Assembly (NCBI RefSeq): GCF_007754155.1
Contig: NZ_CP037423.1
Span: 4,990,865-5,054,864 of the forward strand
Direction: 5' to 3'
DNA from: Stieleria neptunia
Lineage (GTDB): Bacteria > Planctomycetota > Planctomycetia > Pirellulales > Pirellulaceae
DNA length: 64,000 nucleotides
Part shown: one piece after another, positions 1-64,000 of the stretch
Numbering within the stretch: the first letter of the stretch is position 1
Layout: every line of letters begins with the position of its first letter
Translations under genes and position numbers: made by a program
Notes under the pieces: model-generated
The model's input: only the letters and a program-made list of their open reading frames with translations
What the model was told of the DNA's origin: nothing
The model's database searches: none

Positions 1-1284
1 GCGTCGACACGGAATCGTCGTCTGTTGATCGTCGACGGGTCCAGCCGCTGGGAAACCCGTTACCTGAAGAATCTGTTCGTCCGCGACCCCGCTTGGCAGG
101 CCGACGTGGTCTTGTTCGGTCCCGGGACGTCCAGCCCCAAACTGCAACGTGGTAGTGCGCCAGGACAGTTTCCCGCGACCGCAGACGACATGGCACAGTA
201 CGATGCGGTACTGTTGGGTGAAATCGACGCCTCGCAATTCACGACCGGCGACCGGGGACTGCTGTCCCGCTTCGTCGCCGGTGGCGGTGGTCTGGTGATC
301 ATCGACGGACGATTCGGAAAACTCCGCGCGTTGGCCGCGTCCGAGTTCGGAGAATTGATGCCGGTTCGCTATCGAGGAACCGGAACCACGCCGATGCCCA
401 GCCGTTTGCAGGCGACACCGGCGGGGCTGGAACAACCCGCGCTCGGTTTGATCGATCAAACCGACCAACTGGATTCGTTTTGGCGTTCGCTGCCGGCACC
501 CAAGTGGAGTGCAAACGTCGAATTGAGTGAAGGCGGCGAGGTCTGGGGCGAAACGGTGTCGGACCGCGGCACCCGCACACCATGGCTGGCGACGCGAATG
601 TACGGGGCGGGACGCGTGTTCTATTTCGCCTCCGATCAAACCTGGCGCTGGCGCTACAAAGTTGCCGATCGATTCCATGCCCGGTTCTGGAATCAATTGG
701 TCGTCGCGGCGATGGAACCGCCGTTTTCTGCCAGTGACCAGTACGTGTCCATCGGCACCGACAAGGTGGAATACCGGGGCGGGGAATCGGTGGCGGTCCG
801 CGCCCGCCTACGCGACGTCCGTGGCAATCCGGTCGCCGATGCCACCGTCGATGCGTTGGTCATGCGTGACGGCAACAAGATCGCGACGGTGCCATTGAGT
901 GTCGATAATCCCAACCGCGGCACCTATGCCGGTCAGGTGCCGCCGCTACCCGGCGGTGAATACTCGATCCGAATTCGTGCCAGCGGGTTTGATGAATCCG
1001 CCCTGCTGGCATCGACGCCGATTTGGGTCACCGAAGACGATCACGCCGAAATGCAACGCATGAGTCTGGATGAAGACGCGTTACGTCAAATCGCATCGGC
1101 CGGCGCGGGAACCTACATCCATGAATCCGATGCCGAGCGGATGCTGGAATTACTCAAACCACTCTCCAGCGGCACCGTGATCGAAACCGACACGGTGCTG
1201 TGGCAATCGTATCTGTGGTTTTGGTTGATCATCGCGTTGCTGACCATCGAATGGTGGTGTCGCAAACGAGCCGGATTGGTCTAA
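1..1284 (+). CDS. Membrane-anchored VWA/glutamine-amidotransferase-like protein, C-terminal part
   Basis: The frame is open from the first base, so the gene begins upstream and only its last 427 codons are present. The visible part starts with RLLIVDGSSRWETRYLKNLF, a signature I associate with the class I glutamine-amidotransferase-like domain of planctomycete VWA/BatA-like membrane proteins. A glycine-rich GGGGLVIIDG strand follows at about residue 98. An Ig/MG2-like segment lies near residues 245-335 (Y-R-G-G-E-S-V then D-V-R-G-N-P-V). The last 25 residues hold one transmembrane helix (YLWFWLIIALLTIEWW) ending in a basic tail, so the domains should face the periplasm. It lies 16 bases before the next gene and heads the operon visible here. 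The function is unproven; such proteins usually sit with MoxR-type ATPases and DUF58 proteins. Confidence 0.8.
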   Translation, partial: ASTRNRRLLIVDGSSRWETRYLKNLFVRDPAWQADVVLFGPGTSSPKLQRGSAPGQFPATADDMAQYDAVLLGEIDASQFTTGDRGLLSRFVAGGGGLVIIDGRFGKLRALAASEFGELMPVRYRGTGTTPMPSRLQATPAGLEQPALGLIDQTDQLDSFWRSLPAPKWSANVELSEGGEVWGETVSDRGTRTPWLATRMYGAGRVFYFASDQTWRWRYKVADRFHARFWNQLVVAAMEPPFSASDQYVSIGTDKVEYRGGESVAVRARLRDVRGNPVADATVDALVMRDGNKIATVPLSVDNPNRGTYAGQVPPLPGGEYSIRIRASGFDESALLASTPIWVTEDDHAEMQRMSLDEDALRQIASAGAGTYIHESDAERMLELLKPLSSGTVIETDTVLWQSYLWFWLIIALLTIEWWCRKRAGLV

Positions 1285-1300
1285 CGGACAGGAATCAGAA

Positions 1301-4300
1301 ATGGCAACGGTAAGTGAACAGTCGAGGGCCCGCACGGGGCTGGATCCGATCACCACGCGCGCGTTGGTCGCCTTCCGTCGACGTCGCGGGATGCTGTTGG
1401 TCGCCCGCGCGATCGGTGTCGGGCTGCTGGTTTTCATTTCGCTGGCGCTGGTGCTGGCGACCTTGGACTACCTGTTCTTCTTTAGCGATGCCGTGCGATG
1501 GGCGCTCAGCATCGGGATCTACGTGGCAACCGCGGCGGCGATGTGGTTGACGGGGTTCTCGTCGTTTGCCGTCCGCGACGAGTTGGAAATTGCACGACAC
1601 GTCGAAAGCGTCGCGCCCAACTTGCGCGAAAACCTGGTCGCTGCCGTCGAATTGGCCGATCCCGATTCCACCAACGGGTCGCCCTATTTTCGACGTCTGT
1701 TGCAAAGCCGTGTTGCCCGCCGGATCGCGAACATTGACGTGGGCCAGGCGTTGCCGCTGCGATTGGTACGCCGCTGGGTGCTCAGCGGAACCACGGTGGC
1801 GTTGTTTTGCGTCGCCATGATGTTCATCCCCTCGGCGCAATTCGGCCGTCGATTTGCCCGTGCCGCACTGCCCGGGTTCGCCATCGAACGGGCCTCTCGC
1901 ACCAAAGTCACCATCCTGGAACCCTCTCCGATGTCGGGCTACGTCGCCGAGCGGGATGCGGTGGGCGTGATCGTGCGTGTCGAGGGTGCCGAAGCGGACG
2001 ATGTGATGTTGCATTGGCGCAGTGCCGACGGGACCTCCGGCCAGTCCATCATGACGCCACGGATGGATGCCTCCGCGTTTCGGCCCGGTGCCACTTCAGG
2101 TGCCTCCGCCGATCCGGATGCAGCCGATGATGTTGCGATCGATGACGCACCCGGCGGACGATTTGCGGCCAATTTGTCGGTCGGCTCGGTGGCGATTCAG
2201 TATCGCATCACGGCCGGTGACGCGATCACACTTTGGCACGAACTGACGCCTTTGCCCCGCCCCCGTGTCGTTCGCTATGAAAAACTCTATCGATTGCCGA
2301 CGTACGCCAAACTGGATGATCGCACCGCCGACGAAGAACACGGGGATCTGAAAGCGTTACAGGGCACGACGGCCGAGGTCACCGTGACGTTTGACCAACC
2401 CGTCGAAAACCCCGTCGTCCGATTCGGTGTCCGCGGTGCACGCAGCGAAATGGAACCCGTCGACGAATCCTCAACCAAATTTCTGACCCGAATCTCCATC
2501 AAAACCTCCGGTCAATATCAAGTCGATGCGACCAGCGTCCGCAGCGGATTGGACAACCCGTTCAGCCCGACCAACATGATCACCCCGGTGTTGGACACGC
2601 CACCGATCATCCGCTGGTCAAACGACACCATGCCCAGCCAAATGGTGTCGTCATTGGATGTGCTGGAGATGGCCGCTTATGCCGCCGATGATTTGCCGCT
2701 GGAACGCGTCATCCAAGAAGTCCGTGTCAATGAAAGGCGATTCGAATCGTATGCGTTGCCGATCGAAGCGGAAAATCGAAAATTGGATCTCAACTGGTCT
2801 TGGGACATGCTGCACCGCTTGGGCGAAGACTCGCGAACGCCACAGTTGTCCGCCGGGGACCTTGTCCGAACACGACTCGTCGCCATCGACCGCCGTGGCG
2901 CGAGAACCGAATCGCCGCTGATCGAGTTGCTGATCGCCGGCGAGGGCTTTGATGCCGATCGCCACCAGTTTCTGCAACCGTTCGCCCAGCAGGTTGACCG
3001 GATCATGAAGTGGTCCCGGCAATCCAAACAACTCGCAGAGAGACTGAAAGAAATTGGCAGCTCGGCTGACTTTGACGCCTTGCCGGAGATCAACACCCAG
3101 TGGAAACCGTTGCAGCAGGAATCGGTCGCGTTGGTCAAGAGTCTGACCGAAACGCTGACCGCCACCCAAAACACGGCCAGCGCCTCGATGACCGAATTGG
3201 TCGGCAGAGCCATCATCGACGTCGAGACACGTCTAGACGGCCAAATCAAACAAATGCAGTGGCTCTCCGAAAACCAAGCAAACGTCTGGCGCAATGGGCA
3301 CCAAAAAAATCGCCAAGCCGTCGGTCGCGAGGCAAAACAGACCGCCTACCAATGCGATCGGTTGGGGGAATTTGCCCAGGCCCGGTTTTCGCTGGCCCTG
3401 TCCGCCTCGCTGTATTCCGACGTCAGCATGCTGCGAGACAGCGTCAACCGTTTGGTCGACGAAATGCCCCGGCAACGTCTGCCCCGCTACCTGACCCTGG
3501 TCGCCGGTCAGTTGGCCGAAATCGATCGGCTGATCACGCAATACGATTCGCTGTTATCCCCACAACATGCACAGCACCTTTCCGGTGACTCCTGGATGCG
3601 TTGGTCCCAACGTTGGAATCTTCAAATCGAAACACTTTTGGAAGACCAGGCACGTCGCGATCAAGTCTACGCCGTGCTGAAATCGTTACGCGATGAGGTC
3701 AAAGACAAACCCCAACACGTGGTTTATTCTGCGACCCACGACACCGTGTTGCGTTGGGGACGCGATCTCCGCAAAGAAATGGGTTACCTGTCGGATCTGA
3801 CACGACGATTGTTTGATGCCGGACGAGCGTGGCAAGCGGCGCAGAATGCGACCGAACGCGATCGCACTGCCGACGACGCGATCAAGAGCGGTTTGGCGGT
3901 CCAGTGGGGAGAACTCAACTGGCAAACCGAACGAAACCGATTGATGGTGCGTGCGGCGGGCCAAGAGAAACTCAATCGCGCCAAATCCAAGGTCGATTTG
4001 AAGTATGCCGCCGATCAAAATCTGTTCGTCCGCGCGATCAAAAACGTGACCGAAAATGGTTACCAAGACTACGAAGACGAACCGGCCGAACGGGTCCTGA
4101 ACTCCATCGCCGGTGCGATCGCAACGCTGCAGGCGGCCAGCGACATCGCAGCGGCACGCGAAGACTGGCTAGCCATCCGCGAAGGCGAAAACCAAAGCGT
4201 TACGGCGCCGCTGCGAAAAATCTACCATCCGGTCTGGTTCAGGTTGCAAGACGTTCGGATCGAATTGGCCGTCCGCTACCTGCGACAATCGCAAATCGAC

Positions 4301-7162
4301 CGGGACACGGTGTTGCGGCCGATCGATGAGACACGCCACAACGAGAATCACACCCAGGCCAACAATCGAATTGATCCCCGACGCTGGAGTATGGATCGCT
4401 TCGTCTCGGCCGCCAAATCGCTCGAAGCGCTCGCGCGTGACCTGCAAATCGGTCTCGCCAGTGTCGCCGAAAATCGGGAACAGGCGCGAGCGGTGTTGCG
4501 CCGTTACGTCTTGACACTTTCCGAGCAGGCACGTGAAGCCGCCGAAAAAGCAGCACAGGCGAAACAAGAAACCGACCAACGGCCCGACGCCAGCGAAGAA
4601 TCGGCCGAGGCGGTCCAGCCGAAACAGGAGGAAGCGATCGAGAAAGCGACCGAGACCATCGGGGCACTGATCGATCAAGCCAACACGACCGACATCATCG
4701 ATGACCAGCAGCGGGAAGTCGCTCGTGACGCCGACGCCGCCGCCGAACTGATCGCCGAAGCGGTCCAGGACACCAAAGACGCTCTCAGAGACGCCGAAGC
4801 GGCCCAGTCCGATCAACAACGTGACGAGGCGCTCGAATCGGCCGAACAAAAGCTTGATGAACTCTCCCAGCGTCTCGAACAAACCGCCGATCACTTCGAA
4901 AAAATCGAAAACGGCGAAGACATCGCCCAGTCACGAGAACAATTGCGTCAAGCGGAAGCAGAATTGAAAGCCGCCGAAGAACTGGAGCAGCGATACGACA
5001 GCGCCAGCGAGATGGCCGATGCCGCCAAACAAGACCCACGCGAACTGTTGCGTCAACTCGAAGAAGAACTTCAACGCAATGAACCGATGCAAAACGCGCT
5101 CAGCGAGATCGCCGAGAACATCGTCGGTGAGGTCGCCGAGAACCTGAAGCAGGCTGCCAAAAATGAAGACGCATTGCAACGTCGATTGGAATCCGACGAC
5201 GACGCCTTCGCCGAACAAAAACGTCAAAAACAGCTGATGCTCGATGAATTTATCGCTCGGGCAAAGACATTGCGTGACAAGACGCTTTCCACCGCATCGA
5301 AAGCCGCCGGCTGGGCCAACGATCCGAACACTCGCGATGCGATCGAAGAAACGCGTCAGAAACTCAACGACTCCATCAAGCAAGCCGAACAAATTTCGCG
5401 CGGCAAACCCACCCTCAGCGAACTGCAATCGGCAACACGTCAGATGCAACAGGATGTCCAGCAGGCTGCCGAAGCAAGCCGTCAAGCCGCCCAACAGTTG
5501 GAACAACAATCCGACACGGATCTGCACGGTGACACAAAGAACCGCAACACCACCGCGGAATCGATGCAGCGTACCGAAAATCAATTGCGCAATGACGAGC
5601 TTCGTGCACTCGACCAACAGCGAAAAAAGTGGGCCTCGACGGAAAAAGACGCCGGGCGACGCGTCCGCGAAAACGAACAAAAGAAACGCAGCGCCGAAAA
5701 CTCGCTCAAACGAACGCAGGACATGCTGAAGAAGGATCCGAACAACGAGTGGCACCAACGAGAAGCGGAAAAACAACAGGACTTGATCGACGAGGCATCC
5801 AGGGCGATCGAGCAGTCTCGCCAAACCAATGACCTGGCGACCGCGCGGGGCAAAGAGGCCGTCAAACGCGCCAACGAAATCAATCAAACCAAAGCAAGCC
5901 CGCTGGACAAAGCCAACCCGGCCGCACAATTGGGTGAAAAGGTGGCGAGCAATGCCACGGAACGGTTAAAACAACTCGCGCAAGAACTCGGACAACTGGC
6001 CGAGGATAGCGACATCGCACCGGAGCTTCGCGCCACGTCCGAATCGGCCGAAAACATCGCCAAGCAGCAAGACTTGGTCGAAGACGATGTGCAAGCCGCT
6101 GTCGATGATCTGGCCCGCGCGTCTCGCCACGAAGCCCGCTTGGAAAACGACTCGGCGGCCCAGCAACTCGACCAGGCGTCACAGCAGACCGAACAGCGGG
6201 CCGGACAGGCCGCCAAACAAGCGGGCGAAGAACTGGATCAAACCGCCGACGAAAGTCAAAATTCCGCCGCTGCCGCCGAGGCCCTGCAAGAGTCGACGGA
6301 AACGATCGCCGCACAAGCCGAAGCCGTCCAGTCGATGCTCGGTCAGTCGCAATCGCCCGAGGACCAGTCCGACCAATCGTCCGGCCAGCCGGGTGATCCG
6401 AACAGTCCGGCGCCGCGTCAAACCGCCAGCGCCGATGCGACCCAGTCACCCAGCCAACCGTCCAGCCAAACTCCATCGGGCAACGCACCCGAATCCGGCC
6501 AACAGCCTTCCACCGGGCAACAAACCGCACAGTCCGGCCAGCCTTCCGGCAGCCAGCCTTCCGGCGACCAGCCCTCTGCCCGCCAGATGGCTCAAACGCT
6601 GGATGAATTGGATCGTTCGCTCGCCGCTCAAGCGTCCCAGTCCGCTCAACAATCGTCCGATTCACAACAGGCATCAGGGCAACCCTCCGAAAGCAACACG
6701 GGACAGCCTGAAAGTGGCCAAACCGGGAACGAACCCGGCGGCCAACCGTCCAGTGATCCCAACGCGGACGGTCGCCCCGGATCCGACCAACCGCCGCAAA
6801 ACGCCGTCGAAGCTTCGCCGACGCTCGCCCAGATGCTGGAAGCTCAAATGCAGCAGGCTGCCCGCGAGCGATTAAAAAGTCTGCAGCAAGCACAAGCCGG
6901 CGAGCAACCCGGCGAACCGTCCAACTCCGATGCCTCGTCGCCCAACCCGGTCTCCGAATCGGGCGAAGGCGAGATGCCGGACGGCCCCGACGAGATCGAT
7001 CTGATCCAAGGTGCGATCGCCGACGGTGATTGGGGCGACCTGCGTCGCCGTGGAGTCGACGACGCCGCACAAGGTCGTTCGATTCAAATCCCGCCCGGCT
7101 ACTCGCGCGAAATCAAAGCCTATTTCAAAGCGCTCTCCAAACGGGCCGCGGAATCGAAATGA
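1301..7162 (+). CDS. Giant DUF4175-like membrane protein with coiled coil and Gln/Ser-rich tail
   Basis: This 1953-aa protein has two hydrophobic segments near residues 30-87 and one near 160-178, then a large extracytoplasmic region. Residues about 1070-1680 are Glu/Gln/Lys/Ala-rich with heptad spacing, predicting a long coiled coil. Residues about 1680-1870 are a Ser/Gln/Pro/Gly low-complexity stretch. The extreme C-terminus (IQIPPGYSREIKAYFKAL) is a compact motif that in similar planctomycete proteins ends the chain. The overall layout resembles the DUF4175-like proteins found behind VWA membrane genes. It begins 16 bases after the previous stop and its stop overlaps the next start as ATGA, so it is translationally coupled. 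Its role is unknown; an envelope scaffold is an inference. Long antisense frames across it are codon-bias shadows. Confidence 0.85.
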   Translation: MATVSEQSRARTGLDPITTRALVAFRRRRGMLLVARAIGVGLLVFISLALVLATLDYLFFFSDAVRWALSIGIYVATAAAMWLTGFSSFAVRDELEIARHVESVAPNLRENLVAAVELADPDSTNGSPYFRRLLQSRVARRIANIDVGQALPLRLVRRWVLSGTTVALFCVAMMFIPSAQFGRRFARAALPGFAIERASRTKVTILEPSPMSGYVAERDAVGVIVRVEGAEADDVMLHWRSADGTSGQSIMTPRMDASAFRPGATSGASADPDAADDVAIDDAPGGRFAANLSVGSVAIQYRITAGDAITLWHELTPLPRPRVVRYEKLYRLPTYAKLDDRTADEEHGDLKALQGTTAEVTVTFDQPVENPVVRFGVRGARSEMEPVDESSTKFLTRISIKTSGQYQVDATSVRSGLDNPFSPTNMITPVLDTPPIIRWSNDTMPSQMVSSLDVLEMAAYAADDLPLERVIQEVRVNERRFESYALPIEAENRKLDLNWSWDMLHRLGEDSRTPQLSAGDLVRTRLVAIDRRGARTESPLIELLIAGEGFDADRHQFLQPFAQQVDRIMKWSRQSKQLAERLKEIGSSADFDALPEINTQWKPLQQESVALVKSLTETLTATQNTASASMTELVGRAIIDVETRLDGQIKQMQWLSENQANVWRNGHQKNRQAVGREAKQTAYQCDRLGEFAQARFSLALSASLYSDVSMLRDSVNRLVDEMPRQRLPRYLTLVAGQLAEIDRLITQYDSLLSPQHAQHLSGDSWMRWSQRWNLQIETLLEDQARRDQVYAVLKSLRDEVKDKPQHVVYSATHDTVLRWGRDLRKEMGYLSDLTRRLFDAGRAWQAAQNATERDRTADDAIKSGLAVQWGELNWQTERNRLMVRAAGQEKLNRAKSKVDLKYAADQNLFVRAIKNVTENGYQDYEDEPAERVLNSIAGAIATLQAASDIAAAREDWLAIREGENQSVTAPLRKIYHPVWFRLQDVRIELAVRYLRQSQIDRDTVLRPIDETRHNENHTQANNRIDPRRWSMDRFVSAAKSLEALARDLQIGLASVAENREQARAVLRRYVLTLSEQAREAAEKAAQAKQETDQRPDASEESAEAVQPKQEEAIEKATETIGALIDQANTTDIIDDQQREVARDADAAAELIAEAVQDTKDALRDAEAAQSDQQRDEALESAEQKLDELSQRLEQTADHFEKIENGEDIAQSREQLRQAEAELKAAEELEQRYDSASEMADAAKQDPRELLRQLEEELQRNEPMQNALSEIAENIVGEVAENLKQAAKNEDALQRRLESDDDAFAEQKRQKQLMLDEFIARAKTLRDKTLSTASKAAGWANDPNTRDAIEETRQKLNDSIKQAEQISRGKPTLSELQSATRQMQQDVQQAAEASRQAAQQLEQQSDTDLHGDTKNRNTTAESMQRTENQLRNDELRALDQQRKKWASTEKDAGRRVRENEQKKRSAENSLKRTQDMLKKDPNNEWHQREAEKQQDLIDEASRAIEQSRQTNDLATARGKEAVKRANEINQTKASPLDKANPAAQLGEKVASNATERLKQLAQELGQLAEDSDIAPELRATSESAENIAKQQDLVEDDVQAAVDDLARASRHEARLENDSAAQQLDQASQQTEQRAGQAAKQAGEELDQTADESQNSAAAAEALQESTETIAAQAEAVQSMLGQSQSPEDQSDQSSGQPGDPNSPAPRQTASADATQSPSQPSSQTPSGNAPESGQQPSTGQQTAQSGQPSGSQPSGDQPSARQMAQTLDELDRSLAAQASQSAQQSSDSQQASGQPSESNTGQPESGQTGNEPGGQPSSDPNADGRPGSDQPPQNAVEASPTLAQMLEAQMQQAARERLKSLQQAQAGEQPGEPSNSDASSPNPVSESGEGEMPDGPDEIDLIQGAIADGDWGDLRRRGVDDAAQGRSIQIPPGYSREIKAYFKALSKRAAESK

Positions 7163-8460
7163 CGCACGACAACCCAAACTCCATTGCAGAGGCAAACGAG
7201 GGCTCCAACACCCGGAGCGTGCCGCCTACGACGTCACCCTCCTGGCAGTCATTGGTGTCGAGACAACTTCAGTCACCCTCCCTGGCAGGGAGGGTCGAGC
7301 GCAGCGAGGGGAGGGTCGTCCGCTCGTCGCTGAGCGATTCAGAGCCACATCGCCCCTCCCCGCGTCGTCGTCAACTCCTCCGTCGCCGCGACTTGTTCGC
7401 GATTGCCGGTGCGATAACCGGATGGCTGGCGACGCCGACATGGTCCGAGGAACCACCATCGATTGACAACCTGTACATCGACGACGAACTGGATCAGGCC
7501 TGCGACCGCGCGATCGAATTTCTGCTTCGCAACCAACGTTCCACCGGGGCGATCACCGACCGCGGTCACGAACTGGCGCTCACGTCGCTGGCGATCATGG
7601 CGCTGGCGGCGATCGGCACCGAACCGGCCGAGCCCACGCGACGCGGACGGGCCATGCGCGCCGCGCTGGACTTCGTGCTCGGACCCGACCACCAAAACGA
7701 CTCCGGGTACTTCGGCGCCTATGACGGGTCGCGGATGTACGGCCACGGGATCGTCACGTTGATGTTGACCGAAATGCTCGGCATGGGCGCGACGCCCAAA
7801 CAAAACGAGCTGATTCACGAACGGCTCGAGCGCGCCCTGCGTTTGATTCTCTCCTCCCAAGCGATCCGGAAAGAGCGAAAACTGGAAGGCGGGTGGCGGT
7901 ACTCGCCCCAATCGCGCGACAGTGACCTGTCCGTTTCGATTTGGCAACTGATGGCCTTGCGATCGGCCAAGAACGACCAGATGAACGTGCCCGGCGAAGC
8001 GATTGAAAAAGCCCTCGAGTACCTGCGCAATTCCTTCACCGGACGACGCACCGCATCCGGGGTCGGCGAAGGCGGTTTCAGTTACACGCCGGGCCAATCA
8101 CGTCCCTCCTTCACGATGACCGCAGCCGGATTGCTGGCGATGCAAGTCTGTGGACAATACGATGCGCCCGAAGTGGCCGCGGCGGCGGACTGGTTGTTCA
8201 GCCATCGCCCGAAGACCAACGAACGTTACCTGTTTTACGGACTGTATTACTACGCCCAAGGCATGCACCAGGTCGGCGGCAAGTACGCCGACGAATCCGG
8301 TCGCGTGGTCTCGTCGCTGTTGTTGCCACGACAACGGAGCGACGGATCGTGGATGTCGCCCGGTGGCGAAGAACGGAACGTCGGGCTGGTCTACTCCACT
8401 TCGCTGGCGCTGCTGTCCCTCTCCGTGCGCTACCATTATTTGCCGATCTATCAACGATGA
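7159..8460 (+). CDS. Tat-exported prenyltransferase/squalene-oxidase-repeat protein
   Basis: Starting at the ATG that overlaps the upstream stop (ATGA) gives 433 aa. A twin-arginine type signal RRRDLFAIAGAITGW lies near residues 75-90, unusually far from the start. The mature part has alpha/alpha-toroid repeats of the prenyltransferase/squalene oxidase class: AIEFLLRNQRSTGAI, GGWRYSPQSRD, GGFSYTPGQSR and a final GSWMSPGGEERNVG-like repeat. In this family such chains bind or process hydrophobic or peptide substrates; the real substrate is unknown. The segment before the Tat signal (about residues 17-60) coincides with an intergenic repeat found elsewhere in the window, so the N-terminal extension may be a repeat insertion or the true start may lie downstream. 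It overlaps the next gene by 4 bases. Confidence 0.8.
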   Translation: MTHDNPNSIAEANEGSNTRSVPPTTSPSWQSLVSRQLQSPSLAGRVERSEGRVVRSSLSDSEPHRPSPRRRQLLRRRDLFAIAGAITGWLATPTWSEEPPSIDNLYIDDELDQACDRAIEFLLRNQRSTGAITDRGHELALTSLAIMALAAIGTEPAEPTRRGRAMRAALDFVLGPDHQNDSGYFGAYDGSRMYGHGIVTLMLTEMLGMGATPKQNELIHERLERALRLILSSQAIRKERKLEGGWRYSPQSRDSDLSVSIWQLMALRSAKNDQMNVPGEAIEKALEYLRNSFTGRRTASGVGEGGFSYTPGQSRPSFTMTAAGLLAMQVCGQYDAPEVAAAADWLFSHRPKTNERYLFYGLYYYAQGMHQVGGKYADESGRVVSSLLLPRQRSDGSWMSPGGEERNVGLVYSTSLALLSLSVRYHYLPIYQR

Positions 8461-9194
8461 CCGAAATCCATACTGACGGCCCCGAGTCGATCGGTGACGT
8501 CCAGCCGCTCGATTTCCTTGTTGTCGCGCCGCATCCTGATGATGCCGAGATCGGGATGGGCGGAACGATCGCCAAAATGATTCGCCAAGGCATGCGGGTC
8601 GGAATCCTGGATCTGACCAGCGGGGAACCGACGCCGCACGGCAGCGAGACGATTCGCCGCGCCGAGACGATCCGCGCGACCGAAATCTTGAACGTGACCT
8701 GGCGCGGCAACGCGGGGCTGGTCAATCGAGAGCTACAGCACACGCTGGAAGCCCGAAAGCGGATCGCCAGCTACTTTCGGATGCTGCGCCCGCGTTGGGT
8801 GTTCGCGCCGTATTTTCACGACGCCCATCCCGACCACGTCGCCGCAACCGAACTGATCGAAGCGGCCCGGTTTTGGTCCAAGCTCAGCAAGACCGACATG
8901 CCCGGTGAACGGTTTCATCCCGAACGGACGTTCTATTATTTCTGCATTCATCTGCGTCTAGCCGTCCAACCGAGTTGGATCGTGGACATCAGCGAGACGA
9001 TGGACCAGAAACTCGACTCGATCCGCGCCTATGAAAGCCAGTTCGTCGTCGGCCGCCCGACCGAACCACCGACGATGCTTGACCGCATCGAAACCGACGG
9101 AGCCTACTTCGGCAACCTGATCGCCCGCCGCTACGGAGAACCCTTCGCCACCAAAGAGCCCCTGGCGCTGACGTCCCTGCGAGATGTGTTCTAG
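8457..9194 (+). CDS. bshB1: PIG-L family deacetylase, BshB1-like
   Basis: A 245-aa protein beginning at the ATG that overlaps the previous TGA. It carries the PIG-L/LmbE zinc motif VAPHPDDAEIGMGGT near residues 21-35 and the second metal-binding motif HDAHPDHVAA near residues 120-129. Toward the C-terminus it has PSWIVDISETMDQKLDSIRA and YESQF, typical of bacillithiol-biosynthesis BshB1 enzymes, which deacetylate GlcNAc-malate to GlcN-malate. The BshB1 assignment rests on these motifs. Other PIG-L enzymes deacetylate different GlcNAc conjugates, so the substrate is not certain. No other bacillithiol gene is visible nearby. It is the last gene of the operon and no hairpin terminator is obvious right after it. 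Confidence 0.8.
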   Translation: MTEIHTDGPESIGDVQPLDFLVVAPHPDDAEIGMGGTIAKMIRQGMRVGILDLTSGEPTPHGSETIRRAETIRATEILNVTWRGNAGLVNRELQHTLEARKRIASYFRMLRPRWVFAPYFHDAHPDHVAATELIEAARFWSKLSKTDMPGERFHPERTFYYFCIHLRLAVQPSWIVDISETMDQKLDSIRAYESQFVVGRPTEPPTMLDRIETDGAYFGNLIARRYGEPFATKEPLALTSLRDVF

Positions 9195-9801
9195 GCGAGT
9201 GGCGAGTGGTATGAGGTACGAGATTTGCTGACTCTAACGTTTTCTATGTGTTCACTCTCCCCTCGGGAGATCGATCGTATAACAGCAGCGTTTGGCAACC
9301 CATTTAGATTCTCTCCCTCTGGGAGAGACGGCGTTTGCGCAGCAAGCAAACGCCAGAGAGGGCCCACGCTGTAAACGTCTTGGCGCCTCCCACTACGATC
9401 AAACCCGTCACTTATAGAATCGATATCCCCTGGGAGAGTCGGCCGTTTCAGCGGCCGGAGAGGGTTGCTTGAATTGTTCGGGATACAACTCCGAATTTGA
9501 TGTTGGACTGGCGATTCACGGTTCGACCTCCCCTCGCTTCGCTCGCCCCTCCTGCCAGGAGGGTGACGTCCTAAACTGCACGTCCGCCATGCGAGAGAGA
9601 GCAAATCACTTCACAGCAGAGAGTAAGGAGGGCATACATAGATTCCGTTAATGTCAAGAGATTTGACGGTAATGCCCAGTACCGGAATCGGTGTCACGCC
9701 GTAGACGGTGAATCCGAATCGCGAGTAAGTGACCCGTTGTGTGGCGGCGGAAGCCAGCGGACTTGATACCAACAAGACAACTCGTGAAACAGCGAGACCG
9801 T
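9195..9801. repeat. Intergenic region with short palindromic repeats
   Basis: No convincing gene. Two related palindromic modules with CTCTCCC/GGGAGAG and CCGGAGAGGG-type arms lie near 9310-9366 and 9427-9466. A third repeat at about 9529-9571 (CCTCCCCTCGCTTCGCTC followed by CCTCCTGCCAGGAGGG) is the reverse complement of a sequence inside the coding region near 7228-7318. On the minus strand, 9611-9775 holds a 54-codon frame with only TTG starts and a secretion-like, Val/Thr-rich sequence. It could be a gene remnant but is too weak to call. Confidence 0.5.
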
Positions 9802-10146
9802 CTATTCACCAACACTCGCTTCGCCGGCATTCTCGCGTGCCAGGATGCGTTCGAGCGTCTCGAGGACCTTGTCGTGCCGGTCGGCTTGTTTCTCCCAGCG
9901 GTCCAGAAGAGCGCTGTAGCGATCCGCGTTTTCTTTCGACTGCTGCAGTTGACGCGCCGTCTCGTCTTGCTGCGCTCGCGTTTGATCGAGTTGCTTTTGG
10001 GATTGCTCCAACTGCTTCTGCGTCTGCTCGGTTTGCCGATCGTAATCGTCAAGTTGCTGTTGGTATGTCGCATCGTAGTCGACACCGGATTGCGGCGTGC
10101 AAGAGCAAAGCAGAACGAGCGTCATTGCAATCGGTAGGTATTTCAT
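9802..10146 (-). CDS. Small coiled-coil lipoprotein
   Basis: A 114-aa protein with an N-terminal lipoprotein signal (MKYLPIAMTLVLLCSC) in which LLCS-C gives a lipobox with the acylated cysteine at position 16. The mature part is almost wholly a Gln/Glu/Asp/Arg-rich helix with heptad character (QLEQSQKQLDQTRAQQDE), so a membrane-tethered coiled coil is likely, similar in style to Lpp/OsmE-like or YgdR-type small lipoproteins but not assignable to a family. It stands alone, facing left, with tRNA-Ser about 325 bases to its right on the other strand. Confidence 0.7.
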   Translation of the reverse strand: MKYLPIAMTLVLLCSCTPQSGVDYDATYQQQLDDYDRQTEQTQKQLEQSQKQLDQTRAQQDETARQLQQSKENADRYSALLDRWEKQADRHDKVLETLERILARENAGEASVGE

Positions 10147-10470
10147 CTTTCGCTGCTTTCTTTAAGACCGGTTGGAGGCAATTTCTGTTCTTATGATCGT
10201 GAAATCTGCCTCCACCCGCAACCCAGTTGGCAGACTGCGAACCCCCGCGAAGAGGCGGGCAGACTGAGCAGGGAATGCATGGCAGAACAACTTGGGGCAG
10301 AACGATTGATGCGGAATGTGGGGAATGGAGGCTGGATTTTGGAATTCTTGGCTGGACTTCACGACCGCCGCGTGACGATGTAGACTGCTCGCGATCGCCA
10401 TCGATGCCCTTCGACGGGTGGGTGGCGAGTGCTTTCGGCCGTGAATGTGGCCGAAGCCAAAACGAAAGCC
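10147..10470. other. Intergenic, no gene seen
   Basis: 324 bases between the lipoprotein start and tRNA-Ser. A short palindrome (CCCGCGAAGAGGCGGG) lies near 10243-10260. The promoters of both flanking genes should lie here, but I could not define them. Confidence 0.4.
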
Positions 10471-10557
10471 GGATGGGTGGCCGAGTGGTCGAAGGCTCTA
10501 GTCTTGAAAACTAGCGTAGGGGAAACTCTACCGTGGGTTCGAATCCCACCCCATCCG
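10471..10557 (+). tRNA. tRNA-Ser (anticodon UGA)
   Basis: An 87-base cloverleaf. The acceptor arm GGATGGG pairs with CCCATCC, and the discriminator is G. The anticodon arm is CTAGT/ACTAG with loop CTTGAAA, giving anticodon TGA. A long variable arm (GCGTAGGGGAAACTCTACC region), as expected of class II tRNA-Ser, precedes the T arm GTGGG-TTCGAAT-CCCAC. CCA is not encoded. Confidence 0.93.
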
Positions 10558-10598
10558 CTTCTCTTGCGGCGATCGACGACGCAAACGGTCGGTCTCTA

Positions 10599-10749
10599 GT
10601 GCTTTGTCAGCTTTCAATTTTCGAGCCTGCGTTTGTCGAGCGGAAAAGGGGTCAGGTACCAAAAACCAAATGGCCCGCAGGGTGCTTCGCATTTTTGGTA
10701 CCTGACCCCTTTTCCGCGGTACCCTAAGACTAAAAGTTGACGAAGCACC
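10599..10749. repeat. Large palindromic interspersed repeat (REP/MITE-like)
   Basis: Outer imperfect arms GTGCTTTGTCAGCTTTCAA (left) and GACGAAGCACC (right, preceded by AAAAGTT) enclose a perfect inner inverted repeat GGAAAAGGGGTCAGGTACC near 10640-10658, mirrored near 10697-10717. The whole 150 bases can fold into one long stem. Similar GGGGTCAGGTACC palindromes are common in planctomycete intergenic space and are often linked to REP-associated transposases; none is present here. Confidence 0.7.
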
Positions 10750-10956
10750 AGTCTGACAACCGCAGTGCGTGACTCCGCGGTCAGTACTCAGTACTCAGCG
10801 GCATTGACCGTTTCCCCGTGTCACCCTTCCGGGGATGAACCGCGATTGATTCGCGTCGGACCTGCCCCTCCGGAGTGTTTTTCGAGCTAGGCTCCCTGTG
10901 CCCCCGCCACTCGATCGACCTTTTCCGCATGGTTCCGCTGCCGGTGAACGCTTCCG

Positions 10957-12564
10957 ATGAGCTACAACCCGTACAATTCCTCCACGCCGCCTCGTCCGCT
11001 TCGTATCATCTTCGGTGCCATGATCGCCATCGGCGGCTTGGTCGGCGGGATGACCGGGGCGGTTCATGAATTTCACAAGGCATCGGTGATGCAGGCCGAG
11101 CCGGTCGAAATGGACTGGCACACTCTGGTGACCGAAGGCTACGGGGATAACCCGCACATCCGCCTGGTCGACGTCGCGGTGATCGATCCCTACATCGAAT
11201 GGGACGCCATGCTGGACGAAGACGACCTGGACGCGATGATGGATGATCCCTTCCGGGCCGGCGATGTCGACACGCTGGGCCTGGGACCGGCAAAAGTCAT
11301 CCCGCTCGGTGCCAACGAAATGGATGTCGAACCACGCGTGTTCATTGCCGAGGGCGAGCACTATTTGGCGGAGGCGTTTCGCCACGTCGAGGAGACCGGA
11401 GCGGTGACCGGGATGGTCAGCACCTACGGCGTCAACCAGATGATCGCCGATTTCATCGCGTTCTGCAGCGGAAACGAAATCAAGGTGCCGGCCGAGGACG
11501 TTGGGGTCGTCTACACCATCGTGCCGATCGAGGGGACACCGGACCTGGGGTTGGCCCGAAACCTGTTTCTGACATCCGGTTTTGCGCTGGCATTGGGATT
11601 GATTCTGTGCGGCAGCGGCGGACCGGGCATCTGGTGTTGTTGGTACGCACCGCTGCCATCTCTGTTAAGCTTGATCGGTTACCCGATGCGTTACGGCCGC
11701 GGCAGTTGGACGACGCGCATCACGTACATCGCGCTCGGTGCATTCCTGATGGGCTACGGTGTTTATCTGTTGGTTGCGATGGGCCATTTCGGCTCGACCG
11801 ACGGAAACCCGATCTTTCATGCGTTCGGCTTCGCGACGCTGTTCATCGGACTGGCTGGCATCCTTTCGGTGCCGCTGCAAATCACCACCCGAGCGCTCAG
11901 CGCGAGCGTCGAAGTGCAGCCCAAAAAGAAGCCCGTTCGGATGTCGTGGAATCAAGCCTGTTCGATGGAACCGGTGATCGAAGAAATCGAGTACGAAGAT
12001 CCCCCGCTGGTTCCCTCGGGGACCTTACCGCTGAGTGGCGAGCTGAAACAGAAAGCCGAAGCGTTGGCCGAAGCCGGCTTCAATCGCGCCGATCCGCTGC
12101 AATGGCAGCGTGAAGCCGGGATCGCGGCGGCAGCGATTCAACTCGGTTGCCAGAACATGGTCGTGACGGACCTGGAATACAACAACGACGCGGACATCGT
12201 CGAATGCGGATTGATCAGCGTGCTCGGGACGGGGCTTCCCATCATCACGGTCTCGGCCAATTCGGGTGTCAAACAAAACCGACCTTCGGCGAAATGTCTG
12301 TTCCAGCGTTCCTCATCGAGCGACCCGACCGAAATGCTGGCCGAACACTTGGAGGTGGTCGTTCAGGAAGCGGAGCAGCGTGACACGGTGGTCGTGGAGT
12401 TCGACGAAAGCGAGACCGAGGATATCGTCCGGTTGGCGCGACGTGTGCTGGCCGAGATCCAGGGAACGATCGATGGCCAAATCGTCAACGTCGGCCCTAA
12501 ACGCTACGGCCGGTTTCACTATCCGCCGGCGCCCGTACCCGATTTTGTCTCCACGACGGTCTGA
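10957..12564 (+). CDS. Multi-pass membrane protein of unknown family
   Basis: A 535-aa protein starting MSYNPYNSSTPPRPLRI. A transmembrane helix near residues 15-38 is followed by an acidic periplasmic-type domain (about 40-195). Three more hydrophobic segments lie near 200-225, 250-270 and 280-305. The rest, about residues 320-535, is a soluble cytoplasmic-type domain with an alternating strand/helix pattern (NMVVTDLEY, LPIITVSAN, DTVVVEFDES). I do not recognise the family. It is transcribed toward the leftward methyltransferase gene, with a 57-base hairpin repeat between the two stops. Confidence 0.75.
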   Translation: MSYNPYNSSTPPRPLRIIFGAMIAIGGLVGGMTGAVHEFHKASVMQAEPVEMDWHTLVTEGYGDNPHIRLVDVAVIDPYIEWDAMLDEDDLDAMMDDPFRAGDVDTLGLGPAKVIPLGANEMDVEPRVFIAEGEHYLAEAFRHVEETGAVTGMVSTYGVNQMIADFIAFCSGNEIKVPAEDVGVVYTIVPIEGTPDLGLARNLFLTSGFALALGLILCGSGGPGIWCCWYAPLPSLLSLIGYPMRYGRGSWTTRITYIALGAFLMGYGVYLLVAMGHFGSTDGNPIFHAFGFATLFIGLAGILSVPLQITTRALSASVEVQPKKKPVRMSWNQACSMEPVIEEIEYEDPPLVPSGTLPLSGELKQKAEALAEAGFNRADPLQWQREAGIAAAAIQLGCQNMVVTDLEYNNDADIVECGLISVLGTGLPIITVSANSGVKQNRPSAKCLFQRSSSSDPTEMLAEHLEVVVQEAEQRDTVVVEFDESETEDIVRLARRVLAEIQGTIDGQIVNVGPKRYGRFHYPPAPVPDFVSTTV

Positions 12565-12568
12565 CCGA

Positions 12569-12625
12569 GTGGGATAGGCTTCCAGCCTGTCACGGCGAAA
12601 ACGACAGGCTGGAAGCCTGTCCCAC
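12569..12625. repeat. Hairpin repeat between convergent genes
   Basis: Arms GTGGGATAGGCTTCCAGCC-TGTC (12569-12591) and the near-perfect complement at 12603-12625 fold around an 11-base loop. The same core (GGGATAGGCTTCC-GCCTGTC) recurs as a half copy at about 22752-22773. It is a typical planctomycete intergenic repeat. Its position between two converging stops suggests bidirectional termination, although it lacks a T-run. Confidence 0.7.
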
Positions 12626-12643
12626 TTCGTTTCCGTTCGTTGC

Positions 12644-13684
12644 TCAGCGTTTGATCGCGGTGATGAAGCCGCGGTCGGCGATGGTGTCTTGATAGGGTCC
12701 GACATCGAATCCGGAATCGGCAAGGATCTCGCCGTATTCGGCAGGGCAATAACACTTGCCGCGCGTGATGTTGACCAACAACACCGAGTACTCCGCGACG
12801 GGCAGCGGACCGGATTTGTCATCGTCCAGAAACGCTTCATGGATGATCACGCGGCCTCCCGAAGGCAACGCGGCGGCGGTTTTCTGGATCAGCGTTCGGA
12901 TCTCCGGAACATCCCAATCGTGCAGCACGTTAGACAGCAAGATGCAATCCGCGACGGCCGGCCAGGGATCGGTAAACATGTTGCCCTGGACGACATCGAT
13001 TCGATCTTGCAACCCGTGTCGGACGATTTCGTCGCGCGTCAATCGATCGACGGGTGCCTGTTCCAGCACGGTCGCCCGCAAGTGGTCGTGCTTGGCAACC
13101 AGGGTCGAGGAGTAGATGCCCGATCCGCCGCCGACATCCAAGATGTGCTTGCAATCGGCGAGAAACGATCCGGTTTTGTCCGCCAGCACTTGTCCCATCG
13201 CTGTGCCGCGACAATTCATCAAGTCCGTGAACCCCTTGGCAAACGCTTCGTCCATCATCGAGGCGTGCCAGTCGTTGCCGTCTTCGCTGGCCTGCCAATT
13301 GGCCGGGCGGTCGTGTTGCAGCACTTGCAGACACCCCTGGGCGATCGGTGAATCCACGATCGGCGCGTAGTACGGCCCCAAGAACCACGGCGAATGATCG
13401 ACCAGATGTTCACGCCCCAAGGCGGTTAATTCGTGTCGGTCGGATTCGGTGCGAATCCACCCGCCGGCGCGACAAAGGGTCAGCAGCACATCCAGGGGCC
13501 GCCGGGCGAGCGAGAAATGCTGTTGGATCGATTCGGTCGCGACCGATCCCCGCGCGTCGATCCACGTGAACAGGTTCAGCTTGCCGATGGCGACGGCCAG
13601 CATCTCCGCCGCGTACTGGCGATCCCGATACCGCAACAGCAAGGCGGGATCGGTCGTGGGGTTTTGTCGAAGGTCGTTTAACAT
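12644..13684 (-). CDS. SAM-dependent O-methyltransferase (plant/ASMT-type fold)
   Basis: 346 aa from the ATG at 13684. The N-terminal part (RYRDRQYAAEMLAVAIGKL to about residue 100) is the winged-helix dimerisation domain of class I small-molecule O-methyltransferases. It is followed by the SAM motif ILDVGGGSGIYS, the acidic motif region ATVLEQAPV, and NVLHDWDVPEIRTLI, the family's catalytic His-Asp region. Such enzymes methylate hydroxyls of small aromatic or polyketide substrates; the substrate is unknown. In-frame ATGs upstream (13717, 13777) lie inside a palindromic repeat, so the later start is preferred. There is no clear Shine-Dalgarno for any of them. Confidence 0.8.
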   Translation of the reverse strand: MLNDLRQNPTTDPALLLRYRDRQYAAEMLAVAIGKLNLFTWIDARGSVATESIQQHFSLARRPLDVLLTLCRAGGWIRTESDRHELTALGREHLVDHSPWFLGPYYAPIVDSPIAQGCLQVLQHDRPANWQASEDGNDWHASMMDEAFAKGFTDLMNCRGTAMGQVLADKTGSFLADCKHILDVGGGSGIYSSTLVAKHDHLRATVLEQAPVDRLTRDEIVRHGLQDRIDVVQGNMFTDPWPAVADCILLSNVLHDWDVPEIRTLIQKTAAALPSGGRVIIHEAFLDDDKSGPLPVAEYSVLLVNITRGKCYCPAEYGEILADSGFDVGPYQDTIADRGFITAIKR

Positions 13685-13706
13685 TTCGAATGTCTTTGTG
13701 ATAGAG

Positions 13707-13803
13707 GGCAGAATCATAGTGGGCAGAATGATGGGGTAGCCGTCCGATTCGGGCTCCGTGATCTGAGCGGTCAGCACATGATTCTGCCCCGCATGATTCT
13801 GCC
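13707..13803. repeat. Inverted repeat upstream of the methyltransferase gene
   Basis: The left arm GGCAGAATCAT-AGT-GGGCAGAAT (13707-13732) is matched in inverted form at 13778-13803 (ATGATTCTGCC repeated twice), around a 45-base loop. Each arm is itself two tandem copies of a GGCAGAATCAT unit. It is probably an interspersed repeat rather than a regulator site. Confidence 0.65.
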
Positions 13804-13819
13804 ACTTCAGATCATTCCC

Positions 13820-15604
13820 TCATTCCGCCTCGGGTGCTTGGTCCGTGGATTGGACGAGTCGCTCAACCGTCGCATCGAGCTGCATCCCGGTGAAATCCAA
13901 GGCCGCCACCTTGCCGTCTTGATTGAAGATCGCGACGAAGGGCAACGACACCAAGCCGAACTTGGTGGCGATCGGATTCCCCTGGTCGCCGCTTGCCGAG
14001 GAAATGCTTCGAAAGCTGGGGAACCCCAGATCGTTCTGTGCGACGAACTCGCCCAACGGCGCCTGTTCCGAATCGAGGTTCATGCCCACGATGGCGATTT
14101 GATCGGGATGACGCGATCGGATTTCGTTGAGCATCGGGATGATTTGCAGCGATGGCGGAATCGTCACGGCCCAAAACGGCATCAACACGACCTTGCCCTT
14201 GACGCTGGCCGATGAGATTCCGTTGCCGTCGATCGTTGGCAGGTTGGCCAACGCGTCGAACGAGGTCCCGATCACGTCACGGCGAGCTTCCATCGCCATC
14301 CGCGCGGTTGCGATTTCATTGGCCGTGGCGGAGTCGGTTTCGGAAAACCCGTCGGCCAAGATGCGAAACGTTTCTTCGACAAACGCGTCGCGCCGGGCCG
14401 CTTCGAGCTGCAACGCCGAGGTCCCCAAGAACTCCACCGTGTTCATCTCGGGAGCTTCTCGAACCAAGTCCGTCACCGTCTCGGTCCATCGCGCCAGGGC
14501 CACGTTCTCGTTCTCCAAGATTTCGCCGAGCAGACGTCTGGCGGAATCATACTTGGCGGTTCCGGCGGCATCGGCGGCGACTTGCGCGATCATCTTGTCG
14601 GGCGAGTTGCCGTACAGCGCCAAGATCTTTTCGCGAACCTGGGCCGATTCGTCGATCAAGCCGTAATTGGCCAGCACCTGTCTGGCTTCGGCCATCATCA
14701 AGACCGCCGGAATGTCGGGCGTGCGACTGGCCTTCATCCCCTGGATCAGCGAGACGATTTCTTGGGCCGCCGACTCGCGGCCTGCCCTCAGCCCGTCGAT
14801 CGCGAATCCAATCAGCACGATCCGGCTATCGCCCGCGATCGTGGCTTCCGGCGACGACAGGTTTTCTCGCGCCAGTGCTTCGAGTGCCTTGGCGGACCCC
14901 AAGTCCCCCATCGCGGAAAGATGCGAGAGGGCCTGGAGCCGCCCCCGCAAGCCCGCGGTGCGTTGCTCGGCGGTGGCATCGGCGTGGTCCTGCAGTCGGA
15001 CGGAGGCTTGCAGCTTGCTTTTCACCAACTGTTGCATCAGCTGATTGGCTTGATTCGGGTCTTGCAACTGGTTCCGTCCGCGGGCGAGCATCTCCATGTC
15101 GCGGTCGGACTCTTCCAGATACGTCATCAATGCGTCGGGGGTCAGGTCGTCGCGAAGCTCACGTTGGGCGGTGCCCGCTTCGGCGGTGCCGATCATCTCG
15201 GGAATCCCAGCAGGGATCGTGGTCGATTCGGCTAATTCGAACCCGGGCGGCGAGTTGGCGGGCGAGTCGGGCGGACTGGGGGCGGTTGACCCGCCGGGCG
15301 CCGTCCGCCGGCCGGCCAGGTCGTCGCGATCTCCGATCGTCGCCGGCATCGGGGTGGTTTGCTGGGAGAACGAATCGGATCCGACCTCGGGCTCCTCGCC
15401 ACTGGCCGCCATCTCGGCGGCGCTGCGGATCAAAGCGTCATCGCCCTCGCCCGCCGCGGCGGCTTGCGCATCGGGAGCATCTGGAGAGGGCTCGGAATCG
15501 CTTCGAGAGCACCCGGGCATCACGAAGACAGCGGAAAGCAAGACGACAAAAAGAGCGTTGGCTGATTTGCCCGAAAGCAGACGAATACGCATGGAGAGGT
15601 TCAT
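13820..15604 (-). CDS. Lipoprotein with TlpA-like thioredoxin fold lacking CXXC
   Basis: 594 aa from the ATG at 15604. That start places a lipoprotein signal at the N-terminus (VVLLSAVFVMPGC, acylated Cys 32). An acidic, Pro/Gly-rich linker runs to about residue 130, followed by a long helical region. The C-terminal 130 residues (about 463-594) read as a TlpA/AhpC-like thioredoxin domain: VKGKVVLMPFWAV, IAIVGMNLDS and the cis-Pro turn VSLPFVAIFNQDGKV. The usual WCxPC motif is replaced by WAVTIPPS near residue 478, with both redox cysteines absent, so disulfide chemistry is unlikely. Thus a binding or scaffold role is inferred. The longer upstream frame has no signal sequence and is not used. 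The opposite-strand 499-codon frame is a shadow. Confidence 0.8.
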   Translation of the reverse strand: MNLSMRIRLLSGKSANALFVVLLSAVFVMPGCSRSDSEPSPDAPDAQAAAAGEGDDALIRSAAEMAASGEEPEVGSDSFSQQTTPMPATIGDRDDLAGRRTAPGGSTAPSPPDSPANSPPGFELAESTTIPAGIPEMIGTAEAGTAQRELRDDLTPDALMTYLEESDRDMEMLARGRNQLQDPNQANQLMQQLVKSKLQASVRLQDHADATAEQRTAGLRGRLQALSHLSAMGDLGSAKALEALARENLSSPEATIAGDSRIVLIGFAIDGLRAGRESAAQEIVSLIQGMKASRTPDIPAVLMMAEARQVLANYGLIDESAQVREKILALYGNSPDKMIAQVAADAAGTAKYDSARRLLGEILENENVALARWTETVTDLVREAPEMNTVEFLGTSALQLEAARRDAFVEETFRILADGFSETDSATANEIATARMAMEARRDVIGTSFDALANLPTIDGNGISSASVKGKVVLMPFWAVTIPPSLQIIPMLNEIRSRHPDQIAIVGMNLDSEQAPLGEFVAQNDLGFPSFRSISSASGDQGNPIATKFGLVSLPFVAIFNQDGKVAALDFTGMQLDATVERLVQSTDQAPEAE

Positions 15605-15767
15605 GGAAAGGCGGGACAGGACTCTGGTCGCCCAACTATATCGCATTGGCCGACTTTCCACTGCGCCGGAATCATGGCTGCGATCTCCAAACCTGGAGGA
15701 GTAGCTGCTAAACTGCACCCCTCCCACATTCAACCTTGATCCCCCATCTCGCCCCAGTTTCATCGCC

Positions 15768-17258
15768 ATGCGACAATTCCTCGCTTGCAGCCTGTTGTGC
15801 TTGCTGACGCTCTCTTCCCTGGCGCAAGAACGCCCCAATGTCGTCGTCGTGCTGTGCGATGACATTCGCTGGAACGCGCTCTCCTGCGCCGGCCACCCCC
15901 ACCTGAAAACGCCGAACATCGATCGCCTGGCCGCCGAGGGCATTTATTTCGAGAACATGTTCTGCACGACCAGTTTGTGCTCTCCCAGTCGCGCCACCAT
16001 CCTGAGCGGACTTTACGCCCACGCCCACGGGGTCACCAACAACTTCACCGACTACCCTGCCGAGCTGGATAGTTTTCCCCGACGACTGCAGGAGGCCGGC
16101 TACCAGACCGCCTACATCGGCAAGTGGCACATGGGTGAAAAGAACGACGAGCCCCGCCCGGGATTCAACTATTTCGTGACCCACAAGGGCCAGGGCAGCT
16201 ACTTCGATACGGAGTTCAATATCAACGGAACGGGCAGCCGCGTCGTGCCGGGCTACTACACCACCGTGGTGACCGACATGTCGATCGAATGGATCGACAA
16301 ACATCGCGCCGACAACGCTTCCAAACCGTTCCTTTTGATGATCGGACAAAAGGCACCGCACAGTTTCTATTTCCCCGAACCGAAGTACGAACATGTCTTT
16401 GACGATGTCGAAGTCAACTACCCCCACTCGTCCTTCAAGCTGGATGACAAACCCAAATGGATCACCCAGCGACTCTCGACATGGCACGGCATCTACGGGC
16501 CGATCTTCGATTGGCGCAAAGAGTTCCCCAACGACAAAGCCAGCGGCGTCGTCGATTTCGCCCGCATGGTCAGGGCCTACTGGGGAACCATCCTGTCGGT
16601 CGACGACAGCGTGGGCCGGTTGGTCGATCATCTGAAAGCGGCCGGGCAATTCGACAACACCCTGTTCATCTTCATGGGCGACAACGGCTTGCTCGAAGGC
16701 GAACACGGCATGGTCGATAAACGGACCGCCCACGAGGCCAGCGCCCGTGTCCCGATGATCATCCGCTATCCCCGCTGGACCAAAGCGTCCGGGCCGGTGC
16801 GGATCAAACAACAGGTCCTGACGACCGATGTCGCACCGACGATCCTGGACGCCGCCGGTGCCACCGCGATGACCGACATTCACGGCAGTTCGATCAAGCC
16901 GCTGGTCTCCGGAGACGACAGTGGCTGGCGGACCGAATGGCTGTATCACTACAACTACGAAAAACAATTCCCCTACACGCCCAACGTTCGCTCGGTGCGT
17001 GGCGATCGATTCAAGTACATTCGCTATCCACATGGCGACGGTTCCCCCGATCGTCACATGGCCGAGTTGTACGACATGCAGAACGACCCGGCGGAATCAA
17101 CCAATCTGGTCAACGATCCGGCACACCAATCCACGATCGCCGAGATGGAGCAGCGGCTGTTGCGGGCGATGAAGGCCGTCGGGCTCGACCCGAGCAACGA
17201 CACCATGCCGTTGGATGCCGGCATCGGAACCGCGCTGCCGGACAAGGCGATTCGTTAG
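15768..17258 (+). CDS. Secreted sulfatase (S1 formylglycine type)
   Basis: 496 aa with a Sec signal peptide ([20 protein letters not shown]). The catalytic core has the metal-binding DD at 31-32, the formylglycine motif [11 protein letters not shown] with Cys 71 as the residue converted by a maturase, the GKWHMGE motif near residue 122, and [13 protein letters not shown] in the C-terminal metal-site region. This family hydrolyses sulfate esters of polysaccharides. It stands alone, divergent from the TlpA-like lipoprotein gene 163 bases away. It is closely related in layout to the sulfatase at 52840 (same CSPSRA, same YAH...HxV context), suggesting a similar substrate class. Confidence 0.9.
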
Positions 17259-17927
17259 CAGGCCGGCGACTCCAATTTTTGGAGTATCGAAACTCGCGTA
17301 GGGCATGCTGTGCATGCCAAGGGACCTCGGCGTAGTGGACCGTCTAGCGGTAAACGTCATGCGCCGGTCATCCGTCTGATTGGATCGCGGAGTCAAACCG
17401 GCGGGTTGCAGTGCGACGCTGGAAGCGTCAGCCTGAAGACAGCCCCGAGTGCCCGATTTAAATGAACCCACGGATGGCAGAGCGAACCCACGGATGAAAA
17501 GCAGCCTGGGATCCGTGGGTACGCGCTGCCATCCGTGGGTGTGATCCATTGCTGTGGTACCGGAGATCGTCTGTTCGATCGATCCAGGGAAGCCGATTAC
17601 CAGACGGTCCATGGCTCTCTCGCATGACATCTACCGATAGACGCTGACCTACGACCTTGGCGTCGCCGAATTCGCCAACGGCAAGGTGGATTGGGCGAGC
17701 CGACGGAAACGGGTGTTGTTGGTTAACGGCAGGGCGCCAGCCCTCCGATCGTTCAAGTTGGTTTCCAGCCAAGAGCGGACTCCCTCCATGGGGCTGCGGT
17801 TGCCTGCAACTAGCTCCATCGCCTATCCTCTTGGGTTGATGCGGATCGAGTGTAGTCGCAGCGACGAGCTTTCGGATTCACAGAAAAGATCCAACGGACA
17901 AGAACCAACAGACAGGGAACGCAACGC
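17259..17927. other. Intergenic region, no convincing gene
   Basis: About 670 bases without a supported gene. It contains the palindrome described at 17466-17540 and degenerate sequence. The promoter and ribosome-binding site (AGGGA near 17914) of the acyltransferase gene lie at its right end. Confidence 0.4.
17466..17540. repeat. Palindromic repeat with 30-base arms
   Basis: The left arm ACCCACGGATGGCAGAGCG-AACCCACGGAT (17466-17495) is complementary at 28 of 30 positions to 17511-17540. Each arm holds two copies of ACCCACGGAT, giving four copies in a mirror arrangement. It is an interspersed-repeat type element. Confidence 0.7.
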
Positions 17928-20264
17928 ATGGGTGGTTGGTACGTCTTGGGAATCATCATCGTTTCCCTGTTATTGCTCTCCGCGCTGGCAGTTTTCCTGC
18001 CCCGTTTGTTCGTTCGCGCGATCTTCCGGCCGATGTTGGCGCTGTTTTATCGCAAACGTGTGATCGGTCTGGAAAACCTGCCGGCGTCGGGCGGCTATCT
18101 GATCGTCAGCAATCACGTGTCGTGGATCGATGGCATCGTGATCTTGTGGATGATGCCCCGCAACGTCCGATTTGTCGTCGACGGCTCCAATTTCGGTTCG
18201 GCATTTGCCAAGTGGATTGCCGCCGCCTTTGACACGATCTTGATGGTCGCCAATCCGAAATCGATCATGCGGGCGCTCAAGGCGGCACGCGAGGCTCTCA
18301 AGGACGGCGACGTGGTGGGGCTGTTCCCCGAAGGCACGATCACCCGGACCGGGCAGTTGCAAGCGTTTAAACCGGGCATGGGCAAGATTCTGCAGGGGCA
18401 CGACGCGCCCGTGGTTCCCGTTTACCTGGACGGCATGTGGGGCAGCATCTTCAGCTACAGCGGCGGAAAATTTTTCTTCAAGTGGCCCGACAAGTTTCGC
18501 CGTCGATTGACGCTTTATATCGGCAAACCGCTCCCCAACGACACGCCGATTGAACTGGTCCGTTCGCAAGTCCATCAGCTGAACGCCAAGGCACAAACCG
18601 ACCATCGGCATGAGTTCCCGATCCTGGCCGGCGAAGTGATCCGGGCCTGGCGACATCGTGGAAAGCGGCTTCAAATCGCCGATTCGATGGGGACCGAACT
18701 GGGCGGCCGCGAAGCGCTGACGCGGGCCTTCGCATTGCGACGTGTCCTGCGCCGCGAGGTTCTTGCCAAACACGAATCAAACGTCGGTGTCTTCCTGCCG
18801 CCCAGCGCCGGCGCGGTGATCGTCAACGTCGCCCTGGCCTTGGACCGCCGTGTCTCGGCAAACCTGAATTACACCGTTTCCAGCCCCGTCATCAATCATT
18901 GCATTGAAGAAATCGGTATTCAGCATGTCCTGACCAGCGAACGATTCCTCAGCAAAATCAATATCGAGATCGATTCGGAGATTGTAACGGCCGAATCGCT
19001 CAAGCAAAAAGTCACCGCGGCAGACAAAGCGATCGCGTTTGTCCAGGCCAACTTGATTCCGGCCGCGTTGCTGCGGCGGATGCTGGGTCTGCACCGTGTC
19101 AAAAGCGATGACCTGATGACCGTGATCTTTACCAGCGGTTCGACCGGCATGCCCAAGGGCGTGATGCTCAGCCAGGCCAATATCAGCCACAACGTTGACG
19201 CGATCAAGAAAGCCATTCGCCTCAATGACGAAGATGTCGTGCTGGGCATCCTGCCGTTCTTCCACTCGTTCGGGTACAGCGTCACGCTGTGGGCGACCCA
19301 GGTCCTGGGACCGTGCGGCGTTTACCATTTCAACCCGCTCGACTCGCGGCAGATCGGCAAACTGGCCGAAAAGTACGGTGCGACGGTCTTGCTCGCCACG
19401 CCGACGTTTTTGCGGAGCTACATCCGCCGGATCAAACCGGAACAATTCAAGACCCTGGACACCTGCATCGTCGGCGCCGAAAAGATGCCGGCCGACCTGT
19501 TCGATTCCTTCGAACAGACCTTCGGCCTGCGTCCGGTCGAAGGCTACGGGACGACGGAACTGAGCCCCCTGGTTTCGGTCAACATCCCGCCGAGTCGTTC
19601 TCCGGCCGCCTACCAGCTTGATCGCATCGAAGGTTCCGTCGGCCGCCCCCTGCCGGGTGTCTGCGCGAAAGTGATCTCCCAGGACTCCGGCGACGAACAA
19701 CCCGCGGGCACCGACGGCATGCTGATGATCGCCGGTCCCAACGTGATGACCGGATACGCCGGCCAAAAGGAGCTGACCGAAAAAGCGATTCAGTCGGGCT
19801 GGTACAACACCGGTGATATCGCCAACATCGACGACCAAGGCTTCATCCACATCACCGGGCGACTCAGCCGGTTCTCCAAAATCGGCGGCGAAATGGTCCC
19901 GCACCTGAAAGTCGAAGAGGAGATCGCCAAGTCGATCGCCAAGTCACCGTCGAGCGAATCGTGTGTCAACGGAGCCGCAAACGACAATGGAGCTGACGAT
20001 GAAAACGCAGTGACGCTCTGTGTCACCGCCGTCCCCGACAGCAAGAAGGGCGAACGCCTGATCGTGCTGCACCGTCGCTTGAACAAAGACACGGACCAGA
20101 TTTTGGCCGACCTCAAAACCGCCGGACTGCCCAATCTGTTCATCCCGTCGCGGGATGCGTTTTACGAAGTCGAACAAATCCCCTTGCTCGGCACCGGAAA
20201 ACTGGACCTCAAGGGCGCCAAAGACCTGGCGCTGCAACTGGCGACTGGGAAATCGAGTGATTGA
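17928..20264 (+). CDS. aas: Bifunctional lysophospholipid acyltransferase / acyl-ACP (acyl-CoA) synthetase, Aas-like
   Basis: A 778-aa fusion. The N-terminal membrane helix (8-30) leads into a PlsC acyltransferase domain with the HX4D motif NHVSWIDG (His 63, Asp 68) and FPEGT near residue 133. From about residue 270 an AMP-binding (ANL) adenylation domain follows, with P-loop VIFTSGSTGMPKG near 399-411, EGYGTTELSP, and the hinge region YNTGDIANID/GRLSRFSKIGGE. The order and length match Aas, which re-acylates lyso-phosphatidylethanolamine using fatty acids it activates itself. Around residues 680-690 (NGAANDNGADDENA) a short acidic insertion interrupts the C-terminal subdomain. It is probably monocistronic. 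The CDP-alcohol phosphatidyltransferase gene converges from the right, giving a lipid-metabolism neighbourhood. Confidence 0.85.
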   Translation: MGGWYVLGIIIVSLLLLSALAVFLPRLFVRAIFRPMLALFYRKRVIGLENLPASGGYLIVSNHVSWIDGIVILWMMPRNVRFVVDGSNFGSAFAKWIAAAFDTILMVANPKSIMRALKAAREALKDGDVVGLFPEGTITRTGQLQAFKPGMGKILQGHDAPVVPVYLDGMWGSIFSYSGGKFFFKWPDKFRRRLTLYIGKPLPNDTPIELVRSQVHQLNAKAQTDHRHEFPILAGEVIRAWRHRGKRLQIADSMGTELGGREALTRAFALRRVLRREVLAKHESNVGVFLPPSAGAVIVNVALALDRRVSANLNYTVSSPVINHCIEEIGIQHVLTSERFLSKINIEIDSEIVTAESLKQKVTAADKAIAFVQANLIPAALLRRMLGLHRVKSDDLMTVIFTSGSTGMPKGVMLSQANISHNVDAIKKAIRLNDEDVVLGILPFFHSFGYSVTLWATQVLGPCGVYHFNPLDSRQIGKLAEKYGATVLLATPTFLRSYIRRIKPEQFKTLDTCIVGAEKMPADLFDSFEQTFGLRPVEGYGTTELSPLVSVNIPPSRSPAAYQLDRIEGSVGRPLPGVCAKVISQDSGDEQPAGTDGMLMIAGPNVMTGYAGQKELTEKAIQSGWYNTGDIANIDDQGFIHITGRLSRFSKIGGEMVPHLKVEEEIAKSIAKSPSSESCVNGAANDNGADDENAVTLCVTAVPDSKKGERLIVLHRRLNKDTDQILADLKTAGLPNLFIPSRDAFYEVEQIPLLGTGKLDLKGAKDLALQLATGKSSD

Positions 20265-20336
20265 CCGGAGGGCTCGCGCCCAATACCGCTAACACGAAGA
20301 CACGCCGCTGAATGGCATTGGGCTGGCGCCGATGCC

Positions 20337-21011
20337 TCACTTCAACTGCCACTCGGTCGTATCCGGCGCGGCACCTCGTTGATTCACCTCCTTGACTGAT
20401 CGGACCAGCTGAATCGGCAACTGAACAAGCCCGGCAACGATCAACGCGGCGTAGGTGAACAGCAGAAACTGTCCAGGGGTGACGATGGATTGCGGAATCC
20501 AAAATAACGCCGCCGTGGCGATCCCGATCAAACTCAACAGCGTCTTGAACTCGGTCGGCCCGAATCGGGACAGCGTAAACTCGCCCACCAACTTTGCCTT
20601 GATGTTGGTCAGCACGGCGATCGCGAACAGACACACGACCGCCACGATCGCCAAATCCAATCGTCCGCAGGCGACGCCGATTCCGATCAAATAGTAGGCA
20701 AAGGAAAGCGGATCGGTGAAATGATCCAACAACTCACCGCCGTTGCGACACTGGCCGGTCCGCCGAGCGTGCGTGCCGTCGACACAGTCGGCCAGATGGT
20801 TGCCGACGATTCCCGCCGCACCAATGATGCCGGCCCACCAGTAGGTCGTTGAAAACGCGAGCCCGACGGCGCCGAGGATCGCCGACACGTGCCCCATCAA
20901 GACGATTCCCTCCGGCGGAAACCCGCTGGGGATTCCCAGGTGAGGGTACAGCGATTGCAACTTCGGTGAAATGATTGGGTCGATCAGGCTATGGGAAACG
21001 CGTGCCGACAT
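20337..21011 (-). CDS. CDP-alcohol phosphatidyltransferase family membrane protein
   Basis: 224 aa from the ATG at 21011. The signature DG-x2-AR-x8-G-x3-D-x3-D is complete (DGTHARRTGQCRNGGELLD then HFTD). Around it are five to six hydrophobic helices, the usual size for CDP-alcohol phosphatidyltransferases. These enzymes swap CMP for an alcohol (glycerol phosphate, inositol, serine or another alcohol) at the inner membrane; which alcohol cannot be told. The longer frame upstream runs through a tandem repeat and encodes only basic low-complexity sequence, so the later start is chosen. Confidence 0.85.
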   Translation of the reverse strand: MSARVSHSLIDPIISPKLQSLYPHLGIPSGFPPEGIVLMGHVSAILGAVGLAFSTTYWWAGIIGAAGIVGNHLADCVDGTHARRTGQCRNGGELLDHFTDPLSFAYYLIGIGVACGRLDLAIVAVVCLFAIAVLTNIKAKLVGEFTLSRFGPTEFKTLLSLIGIATAALFWIPQSIVTPGQFLLFTYAALIVAGLVQLPIQLVRSVKEVNQRGAAPDTTEWQLK

Positions 21012-21509
21012 CTTCTGGGCCTTCGCTTGGAGAGTCAAAATACGCCGCCGACTTCGGCGGGCCAAGGCAAAAGAGCCCCGATCGGCCCGAAGACTGCGCC
21101 CTGTTTCGCGACCGAGACGTCGCACTGGCCCCCACGGGACCACTTTTCGCACGTACGACGGCCCTTCCGGGCCGTCGCCAGCAGGGCTCGCCCCGACGAC
21201 CGAGAAAGCACGTCGCACAACCGTCCCCACGTACGACGGCCCTTCCGGGCCGTCGCCAGGAGGGCTCGCCCCGACGACCGAGCAAGGACGTCGTACCGCG
21301 ACCTGCTGACCACATCACACTCAATCAACCAGATCGTTGACCGTTGTCGCATTTCGCGTCTTCCTTAACCTGGACGCCCCCTCCACAGCGTCCCACCTGA
21401 GGTTCTTCCCCCACCAGACTTGCTCGGGGTCTATCTGGCACCAAAAGTCGGGTAGGCAATTTAGACGCAAACCGGAGCATCGCGGATCGATGACGAGTCA
21501 CACAATGCG
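21012..21509. other. Intergenic with tandem repeat
   Basis: About 500 bases between divergent genes. Apart from the 78-base-period duplication at 21152-21296 nothing could be assigned. The promoters of both the phosphatidyltransferase and the channel gene should be here. Confidence 0.4.
21152..21296. repeat. Two-copy direct repeat, period 78
   Basis: Copies at 21152-21218 and 21230-21296 share CGTACGACGGCCC-TTCCGGGCCGTCGCCA and CTCGCCCCGACGACCGAG, with only a few substitutions. Each unit holds a strong hairpin (GACGGCCC-TTCC-GGGCCGTC). It is probably an interspersed intergenic repeat duplicated locally. Confidence 0.75.
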
Positions 21510-22580
21510 ATGAACGGATCGACCTCCGTTCACAAAATGAGAGTTGGTCTGACCGTGCTGGTCGCCACCTGTTTGATCGCGATCATCGGGTACGTCCTGG
21601 CGGGATGGTCGTACATCGATTCGCTTTACATGGTGGTCATCACAATCTTTGGGGTGGGCTACGGAGAGGTGAATCCGGTCGAGGACCCTCGGCTGAAATT
21701 GTTTACGTTGGCGGTCATCATTTCGGGGTGCAGCTCCGCCATTTATGTCCTCGGCGGATTCGTCCAAATGATCGCCGAAGGAGAAATCCAACGAGCCCTG
21801 GGAGCCAGACGCATGTGCCAAGAAATCAAGTCGTTGTCAGGGCACGCGATCGTTTGCGGCTATGGCCGGGTCGGCCGCAACCTGATCCATGAACTCGCCC
21901 ATCTGGGTGTGAAATTTGTCGTGATCGATCGCGATACCGAACGGCTGGCCGCAGCCGAACGAAAGGGGACCTTGGTGATCGCCGGCGACGCGTCTCAAGA
22001 GGAGATCCTTCAACAAGCCGGAATCGAACGCGCCTCAGTGCTGGCGACCGTCTTGCCGGACGATGCCAACAACGTGTTCGTGACGCTGACGGCGCGAGAG
22101 CTGCGCGAGAACATCCAGATCATCGCCCGCTGCGAATGCCCGTCGACCGAACGAAAACTGATTCGCAGCGGGGCCAACGGCGTGGTGTCGCCGACGATGA
22201 TAGGAGCGACCCGCATCGCTCACCAAATCGCCTGCCCGACGGTCGAGTCGATCGTGGAAAACAAGCACGCCTTCAGTCGGGTCAACCAAGACCTTGAGGT
22301 GTTCGGCTTGCGGATGATCGAAATCGACATCCACGAGGAATCGATCTTCGTCGGGGCAACCATCCACGACCTGGAAACCAGTGGCGACGGGGCGACGGTC
22401 GTGGTTGCCGTCAAACGCGCCGGCGGCGAAGTCATCAAGAACCCGAAAATGTGCGACGAAATCCGCGGCAAGGACAAGCTCGTCATGCTCTCGCACAAAG
22501 AAGACTGGTCGCCGGTCAGCGACGACGTCATCTGCCCTTCAACCAACCTTGCCATGCCGATGGTCCCCCTGGCCATCTGA
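21510..22580 (+). CDS. Potassium channel with RCK (TrkA-N/TrkA-C) domain
   Basis: A 356-aa protein with a two-helix pore module: TM1 near 12-31, a pore loop with the selectivity filter TIFGVGYGE (GVGYG at 48-52), and TM2 near 66-88. It is followed by a cytoplasmic RCK domain whose Rossmann motif HAIVCGYGRVGRN lies near residues 113-125, with the acidic ribose-binding VIDRD further on. A TrkA-C-like C-terminal region occupies about 265-330. This 2TM-RCK architecture is that of MthK-like ligand-gated K+ channels. A second in-frame ATG at codon 10 could be the real start. Confidence 0.88.
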   Translation: MNGSTSVHKMRVGLTVLVATCLIAIIGYVLAGWSYIDSLYMVVITIFGVGYGEVNPVEDPRLKLFTLAVIISGCSSAIYVLGGFVQMIAEGEIQRALGARRMCQEIKSLSGHAIVCGYGRVGRNLIHELAHLGVKFVVIDRDTERLAAAERKGTLVIAGDASQEEILQQAGIERASVLATVLPDDANNVFVTLTARELRENIQIIARCECPSTERKLIRSGANGVVSPTMIGATRIAHQIACPTVESIVENKHAFSRVNQDLEVFGLRMIEIDIHEESIFVGATIHDLETSGDGATVVVAVKRAGGEVIKNPKMCDEIRGKDKLVMLSHKEDWSPVSDDVICPSTNLAMPMVPLAI

Positions 22581-23091
22581 AAAAGTGGCGTAAGCTTCCA
22601 GCTTGCGATTCCCCTTGGCGGTCTAATAAAGTGGCGTAAGCTTCCAGCTTGCGATCCCCGCAGCGCGAGCTGCAAACGCACCTCACTGACTCTTCCTGAA
22701 TATCAGGATTGATCAACCGGAAATCGCCCTATTCAACCAGCGGTCGATCACTGGGATAGGCTTCCGGCCTGTCATGCCAGAAACCCCAGCTTGGCAACCT
22801 CTCTCCGCCCCATCGGTGACCCTCCACACCGTTTTTACAATTCGTTGTAAAACGTTCAACACACGACAAGGCGGCCTCGCGAGTTTCACGACCGGCATCA
22901 GGGCCTCGGTCTCATGCCGCGACCGCGCAAATCCAGGCCTCTGGTCGATCATGCGATTTCATCGCGCCGCGGTGTTTCACGCGGTCGGCCCTGTCGTCCT
23001 GGGTCGGCACCGATCTTGCACTGTTTGCCTGCTAGAAACTACCAACCGTTCAGTCTTCCGGGTTTCAGTGCCCCTATTCATCGATGGTCCC
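22581..23091. repeat. Intergenic region with direct repeats
   Basis: Two copies of GTGGCGTAAGCTTCCAGCTT-GCGAT at 22585-22609 and 22631-22655, each containing the palindrome AAGCTTCCAGCTT. A half copy of the GGGATAGGCTTCC-GCCTGTC repeat lies at 22752-22773. The frame upstream of the next gene stays open through here, but it has no secretion signal and repeat-derived sequence, so it is left uncalled. Confidence 0.6.
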
Positions 23092-24024
23092 ATGTCGCGC
23101 CCCCTCCTCAAAATCGTTTTCGCAGCCACTTGCTTCGTTTTCTTCGATCACGGCGTCAGCCTCGCCCAATCCGGGTCCGCCATGACCCGCTTGCGGCCGA
23201 TCGGATCGGCCAGCGCCGTGGACCGTTTTCAGAATCAGCAAACGGCCTCGGCAGCGACCAACGTTTCGATGCGAGCGGCCGCGTCCCGGCCCACGGCCGT
23301 CCGCAATGAGACCGCCTATTGGCAGCAGCAACAGGCGGTACCGAGTGCCCCGGCGTCGGTCCGGCAGGCGGCGGTCAACCCGTCTCCCGTCCGGCAAACG
23401 GTCTGGATGCAATCCGGGTTCGATGCACCGCCGCTGGCGGACTCGGGGATGTCATTACCGGGCGAGGCTCCCAACGCGGGATTGCCACAACCGGGGGCGA
23501 GCACCGCGATCCCGAACTCGACTCCGTTTCCCGAGGCCGCTGCTCCGCCGCGCGCCTTGCCGTCCCCGAGCAACTCCTACGCGCCCTCGCCGTCGGACCT
23601 GGACCAAATCCCGCAACCCTCCTTGGAAACCAACGCGTTTGCCAGGACCGACAACTGTCGCCTGATCACGCCACCGAGCACCTACATGGCGGCCAGCGCC
23701 TTTGCCGGCGGCTGCGGGCAAGTCATCCCGACGTCCTACTCGTCGTCGGTCTGCGGCCCGATCACCCAAGCGCCCCTGGCCGGTGCCCCCGGCACGCTAC
23801 CGGCGGAGATCCCATCGACGGCGACGATACCGCCCACGTCGGTGTTTCCCCCCGCGGCCGCCCAGCCGCTGGGCTACCCCACCTCGGCCGCCCCCGCCCG
23901 TTCGCTGATCACGTTGGGCCAACAAAACTACATGGTCCAAGTCGGCCAAGGATTGTGGGGGCAACCGGTCGCCTACGTCCCCGGCCAGGGGCTGCGTAAT
24001 TGGATCCGTTACATCTTCCCTTAA
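23092..24024 (+). CDS. Secreted Pro/Ala/Ser-rich protein of unknown function
   Basis: 310 aa from the ATG at 23092, chosen because it puts a Sec signal (MSRPLLKIVFAATCFVFFDH, cut after about SLAQ) at the N-terminus; the frame continues upstream without one. The mature chain is low in charge and rich in Pro, Ala, Ser and Gln over residues 40-190. It then has a short Cys-containing segment (FAGGCGQVIPTSYSSSVCG) and a hydrophobic, ordered-looking tail (QNYMVQVGQGLWGQPVAY, NWIRYIFP). Family not recognised. Candidate cell-surface or outer-membrane-associated protein, by inference only. Confidence 0.65.
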   Translation: MSRPLLKIVFAATCFVFFDHGVSLAQSGSAMTRLRPIGSASAVDRFQNQQTASAATNVSMRAAASRPTAVRNETAYWQQQQAVPSAPASVRQAAVNPSPVRQTVWMQSGFDAPPLADSGMSLPGEAPNAGLPQPGASTAIPNSTPFPEAAAPPRALPSPSNSYAPSPSDLDQIPQPSLETNAFARTDNCRLITPPSTYMAASAFAGGCGQVIPTSYSSSVCGPITQAPLAGAPGTLPAEIPSTATIPPTSVFPPAAAQPLGYPTSAAPARSLITLGQQNYMVQVGQGLWGQPVAYVPGQGLRNWIRYIFP

Positions 24025-24160
24025 ACCGAGGACCGACTGTCGCGAAAACCTCAACGCGAAGCCCACACACGGCTTGCACAGTCCGGCGTCACTGGATAAT
24101 CTACCGGCCCCTGGAAAAGTGAACCTCGGCTGACCGAGACCACTCTTCACAGAGAACCAA

Positions 24161-24245
24161 GCGGATGTGGCGGAACTGGCAGACGCGCTAGATTCAGGTT
24201 CTAGTCCTCGATAAGGGGGTGGAGGTTCAAATCCTCTCATCCGCA
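24161..24245 (+). tRNA. tRNA-Leu (anticodon CAG), likely attachment site
   Basis: 85 bases. The acceptor GCGGATG pairs with CATCCGC, and the discriminator is A. The anticodon arm CTAGA/TCTAG with loop TTCAGGT gives anticodon CAG. A class II variable arm (TCCTCGATAAGGGGGT region) precedes the T arm GGAGG-TTCAAAT-CCTCT. A tyrosine-integrase gene starts 121 bases downstream and mobile DNA follows, so its 3' end is the probable attL of the integrated element. I did not find a second copy of the 3' end elsewhere in the window. Confidence 0.93.
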
Positions 24246-24256
24246 CTGGATTTTAA

Positions 24257-24292
24257 AGGGTTTCAGCGAATAATACGCTGAGCCCTTTTTTT
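24257..24292 (+). terminator. Intrinsic terminator after tRNA-Leu
   Basis: Stem AGGGTTTCAGCG pairs with CGCTGAGCCCT (one bulged T) around AATAATA, followed by a run of seven T. It ends tRNA transcription and separates it from the integrase. Confidence 0.8.
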
Positions 24293-24365
24293 ATGGGCTC
24301 CCAGAAACGCGACCAAAACGCGACCAGCGTTGCGGTTGCATGTCTTTTGCATGGGAGTCAATTCA

Positions 24366-25598
24366 ATGGCCGGTCTTGAAGTCCGCAATGGTCGCTACAA
24401 CCTCATCCTGCGCTTCGGTGGCAAGCGGTTTGTCCGGTCGCTAAAGACGACCGATGAAGACGTCGCGCTCGCAAAGAAGCTGCGTGTCGAAGAAAACATC
24501 AAACTTGTCGAATCGGGTCGGTTGACCATCCCCGAAGGCTCGGACGTTGTCACGTTCCTGCTCTCCGACGGCAAGCTGAACCACAAGCCGGTGCCAACCT
24601 CGTCGCTGACCATCCCTCAGCTCTTCGCCGCCTTTTGGCACGCTATGCCCGATGGCAACCTCGAGGCCGGGACTGTCAAGATGATTAAGATCCACCAGCG
24701 GCACCTGGAACGTGTTCTCGGGAAACGCCAAGTCGCACAAGGTCTCTCCTCGTCAGACCTTCAGGCGTACGTCACCAAACGCTCGAAAACGAAAACGCGT
24801 CAAGGCGGCACAGTTGGAGGAGCGACAATCAAGAAAGAAATCGTCACGCTGAACTCGGTCTGGAAATGGGCGGTAAGTGCTGGAAAGCTCCACGGTCACT
24901 TGCCCAAGAATGATCTCCGTTATCCAAAATCAAACGAGCTTCCGGTTTTCCAAACCTGGGACGAAATCGAGCGGCAGATTGCCTCCGGTGCTTCCGACGA
25001 ACTGTGGGACGCACTGTACCTGGATCTCGGCCAAATCAAGGAACTCCTGTCGTTTGTCGAAACGAATGCGGCCCACCCATTCCTCTACCCGATGTTTGCA
25101 TTCGCTGCCTACACGGGGGCACGTCGCTCGGAGTTGCTCCGCTCCGAATTGTCGGACATCGACTTGAAGGGAAACGTGGCGACGATTCGCGAAAAGAAGC
25201 GAGTCAAGGGACGAATAAGCACGCGACGGGTGCCAATCTCAAAGCCTTTGGCGAAAATCCTTGAATCTTGGATTGCGAATCATCCGGGAAGCCCATTCAC
25301 ATTTTCCCATCCGGAACCGATTCCGGGGTCAACGCGGAAAGAGCGTGTCGATGACCAGCCTTTGACTGCCAGCCAAGCGTCCCATCACTTTGAAAATACT
25401 TTGAAGCACGGCAAGTGGAAAGTCATCAAAGGCTGGCACTGTCTGCGGCACAGCTTCATCAGCAATTGTGCGAGCAAAGGCATCGACCAACGCATGATTG
25501 ACGAGTGGGTGGGGCATACCACGGAATCAATGCGGCGACGATACAGACACCTGTTCCCGTCCAGCCAGAAGCAAGCGATGGACACGCTTTTCGAATAA
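24366..25598 (+). CDS. Tyrosine recombinase (integrase)
   Basis: 410 aa from the ATG at 24366, which has GGGAG eight bases upstream; an earlier in-frame codon lacks this. The N-terminal part is a SAM-like/arm-binding region. The C-terminal catalytic domain shows the first Arg in TGARRSELLRSELSDID, the HxxR box HCLRHSF, then the GHTTESMRRRYRHL segment with the second His and the nucleophilic Tyr. It belongs to the phage-integrase family, which joins att sites by DNA strand exchange. Its position directly behind tRNA-Leu and reading away from it fits a tRNA-targeting integrase of a genomic island. All catalytic residues are present. Confidence 0.92.
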   Translation: MAGLEVRNGRYNLILRFGGKRFVRSLKTTDEDVALAKKLRVEENIKLVESGRLTIPEGSDVVTFLLSDGKLNHKPVPTSSLTIPQLFAAFWHAMPDGNLEAGTVKMIKIHQRHLERVLGKRQVAQGLSSSDLQAYVTKRSKTKTRQGGTVGGATIKKEIVTLNSVWKWAVSAGKLHGHLPKNDLRYPKSNELPVFQTWDEIERQIASGASDELWDALYLDLGQIKELLSFVETNAAHPFLYPMFAFAAYTGARRSELLRSELSDIDLKGNVATIREKKRVKGRISTRRVPISKPLAKILESWIANHPGSPFTFSHPEPIPGSTRKERVDDQPLTASQASHHFENTLKHGKWKVIKGWHCLRHSFISNCASKGIDQRMIDEWVGHTTESMRRRYRHLFPSSQKQAMDTLFE

Positions 25599-25704
25599 CA
25601 GGTTTAGAGCGGCTCCAGACTAGCTGACTGGCAGCCGTAGTTAGACTGATAATTCGCTGCCCAGTTGTTCGGAAATCGAAATCTTAGTCTTGTGAACCTA
25701 TCTG

Positions 25705-26400
25705 TTAAAACAGCACACCTTGCCGCAGCCGGTTTGCTGCAATTTCGCAATTCCGTTCACTGATCTCGATGCCGATCGCGTGACATCCGACTTCTTTCGC
25801 GGCTCGAAGCGACGTTCCACTTCCCATGAACGGGTCGAGAATCAAGTCACCTGGCTTGGAAAACATGGCGGCAAGCTGCTTTACCAAGCTGAGCGGCTTC
25901 TGCGTCCGATGTACAGCGCGATGTTCGCGGTAACAACTCCAAACGGCTCGGCGTCCACCCCCGTTCCACCGCATCCTGCCGTTTTCGGTGTGAAGAATTG
26001 CGATAGCCTCCCATCCCATTGCAGGACGGTCGCCGCTGATTTGCGGAGTACCGTTGGGCTTGTCCCAAATTCCAAACCGAACGAAACGAAGTCCAATCGG
26101 TGGACATGTCTCCAAGTACGACATGTGTCTCCAATCAACGAATGAGATCAACCATCCCTGAAGATTCGTCGCACATAGGGAGAATACTTCAGCAATTTCG
26201 CCCTCCGTCATCGAAGCAAAGCCGATAAACGGTCTCGAACGTTCGTTCAAACGGTTCGTTCGCGCTCCAGCGTGGGTTCGTTCAGAGAATGGTGGGTCGG
26301 TCAGAACCAACTTGACCTGACATCGAGATAACGATGGAATGACGTCCCTACAATCCCCGTGATAGATCGAAATTCCTGCTTCGCTGTAGTACGGTTCCAT
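25705..26400 (-). CDS. Site-specific DNA methyltransferase (N4/N6-type)
   Basis: 231 aa from the ATG at 26400, giving MEPYYSEAGISIYHGDCRDV. The catalytic motif TDPPF lies near residue 36 and the SAM motif DPFMGSGTSLRAAKEVG comes near the C-terminus, i.e. the permuted order of beta-class amino-methyltransferases. No restriction endonuclease gene is adjacent, so it looks like a solitary (orphan) methylase of the element. It may protect the element DNA, by inference. Its start overlaps the stop of the zinc-ribbon gene by one base (TGATG), so the two are coupled. Its stop faces the integrase stop. Confidence 0.85.
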   Translation of the reverse strand: MEPYYSEAGISIYHGDCRDVIPSLSRCQVKLVLTDPPFSERTHAGARTNRLNERSRPFIGFASMTEGEIAEVFSLCATNLQGWLISFVDWRHMSYLETCPPIGLRFVRFGIWDKPNGTPQISGDRPAMGWEAIAILHTENGRMRWNGGGRRAVWSCYREHRAVHRTQKPLSLVKQLAAMFSKPGDLILDPFMGSGTSLRAAKEVGCHAIGIEISERNCEIAANRLRQGVLF

Positions 26401-26603
26401 CAGGTCGAAAAGTGGCTGGAAGGATCTTGATGTGCACCTACGCGGCGCGACCACCAGAGCGGCCGAGCTTTCACTTCAGAGACGAGCGGCTTTCCGCATC
26501 GTGGGCAGGAAACGCTTTTTGTCCTCGCAAAGCACTTTGCGTCGCATCGAAAACAGACGAAGTAGTAGGGTGCAGGACGATCGTTGGTTTTTGTTTCAGA
26601 CAT
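26400..26603 (-). CDS. Small zinc-ribbon protein
   Basis: 67 aa from the ATG at 26603. The sequence YYFVCFRCDAKCFART followed by SCPRCGKPL gives two CxxC knuckles about 18 residues apart, a zinc-ribbon layout. Function unknown. It sits between the HTH protein (7 bases from its stop) and the methyltransferase (1-base overlap) in a leftward operon, so it may act with the methylase. Confidence 0.6.
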   Translation of the reverse strand: MSETKTNDRPAPYYFVCFRCDAKCFARTKSVSCPRCGKPLVSEVKARPLWWSRRVGAHQDPSSHFST

Positions 26604-26916
26604 TTCGACCACCAAGGGGCAGCAGACCCTCGCTTTTGATCCGCATCAGCTCGTTGTGCGCAATCATCCACTCTCGGCTGCGACCTCGTCCGGTCGCTCG
26701 CTTCTCAGCGTGGATACGACCTGCTCGCGCCCACTCCCGTACGGTGTACTCGGTCTTGCCTAGTAACTCGGCGAGGTCAGCAGTCGAGTAGTACTCTTGC
26801 GGTGGAGCGACGTTGACGCGTTCGAGCACAGCGTTCAATTGTTTTTCAATACTCGCCATCCGCCGCAGCAACTCAAGAGCAACCGTAGCTGACATTTCAG
26901 GACTCTGATCCAACAT
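26596..26916 (-). CDS. HTH (MerR-like/excisionase-type) DNA-binding protein
   Basis: 106 aa. After a short helical N-terminus the chain has EYYSTADLAELLGKTEYTVREWARAGRI, a winged HTH_17-type domain (residues about 43-70). It ends with AEKRATGRGRSREWMI and LMRIKSEGLLPL. Proteins of this sort accompany integrases on planctomycete islands and may act as recombination directionality factors or regulators. Start overlaps the preceding HTH gene's end by 20 bases. Confidence 0.75.
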   Translation of the reverse strand: MLDQSPEMSATVALELLRRMASIEKQLNAVLERVNVAPPQEYYSTADLAELLGKTEYTVREWARAGRIHAEKRATGRGRSREWMIAHNELMRIKSEGLLPLGGRNV

Positions 26917-27103
26917 GCTTCACTCCCGAAATGGTGTCGTTGTTCATGCAATCACACGCCCCGCGACCGCTTCCGACGCGATGACAGCCGAGTTTTCCTG
27001 AACTGACTAGCGTATAAACAGTCGCTACCGAGACTTGCAGATAGCTCGCGGCCTGCTTCACCGTATATAGATCAGACTTGCGGTCCTGTTCGTTGCTGTT
27101 CAT
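26897..27103 (-). CDS. Excisionase-family HTH protein, possibly truncated
   Basis: 68 aa. Residues 12-45 (LYTVKQAASYLQVSVATVYT then LVSSGKLGCHRVGSGRG) match the excisionase/HTH_17 fold closely. After GSGRG the usual I-x-I-x-x-E continuation is missing and the tail (ACDCMNNDTISGV) looks unrelated, consistent with a frameshift or a degenerate end. Its stop codon shares bases with the next gene's region, and its start overlaps the end of the coiled-coil gene by one base. Probable control protein for integrase-mediated excision. Confidence 0.65.
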   Translation of the reverse strand: MNSNEQDRKSDLYTVKQAASYLQVSVATVYTLVSSGKLGCHRVGSGRGACDCMNNDTISGVKHVGSES

Positions 27104-27531
27104 CAGATTGACTCCGTGCTACTGGAAGTCGAATCTGTTCTTTGTCGAGTTTGAAATGCCTGCAAGACGCCACGAAACCGCAATGCTACTCCACTGAGGG
27201 AATAGCCCTGTTCGACGAGCTGCTTTTCGACCGCTTGGCGCAACTCTTGTTCGGCTTCAATTGTCATGCCACCCGCCACGAGGTCGTTCACGATGCTCTT
27301 GACTTGTTCCTTGGTGGCACTTGGCTTTCCATTGCTTCTTCGCTTCTTTCCTTTTCCCGTCGGCGTTCCTTCCAAAGCAGCCAAGGCAGCGTTGACCCGT
27401 TTCAGTCCATTTTCCTTTTCGCGTGCTGTCGCTTGCACCGCTTCGAGCTCTGAGCTAAGTCTTTGCTTTTCTTGCTTGAGACTTTTGACAACCTCAATCA
27501 ATGAACCTTCGACAACTTCGGTTTGCGGCAT
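27103..27531 (-). CDS. Coiled-coil protein of the mobile element
   Basis: 142 aa. The N-terminal 55 residues form a heptad-rich helix (SLKQEKQRLSSELEAVQATA), a basic stretch GKGKKRRSNGKP follows near residue 58-70, and the C-terminal half is a separate helical domain (KEQVKSIVNDLVAGG). The basic patch suggests nucleic-acid binding. No family recognised. First gene of the leftward operon; its promoter must lie in the 27532-27739 gap, which also holds GTATAC sites. Confidence 0.6.
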   Translation of the reverse strand: MPQTEVVEGSLIEVVKSLKQEKQRLSSELEAVQATAREKENGLKRVNAALAALEGTPTGKGKKRRSNGKPSATKEQVKSIVNDLVAGGMTIEAEQELRQAVEKQLVEQGYSLSGVALRFRGVLQAFQTRQRTDSTSSSTESI

Positions 27532-27657
27532 CGTTCAACTCCTCGCGCTTCTCGACTTAGCCTGTCTTCGAAATTCAAACAGGTATCAGCTACCTGGTCT
27601 ATTGCAATTGAAGCCTCCAAGTTCCTAAAGAGAAGGCTCTTTTCAATGTCTACGTCG

Positions 27658-27681
27658 GTATACGGTGTCTACTTCGTATAC
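27658..27681. promoter_or_regulatory. Paired GTATAC sites in a divergent promoter region
   Basis: Two GTATAC palindromes at 27658-27663 and 27676-27681, centres 18 bases apart, lie between the leftward operon and the rightward 27740 gene. The same hexamer recurs four times at 37761-37863, upstream of the relaxase operon. A shared operator of an element-encoded regulator is plausible but inferred. Confidence 0.4.
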
Positions 27682-27739
27682 AGCGGCGCAACTGCCAAAA
27701 GAGTTTGGTTCCCAAGGCGCTTTGTGAGAAACTACGCGG

Positions 27740-28477
27740 ATGGAACCACTTGATATCCATGCACAGAAAAAAAGGTTGACACTTGAACTTGACCAGGGAA
27801 TCTATGACTACCTGAACCAGGCGATCGTTCTTTCTCGTCTGAGCGGAACGAGGTCACTCCCCCAGCATCTGCCATTTATCATCGAGTCGCAGCTTCATGA
27901 TGGATCACTTGAGAGTGTCAAACTTGGAATTCAACGTGTTCGCCGTCACGTTCAGTGGCGTCACGAGATTGTTGCAGAACTAATGCAAATCTTGCTCGTT
28001 GCACTTACGAATGACGTCGACGCCGAAATCATGGAAATGATCGACACGCACCTTCCCGGTTGCGAATCTCGCATTCCTAGCAGTGCTGAAGTCTTGCCAT
28101 GTTTTTCACTTGAGCCACGAGGACGCGCTCCGCGTCCAAACGCTTTAGTTCCGGTCCAGGACACAGCGTTTCACGAGGTAACCATCGAAATCGACGGAAT
28201 CACCTTTGGCCTTATTTCGATTGAGGCCAGGAAGATGAATTTCTCGGCTGAAGAGCTTGCGTTGCATTTACTCCACAACTTTCGAGACGAGAGTGCGATC
28301 CGTGAGCAATGCAAAGAGCTAAGTCGCGTAGAATCTGACCTGCGCAGGCTTCACATGGGCATCAGAAACCTTGTTTTCGCGGTCGTGCTGAAACAGGCTC
28401 CGGCGTCCGAGCATCAGGAGTTAGAACAACGTTTTCGCGGACTCATCCGGGAATGGGGACAAAAACGTTGCAAATAG
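27740..28477 (+). CDS. Hypothetical protein with possible RHH-like N-terminus
   Basis: 245 aa. The first 35 residues (KKRLTLELDQGIYDYLNQAI) have the strand-helix-helix profile of ribbon-helix-helix DNA-binding domains, as in plasmid partition or relaxosome regulators. The middle is mixed, with a Cys-containing loop (LPGCESRIP, LPCFSLEPRGRAPRP), and the C-terminus is helical and basic. No family is recognised. It begins the rightward block of three genes that ends with a relaxosome-accessory-like protein. Confidence 0.6.
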   Translation: MEPLDIHAQKKRLTLELDQGIYDYLNQAIVLSRLSGTRSLPQHLPFIIESQLHDGSLESVKLGIQRVRRHVQWRHEIVAELMQILLVALTNDVDAEIMEMIDTHLPGCESRIPSSAEVLPCFSLEPRGRAPRPNALVPVQDTAFHEVTIEIDGITFGLISIEARKMNFSAEELALHLLHNFRDESAIREQCKELSRVESDLRRLHMGIRNLVFAVVLKQAPASEHQELEQRFRGLIREWGQKRCK

Positions 28478-28522
28478 CTACAATACATGAGCCGCGACAA
28501 TCGCAGGCGTACTCAATAGCTA

Positions 28523-29074
28523 GTGGCGTTTGACGCCACACGATGCCCCTCGATCTTCAACCCAGGCGATACCTTGTCTCCTCAAAAAGACCTCTTCGCT
28601 TTCGAGGATGAACCAACTGTCATCCACGAGTTCGCAATCGGCGACAACGCGAAGTTTAAACTGCTTGAGAACACACATGTCGACTACGACGATGGATCTG
28701 CAACCATCTCCTACAAGATCGAATCGTACCTGCGCGAAAACGCAAAGCTAGATTTTGCGGATACCCCAATTCGCGATACGACGCTCCATGTCGATTTTAA
28801 AGAGGTCGCAATCGCAGAAAAGGCCCGAGAGCTCTTCTCGGAAAGAAACGAGGTTACGATTGACGTCGATCAACTGGAAGAGCACCGAGAGATGAAGCGA
28901 GATTTTCCAAAAGAGTTCAAGGACGACCTCACTGCCGCGAAGGCTTGGGTTCTCAACAATCGATTTCCTGTTGAGAAACGAATGAGAGAGCTGGAGCAGA
29001 AGCTGGAAAAGGAAACTCTCGCCGAACGCCAGCAAGAAAGCGAGGGCATCCGCATCCGGAAGCCAAAGCTGTAA
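28523..29074 (+). CDS. Hypothetical protein with C-terminal helix
   Basis: 183 aa from a GTG just after an in-frame stop; no ATG is available in the first two thirds, so GTG or a TTG at about codon 18 must initiate. The N-terminal 100 residues are beta-rich and acidic (VIHEFAIGDNAKFKLLENTH, ATISYKIESYL). The last 70 are a charged helix (MRELEQKLEKETLAERQQES). Not recognised. Lies between the 27740 gene and the relaxosome-accessory-like gene in the same direction. Confidence 0.55.
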   Translation: MAFDATRCPSIFNPGDTLSPQKDLFAFEDEPTVIHEFAIGDNAKFKLLENTHVDYDDGSATISYKIESYLRENAKLDFADTPIRDTTLHVDFKEVAIAEKARELFSERNEVTIDVDQLEEHREMKRDFPKEFKDDLTAAKAWVLNNRFPVEKRMRELEQKLEKETLAERQQESEGIRIRKPKL

Positions 29075-29111
29075 TACTTAGAGACTCGCATACTCGACAT
29101 TTCACGGAACC

Positions 29112-29549
29112 ATGAGCAATCGACTCGTCCATTCGCGAATCACAGCGGATCTTGAAAAACAGTTCTCTGCGCAATGCAGGGCCGAGGGAACCAACAAGAG
29201 CCAGAAGATACAGCAGTTGATCAAAGCATCACTTGATGGTGTTCCGGAATCTGGCTCCCCCGAGCCCGCACCGCTCGAAGAAGGGATGTCCCAAGTTCTT
29301 GATTCACTTGATGAGCTCAAACGAGGAATGAGAAACCTCTACAACGAGCAGCTAAAGCTCGAGGAGACTCAGAACTCAATGAGGAGCGACTTTCAGCGCG
29401 AAGTGTGGGCGATCTTCAGCTTGCTTTTCCAGAACCATCAGTCGCTTCTTCCAGACCAATCAAAAGACATTGACGTCAGCGAAGTAGCAAAGCTCTTTTG
29501 GGAAGCGTTCGAGCAAGCAAAGGGCAAGGCACCCAATGCCGAGCAGTAG
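29112..29549 (+). CDS. Relaxosome-accessory-like coiled-coil protein (paralogue 1)
   Basis: 145 aa. The N-terminus (VHSRITADLEKQFSAQC, GTNKSQKIQQLIKASL) looks like a ribbon-helix-helix domain, the middle is a coiled coil, and the end VWAIFSLLFQNHQSLLPDQS plus WEAFEQAK is a conserved amphipathic module. The same layout and end motif occur in the 41070 gene beside the MobF relaxase (FAFFNVILQNHHVLFPDKS, AAFEQAQ), so the two are diverged paralogues. MobC-like accessory proteins of relaxases have this kind of plan; the role is inferred. An IS66 copy starts 17 bases after its stop, so whatever followed it is displaced. Confidence 0.65.
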   Translation: MSNRLVHSRITADLEKQFSAQCRAEGTNKSQKIQQLIKASLDGVPESGSPEPAPLEEGMSQVLDSLDELKRGMRNLYNEQLKLEETQNSMRSDFQREVWAIFSLLFQNHQSLLPDQSKDIDVSEVAKLFWEAFEQAKGKAPNAEQ

Positions 29550-29636
29550 GCTAGGGCCAACTGAGCGTAAGCGCCCAGGAGCACCATGGGTTAGGTGGGC
29601 CAACGGGGCGACGCCGTGGCCATGTTTCAGGGAAAG

Positions 29637-29708
29637 AGCTATCGCCCGATTCTCGGATCCACTGGCCGTAGATGATCCGCGATCCGCCGGGACAAGCGTC
29701 TTGATCTC
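29637..29708 (+). other. 72-base noncoding block shared with the other IS66
   Basis: Lies between the left inverted repeat and the tnpC stop. It aligns without gaps to 45152-45223 in the second IS66. Conserved cores are AGCTATCGCC, ACTGGCCGTAG, TGATC-GCGAT and AGCGTCTTGATCTC. Outer ATCGC/GCGAT complementarity suggests a stem with ACTGGCCGTAG in the loop. Orientation relative to tnpC is opposite in the two elements. Confidence 0.6.
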
Positions 29709-29823
29709 ATAGGGCCCAACGCGAGCTTAGCAGGCGCGTGACTCCCTCGTGACGCGCGAGGTGTGTTCTACGTCAGTTTTCTTTTATCGAAAGACAGTCC
29801 TGAATGCTGCCTTGCAGTGCCAG

Positions 29824-31662
29824 CTACTGATCCAGGCGGGCGAGGCGGCGGCGAAGCCGATCTCGCTCTCGACGGATGTTGTCAGCTTCACGCTCCTTTT
29901 GCCGGTGGGCCCGGATCGACTCCGGATGCGCTGTCCCCCATGCGTCAGGACGCAGCGCGGCATAGTCGCGACTGCCTGCGAGAAGCTGGTCGAGTACGTC
30001 TTCCAAGTACGCCGCCACATCCAGGTCGTTTCGTATCGCGCTGCTGACGACCGTCATCAATGTCGCCGTACGATAACCCGATGCAAGACTGCCAAGAAAA
30101 AGCCAGTTCTTGCGACCCAGTGCTACTTGCTTCATCAGCTGCTCGCATGAGTTGTTGTCGATCGGGATTTCCCCGTCTTCAAGGTGAGCCGTCAGTCCTT
30201 GCCATTGATTCAAGATGTAACTTCGCGCATCGCTGATCTTGTCACTACTCAGCACGTCCATCATCTTCATCTGGAGGTACTCGCGCATCTGGCCCCAAAG
30301 GGGAGCCGATTGCTTTTGGCGAAGTGTCAAGCGTTCTGCTGGCGACAACTCTCGAGCTTCGTCTTCGACATCATAAATCAATCGAAACAATCCAAGTAAA
30401 TGCTTTGCATGCTCCGCGTGATTGTCTAGCGCAGCTTCCACCTTCCGACGCGCATGGGCCGCGCAAGCGGCATGAACGATCAATCCGTTTGATCGTATGT
30501 AAATCCCCGTGTTCGCTCCGTAGCAGTCTCCCAATAGAGTTCCCGTATACTCGCTATCGACTAAAAATTGGTCCGGCCCATCACGGTGACGACTGACCGT
30601 AAAGTCAAACACGTTGATTGGAATATGAACGCCTCGGTAGGCCCACATCTTTGCCGTGATGCTTTTGAGCCCTTTCGACTTGGCTGCTGCAAAAACTTCC
30701 GCAGCACGCCGACCCTTCGGATCGTCCTCGCGTGCTTCGGGAATGTCTTGCGGCAACAGTAAGCGGATCGACGTGTCGTCACTTCCGATGCAGCTGTCGG
30801 TGCGAACCAAGTCAGCAAGCCACTGCACGAACGGCCGGAGCACGCGTTCGGCAGCTTCTTGAAGGTTTAGTAGCGTACTGCGTGAAAGGTAAAGGCCGCA
30901 CTCGGCGAACATGTCCTCTTGACGATAGATCGGCAGATGGTAGCCAAGTCGATTGGCAATGACCGAGGCAGCGAATGAGGTGTCGTAGCGATCGCCTTGA
31001 ATCAGCGCCGCGGGGCGTGGGGCCTGCAAAATACCGGCGCGGGGATCCTCCGGGTGAACGTACTTGGGGAAGATCTTTCGAATGATATAGGCCGCACCCC
31101 GGGTGAAGTGTGCCGATTCGACCACGTCTTCTCCGATCCGCACCAAGCCTTCTTTTTCTTCGTCGCTTAAGTCGACAATCACTTCCTTGCGCGGCAGGCT
31201 GTCGGGAAAACGCTCTTCACGCTTGCGTCGCTTGGGCGGCTTGTTGCGTTTGCCGGCTCGATCATTTTCTTCGATCGCCTGCTTGATGCCTTCACGAGCG
31301 TCGTCGATTTCTGCTTGACTGGCGAATTCGAACTTCAGCTGGTCGTCGTCTTCAAAGCGTTCGCTCTGGCGGCCAAAGATGCGACGGATCAAAGCGTCGA
31401 GTTCGTCTTGCTTTTTGGAGAGTTGCTTTCGTAAGTCCTCGTTCTTCGATTCAAGGTCCTCTTTGGCCGCAGCGAGTGACTTGGCGTCTTGGACGAGAGA
31501 CTCGTTGGTGGTAGCAAGCGATTGGTTGTTTACAGCGAGTGAATCGACTTTGTTGGTGAGTGACGCATTGGTGGCAGCAAGCGATTCATTGACGGACTCA
31601 AGCGTGCTGTTTTTCGCACGCAGGGCTTCGATTTCGCGTTGAAGTTGCTTGAGCTTGTCCAT
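29824..31662 (-). CDS. tnpC: IS66 transposase TnpC
   Basis: 612 aa. The first 90 residues are an unusually regular coiled coil with recurring SLA-x-x-N/K blocks (ESLAATNASL, SLAVNNQSLATTNESL). After the short IRRIFGRQSERF motif come the zinc-finger-like region and the DDE catalytic core: GSDDTSIRLLLPQ (first Asp), FLVDSEYTGTLLGDCYGA (second Asp) and DNNSCEQLMKQVALGRKNWLF (Glu), followed by the IS66 C-terminal domain with LLPDxW-like ALRPDAW and HPESIR. All hallmarks are intact, so it should be active. It is separated from tnpB by 132 bases that hold an intrinsic terminator. Confidence 0.92.
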   Translation of the reverse strand: MDKLKQLQREIEALRAKNSTLESVNESLAATNASLTNKVDSLAVNNQSLATTNESLVQDAKSLAAAKEDLESKNEDLRKQLSKKQDELDALIRRIFGRQSERFEDDDQLKFEFASQAEIDDAREGIKQAIEENDRAGKRNKPPKRRKREERFPDSLPRKEVIVDLSDEEKEGLVRIGEDVVESAHFTRGAAYIIRKIFPKYVHPEDPRAGILQAPRPAALIQGDRYDTSFAASVIANRLGYHLPIYRQEDMFAECGLYLSRSTLLNLQEAAERVLRPFVQWLADLVRTDSCIGSDDTSIRLLLPQDIPEAREDDPKGRRAAEVFAAAKSKGLKSITAKMWAYRGVHIPINVFDFTVSRHRDGPDQFLVDSEYTGTLLGDCYGANTGIYIRSNGLIVHAACAAHARRKVEAALDNHAEHAKHLLGLFRLIYDVEDEARELSPAERLTLRQKQSAPLWGQMREYLQMKMMDVLSSDKISDARSYILNQWQGLTAHLEDGEIPIDNNSCEQLMKQVALGRKNWLFLGSLASGYRTATLMTVVSSAIRNDLDVAAYLEDVLDQLLAGSRDYAALRPDAWGTAHPESIRAHRQKEREADNIRRERDRLRRRLARLDQ

Positions 31663-31720
31663 GTACAGAAGACTAAAAGCTTCTCGAAATCGCGCAATAG
31701 CAAATCACCGTCTGGGCAAG

Positions 31721-31757
31721 AAAAAAAGCAAGTTTTCTTCGCCGAAGAAAACTTGCT
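31721..31757 (-). terminator. Intrinsic terminator between tnpB and tnpC of IS66 no. 1
   Basis: On the minus strand the stem AGCAAGTTTTCTTC pairs perfectly with GAAGAAAACTTGCT around GG/CG bases, and is followed at once by a run of seven T. It lies after tnpB and before tnpC in the direction of transcription, so it should limit read-through into the transposase gene. Confidence 0.8.
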
Positions 31758-31794
31758 CCCAAGTGTGGTCCGTCGTCACTGCTTCCGCGGCAGC

Positions 31795-32142
31795 TTACGC
31801 TGCCTTGAGCCGTTTACGTCTCTTGGCATTTTCGATTGAGATTCCACCAAGCAGCATCGCCAAGTCGGCTGCGTCGAGCTTGACGCTCGCCTCGCCATCT
31901 TGCCTGATTCTTTCAAAGGTGCCTTGCTCCAGACTTTTGTACCACACCGCCATTCCATCGCGGTCCCAATAGAGTGCTTTGAGTTTGTCCTGGCGTCGAT
32001 TGATAAACAGGAACAAGCTTCCGTCATTTGGCGTTTTGCCTAGCTCGTTTCGCACGATGCCAGCCAGGCCCGAGAAACTCTTTCGCATGTCGGTCGGCTT
32101 GGCGTAGAGAAAAATGCCGCCAGTGGTTGGTAGCGCGATCAT
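31795..32142 (-). CDS. tnpB: IS66 accessory protein TnpB
   Basis: 115 aa with the IS66 Orf2 signature: FLYAKPTDMRKSFSGLAGIV, LFLFINRRQDKLKALYWDRD and GTFERIRQ. Such proteins assist TnpC; their biochemical role is not settled. The start at 32142 overlaps the tnpA stop as ATGA. The longer upstream frame is only tnpA read out of frame and is not used. Confidence 0.9.
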   Translation of the reverse strand: MIALPTTGGIFLYAKPTDMRKSFSGLAGIVRNELGKTPNDGSLFLFINRRQDKLKALYWDRDGMAVWYKSLEQGTFERIRQDGEASVKLDAADLAMLLGGISIENAKRRKRLKAA

Positions 32143-32468
32143 TGCTGCAACTCGCTTGGTTGTGGTGCCAACCGGTCGACGATGATCATCAGGCTGTTGG
32201 CATCGCAGGAAGCAAGCTCGATCTGCGTGCCACAGGGAAAGCGGACAGTGGTGCCGCCGATTTGGGGACGCGGCTGCTCGATCTGCACGGCAAGAAACGC
32301 GTCGCTCTGATCGGCGTCGCCCTGCAGCCTTTGTCGCCATCGATAAAACGATGCGGTGGAGACTCCGTGCAAATCGCAAAATTCGGAGACCGCAAGATCG
32401 GACTGTTCGTGAAGTTGGATCAGCCGCGACCAACGTTGGCGAACGGCGGGGTCTGGCAAGCGAACCAT
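32139..32468 (-). CDS. tnpA: IS66 accessory protein TnpA
   Basis: 109 aa from the ATG at 32468 (MVRLPDPAVRQRWSRLIQ), with GGAGG just upstream (CCTCC on the plus strand). An HTH of the IS66 Orf1 type, LAVSEFCDLHGVSTASFYRW, lies near residues 24-43, so it binds DNA, probably the element ends. It is translationally coupled to tnpB. Confidence 0.88.
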   Translation of the reverse strand: MVRLPDPAVRQRWSRLIQLHEQSDLAVSEFCDLHGVSTASFYRWRQRLQGDADQSDAFLAVQIEQPRPQIGGTTVRFPCGTQIELASCDANSLMIIVDRLAPQPSELQQ

Positions 32469-32552
32469 GGAAACCTCCTGGTTACGTGAGTGAAAACCCA
32501 CCAGCCTACGCCACGCGCCAAGAATGGTTTCCTCGGGCGCTTACAACTGAGC

Positions 32553-33117
32553 TGCAGCCAATTGGGATCGCTGTCGCGAGACTTCTTTTTTTTCGCAGAA
32601 ATTCCGAGGAGCTTTTTAACTCAACGGCGTTGCCGCAAAAGTCGTCCCCGGTTGGCGCCGGGGCCCTGTCATCGCCGGAATTAGATTGAGCCACTTTGGC
32701 GGTCTGGCTGACGGCCATCTTGCGCTGTCAGGCTGATACGCTTCACGCTTTGGAACCCGTAACTGCAATGGTCATCTGGGCTTGCGCAGCAGAGTGTTCC
32801 TTTGTGCACTGCCCGGTTGCCGCGCGGCAACGCCGCCATAGTGGCTGATTCAAAACCGCTGTCGACAGCTTTCCTCCATTTTTCCACTTAGCTCGCTGAG
32901 CATCGCTCTATTTTGCGAGAGAATCCAGCTTCACCTTCGCGGTGATTACGCGGAAACACGGCTCTGCCCGATGCAAGTTCCCCCCAAGAGTGCGTCCGAT
33001 CACAATTGTCAGTCGGCAACCATTCTGGCATGGATGAACTGCAACTCATGGGCGATGACGACTGACTCAATACTCGACCTACATGCGAAGGAATCGCGGC
33101 TCGATGCGCCGCCATCC
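32553..33117. other. Noncoding remnant with degenerate copies of element repeats
   Basis: No gene can be supported. At 32645-32662 there is the hairpin CCCCGGTTGGCGCCGGGG, also found at 36401. At about 32880-32956 there is a palindrome-like block (CTTAGCTCGCTGAGCATCGC ... ATTACGCGGAA) that matches 37164-37237. The order is the same as at 36.4-37.2 kb, so this looks like a decayed second copy of that module without its gene. Confidence 0.5.
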
Positions 33118-34743
33118 AAGCAACCGGGTGCGATCCGCGTGGTGCGCGGCTTGATCCGCCAATCACGCGTCTTCGGTGATGATAAGGTCTCTGACAGCCG
33201 GTTTCGCCGCAAGCCACTTCTTATAGACCGCGTCCCAAATCCCGCTCAGCAACAAGCAACGAAGCGTCATCGTTCGTTGACCACCCTCTTTGCTCCAACG
33301 CATCCCAGACAGTTTCATTCGTTCACTGACGATCTGCTTGCAGGCCGATTCCACTACGCCGCTGCCGATCGGATAACCGCGCGATTTCATTGTAGCGTAG
33401 TCCATGAAACGAGAATAACGTCGAAGGTACCGCTCGGCTTTCTCCGCCTCATCGGTTGCTGATGCCTTGTAGCAATAGAGTTCACGCATCTTTGCGATGC
33501 TGCGAAGCACACGTCCGTGGCCACCGGGCTGCAGAAGCAACCATCTCGCATGTTCAAGCCATTCAATTCGCTTTGTCTTGTCCTTGCCCAACTTCAATGC
33601 GTCGGCGATCACTGTTAGACGCTCGGCGGCATGGTAGTAGTCGACCACACGAGTGATCTTGATTCGCCGCCCATCGACAAAGAACGCCTGCAACGTGTTC
33701 CTCCAGTAAGCCGTTTCGACTTTGCCCGCGTCGCTGACGTACACAATCTCCGGGACACAATTGCCACAGCCACGAATCGTTGCCGTGAGCAGACTGGTCA
33801 GTTGATTCGAAAGAGTGGCCTGATTTGTCTCGGGAACGCGGCCCAAATACACCGTCCCGAGTTTCTTGCCATCGGCCAAGACACTCACGCACGCGACACT
33901 GGCCATCTCGAAAGAGCTCCACTGTGCAAGGCCCAGGGCGACGCCGTCACGGCTGACCGACAAAACCGGCGTTTTTTCCAGCCCGCGAGCCTGGCCAATC
34001 ATTCTCATCAGTTCTTCAACTTGAGCTTCCTCGCGGTGCGGTTCCATGCCGTCGGCGAGCGTGCCGACGAGTTTGCGAAGTTTCTCCGTACCGATCTTCG
34101 TTCCCATTTGATCGGTGATCATTGCCAGCGTCCTTTCCTGAGAACTCCCGCAGGCCGCGAATTGTTTACCGGCCCGGTCAGCCGCCGCCGGAGTGAACCC
34201 GTCTTCGATGCCCAGTGAGATTTCTATCGGGAAGATCACCCGACCGGCTCGTCCGCGTCGATACCGCGCCCGCAGCAGCGAGACCTTGCCAAACCGTGTC
34301 ACGATGTCCGACCGAAGCGCCTTGTCGGGCAACCGTCGATGAGACTGCTCGCGAAACGAAACCGTGCCGGGCATCTCGTCGATCGCAGGTTCGAGTTGCG
34401 AAAAGAGCCACTCGATCAAGCGTCGCCCGACCTCAAGAAGTTGCTGATGAAGCTGATTTTCGACATTATGCGTTTGCTCGGGCGTTGATTGGTCAGCGGC
34501 AAACGATGCGACCAGCGAGATGGCATTTTCTCGAAACTCGTCGACGATTTTGTCCAGGGCGACGGAAATTTCAGTTTCTGCGATTGCCGAAACAAGGCTT
34601 CCAGCGTTAACTTTGACGTCCATGAGGCTTCCTTTCCTGCGGTGTTAGCTTGGTAACCAACATTTTGCAGGAGGAAGCCTCTTTTTATAAATACCAATCT
34701 GGAGGAATCAGGGGCGCACTACGCGGATCGCACCCAAGCAACC
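33118..34743 (-). mobile_element. ISKra4-type insertion sequence with TIRs and 8-bp target duplication
   Basis: Inverted repeats GGGTGCGATCCGCGTGGTGC at 33126 and its complement ending at 34735 match at 21 of 22 positions, giving an element of 1610 bases. AAGCAACC stands directly outside both ends (33118-33125 and 34736-34743), a clear 8-bp target-site duplication. One intact transposase gene fills it. Insertion is into noncoding remnant DNA. Confidence 0.92.
33163..34623 (-). CDS. ISKra4-family transposase
   Basis: 486 aa. Recognised by the middle segment VLSVSRDGVALG (first catalytic Asp), VSDAGKVETAYWRN, then ITRVVDYYHAAERL and the C-terminal RGYPIGSGVVESACKQIVSER and SGMRWSKEGGQRTMTLRCL, which together define the ISKra4 group of DDE transposases. 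The chain is uninterrupted and the start (MDVKVNAGSL) follows an AGGAAG Shine-Dalgarno on the minus strand. Only gene of its IS. Confidence 0.9.
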   Translation of the reverse strand: MDVKVNAGSLVSAIAETEISVALDKIVDEFRENAISLVASFAADQSTPEQTHNVENQLHQQLLEVGRRLIEWLFSQLEPAIDEMPGTVSFREQSHRRLPDKALRSDIVTRFGKVSLLRARYRRGRAGRVIFPIEISLGIEDGFTPAAADRAGKQFAACGSSQERTLAMITDQMGTKIGTEKLRKLVGTLADGMEPHREEAQVEELMRMIGQARGLEKTPVLSVSRDGVALGLAQWSSFEMASVACVSVLADGKKLGTVYLGRVPETNQATLSNQLTSLLTATIRGCGNCVPEIVYVSDAGKVETAYWRNTLQAFFVDGRRIKITRVVDYYHAAERLTVIADALKLGKDKTKRIEWLEHARWLLLQPGGHGRVLRSIAKMRELYCYKASATDEAEKAERYLRRYSRFMDYATMKSRGYPIGSGVVESACKQIVSERMKLSGMRWSKEGGQRTMTLRCLLLSGIWDAVYKKWLAAKPAVRDLIITEDA

Positions 34744-34778
34744 TGGACGGAAGCCGACCGGCTGCGAACCGCCTTTGC

Positions 34779-35858
34779 CTACTGGCTTTGGTTCTCCTCG
34801 GCTTGTGCAGGATTGTCAACTTCGGGCTCCGTTCCCCCATTTGCGATCTCTTTTAATTCCAATCTGCTTTTCTTCTTCAGCAACCTTGCTTTTCGGGCTG
34901 ACTGCTTCAGCGACTGGGCTTCGCGGATGGATTCTCGAAGTTCCGTAATAGATACTTTCGGCGACTCAGTTTGGGCTTCGCCCCGCACATGAAGAAAGAA
35001 GAAAATCGATCCAAATCCCATGGCCACGATAGCGGCCCAATGCGACGCCTGGACCAGCCTAAAGAAAGAGGCCAGAAGGTTTCCACCAGACTTAAAATGA
35101 GAAGGCTTCGGGTCGGAGGAAAACAGAAATTTCCCCCACTGTCTTAATCTCTCCTTGCGCCGCATTTCCGTACTCAAAAGACCAGAGGTCTTTGTCCATC
35201 GAACAATGATCAACCGTTTCCAATTCTTCTTGACGTAATCTTTATCCCGATCTTCCCATTTTTGGCATACGTCCGCCAAATCGCTAAGCTTAACCTCATC
35301 AATGTTTCGCTGGACATGGCGGAACCATTCATGACTTTCGCCTAGACCAAGAGCTTGATGCAGGACCGTTGCATTGATTGAAGCTGCAACGTACAGGTGA
35401 TACGCGGCAATCGCCTTGGATCTCACTACCTGTGAGATCGGGAAAACGAAGAACACCAGCACGATTGCAGCCGCAAACATGACACCCGCCTCAGTTGGAG
35501 ACACGGAGTCGCTTGCACCGAATGAAGCAAGCAGGCCCGCTGCTACGAATAGAACAAGCGTCAAGGTGATCAATTGCCGTGCGTCATCCATAAAAATGGA
35601 ACGCGCATTGGTTATCTGGTCCAACGAATTTGCAAGGTATCCCTCAAACAACGGCGATTCAGAAGCCTTGGCGTCCCTTAGTTTGTCACCAGATTCGAAA
35701 CTCATACGTTCCGCCCATTCTGCTTCGTCAGACTTTATTCCCAAAAGAACGGAGTTTTGGGTCTCCCAAACACAACAGTTGAATTGATCTCGAACGTATT
35801 CGCTTAGTTCTTTATCTTCGCCGAAATCTGGTGATGATTCCTGAATGTTGCTACTCAT
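34779..35858 (-). CDS. Membrane protein of unknown family in the mobile element
   Basis: 359 aa from the ATG at 35858; the frame extends upstream only to a TTG. An acidic, soluble N-terminal 85 residues precede two closely spaced helices (about 96-114, LITLTLVLFVAAGLLA; and 122-145, VMFAAAIVLVFFVFPI). A soluble domain with KAIAAYHLYVAASINATVLH follows. A third helix lies near 280-300 (WAAIVAMGFGSIFFFLHV). The C-terminal tail is a strongly charged coil (RKARLLKKKSRLELKEIANG). The 2-helix start with a cytoplasmic middle recalls, loosely, membrane effectors of defence systems such as SLATT-type proteins, but no motif proves it. It stands alone between the ISKra4 element and noncoding repeats. 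Confidence 0.6.
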   Translation of the reverse strand: MSSNIQESSPDFGEDKELSEYVRDQFNCCVWETQNSVLLGIKSDEAEWAERMSFESGDKLRDAKASESPLFEGYLANSLDQITNARSIFMDDARQLITLTLVLFVAAGLLASFGASDSVSPTEAGVMFAAAIVLVFFVFPISQVVRSKAIAAYHLYVAASINATVLHQALGLGESHEWFRHVQRNIDEVKLSDLADVCQKWEDRDKDYVKKNWKRLIIVRWTKTSGLLSTEMRRKERLRQWGKFLFSSDPKPSHFKSGGNLLASFFRLVQASHWAAIVAMGFGSIFFFLHVRGEAQTESPKVSITELRESIREAQSLKQSARKARLLKKKSRLELKEIANGGTEPEVDNPAQAEENQSQ

Positions 35859-36859
35859 GCTGCCCAACTGCTCCCTACCAAATTGCAATTAATCGAATGT
35901 GGGTCTTTAACGCTCTTACCGCGAACATAATACTGGATCGAGATCGTCGGGTGGTAGGACCTATTCCAACATGGCTGGAACCGGCGACGGCAGGGCTTGG
36001 GAGTATGCAATCGAAGCCGTAAATGAGCAATCCATTGATCGCCGATTGCCTGTGGATGACTCGCCCCTAACGAAAACAAGCTTGACGGCCCGAAACGGCC
36101 CACTTGTTTGTGCTCCGCTTCTTTCTGGGGAAAGAAGCTCCGGAAAACGAAAGAATCCCTACTCGGCCCTCATGGCCTCCCTACGGGATTCTTGATGCCA
36201 AGAGTCGAAAACGGGTTTTTGGTTCTCGCTCGTCGCTCGAACTTCGGCTCACCTCCGAAGCTATTGATTTGTTCCATGGAGCCTGAAATCGGACGAGCGC
36301 GGCTCGTCCGTTTCATTACCCATCCCACAACGCACCGAGAATCTTTCCATAGAAATACTGACTGGACTTCTAAGCTGAACTGGGTTGCCACAAAATTTGT
36401 CCCCGGTTGGCACCGGGGGCGGATAGGTGGCTGCTTCTTATCGTCATATCTGGTCACCGTGATTACTGCTGCCTGCATCTTGCCGGTCGCTTATCAGCGC
36501 GAAGAAGGGCGTCCCCAATACTGAATACGGAGGACGTACTTTCCCCGGTCTTCTTTTACGATTCGGTTGATAACTTCGAGAACGATATCGAATTCTCCGG
36601 ACACCCAGTCGCCTCTTTCTTCCAACTTGAATGGAACGGTTGCTTTCCTCTTCTTCTTTCACTTCTCCAATACGGTCTCCCCCTGACTTTACGCCCTTCT
36701 GTCTGATTTCCTGCACGTGATTTTGGCTCACTCGAGAGCAGGTAAAGGATTTGCCACTTCGTGTTCCTCCTTGACCGGCTCTCTTTTCCGCTCGCTTTTT
36801 CACGCTCCGTAAACAAGACAAGGGCTTTCAAAGTAGGAAGCCCGCTTAACACTGGAGAA
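35859..36859. other. Noncoding, repeat-rich region
   Basis: A near-consensus DnaA box (TGTGGATGA at 36051-36059) is followed by copy A of a 208-base multi-hairpin repeat (36073-36280). The left arm of a perfect inverted repeat begins at 36401. From 36434 to the next gene the sequence is pyrimidine-rich with no supported gene. Short frames here copy the repeat and are not counted. Confidence 0.55.
36073..36280 (+). repeat. Multi-hairpin direct repeat, copy A
   Basis: About 208 bases nearly identical to copy B at 37439-37645. In order it contains AAACAAG...CTTGTTT around a doubled ACGGCCC, the perfect hairpin GCTTCTTTC-TGGG-GAAAGAAGC, an outer pair AGAATCCC...GGGATTCT around GGCC-CTCAT-GGCC, an A-rich hairpin CCAAGAG...TTTTTGG, and CTTCGG...CCGAAG. 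The hairpin array is better explained as a structured site (origin or transfer-related) than as a gene. Confidence 0.7.
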
Positions 36860-37150
36860 ATGAAAATGACAAACGAAAAGAAAGCACCCGTCCACACCGT
36901 CCGAGTTGGAAATGTCGAAGCGGCGATCTGGGTGAACGACTCAAAGAACGGATCGTTCTACTCAACCACCTTCAGCAGGAAGTACCGAACAGACGACGGG
37001 GTCAAGAACTCAGACTCCTACTCTGGAGACGCCCTTCTTCGCCTCGCCAAAGCCGCTGACCTGGCCCATACCTGGACAGCCGAAAACCCACTTGTCCAAA
37101 AACAAGAAGCTGCCTAACAGCCACCTATCCGCCCCCGGTGCCAACCGGGG
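36401..37150. repeat. 750-bp unit bounded by 33-bp perfect inverted repeats
   Basis: The left arm (36401-36433, beginning CCCCGGTTGGCACCGGGG and running on through GCGGATAGG to CTG) is the exact reverse complement of 37118-37150. Each arm also contains its own hairpin (CCCCGGT-TGGC-ACCGGGG). Inside lies a single gene of 85 codons. No transposase is present. It might be a cassette or MITE-like unit, or paired terminator/attachment hairpins. Confidence 0.7.
36860..37117 (+). CDS. Small conserved mobile-element protein
   Basis: 85 aa from the ATG at 36860 with GGAG 6 bases upstream. Sequence features: VHTVRVGNVEAAIWVND, FYSTTFSRKYRTDDG, DALLRLAKAADLAHTW. I recognise this type as a short protein repeatedly found on planctomycete islands near TrwC-like relaxases; its function is unknown. 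It has no signal or membrane segment. Its stop is directly adjacent to the right 33-bp inverted-repeat arm. Codon use resembles neighbouring element genes. Confidence 0.7.
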   Translation: MKMTNEKKAPVHTVRVGNVEAAIWVNDSKNGSFYSTTFSRKYRTDDGVKNSDSYSGDALLRLAKAADLAHTWTAENPLVQKQEAA

Positions 37151-37927
37151 GCTTTCCTATTTTTTCCGCGTAGCTCGCTGAGCAACGCTCTATTCAACGC
37201 GAGAAGCGAGCTTCACGCTCGCGGTGACTACGCGGAAATTCGATCACACCCGACGAAATTTCCGCCTCGCGCCCAAATGTTGCATAGCCAGCGTGTCTTC
37301 GACCTGTGGATAACTCGCGCCTTCCATGACGCCATCCGGCGTCATGGTGCGTACCGGACAGGGGAGTGCGTGCTCGCGGCACGGGTTCTATGCGAACCCT
37401 TACCACCGCTCCCTCGCACTCTTCTGCCGGTACTTGCGAAAACAAGCTTAACGGCCTGATACGGCCTACTTGTTTGTGCTCCGCTTCTTTCTGGGGAAAG
37501 AAGCTCCGGAAAACGAAAGAATCCCTACTCGGCCCTCATGGCCTCCCTACGGGATTCTTGATGCCAAAAGCCGTAAGCGGCTTTTGGTTCTCGCTCGTCG
37601 CTCGAACTTCGGCTCACCGCCGAAGCTATTAAGGTGTTCCATGGAAAATGAAATCAGCCGAACAAGTTCGTCCATTCCATTTCCACTCCACAACACACCA
37701 AATGCACCTGAGGCGTATCCCCGAAAACGTTCTCGTACCGGAAAATACTGGGTTTCCGACGTATACCGGTCTGTATACGGCGTGAGTCCAGTCCCGCTAA
37801 GTGCCTTGCCTGGAACTGTTTACAACGATTACGAAGTATACCCCGAAAAGTCCTTGGGTATACGTTCGACACTCCGGAACATGAAAGCGAACCCGGCCCA
37901 ATTTCTCACACACAGGCTCGCTTTCCA
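37118..37927 (+). promoter_or_regulatory. Hairpin-rich noncoding region, candidate oriT/origin
   Basis: In order: palindrome TTCCGCGTAG...CTACGCGGAA (37164-37237); an exact DnaA-box match TGTGGATAA (37305-37313); hairpin ATGACGCC-ATCC-GGCGTCAT (37326-37345); a nested cruciform at 37351-37433 with paired GTACCGG/CCGGTAC, GAGTGCG/CGCACTC and GGGTTC/GAACCC; the multi-hairpin repeat copy B; and four GTATAC sites at 37761-37863, two of them in the inverted repeat GTATACCC/GGGTATAC. It lies just upstream of the relaxase operon, where oriT normally sits. A frame at 37641-38060 is not considered coding. Confidence 0.5.
37439..37645 (+). repeat. Multi-hairpin direct repeat, copy B
   Basis: Second copy of the 36073-36280 repeat. 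The hairpins are better formed here: CCAAAAGCCG-TAAG-CGGCTTTTGG is a perfect 10-bp stem and CTTCGGC-TCACC-GCCGAAG pairs fully. The doubled ACGGCCC of copy A is ACGGCCT in both halves here, i.e. the two halves changed together. Confidence 0.7.
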
Positions 37928-38125
37928 ATGCAATCCCGTCGAAGAACCGAATGCGGTAACTCGCAAATCGAGGACACGAAACCGACCAATGAACTCGACT
38001 CTCTCACGAAAGAAGAGAGAGCCCAGCTTTCTGATGAATCTATCCAGAAAGCACACCTAGAAGCGTACATGGAACAGATGCGGCGGCGGAACTGCCCAGG
38101 TTGCGGCGAAACCGAAACCTTCTAG
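37928..38125 (+). CDS. Small protein with CPGC motif upstream of relaxase
   Basis: 65 aa. A charged helical body (LTKEERAQLSDESIQKAHLE) ends with AYMEQMRRRNCPGCGETETF, where a single CxxC may bind metal in a dimer or be structural. The TAG stop overlaps the AGGAG ribosome-binding site of the relaxase, so the two are probably coupled. Not recognised as a named family. Confidence 0.55.
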   Translation: MQSRRRTECGNSQIEDTKPTNELDSLTKEERAQLSDESIQKAHLEAYMEQMRRRNCPGCGETETF

Positions 38126-38136
38126 GAGAACCAAGA

Positions 38137-41073
38137 ATGCTTTCAGCTACGACGATCTACAACGCCAACTATTGGCTGGACCTTGCAAAGACCCAGTACT
38201 ACACACAAGGCGGCGAGCCACCAGGGTACTACCTTGGTCGCGGTGCAGATGCCCTCGGATACGAAGGGAACGTCGGTAAGGACGAACTCCGAAATCTAAT
38301 GAAAGGTTTCGGCAAGAACGGCGAGAAGCTTGTCCAGAACGCCGGTAAGACGCGACACCAAGGATACGACTTCTGCTTTTCCGCGCCGAAAAGCGTCTCC
38401 GTTTTCTATGCTGCAAGTGATCGCGGAATCCAAAACGTCATTCGCGATTGTCAGAAAGAAGCGGTGAACGCAGCCATTGCCTACGTTGAGGATGCTGCTC
38501 TCTTCACTCGAAGAGGAAAGGGTGGACAGGAAATCGAGCGAGCGACTGCGATTGGTGCCGCCTTTGAACACATCACTTCGAGAGCCGGAGACCCGCAGCT
38601 CCACACCCATGTCTTACTCGCGAATGCCTGTGTCCGAGAAGACGGAACGACAGGGACCTTCTATGGTCGCGTCAAGAAGGACCAGAATGGAAAGGTGGTA
38701 CTCGCCGAAAACCCACTCTTTGACCACATCAAGGCGGCTGGCGCGATCTACCGCCTTGAACTGGCGACCAAACTTCAAGAGTCGCTTCGTGTAGAAGTGG
38801 TTCGAGACCGCTTTTCCTTTGAACTGAACGCTGTACCGGAATCAGTTATTGAAACCTACTCAAAGCGGAGCCAAGAAATCGACGATTTCATGCAAGAGCA
38901 CAAGCTTGCTGGTTCCCACAGTTCTCAACTTGCAAACCTGCAAACCAGGACGAAGAAGCAGGAAGTAAACCGGCAAGAATTAGATTCGACTTGGAAACAG
39001 GAACTGAACGAATGCGGGCTCAACCCGCTGTGGGCCAAGCTGCAAACAGAACAATACCTTCCGTTTGAGCGAACCAAACCATTACACGCATCAGAAGCAA
39101 TCCAGGAAGCCTCAACAGCTCTCACCCAAGAGCATGGAGCATTTAGGGAATCCCAGCTCGTTGAGCGCTTGGCGAATGAGTCGATAGGTACGTTGAGAAC
39201 CTACCAAGAACTCAAGTCCTCGGTCGACACAGCGATTCTCGGTACCGAAATTGAAGGCATTGACGATCCGAGTGAACTGGTCTCACTTGGAATCGAAAAA
39301 TTCGAACGATTGCTTACCGACAAAACCCACTTTGAGTTGGAGCACCGGATGTGCGGCTTGCTCGAAGAGCACGCCAAAGACCGTTCCCACAAAATTGGTC
39401 CCGATCTACGGGAGCAAGCGATTAGGAACACGGAAGACAGGACCGGAGTCAGGTACAACAGGGATTACCTGAGTGCTCTTCTCTACCTCACAATAGGTAA
39501 CGTACCGGGCCGTGATGTCGGGGCAACTCGGGTACTCATCGGAGACGCTGGAAGCGGGAAGACCACGCTTCTTGCAACCGCCAGAGATGCTTTTGAAAGA
39601 GCAGGCTACCGAGTGGTGGGTGCTGCTATTGCGGGGAAGGCTGCTGACGAACTAACCAGCAAAGCAGGAATCCAGAGCACCACCGTCTCGAAGTGGTTTC
39701 ATGAACTTGCAAAGTCGGACGGAAAGCGAGCGTTGGATGCAGTGCAGCATCTTGGAAGGATGGCTGCTAGAACCGTCAATGGAAAAGACTGGTGGCACTT
39801 GGACAACCCGTGTTTTCTTGACGAGAACACAGTCCTTGTAATCGATGAAGCAGGGATGACTGACACTCCCCAGCTTTCCAAGCTTTACGAAAAAGCCGTT
39901 GAAGCCGGTTCCCTTGTTATCTGGTCGGGTGATGACAAACAGTGCCAAGCGATTGGGCACGGGGGATTCTTCTCGCTGGCTGCACAAGCGACGGACGCAG
40001 CACGTCTGACGGGAAACTATCGGCAGGTCAGCGAGGAGGATAAAGAGCTCGTAAAACTTGCCGCAGCCGGTGACGCGAGGGGCGTCATTGAGAACCTCCA
40101 TGAACGCGACCGTCTAAGACTCTCAAAAGAGAAGGAAGACTCCCGAACGAAGCTCGTAGAAGAGTGGAAAATGAAAGGGATCCGAAGCCCTAAGGAGCAC
40201 CAGATTCTTGTTTCGACGAACGAAGACAGGCTCGCCGTTAACGAAGCATGCCAAAAAGAACGCCAAAACATCGTGAAGCGAAAAATCGGTGTCGGCTTTA
40301 GGAACCACGAAAACCAAACCATTTTTCGAGGTGACCGGGTGGTCATCCGAGAGAACCTGATCCTTAGCGGGCAGTTTCAATCGGGGTTCAACTACCTCTT
40401 TGAAAAAGCAAAGCATTTCGTCACCCAGGAGCGTGAAGCCGTCCAGCGAGTTCGAAACGGGCAGACCGGAACCGTTGTCGCAGTGAACCCCTTCACCAAG
40501 GAATACTCCCTCAAGATGGATGACGGCCGCTTCATCACGCTCCCAAGCGAAATACGAGACCAAAACCGAAAGAACATCTTCGGAGACTACCACACGGACA
40601 TCTTCGGAAGAGACCGAACGAGGAAGGTCAAGGTGTCGCTAGGTTACGCTCTCACGACTCACCTTTCGCAGGGTTCGGAGTACAAGCACAGCTACGTCCT
40701 GACGGGCGGTAGGATGCAAGATCGAGAACTTTCCTACGTCCAGCTTTCTCGCGGCACCCATTCGACAAAGGTCTATGCCACGGAAAGAGAGGCTGGAATG
40801 GAGATTTGCCTTCGAGAAAAACGCAAGGAGGCGATTCGCCAACACGATACGCCGAAAATCGAAGAGCTTGAAAAGCTGATTGTAGCAGCCAGCGAACATC
40901 GCGAGACCAAAGTGGAAAACTCGCTTCTGGCAAAACGCCTCGCTGCCTCCCACAAGAAGGAATTCGCTTCGTCAAAATGTCCCGAGAACCAGCCGCCGTT
41001 GGACGACAAAGAGGAGCTACGAATCAAAGAGGAACAACGTAGGGCCGTGTTGCGAGAAGGGCTTCGCATATGA
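38137..41073 (+). CDS. MobF-class relaxase/helicase (TrwC/TraI-like)
   Basis: 978 aa from the ATG at 38137, which has AGGAG 9 bases upstream. The N-terminal HUH relaxase domain has the early tyrosines QYYTQGG (about residues 18-19), the family landmark FCFSAPKSVSVFYA, and the 3-His metal motif DPQLHTHVLLAN near 150-161. The second half is a superfamily-1 helicase with Walker A GDAGSGKTTLL (469-479), Walker B VIDEAGM, and the late motif LTTHLSQGSEYKHSYV. Such proteins nick oriT, stay linked to the 5' end and unwind the transferred strand. The protein looks complete. It overlaps the next gene by 4 bases (ATGA), forming an operon with the accessory protein and the coupling-protein gene. Confidence 0.92.
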   Translation: MLSATTIYNANYWLDLAKTQYYTQGGEPPGYYLGRGADALGYEGNVGKDELRNLMKGFGKNGEKLVQNAGKTRHQGYDFCFSAPKSVSVFYAASDRGIQNVIRDCQKEAVNAAIAYVEDAALFTRRGKGGQEIERATAIGAAFEHITSRAGDPQLHTHVLLANACVREDGTTGTFYGRVKKDQNGKVVLAENPLFDHIKAAGAIYRLELATKLQESLRVEVVRDRFSFELNAVPESVIETYSKRSQEIDDFMQEHKLAGSHSSQLANLQTRTKKQEVNRQELDSTWKQELNECGLNPLWAKLQTEQYLPFERTKPLHASEAIQEASTALTQEHGAFRESQLVERLANESIGTLRTYQELKSSVDTAILGTEIEGIDDPSELVSLGIEKFERLLTDKTHFELEHRMCGLLEEHAKDRSHKIGPDLREQAIRNTEDRTGVRYNRDYLSALLYLTIGNVPGRDVGATRVLIGDAGSGKTTLLATARDAFERAGYRVVGAAIAGKAADELTSKAGIQSTTVSKWFHELAKSDGKRALDAVQHLGRMAARTVNGKDWWHLDNPCFLDENTVLVIDEAGMTDTPQLSKLYEKAVEAGSLVIWSGDDKQCQAIGHGGFFSLAAQATDAARLTGNYRQVSEEDKELVKLAAAGDARGVIENLHERDRLRLSKEKEDSRTKLVEEWKMKGIRSPKEHQILVSTNEDRLAVNEACQKERQNIVKRKIGVGFRNHENQTIFRGDRVVIRENLILSGQFQSGFNYLFEKAKHFVTQEREAVQRVRNGQTGTVVAVNPFTKEYSLKMDDGRFITLPSEIRDQNRKNIFGDYHTDIFGRDRTRKVKVSLGYALTTHLSQGSEYKHSYVLTGGRMQDRELSYVQLSRGTHSTKVYATEREAGMEICLREKRKEAIRQHDTPKIEELEKLIVAASEHRETKVENSLLAKRLAASHKKEFASSKCPENQPPLDDKEELRIKEEQRRAVLREGLRI

Positions 41074-41546
41074 AGAAAAAATTCGTGAAGAACGAGGCAA
41101 TTTCCTTTAAAATCGAGCCCGACCTCAAAGCTGCGTTCCTGGAACGCGTCCCCGATGGTGGCAAACGGAGCGACAAATTGCGACAATTTGTTACCGGAAT
41201 CGTCAATGGAACCTCACCTGAAATCAACAGCCAATCGCAACAAATGGATGGCAGTGAATTCAACGACCGACTTGACCGCATTGAGCGAGCGATACAAGGC
41301 CTCGCGACTGCACTTGAGAACATAGCGGAGAATCAAGAAAAGCTTGGCGAAGAGCAAGAGAGTTTCGCTCGCCAACTAGCCAGCCAACAGGAACACTTTC
41401 AGTACCACATTTTTGCCTTTTTCAATGTAATCCTTCAGAATCACCATGTGCTCTTTCCAGACAAAAGCACGTCCCCAAGCGTCAACGACATCGGTCAGAT
41501 CCTTTTCGCCGCCTTCGAGCAAGCACAAAAAGACATTGAGAAGTGA
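41070..41546 (+). CDS. Relaxosome-accessory-like coiled-coil protein (paralogue 2)
   Basis: 158 aa. N-terminal RHH-like segment (AISFKIEPDLKAAFLERV, GGKRSDKLRQFVTG), a coiled coil (DRLDRIERAIQGLATALEN), and a terminal module HIFAFFNVILQNHHVLFPDK then ILFAAFEQAQ that is shared with the gene at 29112. Located between relaxase (4-base overlap) and coupling-like protein (4-base gap), the usual place for a MobC/TraM-like factor that helps load the relaxosome. That role is inferred. Confidence 0.7.
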   Translation: MKKKFVKNEAISFKIEPDLKAAFLERVPDGGKRSDKLRQFVTGIVNGTSPEINSQSQQMDGSEFNDRLDRIERAIQGLATALENIAENQEKLGEEQESFARQLASQQEHFQYHIFAFFNVILQNHHVLFPDKSTSPSVNDIGQILFAAFEQAQKDIEK

Positions 41547-41550
41547 ACGT

Positions 41551-42309
41551 ATGAGACAAGAAAAGCCTAAGCACCCCGCATTTACGAAGCTAATCTGGCC
41601 AAACGATAGGGACCGAAAGAACTATTTCCCGCTTGATGGAGAAAACGGACTTCGCATGTCTTGGTATCTCCATCCAGAGGGAGTTTCCTACGCAGATTAC
41701 GTGTCCGACACCCGCCCGCACTTTCTTATTATGGGCACAAACGGCAGTGGAAAAACCACAGCACTTAAGTTGCTCGCAAAGTCTGTCCTCCTTCCGCGGG
41801 ATTCGGAAGAACACATCGGTTCCGTTATTCCTGATCACACTCCTGTGCAACCGTTTTTTCCACTTCGCTTCAGGGCGGTAATCACTGACCCCAAAAAAGA
41901 AGAGGACTCTATTATTCCACCGCTGACCGGATGGGGGATACCAGAGGATGCAATCATCATCACCAACCCAATGGACGCCCGTTGTGCAGCATGGGATTTG
42001 TCCGCTGACCTAAACAACCGGACCACAAGAGACCAGTTCGTACAGGACATCATTACGCTCGACCCAATCAGTCTCGACGGCACGGATGCTTCGCGCGAGC
42101 ATGGCCCCTGGAGGAAGATAGCAAAGGCTTGTTTAACACCGGTCATGGAGGGACTTGCACAAAGGTCAAAGGGTGGCTGGGACTTGCGAGACCTTATTGA
42201 GTGTGTTTCTAGCATTCACGCCCTCAGGCAGGTGCTCGAACTGACTCATTCCGGTCGGAGGGCAATCGCAACTTATATCGAGAACCCGTCTTCTGATATC
42301 AAAGGCAGC
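41551..42309 (+). pseudogene. 5' part of a coupling-protein-like ATPase, cut by IS66
   Basis: 253 native codons from the ATG at 41551. Walker A GTNGSGKTTALKLLAK lies at about residues 61-76, preceded by PHFLIMG. This is the pattern of VirD4/TraD-type coupling ATPases or VirB4-like motor proteins. It lacks an N-terminal membrane segment. The sequence stops at 42309 where the IS66 end begins, and the remaining ATPase (Walker B, C-terminal half) is not found anywhere in the window. The frame continues without a stop through the IS end into tnpA, giving a possible 392-aa fusion. Loss of this gene would disable transfer. Confidence 0.75.
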
Positions 42310-42381
42310 GTAAGCGTTCTATCTTCCCATGTTGACGGGAGCGGTAGCGTGGTGGGTTTCTTTCCACTTTTGGAGAAACCC

Positions 42382-42729
42382 ATGGCACGATTGCCCGACC
42401 CACAGCTCGCCCGGCAATGGCGAGAGCGACTCGATCGATATGAGCACTCTGGATTGACTGTCGCAAAATTCTGCGAAGTCGAAGGATACTCGGCGGCCTC
42501 CTTCTATCAGTGGCGGCGAAAACTCCGCGACGAAAAGTCTCCCGGTGACCCGGCATTCATCCCCGTGCAGTTCGATGCCAGCGAGCTTTCATGCGCAGCC
42601 CGGCGAGGCTTCGAAATCGACTTGCCCGGTGGGGCGACCGTCAAAGTGCCGCCGGATGCGACCACCGTCGAGAGACGCGAGCTGATCGCCGATATCGTCC
42701 AAGCGACTGCGGTCGAGGTAACGCTGTGA
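42382..42729 (+). CDS. tnpA: IS66 accessory protein TnpA
   Basis: 115 aa from the ATG at 42382 with GGAG 9 bases upstream. HTH of the Orf1 type: LTVAKFCEVEGYSAASFYQW near residues 23-42. It is in frame with the interrupted ATPase upstream, so both native initiation and a fusion are possible. Its TGA overlaps the tnpB GTG. Confidence 0.88.
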   Translation: MARLPDPQLARQWRERLDRYEHSGLTVAKFCEVEGYSAASFYQWRRKLRDEKSPGDPAFIPVQFDASELSCAARRGFEIDLPGGATVKVPPDATTVERRELIADIVQATAVEVTL

Positions 42730-43088
42730 TCGCAATCTCACCAACGACACGCATTTTCGTCTGCACCGACGCGACCGACATGCGAAAAGGATTCTGCGGT
42801 TTGTCGGGACTCGTCAAAGCACACTTCCAGATCGACCTGTTCTCTGGTCACTTGTTTGTTTTCTTCAATCGCAGGCGTGACTACGTCAAGGTCTTGGCCT
42901 GGGACAAAGACGGTCTTTCTATCTGGTCGAAGCGACTCGAGCGTGGAACCTTTGAGAAGCTGACGCGAAGTTCCGACGGTGACTTGGAGATCGATTCGGC
43001 GGAACTAATCATGATGCTTCGCGGTGTGCAGATCGAAGGAACACAGCGAAGGAAACGCTACTCGATTGACTCAGCCAAAGTGGCGTAG
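42726..43088 (+). CDS. tnpB: IS66 accessory protein TnpB
   Basis: 120 aa starting at a GTG that overlaps the tnpA stop (GTGA). Carries IFVCTDATDMRKGFCGLSGL, LFVFFNRRRDYVKVLAWDKD and GTFEKL, all typical of IS66 Orf2. It ends just before a strong terminator. Confidence 0.9.
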   Translation: MIAISPTTRIFVCTDATDMRKGFCGLSGLVKAHFQIDLFSGHLFVFFNRRRDYVKVLAWDKDGLSIWSKRLERGTFEKLTRSSDGDLEIDSAELIMMLRGVQIEGTQRRKRYSIDSAKVA

Positions 43089-43119
43089 CGGCAAGCGAAA
43101 AGAACTCCAGAAAATTGCA

Positions 43120-43151
43120 AACGCAAGGCAGTCATCTGCCTTGCGTTTTTT
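43120..43151 (+). terminator. Intrinsic terminator between tnpB and tnpC of IS66 no. 2
   Basis: Perfect stem AACGCAAGGCAG-TCAT-CTGCCTTGCGTT followed by T-run. It sits 32 bases after the tnpB stop and 24 bases before tnpC, in the direction of transcription, as in the other IS66 of this window. Confidence 0.85.
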
Positions 43152-43174
43152 ATTGATCGCGCTAAAACAACCGA

Positions 43175-44803
43175 ATGACTGCACCGGAAAATCAAGACGA
43201 ATTGCAGAGCCTAAAACGATTCAATGATGAGTTGGTCGAAACGGTTCAGTCACAACAGAAGACGATCGCACAACTTCGCGAAGAATTGAACCTGTACCGT
43301 CGCAAACTGTTTGGTCAATCCTCCGAGCGGCATGCCGAAGACGATTCGCAGTTGCATCTGTTCGATCTCGGCGAGTCGGTCAATGAAGGCGATGATGACG
43401 AGCAGGATCCGCCGAAGTCTCGCAAGAAGCGACGCCGTAAGAAGAAGTCCGAAAAACTACCGGCTCACTTGAGACGCAAAATCATCGAGGCGGACGTCTC
43501 GTCCAAAGAGCGAATGTGTTCTTGCTGTGGCGAAGAGATGCCCATCATTGGCACGGACATCAGCGAGCGGCTCGATCTGATTCCGGCGGAACTCTTCGTT
43601 TGGGAAATCCGTCGTCATAAGCGTGCCTGTGGCAAGTGCAGAGAGTCGATCACGCAGGTTCCCGCCGGCAGCGAGCCCGGTGGACCGACCACGCCGGTTG
43701 CCGGCAGTGATTATGGCTTCGGCGTTTACACACAAATCATCACCAACAAGTTTGCCGACCATTTGCCACTGTATCGAGGTGAAGATATCTTCGCCCGCGC
43801 AGGCGTGATGATCCCGAGAAACACGCAGTTTGGGATGCTTGTGAACATCGCGGCACTCGTCGCACCGCTGATCGCCTTGATGAAATCGCGAATCGTTTCG
43901 GGCCGCGTACTGGGCGTCGATGACACGTCGGTGCGGCTGCAAGATCCTGCCTTGCCCGGCAAGATGCGAACGGCTCGCTTCTGGCTGTACCGTGGCCGCG
44001 AAGACCATCCGTACAACGTGTTCGACTTTACCGAGAGTCGTGGGCGCGACGGTCCGGCGGGATTCTTGAGGGATTTTCACGGCCACGCGGTGGTCGACGC
44101 TTATGGAGTTCACGAGGGAGTCTACCTGGGGAAACACGATCAGATCTTTGCTGCGTGTTGTAACTGCCACGCGCGGAGGAAATTCGTCGAAGCAAAGCCG
44201 AACGATCCGGTGGCCGCTGCGCGTGCGCTTGCGATGTACCGAGGACTTTATGACGTCGAGGATCGCGCGAAGCGGTGCAGTGCCGAAGAGCGTCTTGAAC
44301 TTCGTCAGCGTGAATCGGCTCCGTTGATGAACCAACTCCATGACTGGTTGATCGAGAAGAGCAGCGATCCGCGAGTGTTGCCCAAGAGTTCGCTTGGCAA
44401 GGCCGTCAGGTACTCGCTGAATCAGTGGGACGAGTTAACGGTGTTTCTAGGCGATGGAGCGATTCCGTTTGACAACAACGAAACGGAGAACGAGCTTCGG
44501 AGCCTGACGATCGGTCGTCAGAACTGGTTGTTCGTCGGCTCCAATCGCGGTGGCGAAGTAGCCGCTGCGATGTACAGCTTGGTATCATCGGCGGCGCGGC
44601 ATCATCTCGATGCTTGGGCTTACGTGGACGATTGCCTTCGCAAGCTTGCCGGTGGCTCGACGGACTACGAAGCGTTGCTTCCGGATGTTTGGCGAGGCCG
44701 CCATCCCGAGAGCATTCGAGTGTATCGTGATGCCGAGCAGGCGTCGCGACGATTGACAACTCAGCAACGCCGCGTGCGTCGGCGCGAAGCCAAGGTGGCG
44801 TGA
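43175..44803 (+). CDS. tnpC: IS66 transposase TnpC
   Basis: 542 aa. Short N-terminal coiled coil, then LYRRKLFGQSSERH, a zinc-finger region (MCSCCGEEM ... ACGKCRESI), and the DDE core: GVDDTSVRLQDPALPG, AVVDAYGVHEGVYLG and DNNETENELRSLTIGRQNWLF, with LLPDVWRGRHPESI at the end. All IS66 landmarks are intact. Its N-terminal coiled coil is much shorter than that of the IS66 at 29.6 kb. The two transposases are clearly different lineages. Confidence 0.92.
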   Translation: MTAPENQDELQSLKRFNDELVETVQSQQKTIAQLREELNLYRRKLFGQSSERHAEDDSQLHLFDLGESVNEGDDDEQDPPKSRKKRRRKKKSEKLPAHLRRKIIEADVSSKERMCSCCGEEMPIIGTDISERLDLIPAELFVWEIRRHKRACGKCRESITQVPAGSEPGGPTTPVAGSDYGFGVYTQIITNKFADHLPLYRGEDIFARAGVMIPRNTQFGMLVNIAALVAPLIALMKSRIVSGRVLGVDDTSVRLQDPALPGKMRTARFWLYRGREDHPYNVFDFTESRGRDGPAGFLRDFHGHAVVDAYGVHEGVYLGKHDQIFAACCNCHARRKFVEAKPNDPVAAARALAMYRGLYDVEDRAKRCSAEERLELRQRESAPLMNQLHDWLIEKSSDPRVLPKSSLGKAVRYSLNQWDELTVFLGDGAIPFDNNETENELRSLTIGRQNWLFVGSNRGGEVAAAMYSLVSSAARHHLDAWAYVDDCLRKLAGGSTDYEALLPDVWRGRHPESIRVYRDAEQASRRLTTQQRRVRRREAKVA

Positions 44804-45093
44804 TGTCGGACTTGACCGAGCGAATCCAATTGACGCGTGAACATCGCGACTTGATTCTGAAGTACGGCTACGTGTCAGGCCGTTTGGAGGCGTCGCTTCG
44901 TCGCTGGCCGAAGGATCAACTGATTCGCCGAGTTGGGATGACTCGGGTGGAACTGCACCTGCTGATCGGCGACCTGAGCCACTCGTGCGTCAAGGGCAAA
45001 GCGGGTTCCGATGTTGAAGCGGTCGCTGACCTGTGCGACCACCTGGAGTACGCCCAACGCACCGGGGATGGCGATCTCGACATTCTATGGTGA
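44803..45093 (+). CDS. Small fourth gene of IS66 no. 2
   Basis: 96 aa starting at the ATG that shares one base with the tnpC stop (TGATG). Helical, charged protein (LTREHRDLILKYGYVSGRLE, ADLCDHLEYAQRTGDGDLDI). Not recognised as a standard IS66 gene. Tight coupling suggests co-expression with TnpC; a passenger or regulatory role is inferred. Confidence 0.65.
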   Translation: MSDLTERIQLTREHRDLILKYGYVSGRLEASLRRWPKDQLIRRVGMTRVELHLLIGDLSHSCVKGKAGSDVEAVADLCDHLEYAQRTGDGDLDILW

Positions 45094-45151
45094 CATCAGA
45101 TCGGCTCCCTGCCATTTGAACCGCCCAAGTGGAAGATGTGTCGGCGTGCAA

Positions 45152-45223
45152 AGCTATCGCCAGCTTCGTGAATCGACTGGCCGTAGTTGATCAGCGATGG
45201 CAAAGCGGCAGCGTCTTGATCTC
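45152..45223 (+). other. 72-base noncoding block shared with the other IS66
   Basis: Ungapped match to 29637-29708. Here the folding is clearer: GCTATCGC pairs with GCGATGGC (with one wobble) and inside it ATCGAC pairs with GTTGAT, leaving TGGCCGTA as a loop. It reads in the sense direction of tnpC here, antisense in the other element. Confidence 0.6.
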
Positions 45224-46367
45224 CCGTGGCACATGGCAGATCGAAGAACGCCTGGCCGACATGACTTGCGAGGTGTGATCAAGCGGCTCTTTTTCTTTCA
45301 GCAAAAGATCGAATCCGTTGACCGCACTTCGCGCGATTGCTTGGGAGTCGAGCGGAAACAGAACTCAGAGACATCCCAACGAGATCAAAACGCAGTATCC
45401 GCGGCAGCGCCGATGACCTGCGTGCTGGAGACGTTTGAAGCTGCCGCGGTAGCATCGGTTAGGCCACAAACACAAAGCGTGATTTTGGACTGCAGTGGCG
45501 ATCAAGGTCTCCGGCGTTTTTGCGTTGGTCACGAATCCCGAAATGTTGATACGCCGACACCGCCACCGCGGTCAATTCGCCACAATGGCCCGATGGATCT
45601 TCGGATTGGTGAAAAGCAGTCGCCGGCCGCCCGAGCCACGAAGCGACACCTGGGCAGATAGAACGCTTACGGCCACGGAAAAAGGGCGAAGTTCCTCGGC
45701 GCTCTGGTCATCTCCCGTCGGCTCCGCCACTCGCTACGGGTGAACGTTTCGCGGCCGAACCCATTTGCTCCATGTGCCAGCGGGTGGCATCGGCCGGGCA
45801 TCGCATATTCCATATGCCACCATTCCTTGCGGTTCGATCCCTTCCAGACGCGCAAACTCGATAGAAAGACGCAAGATCCACCAACGATCGGCACCGGTGG
45901 AACTAGGTGGGAACATCTAGCGTGTGTGGCAAATTGCAAATTCTCGGTCGACTATGAGATCGAGACCGAACCAATGTCATGACGCGGCCTCTGCGCTCGT
46001 CTTCGACTTGCTCCAAACAGACCAGGAGCGGCCCGCGACCTCTACGCCGCCCCCGTACAGGTCATTTTTCACTGCACTGGCGTTCGGCAGGGCAGTTGTC
46101 CCGGCGTGGTAACTCGCTTCGGTCTCTTTCACCGCCTGCAGGAAGCCCGACCGCTTGCAGCGGTCGGTCGATGCAACCGAAGTGGTTCCGTTCGCAATCG
46201 AACTGCTAGCGGTCGCGGCACCTCAGCGACTTACGTGTGAACGGTTCGTGACAAGCTGACGGCCGGTTTCAGCCAACAATATCTCAACGCCTTGCGGCCA
46301 AATCCTGAACGCCGGCTGATGCGATTCGCCTATGCGCATCGCCCTCAGGCGAAATCTGAAAAAATAA

Positions 46368-46403
46368 GCGGCAGGATCCGGGCTGGCGCAAACTATAGCA
46401 ATA
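46368..46403 (+). promoter_or_regulatory. 36-bp conserved upstream box, copy 1
   Basis: Blocks GCGGCAGGATC, GGCTGGCGC and AACTATAGCAATA, ungapped to the copies at 52751 and 56175; 30 of 36 positions are invariant across the three. It lies 35 bases before the start chosen for the DUF1592 gene, directly before an earlier in-frame ATG. Probable promoter of a common sigma factor. Confidence 0.6.
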
Positions 46404-46438
46404 TGGATGTTGAATCTGATCAATCTGAGGATAAATCG

Positions 46439-48877
46439 ATGGGTTTAGTGATACGCCGACTCGGATTTCCTTGCGTCCTGCTCACCGTGACGGTCATCGC
46501 TTCCGTGGGGAGAACCAGGGGTGATGAGAACGGTGGGTCGAAGGAATCGATCGATAGCGAATCTGCCGAACAGGATCTCGCACGCCCACCGCTACCGATC
46601 AGCGATTTTCTTGGGCAGCATTGCTTGGACTGTCACAGTGACGATGAGCCGGAGGCTGGCTTGAGCCTGATCGGGCTTCCGTTCGACCTCCGTGAGCCCA
46701 AAGCCTTTGAAAGTTGGCGGCGCGTCTACCAGCGCGTCCGGGATGGAGAGATGCCGCCCGATTCGGACTTAAAAGCAAACGAGACCGACGATTTTTTAAA
46801 CGGTCTCAATCGGCGACTGATGGAATCGGACTCGCGCGACATTGCAGATCGAGGCAGGGTCCGCGGCCGACGTTTGACGCGGACGGAGTACGAACACACG
46901 GTTCACTCGCTACTCGGGATTGATCTTCCGCTGCGAGATCAGCTGCCCGAGGACACAGCGATGCACGGCTTTGAAACCGTCGCCGACGGCCAACAGTTAT
47001 CGCACCACCTATTGGCGCGATACCTGGACGTTGCCGACCGCGCATTGGCGGAAGCATTTGATCGTGCTCTCAAAGGGGACTATACGGACGTTGGGGACTT
47101 CTCACCCAGACTCTTGTCTCAGGGTATTGGGAGACGTAACTACCGAGGCCCCGAGTCTCGAGATGGCGAGAGTATTTCGTGGCCAATCTTCAGGCCCTTC
47201 TTCGGACGTATGCGCTCGATCCGAGTGCCGCATGACGGCTGGTATCGAATCACACTTCGCGATGTGCGCGCAATCAACCCGGCGAAAGGTGGAACTGTCT
47301 GGGGAACCTTGCGATCGGGGGTTGGTGCCTCCGCCCAACCGATTCTCTACAAGGTTGGTATCGTGGAAGCGACCGAGACTCCGCGAGACCTGCACTACGA
47401 AGCATGGATTCGCAAAGGACATCTTTTGGAGCTGACGCCGAACGATCTAACCCTCCGCAAGGCGCCCACCCAGAGCGGGCGCCCCGACACGGCCGCCTAC
47501 CGCAAAAGAAATGAAGAGCAAGGTTTTTCAGGAATCGCGCACCGCGGTATCCTCATGGAGCGCATCTATCCAAATGCCGATCGTGAACAAGTCACGCAGA
47601 ACCTGTTCGGTGATGCCAAGCAGGAACACTGGGAGTCCGATCCGACGGTTGTGCTCAAACGGTTGGTGACTCGCTTTGCATCGAAGGCGTTTCGGCGCCC
47701 CGTCACTTCGGATGAAGTAGCCGACTATCAGCAGATCGGTCTCGACTTACTCTCCGAAAACGAATCGTTCATCGAAGCCCTGCGTGCTTCCTACAGCGCC
47801 GTTCTCTGTTCGCCACGGACGCTGACGTTCGTCGAGTCACCGGGACCACTGGACGACTATGCCATCGCGTCGCGACTCAGCTATGCGTTGTGGACGGATA
47901 TGCCGGACGAGACCCTGATGCGATTAGCCGGCGAAGGAAAGCTCCGGAACACCGAAATTCTTGCGTCGCAAATCGATCGCATGCTTGATGATCCACGCTC
48001 GAAACAGTTCATCAACAGCTTTACCGATCAGTGGTTAAATCTGAACCAAATTGACTTCACAACGCCTGACAGTAGGCAGTTTCGCACGTTCGATCCTGTG
48101 GTTCAGGAGTCAATGCTCCAGGAAACTCGCACCTTCGTCAGCAAGCTCATCGAAGAAGACTTGGGTGTCGCCCACTTCGTCGATTCAGACTTTGCCTGTC
48201 TGAACGAGCGGCTGTTACGGCATTACAGGGTCGCCGATGACGTCGAGGGTTGGAAACCCGGTCGCGGAATCCAGACCGTTTCGCTTTCGCCTGCCAGTCG
48301 ACGTGGCGGCTTGATCACCCAGGGCGCTATCCTGAAAGTGACCGCCGACGGGACCACGACGTCTCCGGTGGTGCGGGGCGTGTTTGTCAATGAGCGGATT
48401 CTTGGCGTTCGGGTTCCACCGCCACCGCCCGGAGTCCCTGCGGTCGAACCGGACGTGCGTGGTGCGACCTCCATCCGCGACCAATTAGCAAAACATCGCG
48501 CTGATGAATCGTGTAATGCTTGCCACCGGACCATTGACCCGCCAGGATTCGCCTTGGAGAGTTTCGATCCGGTCGGAGTGTGGCGCGATCGCTACGGAAT
48601 CGGCGGTAGGGGGGCAGCGGTCGATCCATCGGGAACGACTGCCGACGGAGGCACGTTCGATGGACTTCTGTCATGGCAGCAGCTCTATGTGAACCAACCA
48701 GAGCTAATTGCCCGCGGGTTTGCCGAGCAATTCCTGACCTACGCCACGGGCGCGCCGATTCGCTACAGCGATGAACCAGCCGTCGATCGTATCGTTTCCG
48801 ATTCCAAAGCATCCCAATACGGGATACGGACGTTGATACGCGCCGCGCTGACCAGCGACCCGTTCCTTAAGAAGTGA
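46439..48877 (+). CDS. PSD-type DUF1592/DUF1588/DUF1585 protein with cytochrome-like N-terminus
   Basis: 812 aa from the ATG at 46439, which places a Sec signal (MGLVIRRLGFPCVLLTVTVI) first; an in-frame ATG 12 codons earlier would add an acidic stretch ahead of it. Residues 61-66 (HCLDCH) are a cytochrome-c-like CxxCH at the start of the mature chain. After it come the domains usual in these planctomycete proteins: DUF1587/1592 (RLTRTEYEHTVHSLLGID, YAIASRLSYALWTDMPDE), DUF1588 (RRGGLITQGAILKVTADGTT) and DUF1585 with SCNACHRTIDPPGFALESFD. The family is exported and of unsettled function, usually paired with DUF1552, as here. Confidence 0.88.
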   Translation: MGLVIRRLGFPCVLLTVTVIASVGRTRGDENGGSKESIDSESAEQDLARPPLPISDFLGQHCLDCHSDDEPEAGLSLIGLPFDLREPKAFESWRRVYQRVRDGEMPPDSDLKANETDDFLNGLNRRLMESDSRDIADRGRVRGRRLTRTEYEHTVHSLLGIDLPLRDQLPEDTAMHGFETVADGQQLSHHLLARYLDVADRALAEAFDRALKGDYTDVGDFSPRLLSQGIGRRNYRGPESRDGESISWPIFRPFFGRMRSIRVPHDGWYRITLRDVRAINPAKGGTVWGTLRSGVGASAQPILYKVGIVEATETPRDLHYEAWIRKGHLLELTPNDLTLRKAPTQSGRPDTAAYRKRNEEQGFSGIAHRGILMERIYPNADREQVTQNLFGDAKQEHWESDPTVVLKRLVTRFASKAFRRPVTSDEVADYQQIGLDLLSENESFIEALRASYSAVLCSPRTLTFVESPGPLDDYAIASRLSYALWTDMPDETLMRLAGEGKLRNTEILASQIDRMLDDPRSKQFINSFTDQWLNLNQIDFTTPDSRQFRTFDPVVQESMLQETRTFVSKLIEEDLGVAHFVDSDFACLNERLLRHYRVADDVEGWKPGRGIQTVSLSPASRRGGLITQGAILKVTADGTTTSPVVRGVFVNERILGVRVPPPPPGVPAVEPDVRGATSIRDQLAKHRADESCNACHRTIDPPGFALESFDPVGVWRDRYGIGGRGAAVDPSGTTADGGTFDGLLSWQQLYVNQPELIARGFAEQFLTYATGAPIRYSDEPAVDRIVSDSKASQYGIRTLIRAALTSDPFLKK

Positions 48878-48911
48878 TCCACATACTTCATCCAGCCAAC
48901 GAGAACGAACG

Positions 48912-50153
48912 ATGCCGAAAGACTCATTGAACTTCCGAAACCTGCCGCGACCGAGTGTCTTGTCTCGCCGTACGTTGATACGAGGCGCGGGTGTTTCACT
49001 GTGCTTGCCGATGCTAGACGCCATGAAACCGGCGTTTGCATCGGATTCCGATGGGACGCACGCCAAGCGATTTGTTGGCGTCAGCCTCGCGCTTGGCTTG
49101 CACAACCCCAACCTGGTGCCGGAAACCGACGGCAAGAACTACAAGCCGTCTAAATATCTGGAAGGCTTGGATGATTTGCGAAACGACTTCACCGTCGTCT
49201 CAGGCACTTCGCACCCGGGCGTTTCCGGAGGACACTCTGCCGAGGGCAGCATCTTTTCGGCCTGCCCCAACGCGCGTGGATCGGCATCGCGAAACACGAT
49301 TTCCCTGGACCAGTTGATGGCCAAGCAGCTCGGTGACGAGACACGATTCCCGTCATTGGTCCTCAACACCAGATCTCAAACCAGCCCATCGTATACGCAG
49401 AACGGCTCGATGATTCCGGCTGAGAATAACGCGATGCGTTTATTCACGACGTTGTTTGTGGATGACACGCCAGCTGAGCGTGAGCGACAAGCTGAGCTCA
49501 TTCGGCGCGGTCGCAGCATCATGGATGTGGTCGGAGAAGAGGCGAAGCGACTGCAACGAAAGGTGGGAACTGGCGATCGCGACAAGCTGGATGACTGGTT
49601 CACCAGCGTTCGCGAACTTGAGCAGCGAATGGTTGCCAACGAGGCCTGGACGCACCGCCCAAAGCCTCAAGTTGACATGGAGAAGCCGGAGTCCATCCCC
49701 CGGGACACTGTAGGCGTTGCAGGCATTTTCCTGGACATCATACGCATGGCAATGATGACTGATTCGACGCGATTCGTCACATTGCACGTCCCCGGGGATT
49801 ACCACGGCCTTAGCCATCATGGAATGGATGCTGGTACCATTCAGCGACTCGCGTCGGTTGAGCAAGGGATGATCGAACAATGGGCCCGATTCCTGCGAAC
49901 GCTGAAGTCCAACGGTTTGCTTGATGAGACAATGGTTCTAATGACATCGAATCTCGGAAACGCGTCGAGTCACGACACCAAGAACATGCCGGTTCTGTTT
50001 GCCGGAGGCGGATTCCGACACGGGCAACACTTGGCGTTCGACCAGCAGAACAATTATCCGCTGCCAAATCTCTTCGTGAACGCACTGCAACGGCTGGGAA
50101 TCGAGCACGACTCGTTCGCCACCAGCACCGGAACAATGACGGGCCTTGAATAA
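48912..50153 (+). CDS. DUF1552 protein, Tat-exported
   Basis: 413 aa. Near the start is the Tat-like signal LSRRTLIRGAGVSLCLPML, common in this family. The rest has the DUF1552 hallmarks: SGTSHPGVSGGHSAEG, SLDQLMAKQLG, and HHGMDAGTIQRLASVEQ with conserved His residues of an alkaline-phosphatase/sulfatase-like (DUF1501-related) fold. It follows the DUF1592 gene by 34 bases, and the two are always neighbours in planctomycetes, so they are likely to act together. Confidence 0.88.
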   Translation: MPKDSLNFRNLPRPSVLSRRTLIRGAGVSLCLPMLDAMKPAFASDSDGTHAKRFVGVSLALGLHNPNLVPETDGKNYKPSKYLEGLDDLRNDFTVVSGTSHPGVSGGHSAEGSIFSACPNARGSASRNTISLDQLMAKQLGDETRFPSLVLNTRSQTSPSYTQNGSMIPAENNAMRLFTTLFVDDTPAERERQAELIRRGRSIMDVVGEEAKRLQRKVGTGDRDKLDDWFTSVRELEQRMVANEAWTHRPKPQVDMEKPESIPRDTVGVAGIFLDIIRMAMMTDSTRFVTLHVPGDYHGLSHHGMDAGTIQRLASVEQGMIEQWARFLRTLKSNGLLDETMVLMTSNLGNASSHDTKNMPVLFAGGGFRHGQHLAFDQQNNYPLPNLFVNALQRLGIEHDSFATSTGTMTGLE

Positions 50154-50179
50154 CAGGATTTGAGCAAGCACATTTTTCT

Positions 50180-50242
50180 GTAGCGGAAGTCGTCAAGACT
50201 TTCGGCAACAACCAACGCCGAAACTCTGACGAGTTCCGCTAC
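50180..50242. repeat. Intergenic hairpin repeat
   Basis: Arms GTAGCGGAAGTCGTCA-GACTTTCGGC and the complementary GCCGAAACTCTGACGA-GTTCCGCTAC flank a short loop. It is of planctomycete REP type and may also act as a transcript end between the DUF1552 and 50269 genes. Confidence 0.65.
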
Positions 50243-50268
50243 GCGACAATATCCAAGGACAAGATCAC

Positions 50269-51021
50269 ATGAACAATAGTCTTCTCTTTCTAGCCATGAC
50301 AATCAGTTGCGTGACAGCGGGCAGCTACGCAAAGGCAGACGATTACGTAAAGGGAACGTCACTCCGGGCAACCATGCTCAATAGAGGTGAGGTCATCTTC
50401 GAAAAAAACTTCGATGACCAGAAAGAAGTCGATGCCGTGATGGATCTAAGAAAACACACCAAGGGCACGGTGAAAGATGGGGTCATGGTGACCATTCCCC
50501 CGTCGGTCCATGGAGAGGCACCTAAAGGCGCTCGATACGGAAAAGAAGAGTTTGTCCGATCCCATTTCAAACTCGGCGGGCAGGACTACATTTTTTCTTT
50601 TCGAGTGAAGTTCTTAGAACTGGATAGAGAGGTACGAGAGAAAATCTGTTTTATCGACCTTGGGCATCGCTGGATCCGCTTAGAAATGACACCTGAAGGC
50701 TCCCAACTCGTATTTCAAAACTACATATTGGACAAACGAGGAGGTAGACAAGTGATGGTCGAAGACAAAGCACTAAAGCTCAAATATGGAGAGTGGTACG
50801 AGGGCACCATCGAGATCTCAGGAAACGAAACTCTGTTCAATATCAATGGTGTGGCATTCCATATAAAGGATGACCTGGTTGCAAAGAAAAGAGAAACCGT
50901 CCTTGCCCAAAGATTCTGTCTCGACCTCAGAGGTGTGGGTTATCACCTGGATTACGCGGCAGCCTGGAAGCCAAATGGCTATCAGAGAACCTGGGAAGAA
51001 AAGCGAGCTGAATCGAATTGA
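50269..51021 (+). CDS. Secreted protein of unknown function (DUF1080/LamG-like beta fold?)
   Basis: 250 aa with a Sec signal (MNNSLLFLAMTISCVTAGSYAK). The mature chain is dominated by beta-type segments (EVIFEKNFDD, DGVMVTIPP, DYIFSFRVKFLEL, RWIRLEMT, EWYEGTIEISGNETLFNING), like concanavalin-A-type 3-keto-disaccharide hydrolase or LamG domains. I cannot place it in a family. Direction and spacing suggest it belongs to the same locus as the DUF1592/DUF1552 pair. Confidence 0.65.
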   Translation: MNNSLLFLAMTISCVTAGSYAKADDYVKGTSLRATMLNRGEVIFEKNFDDQKEVDAVMDLRKHTKGTVKDGVMVTIPPSVHGEAPKGARYGKEEFVRSHFKLGGQDYIFSFRVKFLELDREVREKICFIDLGHRWIRLEMTPEGSQLVFQNYILDKRGGRQVMVEDKALKLKYGEWYEGTIEISGNETLFNINGVAFHIKDDLVAKKRETVLAQRFCLDLRGVGYHLDYAAAWKPNGYQRTWEEKRAESN

Positions 51022-51360
51022 TCATGCTTAGTCATCGATGAAGACTGGCTACTCAAGGGATTTCATTCCTAGGCACGCTAGATCTTGCAGAAGGCCGGAT
51101 CGTATATCGCTCGGATGACGTTAGCGATTTTAGTATCGCCCAGCCCGAGGAAGCTAACCGGGGGCCGGGATGGCGCTCACCGGAAATACTTAGTGGTCCG
51201 CCTGACCGGCGACGTCTCGTGGAACCGAGAAAGCCGGCGCCGGCGCTTGAGAGAGAACACTGACGAGCATCCGTTGCGATAATGACCCGTCATGCCGTCG
51301 AGCTCGATCAATAGTGGGCAAGTGGGCAAAATCAACAGCCGGAAAAGAAGACGATCAGCT
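51022..51360. other. Intergenic, no gene seen
   Basis: About 340 bases. No copy of the 36-bp box and no hairpin terminator found. The open frame 5' of the hydrolase continues to 51292 without a signal sequence. Confidence 0.4.
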
Positions 51361-52623
51361 ATGCATTCAAACATGACGCGCCGCCAACTGCTGCAAAAGC
51401 TTACCTTTGCAGCGTCTGTGGGCATGGCATCAAACTTGATGAGCGGAAGGCCCGGCATGGCGGCCGATGAAACGAATGAAGCGGGCGCGTACGCGGAAGG
51501 CCTGCTGCCGTCCGGTGTGCGCTCGCGATTTGTCAACGGCGTCAACGGCCTGCGCATGCATGTGCTTGAAGCCGGTTACGAAGGGCGCAACCGACCCGGC
51601 GTCCTGCTGCTCCACGGCTTTCCGGAGCTGGCCTACAGTTGGCGCAACGTGATGGTGCCGTTAGCAGAGGCGGGATTTCACGTTTTCGCCCCGGATCAGC
51701 GCGGCTACGGTCGCACAACCGGTTGGGATGACGACTATGACGGTGATCTTGCCTCATTTCGGCGCCTGAACATTGTTCGGGATGCTCTCGGATTGGTTTT
51801 CGCACTTGGACATCAGTCGGTTGCGACAGTGGTGGGGCACGACTTCGGCTCGCCGATTGCTGCTTGGTGCGCCGTGATCCGTCCAGATGTATTCCAGTCG
51901 GTCGCACTCATGAGTGCTCCGTTTAGCGGGACTCCATCTCTACCATCTGGCACGGCTAATGATCCAACACAACCAGTGGCATCATCCGGTCCGAGCCTTT
52001 TCGACCAACTGGCGGCGCTACGGCGTCCTCGCAAGCATTACCAGCGATACTACACAACGCGCGGTGCAGACAAAAACATGCGCAATGCTCCGCAAGGTAT
52101 CCATGCGTTCCTGCGCGCCTACTACCACTACAAGAGTGCGGACTGGGCGGGCAACCGGCCCTTCCGACTTGAAGCGCGGACAGCCACTGAGATGGCCAAG
52201 ATGCCTACCTATTACATCATGGACCTGGCAGACGGTATGGCGGAAACTGTGGCCAAGCACATGCCTTCAGCGAAGGAGATTGCGGCGAACAGTTGGCTGC
52301 CAGACGCGGAGCTACGGGTCTACAGCGAGGAGTTTGCGCGCACCGGTTTCCAAGGCGGTCTGAACTGGTATCGGTCTGGCAGTATCGGCGCCGCTGAGCA
52401 GCAGCTCTTCGCCGGTCGCACGATCGACCAGCCGTCGATCTTCATCTCGGGTGCCAGCGACTGGGGCAGCTATCAAAGTCCCGGCGCTCTAGAGAGAATG
52501 CAGGACACTGCCTGTACCGACATGCGCGGTGCATACATGGTTGAGGGTGCTGGGCATTGGGTGCAGCAGGAGCAGCCCGAGCAAACCGGTCGTTTGTTGA
52601 TCGACTTCCTCGGCGCGTTGTAG
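51361..52623 (+). CDS. Exported alpha/beta hydrolase (epoxide hydrolase/dehalogenase-like)
   Basis: 420 aa from the ATG at 51361, or 416 from the ATG at 51373; both put a Tat-like signal TRRQLLQKLTFAASVGMA first. The core shows the oxyanion motif HGFPE (85-89), APDQRGYGRT, and the nucleophile elbow VVGHDFGSP where Asp 161 takes the place of Ser, as in epoxide hydrolases and haloalkane dehalogenases. The catalytic His is probably in GAGHWVQQEQPEQ near the C-terminus. Substrate unknown. No carbohydrate link is evident, so it may be unrelated to its neighbours. Confidence 0.82.
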   Translation: MHSNMTRRQLLQKLTFAASVGMASNLMSGRPGMAADETNEAGAYAEGLLPSGVRSRFVNGVNGLRMHVLEAGYEGRNRPGVLLLHGFPELAYSWRNVMVPLAEAGFHVFAPDQRGYGRTTGWDDDYDGDLASFRRLNIVRDALGLVFALGHQSVATVVGHDFGSPIAAWCAVIRPDVFQSVALMSAPFSGTPSLPSGTANDPTQPVASSGPSLFDQLAALRRPRKHYQRYYTTRGADKNMRNAPQGIHAFLRAYYHYKSADWAGNRPFRLEARTATEMAKMPTYYIMDLADGMAETVAKHMPSAKEIAANSWLPDAELRVYSEEFARTGFQGGLNWYRSGSIGAAEQQLFAGRTIDQPSIFISGASDWGSYQSPGALERMQDTACTDMRGAYMVEGAGHWVQQEQPEQTGRLLIDFLGAL

Positions 52624-52750
52624 CTTGGTTTCACTCCCACGAACGACGAAACTTCCAGCTCCCGACCACCACCAGCAATGGTTGCCGAGCTGCGGCACTT
52701 CGCTCCTTGATCCGGCCTACGAATAGATATTCTCGAACTGCTACAAAGAG

Positions 52751-52786
52751 GCGGCAGGATCTAGGCTGGCGCGAACTATAGCAGTA
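52751..52786 (+). promoter_or_regulatory. 36-bp conserved upstream box, copy 2
   Basis: Blocks GCGGCAGGATC, GGCTGGCGC and AACTATAGCAGTA. It ends 53 bases before the sulfatase start at 52840. Flanking bases show no similarity to the other copies, so only the box is conserved. Confidence 0.6.
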
Positions 52787-52839
52787 GGGATGGACTGATA
52801 AAAGCGTCTCCCATTGATCATCTATCCAAATCCAAACCT

Positions 52840-54414
52840 ATGAACTTGCAAGAACATACGAGACCACTCTTCCAGGCATTCGTCGTAACAGTGGCGTTTC
52901 TTTCATTGGGTGTTGCTGCCGAAGCCGATGACAAACGCCCGAATATCCTGGTCATTCTGACTGATGATCAACGCTACGACGCGATGGGATTCGTGGGCCA
53001 TCCATTTCTCAAGACTCCTCATATCGATCGGATCGCCAGGGAGGGAGCTCATCTGAAGAACGCCTTCGTCACCACTTCGCTTTGCTCGCCCAGCCGGGCG
53101 TCAATTCTGACCGGACTCTATGCTCACAATCACCGGGTAGTCGACAACTACAATCCGATTCCGAAGGGGCTGCGGTACTTTCCCGAGTATCTGCAGGAAG
53201 CCGGTTACGAGACGGCCTTCATCGGAAAGTGGCACATGGGCGGAATGATTGATCACGTTCAGCCGGGCTTCGATCATTGGATCAGCTTCAAAGGACAGGG
53301 CGTGTATTTTGGAGATCTCAATGAAGGCAAGGTGAAAGGACGGTATGTCCCCCAGGTCAATCGGGACGGATTCAATGTCAACGGAAAACGTGTTCCCCAG
53401 AAAGGGTATGTCACCGATATCCTTGACCGGTTTAGCCGCGAGTGGCTCGAGGATCGAAAGGGGGATAAGCCATGGATGCTTTACCTGTCCCACAAAGCGG
53501 TTCATGCCGACTTTCTCCCTGCCAACCGCCATGCCTTCTCCTACCAGGATGCTCCTTTCGAGCGTCCCAAGAGTTGGTTTGAAAGTCCTGAAGAGTTCAC
53601 CGATGTTCCACGATGGGTGCAGCATCAACGGAACAGCCGACACGGCGTCGAATTCGCCTACTACACCAACCTGAACATCGAAACCTATTACAAACGTTAC
53701 TGTGAGACGATCCGGGCGATTGACGAGAGCACCGGTCGAATCATGAGCCTGCTTGAGTCCAGGGGCGAATTGGACAATACCCTTATCATCTATCTGGGAG
53801 ATAACGGCTTTCTGTTCGGTGAACATGGATTGATTGACAAACGCTGCGCGTACGAGGCATCAATCCGGATTCCCATGGTGATGAGATGCCCGAAACAGTT
53901 TGATGGCGGCCAGACCATTGACGACGTGGTGGCCAATATTGACGTGGCGCCGACGCTTCTGGACGCCGCGGGGATCGACAAACCGGAGCACATGGATGGT
54001 GAGTCATTCCTTCCGCTGTTGCAGGGCAAAGATGTCGATTGGAGAGACTACCTGTTGTACGAGTATTACTGGGAGCGGAATTATCCTCAGACACCGACGA
54101 TGCATGCCCTCTGCGGAAAACGATACAAGTACATTCGGTATCACGGAGTCTGGGATATTGATGAGCTGTTCGACCTGGAGAAGGACCCCGGGGAAAAACG
54201 CAACCTGATCAATGATCCGGCGCATCAGGAGTTGATCGCGGAATTGAACACGAAGCTGTTTGAAGCATTGCGGGAGACGAACGGAACTGAAATGCCTATT
54301 CTGCAGGACCGGGGAACCAAGTTTCTCCACCGCAAAGACGCGGGAAGCCGGGGCACTGATTTTCCAAATTGGTTCTACCGGCAGCCTGAGGCTTCATGGC
54401 AACCAAGTCAGTAG
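52840..54414 (+). CDS. Secreted sulfatase (S1 formylglycine type)
   Basis: 524 aa with a hydrophobic signal region (AFVVTVAFLSLGVAAEA). The active-site consensus is CSPSRASILTG with Cys 82. The metal-site DD is near residue 42, GKWHMGG near residue 128, and IIYLGDNGFLFGEHG further on. Architecture and motifs resemble the sulfatase at 15768 rather than the CAPTR type at 62087, suggesting a different substrate from the latter. It is the second unit that carries the 36-bp box. Confidence 0.9.
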   Translation: MNLQEHTRPLFQAFVVTVAFLSLGVAAEADDKRPNILVILTDDQRYDAMGFVGHPFLKTPHIDRIAREGAHLKNAFVTTSLCSPSRASILTGLYAHNHRVVDNYNPIPKGLRYFPEYLQEAGYETAFIGKWHMGGMIDHVQPGFDHWISFKGQGVYFGDLNEGKVKGRYVPQVNRDGFNVNGKRVPQKGYVTDILDRFSREWLEDRKGDKPWMLYLSHKAVHADFLPANRHAFSYQDAPFERPKSWFESPEEFTDVPRWVQHQRNSRHGVEFAYYTNLNIETYYKRYCETIRAIDESTGRIMSLLESRGELDNTLIIYLGDNGFLFGEHGLIDKRCAYEASIRIPMVMRCPKQFDGGQTIDDVVANIDVAPTLLDAAGIDKPEHMDGESFLPLLQGKDVDWRDYLLYEYYWERNYPQTPTMHALCGKRYKYIRYHGVWDIDELFDLEKDPGEKRNLINDPAHQELIAELNTKLFEALRETNGTEMPILQDRGTKFLHRKDAGSRGTDFPNWFYRQPEASWQPSQ

Positions 54415-54485
54415 CCGGCATTGAGCTTCGCGGGACGTGCGTGCAAGGCGATTGCACGCCTCTTGCCCAATAACGGGAGAAGACG

Positions 54486-54962
54486 TCAATCGTGATCTGC
54501 CTTCAACGCGAACAGCCGCAAATACCCGATGCCGCTGCTAACGATGGCCGCCAAGCAAATGAGTGTCATGAGGGTACCGGGAATGAAGTTGACGAATCCT
54601 CCGAGGTCCATGAACAGGAAGTAGCCAACATCCGCTAGTCCAGCGACCAAGGCGGCGAGCAGCATTGCGGGTTTCGATCGGCGCCATACGAAAATGGCAC
54701 AGATCGTCGTTACGGCACCGATCCACAGCAGGTTGAATCCATGTTGGTTGATGACAGCACCAGCCGCATCCGGGTATGCCAGTTTCAATGTTTCTGGATC
54801 GACTGCATCGGCGATTCCGCCAATCGCCTCAGGTGTATCCTGGGTGATTGTCATCACCCCTGCTAGTACATGGACGAGACCCCAGATCACCCACAGCACA
54901 GCTGCCAATCGAAGCAGCCAAACGCTCGTCTTTTCAGGTTTGATGTCGACGTGCCGCTTCAC
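54486..54962 (-). CDS. Four-helix membrane protein
   Basis: 158 aa with hydrophobic segments near 16-37, 74-92, 97-116 and 126-146 (VLWVIWGLVHVLAGVM, LLWIGAVTTICAIFVW, MLLAALVAGLADVGYFLF, GTLMTLICLAAIV). No family is recognised with certainty. The start overlaps the DoxX-like gene's stop as ATGA, so it is coupled and co-expressed with it. Expected regulator: the divergent TetR protein. Confidence 0.7.
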   Translation of the reverse strand: MKRHVDIKPEKTSVWLLRLAAVLWVIWGLVHVLAGVMTITQDTPEAIGGIADAVDPETLKLAYPDAAGAVINQHGFNLLWIGAVTTICAIFVWRRSKPAMLLAALVAGLADVGYFLFMDLGGFVNFIPGTLMTLICLAAIVSSGIGYLRLFALKADHD

Positions 54963-55369
54963 GACTGAGTCTCCGGTGTAAGCGCTACTGGTTCGGCGTG
55001 AAAGTGAAGGCGGCGACTGACTGGTCGCAGTGAGTACGAACCAGCGAGCACAGCGAGAAACACCAAGGGAACGATGACTTCCGGGATCGCATGACGGGCA
55101 AACCCATGCGAAGCTGATGCCCCTAGCAGATCAAAGGTGAAACCCGCGTAGGCCCATTCCTTCAGCAGCGGTGTCTTTGGAATCAACAGTGCAATGACGC
55201 CGAGCACCTTTGCGATTCCCAGAATCGACATCAGGTACACGGGATAACCCAGACCCGACATCGATTCTTGCTGCCCCTCGAAGCGGATCAGGTTCAAAAC
55301 ACCTGCCGCGCCCATCGCCAGGCAAAAGAGCCCCGTTAAGAGCCAGTAGCCGATTAGCTTTCCGTTCAT
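54959..55369 (-). CDS. DoxX-like membrane protein
   Basis: 136 aa from the ATG at 55369 (the frame extends to a TTG). Four helices with the DoxX/DoxD-like features: LLTGLFCLAMGAAGVLNL, LGIAKVLGVIALLIP near residues 56-70 and WAYAGFTFDLLGASASH. DoxX-family proteins are small integral membrane proteins of redox or stress contexts, with poorly known chemistry. First gene of the pair repressed or induced by the TetR protein across the intergenic operator. Confidence 0.8.
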   Translation of the reverse strand: MNGKLIGYWLLTGLFCLAMGAAGVLNLIRFEGQQESMSGLGYPVYLMSILGIAKVLGVIALLIPKTPLLKEWAYAGFTFDLLGASASHGFARHAIPEVIVPLVFLAVLAGSYSLRPVSRRLHFHAEPVALTPETQS

Positions 55370-55436
55370 GAATGCGTCTCCCGCTTGCAAAAGTGGACCG
55401 ATCAGTCAACTGACATTTAGACGAGAGGTTAGCAAT

Positions 55437-55454
55437 CTTGACCGTTTGGTCAAG
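55437..55454. promoter_or_regulatory. Palindromic operator for the TetR regulator
   Basis: CTTGACC-GTTT-GGTCAAG is a perfect 7-bp palindrome with a 4-base spacer, in the middle of the divergent gap (55370-55479). It resembles the known operators of LmrA/YxaF-type TetR proteins (GACC-N4-GGTC). Binding by the 55480 product is inferred. Confidence 0.75.
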
Positions 55455-55479
55455 TCGGGCTAGGATTTCTCGAAACTAG

Positions 55480-56088
55480 ATGGCCAGTGATCGACGAAAC
55501 GCTCCATTCATGAACCGACTCTCACGCGACATTTTTGTCGAACGCACTCGAGAATTGTTGACTCGGCAAGGGTGCACTGACGTTAGCCTGTCTACCGTGC
55601 TCAATGCTTGTGACGCCAACAAAGGCTCCCTTTATCACTTCTTCCCCAAGGGGAAGGATGAGCTGGTCGTTGCGGCGATCCAAAGGCAAGCCGGTTTTGC
55701 AATCAGCATGAATCAGGATTTTCTCACTCGGTCGGACTCCACCGCCGAGGCTGTTTTCCATTGCCTTGAATCACTTGCAAAGAAGATGGCGGCTTCAGAC
55801 TTCAACCTGTGCCTGCCGTTTTCCGCCGTTGGAGCAATCTCAGGGGACGCCAGTGAAGAGCTGCGTTCCGCATGCGCCGATACGCTGGCCAAGTTGGAGT
55901 CACTTTTCGCAGAATCGCTCAAGCGGGAGGGGCTTTCGGCGAAGTTAGCGAAGGAGATCGCTTCTCTGATTGTTTCCACCGTGGAGGGGGCCTTGCTGCA
56001 AGCGAGAACTCGCAAGATAGCCACGCCCCTCAAAGTAGCCGCTACAGCACTGCGAAGTGCGATCGAGTTCCATACATCCGCATCTTAG
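55480..56088 (+). CDS. TetR/AcrR-family repressor (LmrA/YxaF-like)
   Basis: 202 aa; an in-frame ATG at codon 11 (55510) is an alternative start. The N-terminal HTH is clear: IFVERTRELLTRQGCTDVSL followed by NKGSLYHFFPKGKDEL. The C-terminal part is the ligand-binding, dimer-forming helical domain seen in the LmrA/YxaF group. It faces the DoxX-like gene with a perfect palindrome between them, so local autoregulation and control of the membrane pair is likely. The effector is unknown. Confidence 0.85.
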   Translation: MASDRRNAPFMNRLSRDIFVERTRELLTRQGCTDVSLSTVLNACDANKGSLYHFFPKGKDELVVAAIQRQAGFAISMNQDFLTRSDSTAEAVFHCLESLAKKMAASDFNLCLPFSAVGAISGDASEELRSACADTLAKLESLFAESLKREGLSAKLAKEIASLIVSTVEGALLQARTRKIATPLKVAATALRSAIEFHTSAS

Positions 56089-56174
56089 GCAACTTCCGGG
56101 ATTGATCAATTCAAATGAGGTGACGGAAGCTGTCAATTCGCGGCGACACAGGCAAAAAAAACTTTTTAAAACGG

Positions 56175-56210
56175 GCGGCAGAATCTGGGCTGGCGCGAAC
56201 TATAGAAGTA
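56175..56210 (+). promoter_or_regulatory. 36-bp conserved upstream box, copy 3 (before the sigma gene)
   Basis: Blocks GCGGCAGAATC, GGCTGGCGC and AACTATAGAAGTA, with the last base being the A of the sigma ATG. A copy directly before the sigma factor itself is what positive autoregulation would look like. Confidence 0.6.
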
Positions 56211-56767
56211 TGAACCTGGAATCCAACGGCCCCGAACCACAACATTCCGTATCCGAAGCGGATTTTGTGCGTCTGTTCGCTCGGCATGAGCTGGCGTTGC
56301 GGAACTATGCGCGTCTGATGCTGCCCGATTGGAACGGCGTGGATGATGTGCTGCAGGATGCCAGCATCACGATGTGGGAAAACCGGCAGCAGCTTCAGGA
56401 TGAAAGCGGCTTTCTGCCTTGGGGAAAAGTCATCGTTCGTCACAGGTGCTTCAATGCGATCGCAAAGATGCGTCGCGACCGACTGGTCCTCGATAAGAAC
56501 GTCCTCGAATTGATCGCAAGCGAAGAAGAGGCTGAATCCGAGTCTGAAAACCTGGTCAGTATTCAACACTCTTTGGCGGATTGCCTCGGCAAGCTTCCTC
56601 CACAGCGCCGTGAACTAGTACTGGCACCCTATCGCGGGGCAGGCGAAGTGAAAACACTCGCCGAGCAAGCCGGAAAAACGCCCAACTCGCTCTACAAAAT
56701 CATCGGCCGACTTCGTGCAAGACTGTCGCGGTGCGTCGAAGAAAAACTGAGACTGGAGATATCATGA
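56210..56767 (+). CDS. ECF-type sigma factor, planctomycete/verrucomicrobial family
   Basis: 185 aa from the ATG at 56210. Region 2: ADFVRLFARHELALRNYARL, DVLQDASITMWENRQQL, PWGKVIVRHRCFNAIAKMRR. Region 4: LGKLPPQRRELVLAPYRGA, ...LAEQAGKTPNSLYKIIGRLR. This is the Sig-70 family typical of Rhodopirellula and Verrucomicrobia, in which a FecR-like protein follows, as here. It directs RNA polymerase to a specific promoter set, perhaps the 36-bp box. The stop overlaps the FecR-like ATG. Confidence 0.9.
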   Translation: MNLESNGPEPQHSVSEADFVRLFARHELALRNYARLMLPDWNGVDDVLQDASITMWENRQQLQDESGFLPWGKVIVRHRCFNAIAKMRRDRLVLDKNVLELIASEEEAESESENLVSIQHSLADCLGKLPPQRRELVLAPYRGAGEVKTLAEQAGKTPNSLYKIIGRLRARLSRCVEEKLRLEIS

Positions 56768-58206
56768 CCAAGGAAGAGATGAATCCCGAAGAGCGCATCG
56801 ACCAGTACCTACTTGGGCAGGCGACGGCGGAAGACGTCGAAGTTCTGAACGAGCTGCTCGCCAACGATGAGCGACTGCGGAAGCACTATCGCTTCCGAGT
56901 TGCGTTGGAGGGCGGTTATCGAGAGGCTGCGATACGAGGCGAAAGTCTAGTGCCGATGATTGACGTTTCTTCAGCCGAAGCCGAAGCCGAAGCCGAGGCC
57001 AAGCAATCCTCTCGCAAGAGTTTTCTGTACGGTATTGCAGTAGCGGCAGCATCCCTCGCCGCCGTCGCCCTTTTTGCGGTAACGCAGTGGAGTCCCGTTG
57101 ATCGAGAAACGCCATCCTCAATTACCTCCACAGTGGCAGGAATCCCAGTAGCGCGGCTGGTCACTTCGCTTGATGCGAATTGGCGTGACATTGATCCCAC
57201 CCCCGGTGCTTTTCTTGAACAGGGCAGCTTTCGGTTAGATGCCGGAACGGTGGAACTGGAGTTCAACCGAGGCGCCCGAGTCACGCTTCGGGGGCCATCA
57301 AGTTTCGAGCTAAAGAGCACGGACTTGCTGCACGTGTCTTCCGGCAATCTTGTCGCGAGGATTCCAGAGGAAGCGATCGGCTTCACGATCGTGACCGATG
57401 AGGCAGAAGTCGTGGATTTGGGAACGGAGTTTGGGCTTAGGGTTGAAGACGGCGGTCAGACCGAGGTTCATGTCATTGAAGGTCTGGTCGAGATCTTTCC
57501 ACGTGAGGATTCGAGCAATCGTTCCGCAGAGAGTATTCGCATCGAAGAGGGGCAGGCGATTCGATACAAGGTTGGCGATGCCGAAGAAATGGGAACGGAA
57601 AGAATCCCCGTTCGGTCTAGTCGCGGAGTATTGGGAACCACGCAACGGAGTGATCTTGGCCTCACTTTCCTGCAGGGAAATATCCGGTTGAAGGAAATGG
57701 TCTCCGCTGCCGACCTGAAACGTCCAACAAGTTCTTGGATCGAAGTGATTCCCGAGCAAAGCGGTGTTCTGCTCCAGCAAGCGATCCCGGTCACGCTGGT
57801 CGCGCCGGGCAACTATCGTGTCTTCGGTGACTCCGGTCAGGTCATCCCAGCAGGAACGAAAGTCGACAGCTACCTCTTTCATTTCCGTTCGGAACATCCC
57901 TCACCGGTCCAAGGTGTCATCAAGTTTGACCAAGAGATCGTCGGATTGATCTGTGAGGCGGGCCAGCTGGCTGTCAGCGATTCGATTCTCGGACAAGACG
58001 GAATACGGTATCCGGTGGCGAGCAGACAGTATCGCGGCCTGGAGCCGCACATTCGTTCTGAGAAGCTAGACCCAGAAAAGGGCGGAGGCTGGACGGCCGA
58101 TGAAGTGACGGTCTCCCAAGACATGATGACAATTGGCTTGAGCGTCAACGTCAATCCCGGTCTTGGTGTGGATCAATTGAGAGTACTTGTGCGGAGCAAG
58201 GACTAG
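56764..58206 (+). CDS. FecR-like membrane protein, putative anti-sigma/sensor
   Basis: 480 aa. A cytoplasmic N-terminal helical part (ERIDQYLLGQATAEDVEVLN, LRKHYRFRVALEGGYRE, the usual anti-sigma-like zone), an odd EAEAEAEA run near 71-80, one transmembrane helix (86-107) and a periplasmic FecR domain (about 165-260: GTVELEFNRGARVTLRGPSS, VVDLGTEFGLRVEDGG, TEVHVIEGLVEIFPRE). A beta-rich C-terminal domain follows (LLQQAIPVTLVAPGNYRVF). It is coupled to the sigma gene by ATGA. By analogy with FecR it senses a periplasmic signal and controls sigma. No iron or TonB gene is nearby, so the signal is likely to be carbohydrate-related (inference). Confidence 0.82.
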   Translation: MTKEEMNPEERIDQYLLGQATAEDVEVLNELLANDERLRKHYRFRVALEGGYREAAIRGESLVPMIDVSSAEAEAEAEAKQSSRKSFLYGIAVAAASLAAVALFAVTQWSPVDRETPSSITSTVAGIPVARLVTSLDANWRDIDPTPGAFLEQGSFRLDAGTVELEFNRGARVTLRGPSSFELKSTDLLHVSSGNLVARIPEEAIGFTIVTDEAEVVDLGTEFGLRVEDGGQTEVHVIEGLVEIFPREDSSNRSAESIRIEEGQAIRYKVGDAEEMGTERIPVRSSRGVLGTTQRSDLGLTFLQGNIRLKEMVSAADLKRPTSSWIEVIPEQSGVLLQQAIPVTLVAPGNYRVFGDSGQVIPAGTKVDSYLFHFRSEHPSPVQGVIKFDQEIVGLICEAGQLAVSDSILGQDGIRYPVASRQYRGLEPHIRSEKLDPEKGGGWTADEVTVSQDMMTIGLSVNVNPGLGVDQLRVLVRSKD

Positions 58207-58208
58207 TC

Positions 58209-59384
58209 ATGAATGAGCTTCCGCGAAGGGGCTTCCTGCACAGCAGCCTGGCGTTTGGGTGTGGCTTGGCCGCCACGCCATTGCTGAACCCTGCACGCGC
58301 GTCCGAAGTGAAAACGACCCAGGTTGCGCCGAGCGGTTTCTTTACACTTGGTAAGCGCAAAGATCACTGGTGGTTGATTTCACCTCAGGGAGCGCCGTTC
58401 TTCTCGATGGGATTGAACCATATCGATCCAGCGAGTCTGCGCTACCCCGAGAACCTTGGCATTTGGCGTGACAAGTATGGTGGTAGCACGCTGCGGTGGA
58501 TTAAGGAATCTGTCGCACCCAATCTGCAGGCGTGGGGGTTCAACTCCGTCGGTTGGGTGCAGGAGGTAACTGTCAGGCAATGGCGGCATTCGCGAGCCTT
58601 TACCGTCGACGAGTATCGCGCGCTGGACATGCCGTATTGCCATTTGCTTCCTTTCACCGAATCACATCAGTGGGAGCAGCATACGGTTCACTACGATTTC
58701 CGCAGTGAAGACTGGAAGGAATGGGTGGACTACGTGGCGCGCTCGCACTGCGCAGAGCTGGCAGAGGAAAAGAACCTGATCGGCTATTTCTACAGCGACT
58801 GTCCTACATGGATTCACAACCGACCGTACAACCAGTGGCGCGGTCCGATTTTTGATCCTGAACGTCTAAAGACGGAAGCAGGGCGAACAGAACTAAGCGA
58901 TCTGGCAGACGGCTACTACAAGACGATTCATGATGCTATTCGTCGCTACGACAAAAACCACTTGATCTTGGGGGATCGTTACGAGGCAAACGCGCCGATT
59001 GCGATGGAGGTGATCGATGCTGCGAAACCGTATGTCGACGTGTTGTCGTTCCAGGACTTCCGCGATCCTGTGCAGAATCTCGACGAGTGGCACAAGAAGA
59101 CCGGAATGCCTGTGCTGCTGGCCGATGCTGCCAAAATCAAGTGGATGACGAAGCCGGGGGAATTCACTCCCAACGATGGCCGTTGGTACGCGGAAACTCT
59201 GGCGGCCTTGCATCAGAATCCAGGGTGCGTCGGCTTCCATCTGTGTGGGGCGTATCAGCGGAACAAAGGCCGGAGATACGGATTACTCGATGAACAAGAA
59301 AGGCCGGACACAATGAACGTGGATCTGATGAAGGCTGCCAATCAAGAGATCGTTAAGTGGATGGAACAGACTTTTGGAGGGTAG
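58209..59384 (+). CDS. Tat-exported agarase-like glycosidase, tandem copy 1
   Basis: 391 aa starting 2 bases after the FecR stop. Tat-type signal PRRGFLHSSLAFGCGLAATP. The core reads FFTLGKRKDHWWLISPQGAPF, FSMGLNHIDPASLR, APNLQAWGFNSVGWVQEV and later LIGYFYSDCPTWIH, the pattern I know from agarase-like proteins with a TIM-barrel (GH50/GH42-like). The Asp/Glu in YSDCP and VLLADAAK could be catalytic, but I cannot assign a GH family with certainty. The next gene is a close duplicate. Confidence 0.75.
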   Translation: MNELPRRGFLHSSLAFGCGLAATPLLNPARASEVKTTQVAPSGFFTLGKRKDHWWLISPQGAPFFSMGLNHIDPASLRYPENLGIWRDKYGGSTLRWIKESVAPNLQAWGFNSVGWVQEVTVRQWRHSRAFTVDEYRALDMPYCHLLPFTESHQWEQHTVHYDFRSEDWKEWVDYVARSHCAELAEEKNLIGYFYSDCPTWIHNRPYNQWRGPIFDPERLKTEAGRTELSDLADGYYKTIHDAIRRYDKNHLILGDRYEANAPIAMEVIDAAKPYVDVLSFQDFRDPVQNLDEWHKKTGMPVLLADAAKIKWMTKPGEFTPNDGRWYAETLAALHQNPGCVGFHLCGAYQRNKGRRYGLLDEQERPDTMNVDLMKAANQEIVKWMEQTFGG

Positions 59385-59388
59385 TCGA

Positions 59389-60564
59389 ATGATGCCGACC
59401 TACAATCGAAGGATTCTCCTGCGCGGCGGCTTGGCACTGGGATGTGGTTTGGCCACAGAGCCATTGCTCGATCCTGCATGCGCGTCCGAAGTAAAAACGA
59501 GTCAGGTAGAAGCGAGTGGTTTCTTTACGCTTGGTAAGCGCGGCGATCACTGGTGGTTGATAACACCCGATGGCAAGCCGTTCTTCACAATGGGGTTGAA
59601 CCACATTGATCCTGCGAGTCTTCGGTACCCTGAGAATCTCGACATCTGGCGCGAAAAGTACGGCGGCAGTACGCTTCGATGGATCCAGGAATCTGTCGCG
59701 CCCAACCTGAAGGCGTGGGGCTTCAACACAGTCGGCTGGGTGCAGGAAGTCACCGTCCCGAAGTGGCAGCATTCGCGTGCGTTCACGGTGGACGAGTACC
59801 GAGCGCTGGACATGCCGTATTGTCATTTGCTTCCTTTCACCGAATCCCATCAATGGGAGAAGCATACCGTCCACTACGACTTCCGCAGTGAAGACTGGAA
59901 GGAGTGGGTCGACTACGTGGCACGGTCTCATTGCGCGGAACTGGCCGAAGAACGTAATCTCATCGGTTACTTCTACAGCGATTGCCCGACGTGGACTCAC
60001 GATAGACCCGACAACAAATGGCGAGGTCCAATTTTTGACCCCGAGCGATTGGAGACAGAAGCTGGGCGAAGAGAACTGAGCGAACTGGCAACGAGCTACT
60101 ACAAGACCACGCACGACGCCATCCGTCGCTACGACAAGCACCATTTGCTGCTGGGCGATCGCTACGAAGCCAACGCGCCGATCGCCATGGAAGTTGTGAA
60201 TGCGGCGAAGCCGTTTATCGACGTGTTGTCGTTCCAGGACTTCAGAAACCCGATTAAACACCTGGACGAGTGGCACAAGAAAACGGGCATTCCTGTATTG
60301 CTCGCCGACGCCGCCGGTCTGGGCGGGCGCAGTAACGGGGATTTTAAACCGAACAACGGGGCGTGGTACTCGAAGACGCTGTCAGCGCTTCACGGGAACG
60401 CGGGTTGCATTGGCTTCCATCTTTGCGGGGCCTATCAACGCAACAAGGCTCGCCGACGTGGACTCCTCGACGAAATGGAAAAGCCCGATGCGCAACACGT
60501 CGATCAAATGAGGGCTGCGAATGAACGGGTCACCCAGAAGATGGCCCAGATGTTTCAAGACTAA
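59389..60564 (+). CDS. Tat-exported agarase-like glycosidase, tandem copy 2
   Basis: 391 aa from the ATG at 59389, 4 bases after the previous stop. Protein length is the same as copy 1 and long blocks are identical (SHQWE-HTVHYDFRSEDWKE, RSHCAELAEE, NLIGYFYSDCPTW, YEANAPIAMEV), so this is a tandem duplication. The differences cluster in the last third (ADAAGLGGRSNGDFKPNNG versus ADAAKIKWMTKPGEFTPNDG) and in the signal (YNRRILLRGGLALGC). Substrate range may differ between the copies. Confidence 0.75.
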   Translation: MMPTYNRRILLRGGLALGCGLATEPLLDPACASEVKTSQVEASGFFTLGKRGDHWWLITPDGKPFFTMGLNHIDPASLRYPENLDIWREKYGGSTLRWIQESVAPNLKAWGFNTVGWVQEVTVPKWQHSRAFTVDEYRALDMPYCHLLPFTESHQWEKHTVHYDFRSEDWKEWVDYVARSHCAELAEERNLIGYFYSDCPTWTHDRPDNKWRGPIFDPERLETEAGRRELSELATSYYKTTHDAIRRYDKHHLLLGDRYEANAPIAMEVVNAAKPFIDVLSFQDFRNPIKHLDEWHKKTGIPVLLADAAGLGGRSNGDFKPNNGAWYSKTLSALHGNAGCIGFHLCGAYQRNKARRRGLLDEMEKPDAQHVDQMRAANERVTQKMAQMFQD

Positions 60565-60584
60565 CTGCACATGAGACCAAGCAT

Positions 60585-62042
60585 ATGAATTCCAAGACCA
60601 TCGTTCTCGCATTGCTGATTAATACCCTCATCAGCCTTTCGGCGTCAGCCCAGGAGCTCGACACCTTTGGCGGCTTTACCGACATCAAGGGAAAGAAAAC
60701 AGGATTCTTTCACACGCAAAAAATCGACGGTCGCTGGTGGTTGGTGACTCCGGAGGGGCACGGATTCTTTGGCATTGGCCTCAGCCATCCCGTGACAGGT
60801 TTTTCCCGGGACACGGTGACGTATTCCTACAGGGGTAACCAGGAAGCCTGGCTGCGCGACGGCATCAAAAAGATGCGAGAGTTGGGTTACAACTGCGTCT
60901 GGAGTGGGCCCTACAGTACGGAGCGGGCACGGTTTGGCTACGTCGACTACGAACTGGCCGAGCGAGTTTACCGCGAGGAGAAGATTCCCCACGCCATTCA
61001 CGTGCCGTTGATCAAACACCAGGTGGAATTGAAGCCTGGCGAGAAACGCCCGGACGTCTTTAGTGACGAGTATGCCACGTTTGTCCAGGAGAACGTCACG
61101 AGATACGTCACGCCGAACAAGGACAATCCGTGGATCATGGGCTACTACTACGGATTCGGATCCTTCATGCGTTCCGGTTTGTGGATCAATGAAACTCTGG
61201 ATCGCGAACCAGGAAGCCCTGGCCGGCAGTATCTGATCTCAGTCCTTGAGAAGCGTTACGACGGCGACATCCAAAAACTGAACACTGTTTACGGTAAGGA
61301 CTACCAGTCCTTTGATGACCTCCGGCAAAAAGGAGGGATCGCTTATCCAGCTGGATACTTCACGTATTCAAAGAACAAGAACATCGCTGCAGACCAGGAA
61401 GCCCTGATCGCTGAAATCGTTGTTCAGGTGAACCGCCTTGGACATACCGAAATCCGCAAGGTGGATTCCAACCACATGGTCCTCGGTTGCTACGTGAAAG
61501 GCGTTACCTACTCTGCGGAACTTTGGAATCGAATCACTCCCTACATCGACGTGTTGGCGCCGCAGCACTTCAGCGAAACCCACAAGATCAACCCAGTCGT
61601 TGAAACCACCGGTCTGCCAGCGCTGCTCAGCGATCAAGTGTTTGGCAATGTCTATCCAGAAGCCCTCCTGCGATTGGGTAGAACACCGGGCCCCGTCCCC
61701 GATCATCTAGATCGAAGAGTGCTCTATCACTTGCTTTCCCGTCGATTAGCCGCCGATCCCGATTTTATCGGCGTCTCGTTTTGTGCCTGCCTGCACGACA
61801 ACTCACACACGGTCGCCGCCTACGACCGAGGGCAGCCGGGCTTCTTCACCATCGACAATGAGCCCAGAAGCAGAACCATCGATACGGTTATCAAGGAAAA
61901 CGATTACATCTACGAACAAGTTCGCCGTCCGATGAACGAGACAGCAATTAAGAGGCTCGACGACGAGTACCACGAAACGAATGCCCATTACCGAGCAATC
62001 TCCGGCCAGCGAACTCGCTTCTTGCAGCAAACGAATCGCTGA
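60585..62042 (+). CDS. Secreted agarase-like glycosidase
   Basis: 485 aa, 20 bases downstream of the duplicate pair. Sec signal MNSKTIVLALLINTLISLSASAQ. The domain start FTDIKGKKTGFFHTQKIDGR and WWLVTPEGHGFFGIGLSHP parallel the WWL-x-P-x-G-x-P-F pattern of the two preceding genes. Later NPWIMGYYYGFGSF and YIDVLAPQHF are TIM-barrel-like. It is a more distant relative, perhaps acting on another linkage of the same glycan. Family assignment is only to agarase-like hydrolases. Confidence 0.72.
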   Translation: MNSKTIVLALLINTLISLSASAQELDTFGGFTDIKGKKTGFFHTQKIDGRWWLVTPEGHGFFGIGLSHPVTGFSRDTVTYSYRGNQEAWLRDGIKKMRELGYNCVWSGPYSTERARFGYVDYELAERVYREEKIPHAIHVPLIKHQVELKPGEKRPDVFSDEYATFVQENVTRYVTPNKDNPWIMGYYYGFGSFMRSGLWINETLDREPGSPGRQYLISVLEKRYDGDIQKLNTVYGKDYQSFDDLRQKGGIAYPAGYFTYSKNKNIAADQEALIAEIVVQVNRLGHTEIRKVDSNHMVLGCYVKGVTYSAELWNRITPYIDVLAPQHFSETHKINPVVETTGLPALLSDQVFGNVYPEALLRLGRTPGPVPDHLDRRVLYHLLSRRLAADPDFIGVSFCACLHDNSHTVAAYDRGQPGFFTIDNEPRSRTIDTVIKENDYIYEQVRRPMNETAIKRLDDEYHETNAHYRAISGQRTRFLQQTNR

Positions 62043-62086
62043 TTTGCAAAGCCCTCGGCCGTGCCTTGCACAGACCAAGCCATGTC

Positions 62087-63895
62087 ATGAAGTTAACACA
62101 AGCCAGAACTCAAATGCACAACAAGGTCGTTACAAGAATTACGAGTTGCATTGCCTGCATGATGTGTGGGCTGGCCAGCGCTACGGCTCAGTCAGCTGAA
62201 CCGGACGATCGCCCCAATGTGATTCTGGTGATGACAGATGACCAGGGATACGGCGATGTGCGTTCGCACGATAACCCGTTGATTGATACACCGAATCTGG
62301 ATCAGTTGGCGAAGGATGGCGCACGCTTCAAAAACTTCTTCGTTTCACCTCTTTGTGCTCCTACTCGAGCCAGCTTGTTGACGGGACGTTATCACATCCG
62401 CACGGGAACAGTGAATGTGTCCAACAACCTGGAGATCATGCGGGCCGAGGAAACCACGATTGCGGAGCTATTCAAGGCCAACGGCTACAGCACGGCTCTA
62501 TTTGGAAAATGGCACAACGGCGAACACTATCCTCACAACCCAAATGGACAGGGTTTTGATGAGTTCGTTGGTTTTTGTGCTGGGCATACCGGGAACTACT
62601 TTGATCCGATCCTTGAACACAACGGCGGAACGATCGAAACCCGGGGCTTCATCACCGACGTTTTGACCGACAAGGCGATGCAGTGGATCGAAGCCAATCG
62701 CAACGAGAAGTTCTTCTGTTACATCCCTTACAACGCACCGCACACGCCCTATCAGGTGCCGGATGCGTACTATGAAAAATACAACGCCCGTGGTTTGAAT
62801 GTGAAGAACGCGACGATCTACGGGATGGTCGAAAATGTTGACTACAACATGGGCCGTCTTCTAAAGAAAGTGGAAGAGCTCGGCCTGCAAGAGGACACCA
62901 TCGTCCTGTTCCTTACCGACAACGGACCCAACACACCCGATCGCTACAACGGCGGCATGAAGGGGCACAAAGGGCAGGTGGACGAAGGCGGCGTGCGTGT
63001 CCCTCTCTTCGTGCGTTGGAGCGGTCACATCAAACCTGATCGCGTTGTCGATGGACTCGCCGCTCACATCGATCTTCTGCCAACACTGGCGGATCTTTGC
63101 GAGATCGAAGTCCCCGACAGTCTTCGGTTGGACGGACGTAGCCTCAGGGCATCGCTTCTGGATGAGCAATCCGACCCGAGCGATCGGATGATATTTACCC
63201 ATCGCTATTGGGCGAAGGAGTTGCAACTACCCAATGGTGCGGCCAGAAGCCTCCGCTACCGCTACGTCCTGACAGCGAGAGAGGAATCTCTCTTTGACCT
63301 GGTTGAAGATCCTGGCCAGAAGAAAGACATCAGCAAGGAGTTTCCCAAGCAGTTCCAACGACATCGGGCAGCCTATCGCGATTGGTTTGCAGACGTCTCG
63401 AAAGACTGGGAATTGGAATCACTCATCCCCTGTGGATATCGCGAGTTTCCGATCACACACCTTCACGCGGTGCAATCAACACTGAGCGGAACGCTCAAGT
63501 TTCACGGCAGAGGATTCCATCATGACTGGATCGTCAACTGGGTTGAGGCTGATGACAAGATCACATGGGACATCGATGTCGTGGAATCAGGCACCTATCG
63601 CGTCGCCGTTAAATACACCTGCCCGAGGAAGGACACGGGATCGAAAGTTCGCATTCAGGTGAACGGTAACGGGCTCACATCCGTCGTTGATCGGCCTTTT
63701 GATCCCGCTCAATTTCCGAATCACGATCGAGCCCCCCGTGCCGGCGAGTTGGAGAAACCGTGGGCAACCCTCGAACTCGGAAAAATGGAAATGGAACAAG
63801 GAATAACGAAGCTGGTTCTCTCAGCAGATCGGATGCCTGGCACTCAGGTGATGGAAGTCCGAGAAGTCATTTTGGAAAGAGTCTTCTCCGACTAA
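62087..63895 (+). CDS. Secreted arylsulfatase with C-terminal beta domain
   Basis: 602 aa from the ATG at 62087. After a signal segment (RITSCIACMMCGLASATA) comes the sulfatase core: VILVMTDDQGYGDVRSHDNP, the formylglycine site LCAPTRASLLTG (Cys 90), FGKWHNGEHYP, LFLTDNGPNTPDRYNGGMKG with the metal-site Asn/Asp. From about residue 470 on there is an extra beta-rich domain (HHDWIVNWVEADDKITWDID, TYRVAVKYTCP, GSKVRIQVNGNGL), perhaps carbohydrate-binding. Last complete gene of the agarase-like operon, 44 bases after it. Confidence 0.9.
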   Translation: MKLTQARTQMHNKVVTRITSCIACMMCGLASATAQSAEPDDRPNVILVMTDDQGYGDVRSHDNPLIDTPNLDQLAKDGARFKNFFVSPLCAPTRASLLTGRYHIRTGTVNVSNNLEIMRAEETTIAELFKANGYSTALFGKWHNGEHYPHNPNGQGFDEFVGFCAGHTGNYFDPILEHNGGTIETRGFITDVLTDKAMQWIEANRNEKFFCYIPYNAPHTPYQVPDAYYEKYNARGLNVKNATIYGMVENVDYNMGRLLKKVEELGLQEDTIVLFLTDNGPNTPDRYNGGMKGHKGQVDEGGVRVPLFVRWSGHIKPDRVVDGLAAHIDLLPTLADLCEIEVPDSLRLDGRSLRASLLDEQSDPSDRMIFTHRYWAKELQLPNGAARSLRYRYVLTAREESLFDLVEDPGQKKDISKEFPKQFQRHRAAYRDWFADVSKDWELESLIPCGYREFPITHLHAVQSTLSGTLKFHGRGFHHDWIVNWVEADDKITWDIDVVESGTYRVAVKYTCPRKDTGSKVRIQVNGNGLTSVVDRPFDPAQFPNHDRAPRAGELEKPWATLELGKMEMEQGITKLVLSADRMPGTQVMEVREVILERVFSD

Positions 63896-63931
63896 ACCCG
63901 GAAAGAGCCCTGCAACCCGTGAACAAATCAA

Positions 63932-64000
63932 ATGGAAACTAAGATGAGCAGAACAAGAACGATCGGACACTCTCTCGCTTTCATTTGCACTGCGCTGGTC
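63932..64000 (+). CDS. N-terminus of a further exported protein, cut by the window end
   Basis: 23 codons seen (METKMSRTRTIGHSLAFI then CTALV), or 19 if the ATG at 63944 is used. The short basic start followed by a hydrophobic run is a Sec signal peptide. It continues the operon direction, 36 bases after the sulfatase stop; more sulfatases or hydrolases are typical here, but nothing further can be said. Confidence 0.55.
   Translation, partial: METKMSRTRTIGHSLAFICTALV

Follow-up and report, generated by a model that had tools for sequence, protein, structure and literature searches.

A 36-bp box that stands before three gene units in a 64,000-bp stretch of the Stieleria neptunia genome (the window) is probably a leaderless promoter used by the ECF sigma factor whose gene spans 56210-56767. 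Through it, this factor would regulate its own operon and two further units, one copy having been acquired as a cassette. Planctomycetes encode ECF sigma factors by the dozen, along with numerous sulfatase and PSCyt/PSD genes, the control of which is largely unknown. If our reading is true, the promoter code (a GGCAG −35 element paired with the sigma4 helix, a clade-specific −10 element, and the ATG at +1) makes regulons predictable from genomes, and a regulon gains a gene simply by copying the promoter together with its start codon.

Three box copies and the genes behind them

The copies lie on the plus strand at 46368-46403, 52751-52786 and 56175-56210. Re-alignment confirmed the initial annotation: they align without gaps and are invariant in 30 of 36 columns, the variable ones being 8, 12, 13, 23, 32 and 34. 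We searched the window and the genome with a 31-bp core pattern (46368-46398, 52751-52781 and 56175-56205), allowing up to three mismatches. The core matched three times in the window versus 0 in 100 dinucleotide shuffles, and three times in the whole 10,975,817-bp genome, each before one of the units described below, with no match for a reversed-pattern control. In copies 1 and 3 the core ends 4 nt short of an ATG, and column 36 is the A of that ATG (46403 and 56210). Copy 2 has no ATG at +1; it reads AGG at the corresponding triplet, and the ATG of the sulfatase gene follows only at 52840.

Domain scans and similarity searches bore out the downstream genes as first described, all on the plus strand. 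Behind copy 1 lie genes for a PSCyt1/DUF1587/1595/1592/1588/1585 protein (46403-48877; here the DUF1592 gene), a DUF1552 (HXXSHH) protein identified by domain scan (48912-50153), and a 250-aa protein with no Pfam match (50269-51021), whose orthologs stand beside DUF1552 in two relatives (G033 and G067). Copy 2 precedes a sulfatase gene (52840-54414). Copy 3 precedes the sigma gene (56210-56767), whose product scores 145.3 bits against TIGR02989 (Sig-70_gvs1; curated cut-off, 124.55). It overlaps the gene for a FecR-domain protein, presumed to be the anti-sigma factor (56731-58206; 29.8 bits, cut-off 24), whose start at 56731 falls inside it. Three genes for enzymes follow (58209-59384, E 6e-10; 59374-60564, E 2.2e-07; 60585-62042, E 2e-12). 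Their products have no Pfam match and resemble solved beta-agarases over short stretches, the first two distantly. The last operon gene in the window encodes a second sulfatase (62066-63895), 86% identical to its Thalassoglobus neptunius ortholog. These genes might serve to break down a sulfated polysaccharide, a guess based on the sulfatase families and the distant beta-agarase similarity. Just 5' of the box region, 38101-44803 holds a TrwC-type relaxase gene, a coupling-protein-like gene and an IS66 transposase gene, hinting at an integrated mobile element.

Distribution of the box and constraint on its DNA

A search of relatives placed the box with a close sigma ortholog or with its decayed start. 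The pattern, at up to three mismatches, was found in 6 of 241 family genomes (G000, G033, G067, G196, G002 and G259). The first four, and no others in the family, have a sigma ortholog of at least 79% identity, the next best reaching 54%. The reversed-pattern control matched three of the 241 genomes, once each, so three-mismatch matches are at chance level; that in G259, with three mismatches in a coding-like sequence, was judged to be chance. G002 has no sigma match at 79% or above. There, on the minus strand of L215 (9128-10054), the box and the first 32 sigma codons run in frame into a truncated agarase-like frame. This looks like the relic of a decayed sigma locus, or possibly an assembly error. 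We rejected it as a working promoter capture by the agarase-like gene, since the fused frame is cut short.

Class-wide, 3 of 397 genomes matched, as against five for the control; these were the genome of the window itself, G553 (two boxes, both exact) and G540 (three mismatches). The G553 boxes are 8497 bp apart, the same spacing as that of the two boxes in T. neptunius (L068). In all five named loci whose sigma factors are 79 to 82% identical to that of the window, the box lies 5' of the sigma ATG (L067, L069, L070 and L071 were taken as the same as G196, G067, G033 and G388, respectively). Thus, barring chance-level matches, the box is confined to genomes that have one particular ECF sigma factor (a TIGR02989 member accompanied by a FecR-type protein) or its remnant. 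Rhodopirellula europaea belongs to the Pirellulales and T. neptunius to the Planctomycetales, which makes a transfer between orders likely.

Altogether, the clade of the window's sigma factor yielded 13 box sites, before six sigma genes, five DUF1592 genes (in the window, G033, T. neptunius and twice in G067), one sulfatase gene (in the window) and the G002 relic; 12 of the 13 boxes end 4 nt short of an ATG. The patchy occurrence across orders and the relaxase and IS66 genes on the 5' side of the box region would suit a mobile repeat, which we nevertheless consider extremely improbable: the genome holds three copies, all 13 sites precede the genes just listed or the relic, and we found no dispersed copies with defined ends.

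Box conservation reflects selection on the DNA. An alignment of six sigma orthologs, including one nearly identical pair, shows no change in 24 of the 31 box columns, whereas the figure is 21 of 60 for four-fold sites of the gene and 5 of 40 for columns upstream. With all 13 sites, the box has 21 invariant columns of 31, and 25 columns vary in no more than one site. One might instead read the box as coding, with GRIRAGANY ahead of the Met, since the frame is open through 12 of the 13 boxes and the annotation of some database proteins runs across the box. This we hold to be hardly credible, because third codon positions are no freer than the others (7, 6 and 7 of 11 invariant for the three positions) and an in-frame stop occurs in copy 2 and, by eye, in L049.

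Promoter geometry in the sigma clade

With the ATG at +1, GCGGCAG occupies −35 to −29 and AACTATAG occupies −12 to −5. We compared the upstream regions of 30 distinct clade sigma genes, gathered by similarity to that of the window, and found that the clade shares GGCAG, a TA-rich −10 element and a fixed distance to the ATG. GGCAG lies 33 nt upstream of the ATG in 18 of the 30 and 34 to 36 nt in 7, in otherwise different sequence; the remaining five, forming one subclade (G087, G090, G092, G094 and G095), have the motif and no usable ATG at +1. Even at 40 to 54% identity to the window's factor, GGCAG and the TA-rich element recur at near-constant spacing while the intervening sequence differs. 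Between subclades the −10 element varies and GGCAG stays constant. We therefore take GCGGCAG as the putative −35 element, its GGCAG common to the clade, and AACTATAG as the putative clade-specific −10 element. Since both are fixed relative to the ATG, the start codon sits at the expected transcription start, which argues for a leaderless promoter. Transcription would begin at the A of the ATG or within a few nucleotides of it, giving a leaderless sigma mRNA. The elements of the classical ECF promoter, AAC at −35 and CGT at −10, were absent, GGCAG and an ACTATAG-like element being found in their place. In the wide sense, an autoregulated ECF promoter is present: a −35/−10 pair matched to the sigma clade precedes both the sigma gene and the targets.

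The −35 element goes with the protein. Among TIGR02989 proteins carrying the sigma4 motif N[AS][LF]YK..[GA]R[LI]R, 26 of 26 have GGCAG within 130 nt upstream, versus 13 of 80 without the motif; for GGCAG 31 to 38 nt before an in-frame ATG the counts are 22 of 26 and 3 of 80. The motif was written after viewing the same alignment, and 23 of the 26 positives belong to one clade, with L102, L120 and L184 outside it. The test used 127 proteins (the best 100 among the matches listed for 60 genomes, some rows skipped, plus targeted proteins), of which 106 remained after reduction to less than 90% identity. We rejected a GGCAG element for TIGR02989 sigma factors at large, as other subclades show different upstream motifs, and counting words in 100 unaligned loci yielded only weak signals (GGCAGGT in 8 of the 100, 0.9 expected). 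By eye, a CGGATAAGTA-like motif lies upstream of the sigma gene in L108, L127, L159, L171, L180 and L183, and TGTCAC...GACATGGTA in L113, L148, L150 and L182. Such motifs of other subclades are candidates for further promoter classes.

Could another sigma factor, such as the housekeeping one, use a box that is simply carried along with the locus? AACTATAG is TATA-like and start-codon geometry by itself names no sigma factor. We nonetheless consider this improbable: the −35 element correlates with the sigma4 helix that the downstream gene encodes, the −10 element shifts between subclades while GGCAG is kept, and there are only three copies in 10.98 Mb.

The spacer, GGCTGGCGC, is conserved in all 13 sites beyond the needs of a −35/−10 promoter and, by eye, mirrors the −35 element at 6 of 7 positions. 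The initial annotation had allowed for an activator site or an RNA leader. In the first case, the imperfect dyad GCGGCAG-N8-CTGGCGC (arms matching 6/7, by eye) would also be bound by a dimeric regulator, e.g., the neighbouring TetR protein, whose gene (55480-56088) lies immediately 5' of the sigma gene. Such an operator would explain the conserved spacer, and Bythopirellula has a C-terminal fragment of a similar TetR protein upstream of its sigma gene. We rate this combination of promoter and operator as unlikely: beyond that fragment, no other searched locus gave a TetR match, including 8 to 10 kb 5' of the sigma gene in R. europaea and T. neptunius, the right arm of the dyad is missing in sister clades, and the window's TetR gene has a palindrome of its own. 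That palindrome, CTTGACCGTTTGGTCAAG at 55437-55454, lies between the TetR gene and a facing DoxX gene and, judged by eye, is likely a TetR operator. No conserved regulator for the spacer was found in the loci searched. An RNA leader or structured element, with the box itself transcribed, could draw on the length and strictness of the box and on its imperfect inverted repeat. It fares still worse and appears very unlikely, because sister clades lack the possible right arm of a hairpin and keep the ATG distance fixed, 12 of the 13 boxes are followed by the ATG after 4 nt, and an Rfam search gave no match at the box.

The leaderless sigma promoter, which we prefer, has points against it as well: its elements are not AAC/CGT, the spacer is conserved, copy 2 lacks an ATG at +1, and the DUF1592 gene could also start at another ATG, with a Shine-Dalgarno-like GAGGA before it.

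Targets of the promoter and comparison with known systems

The 5' end of the DUF1592 gene aligns with that of a sigma gene. The segment 46258-46429 (+; 172 bp, pairwise alignment) is homologous to the sigma gene of G033 over about 110 nt upstream, the box, the ATG and codons 1 to 9, and the alignment stops after codon 9; its upstream part scores 70 versus a shuffled maximum of 13.5. This upholds the suggestion that the first gene's 5' end came from a sigma gene and contradicts the view that the box alone, not a longer duplication, is shared: the flanking sequences of the three window copies do not resemble one another, but those of copy 1 align with the G033 sigma region. By this alignment, promoter, start codon and N-terminal tag (MDVESDQSE) of the DUF1592 gene all derive from a sigma gene. 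Since a leaderless promoter without its start codon would be of no use, this copy would have come as a cassette of sigma upstream region, box, ATG and nine codons, the last leaving the tag.

A second in-frame ATG lies at 46439, 7 nt after a Shine-Dalgarno-like GAGGA (by eye), and judging from the sequence both 46403 and 46439 can serve as the gene start in the window. A translated box and a tag like MDxESDQ were found in five of 38 DUF1592 homolog starts (P0004, P0005, P0008, P0010 and P0013), these being gene-caller starts, which the tag may precede. P0012 and P0021 start with an MDxESDQ-like tag, P0007 less clearly; P0003, P0006, P0009, P0011, P0014 and P0017 start at a signal-peptide-like stretch, and other close homologs are partial. 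None of six named verrucomicrobial rows (P0019 and P0022 to P0026) has such a tag. In P0008, P0010 and P0021 the inner Met is lost and the frame kept, which suggests that the tagged start is used, with a GTG start possible in P0008 and P0010.

DUF1592 orthologs, in the loci where they were found, are either preceded by a box or part of the sigma operon. The Bythopirellula ortholog (83% identical) is within the operon, without the tag by eye and without a box at up to five mismatches; no ortholog was found in 19 kb of the R. europaea 6C locus. The DUF1592 gene is probably controlled by the neighbouring sigma factor. When 19 clade loci were scanned with each sigma factor's own −35/−10 pair, 30 matches were obtained, 19 being the templates and 11 others. 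The background was 4.7 per shifted spacing, and six of the 11 were at that level. The other five fell one per locus in all five loci of the G087/G090/G092/G094/G095 subclade, before a facing gene for a 1042- to 1058-aa protein; these putative promoters keep the −35 and −10 elements of the sigma gene with an unrelated spacer, and the one product that was domain-scanned is of the PSCyt1-PSCyt2-PSD1 type. A general test for recurrence of the sigma promoter nearby gave a weak signal, 8 of 112 loci scoring 15/15 versus 3 of 222 swapped pairs. Three of the eight are of the GGCAG subclade and the others are L105, L120, L133, L172 and L188; the L120 match has no clear gene downstream. Motifs of other TIGR02989 subclades recur in L105 (11194), before a 926-aa frame that is PSCyt1-type cytochrome-like by eye, and in L161 (11139), before a 334-aa frame.

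Co-occurrence, clade-wide geometry and the placement of DUF1592 orthologs support the self-controlled sigma regulon proposed at the outset. In the mechanism we envisage, the FecR-type protein would release the sigma factor, which may then activate its own operon (FecR, agarase-like enzymes and sulfatase) as well as the DUF1592-DUF1552 unit and the sulfatase behind copy 2. For this planctomycete sigma clade in general, we are evenly divided on whether the start codon is fixed in a leaderless promoter and regulons grow by copying promoter-ATG cassettes that leave tags.

An autoregulated ECF promoter is of a known kind; the box variant appears to be new. The literature we searched, a scope outside which the main ECF classification papers fell, contained no description of the box promoter. 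As PMC8103513 has it, the original ECF definition included an AAC (−35)/CGT (−10) promoter. The present locus resembles the autoregulated ECF sigma/anti-sigma operons described there in its membrane-type FecR partner and in a promoter before its own gene and a few targets, and differs in the lack of AAC/CGT, the ATG at the expected +1 and the clade-conserved spacer. For Rhodopirellula baltica, the ECF factor RB10049 was suggested to regulate an adjacent PSD1/PSC2-domain protein (Studholme et al. 2004, cited in PMC2754498). That account likewise links an ECF factor to a PSCyt/PSD-type gene; in our case a shared promoter is seen, and the target in the window is of the DUF1592 type. Finally, in the survey of PMC5397173, which covered one planctomycete, Planctomycetes are among the low-Shine-Dalgarno phyla, suggesting leaderless mRNA and/or use of RPS1. 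As in the leaderless mRNAs considered there, promoter signals stand immediately before the start codon; unlike that statistical survey, our analysis concerns one sigma clade with a fixed geometry and a copied cassette.
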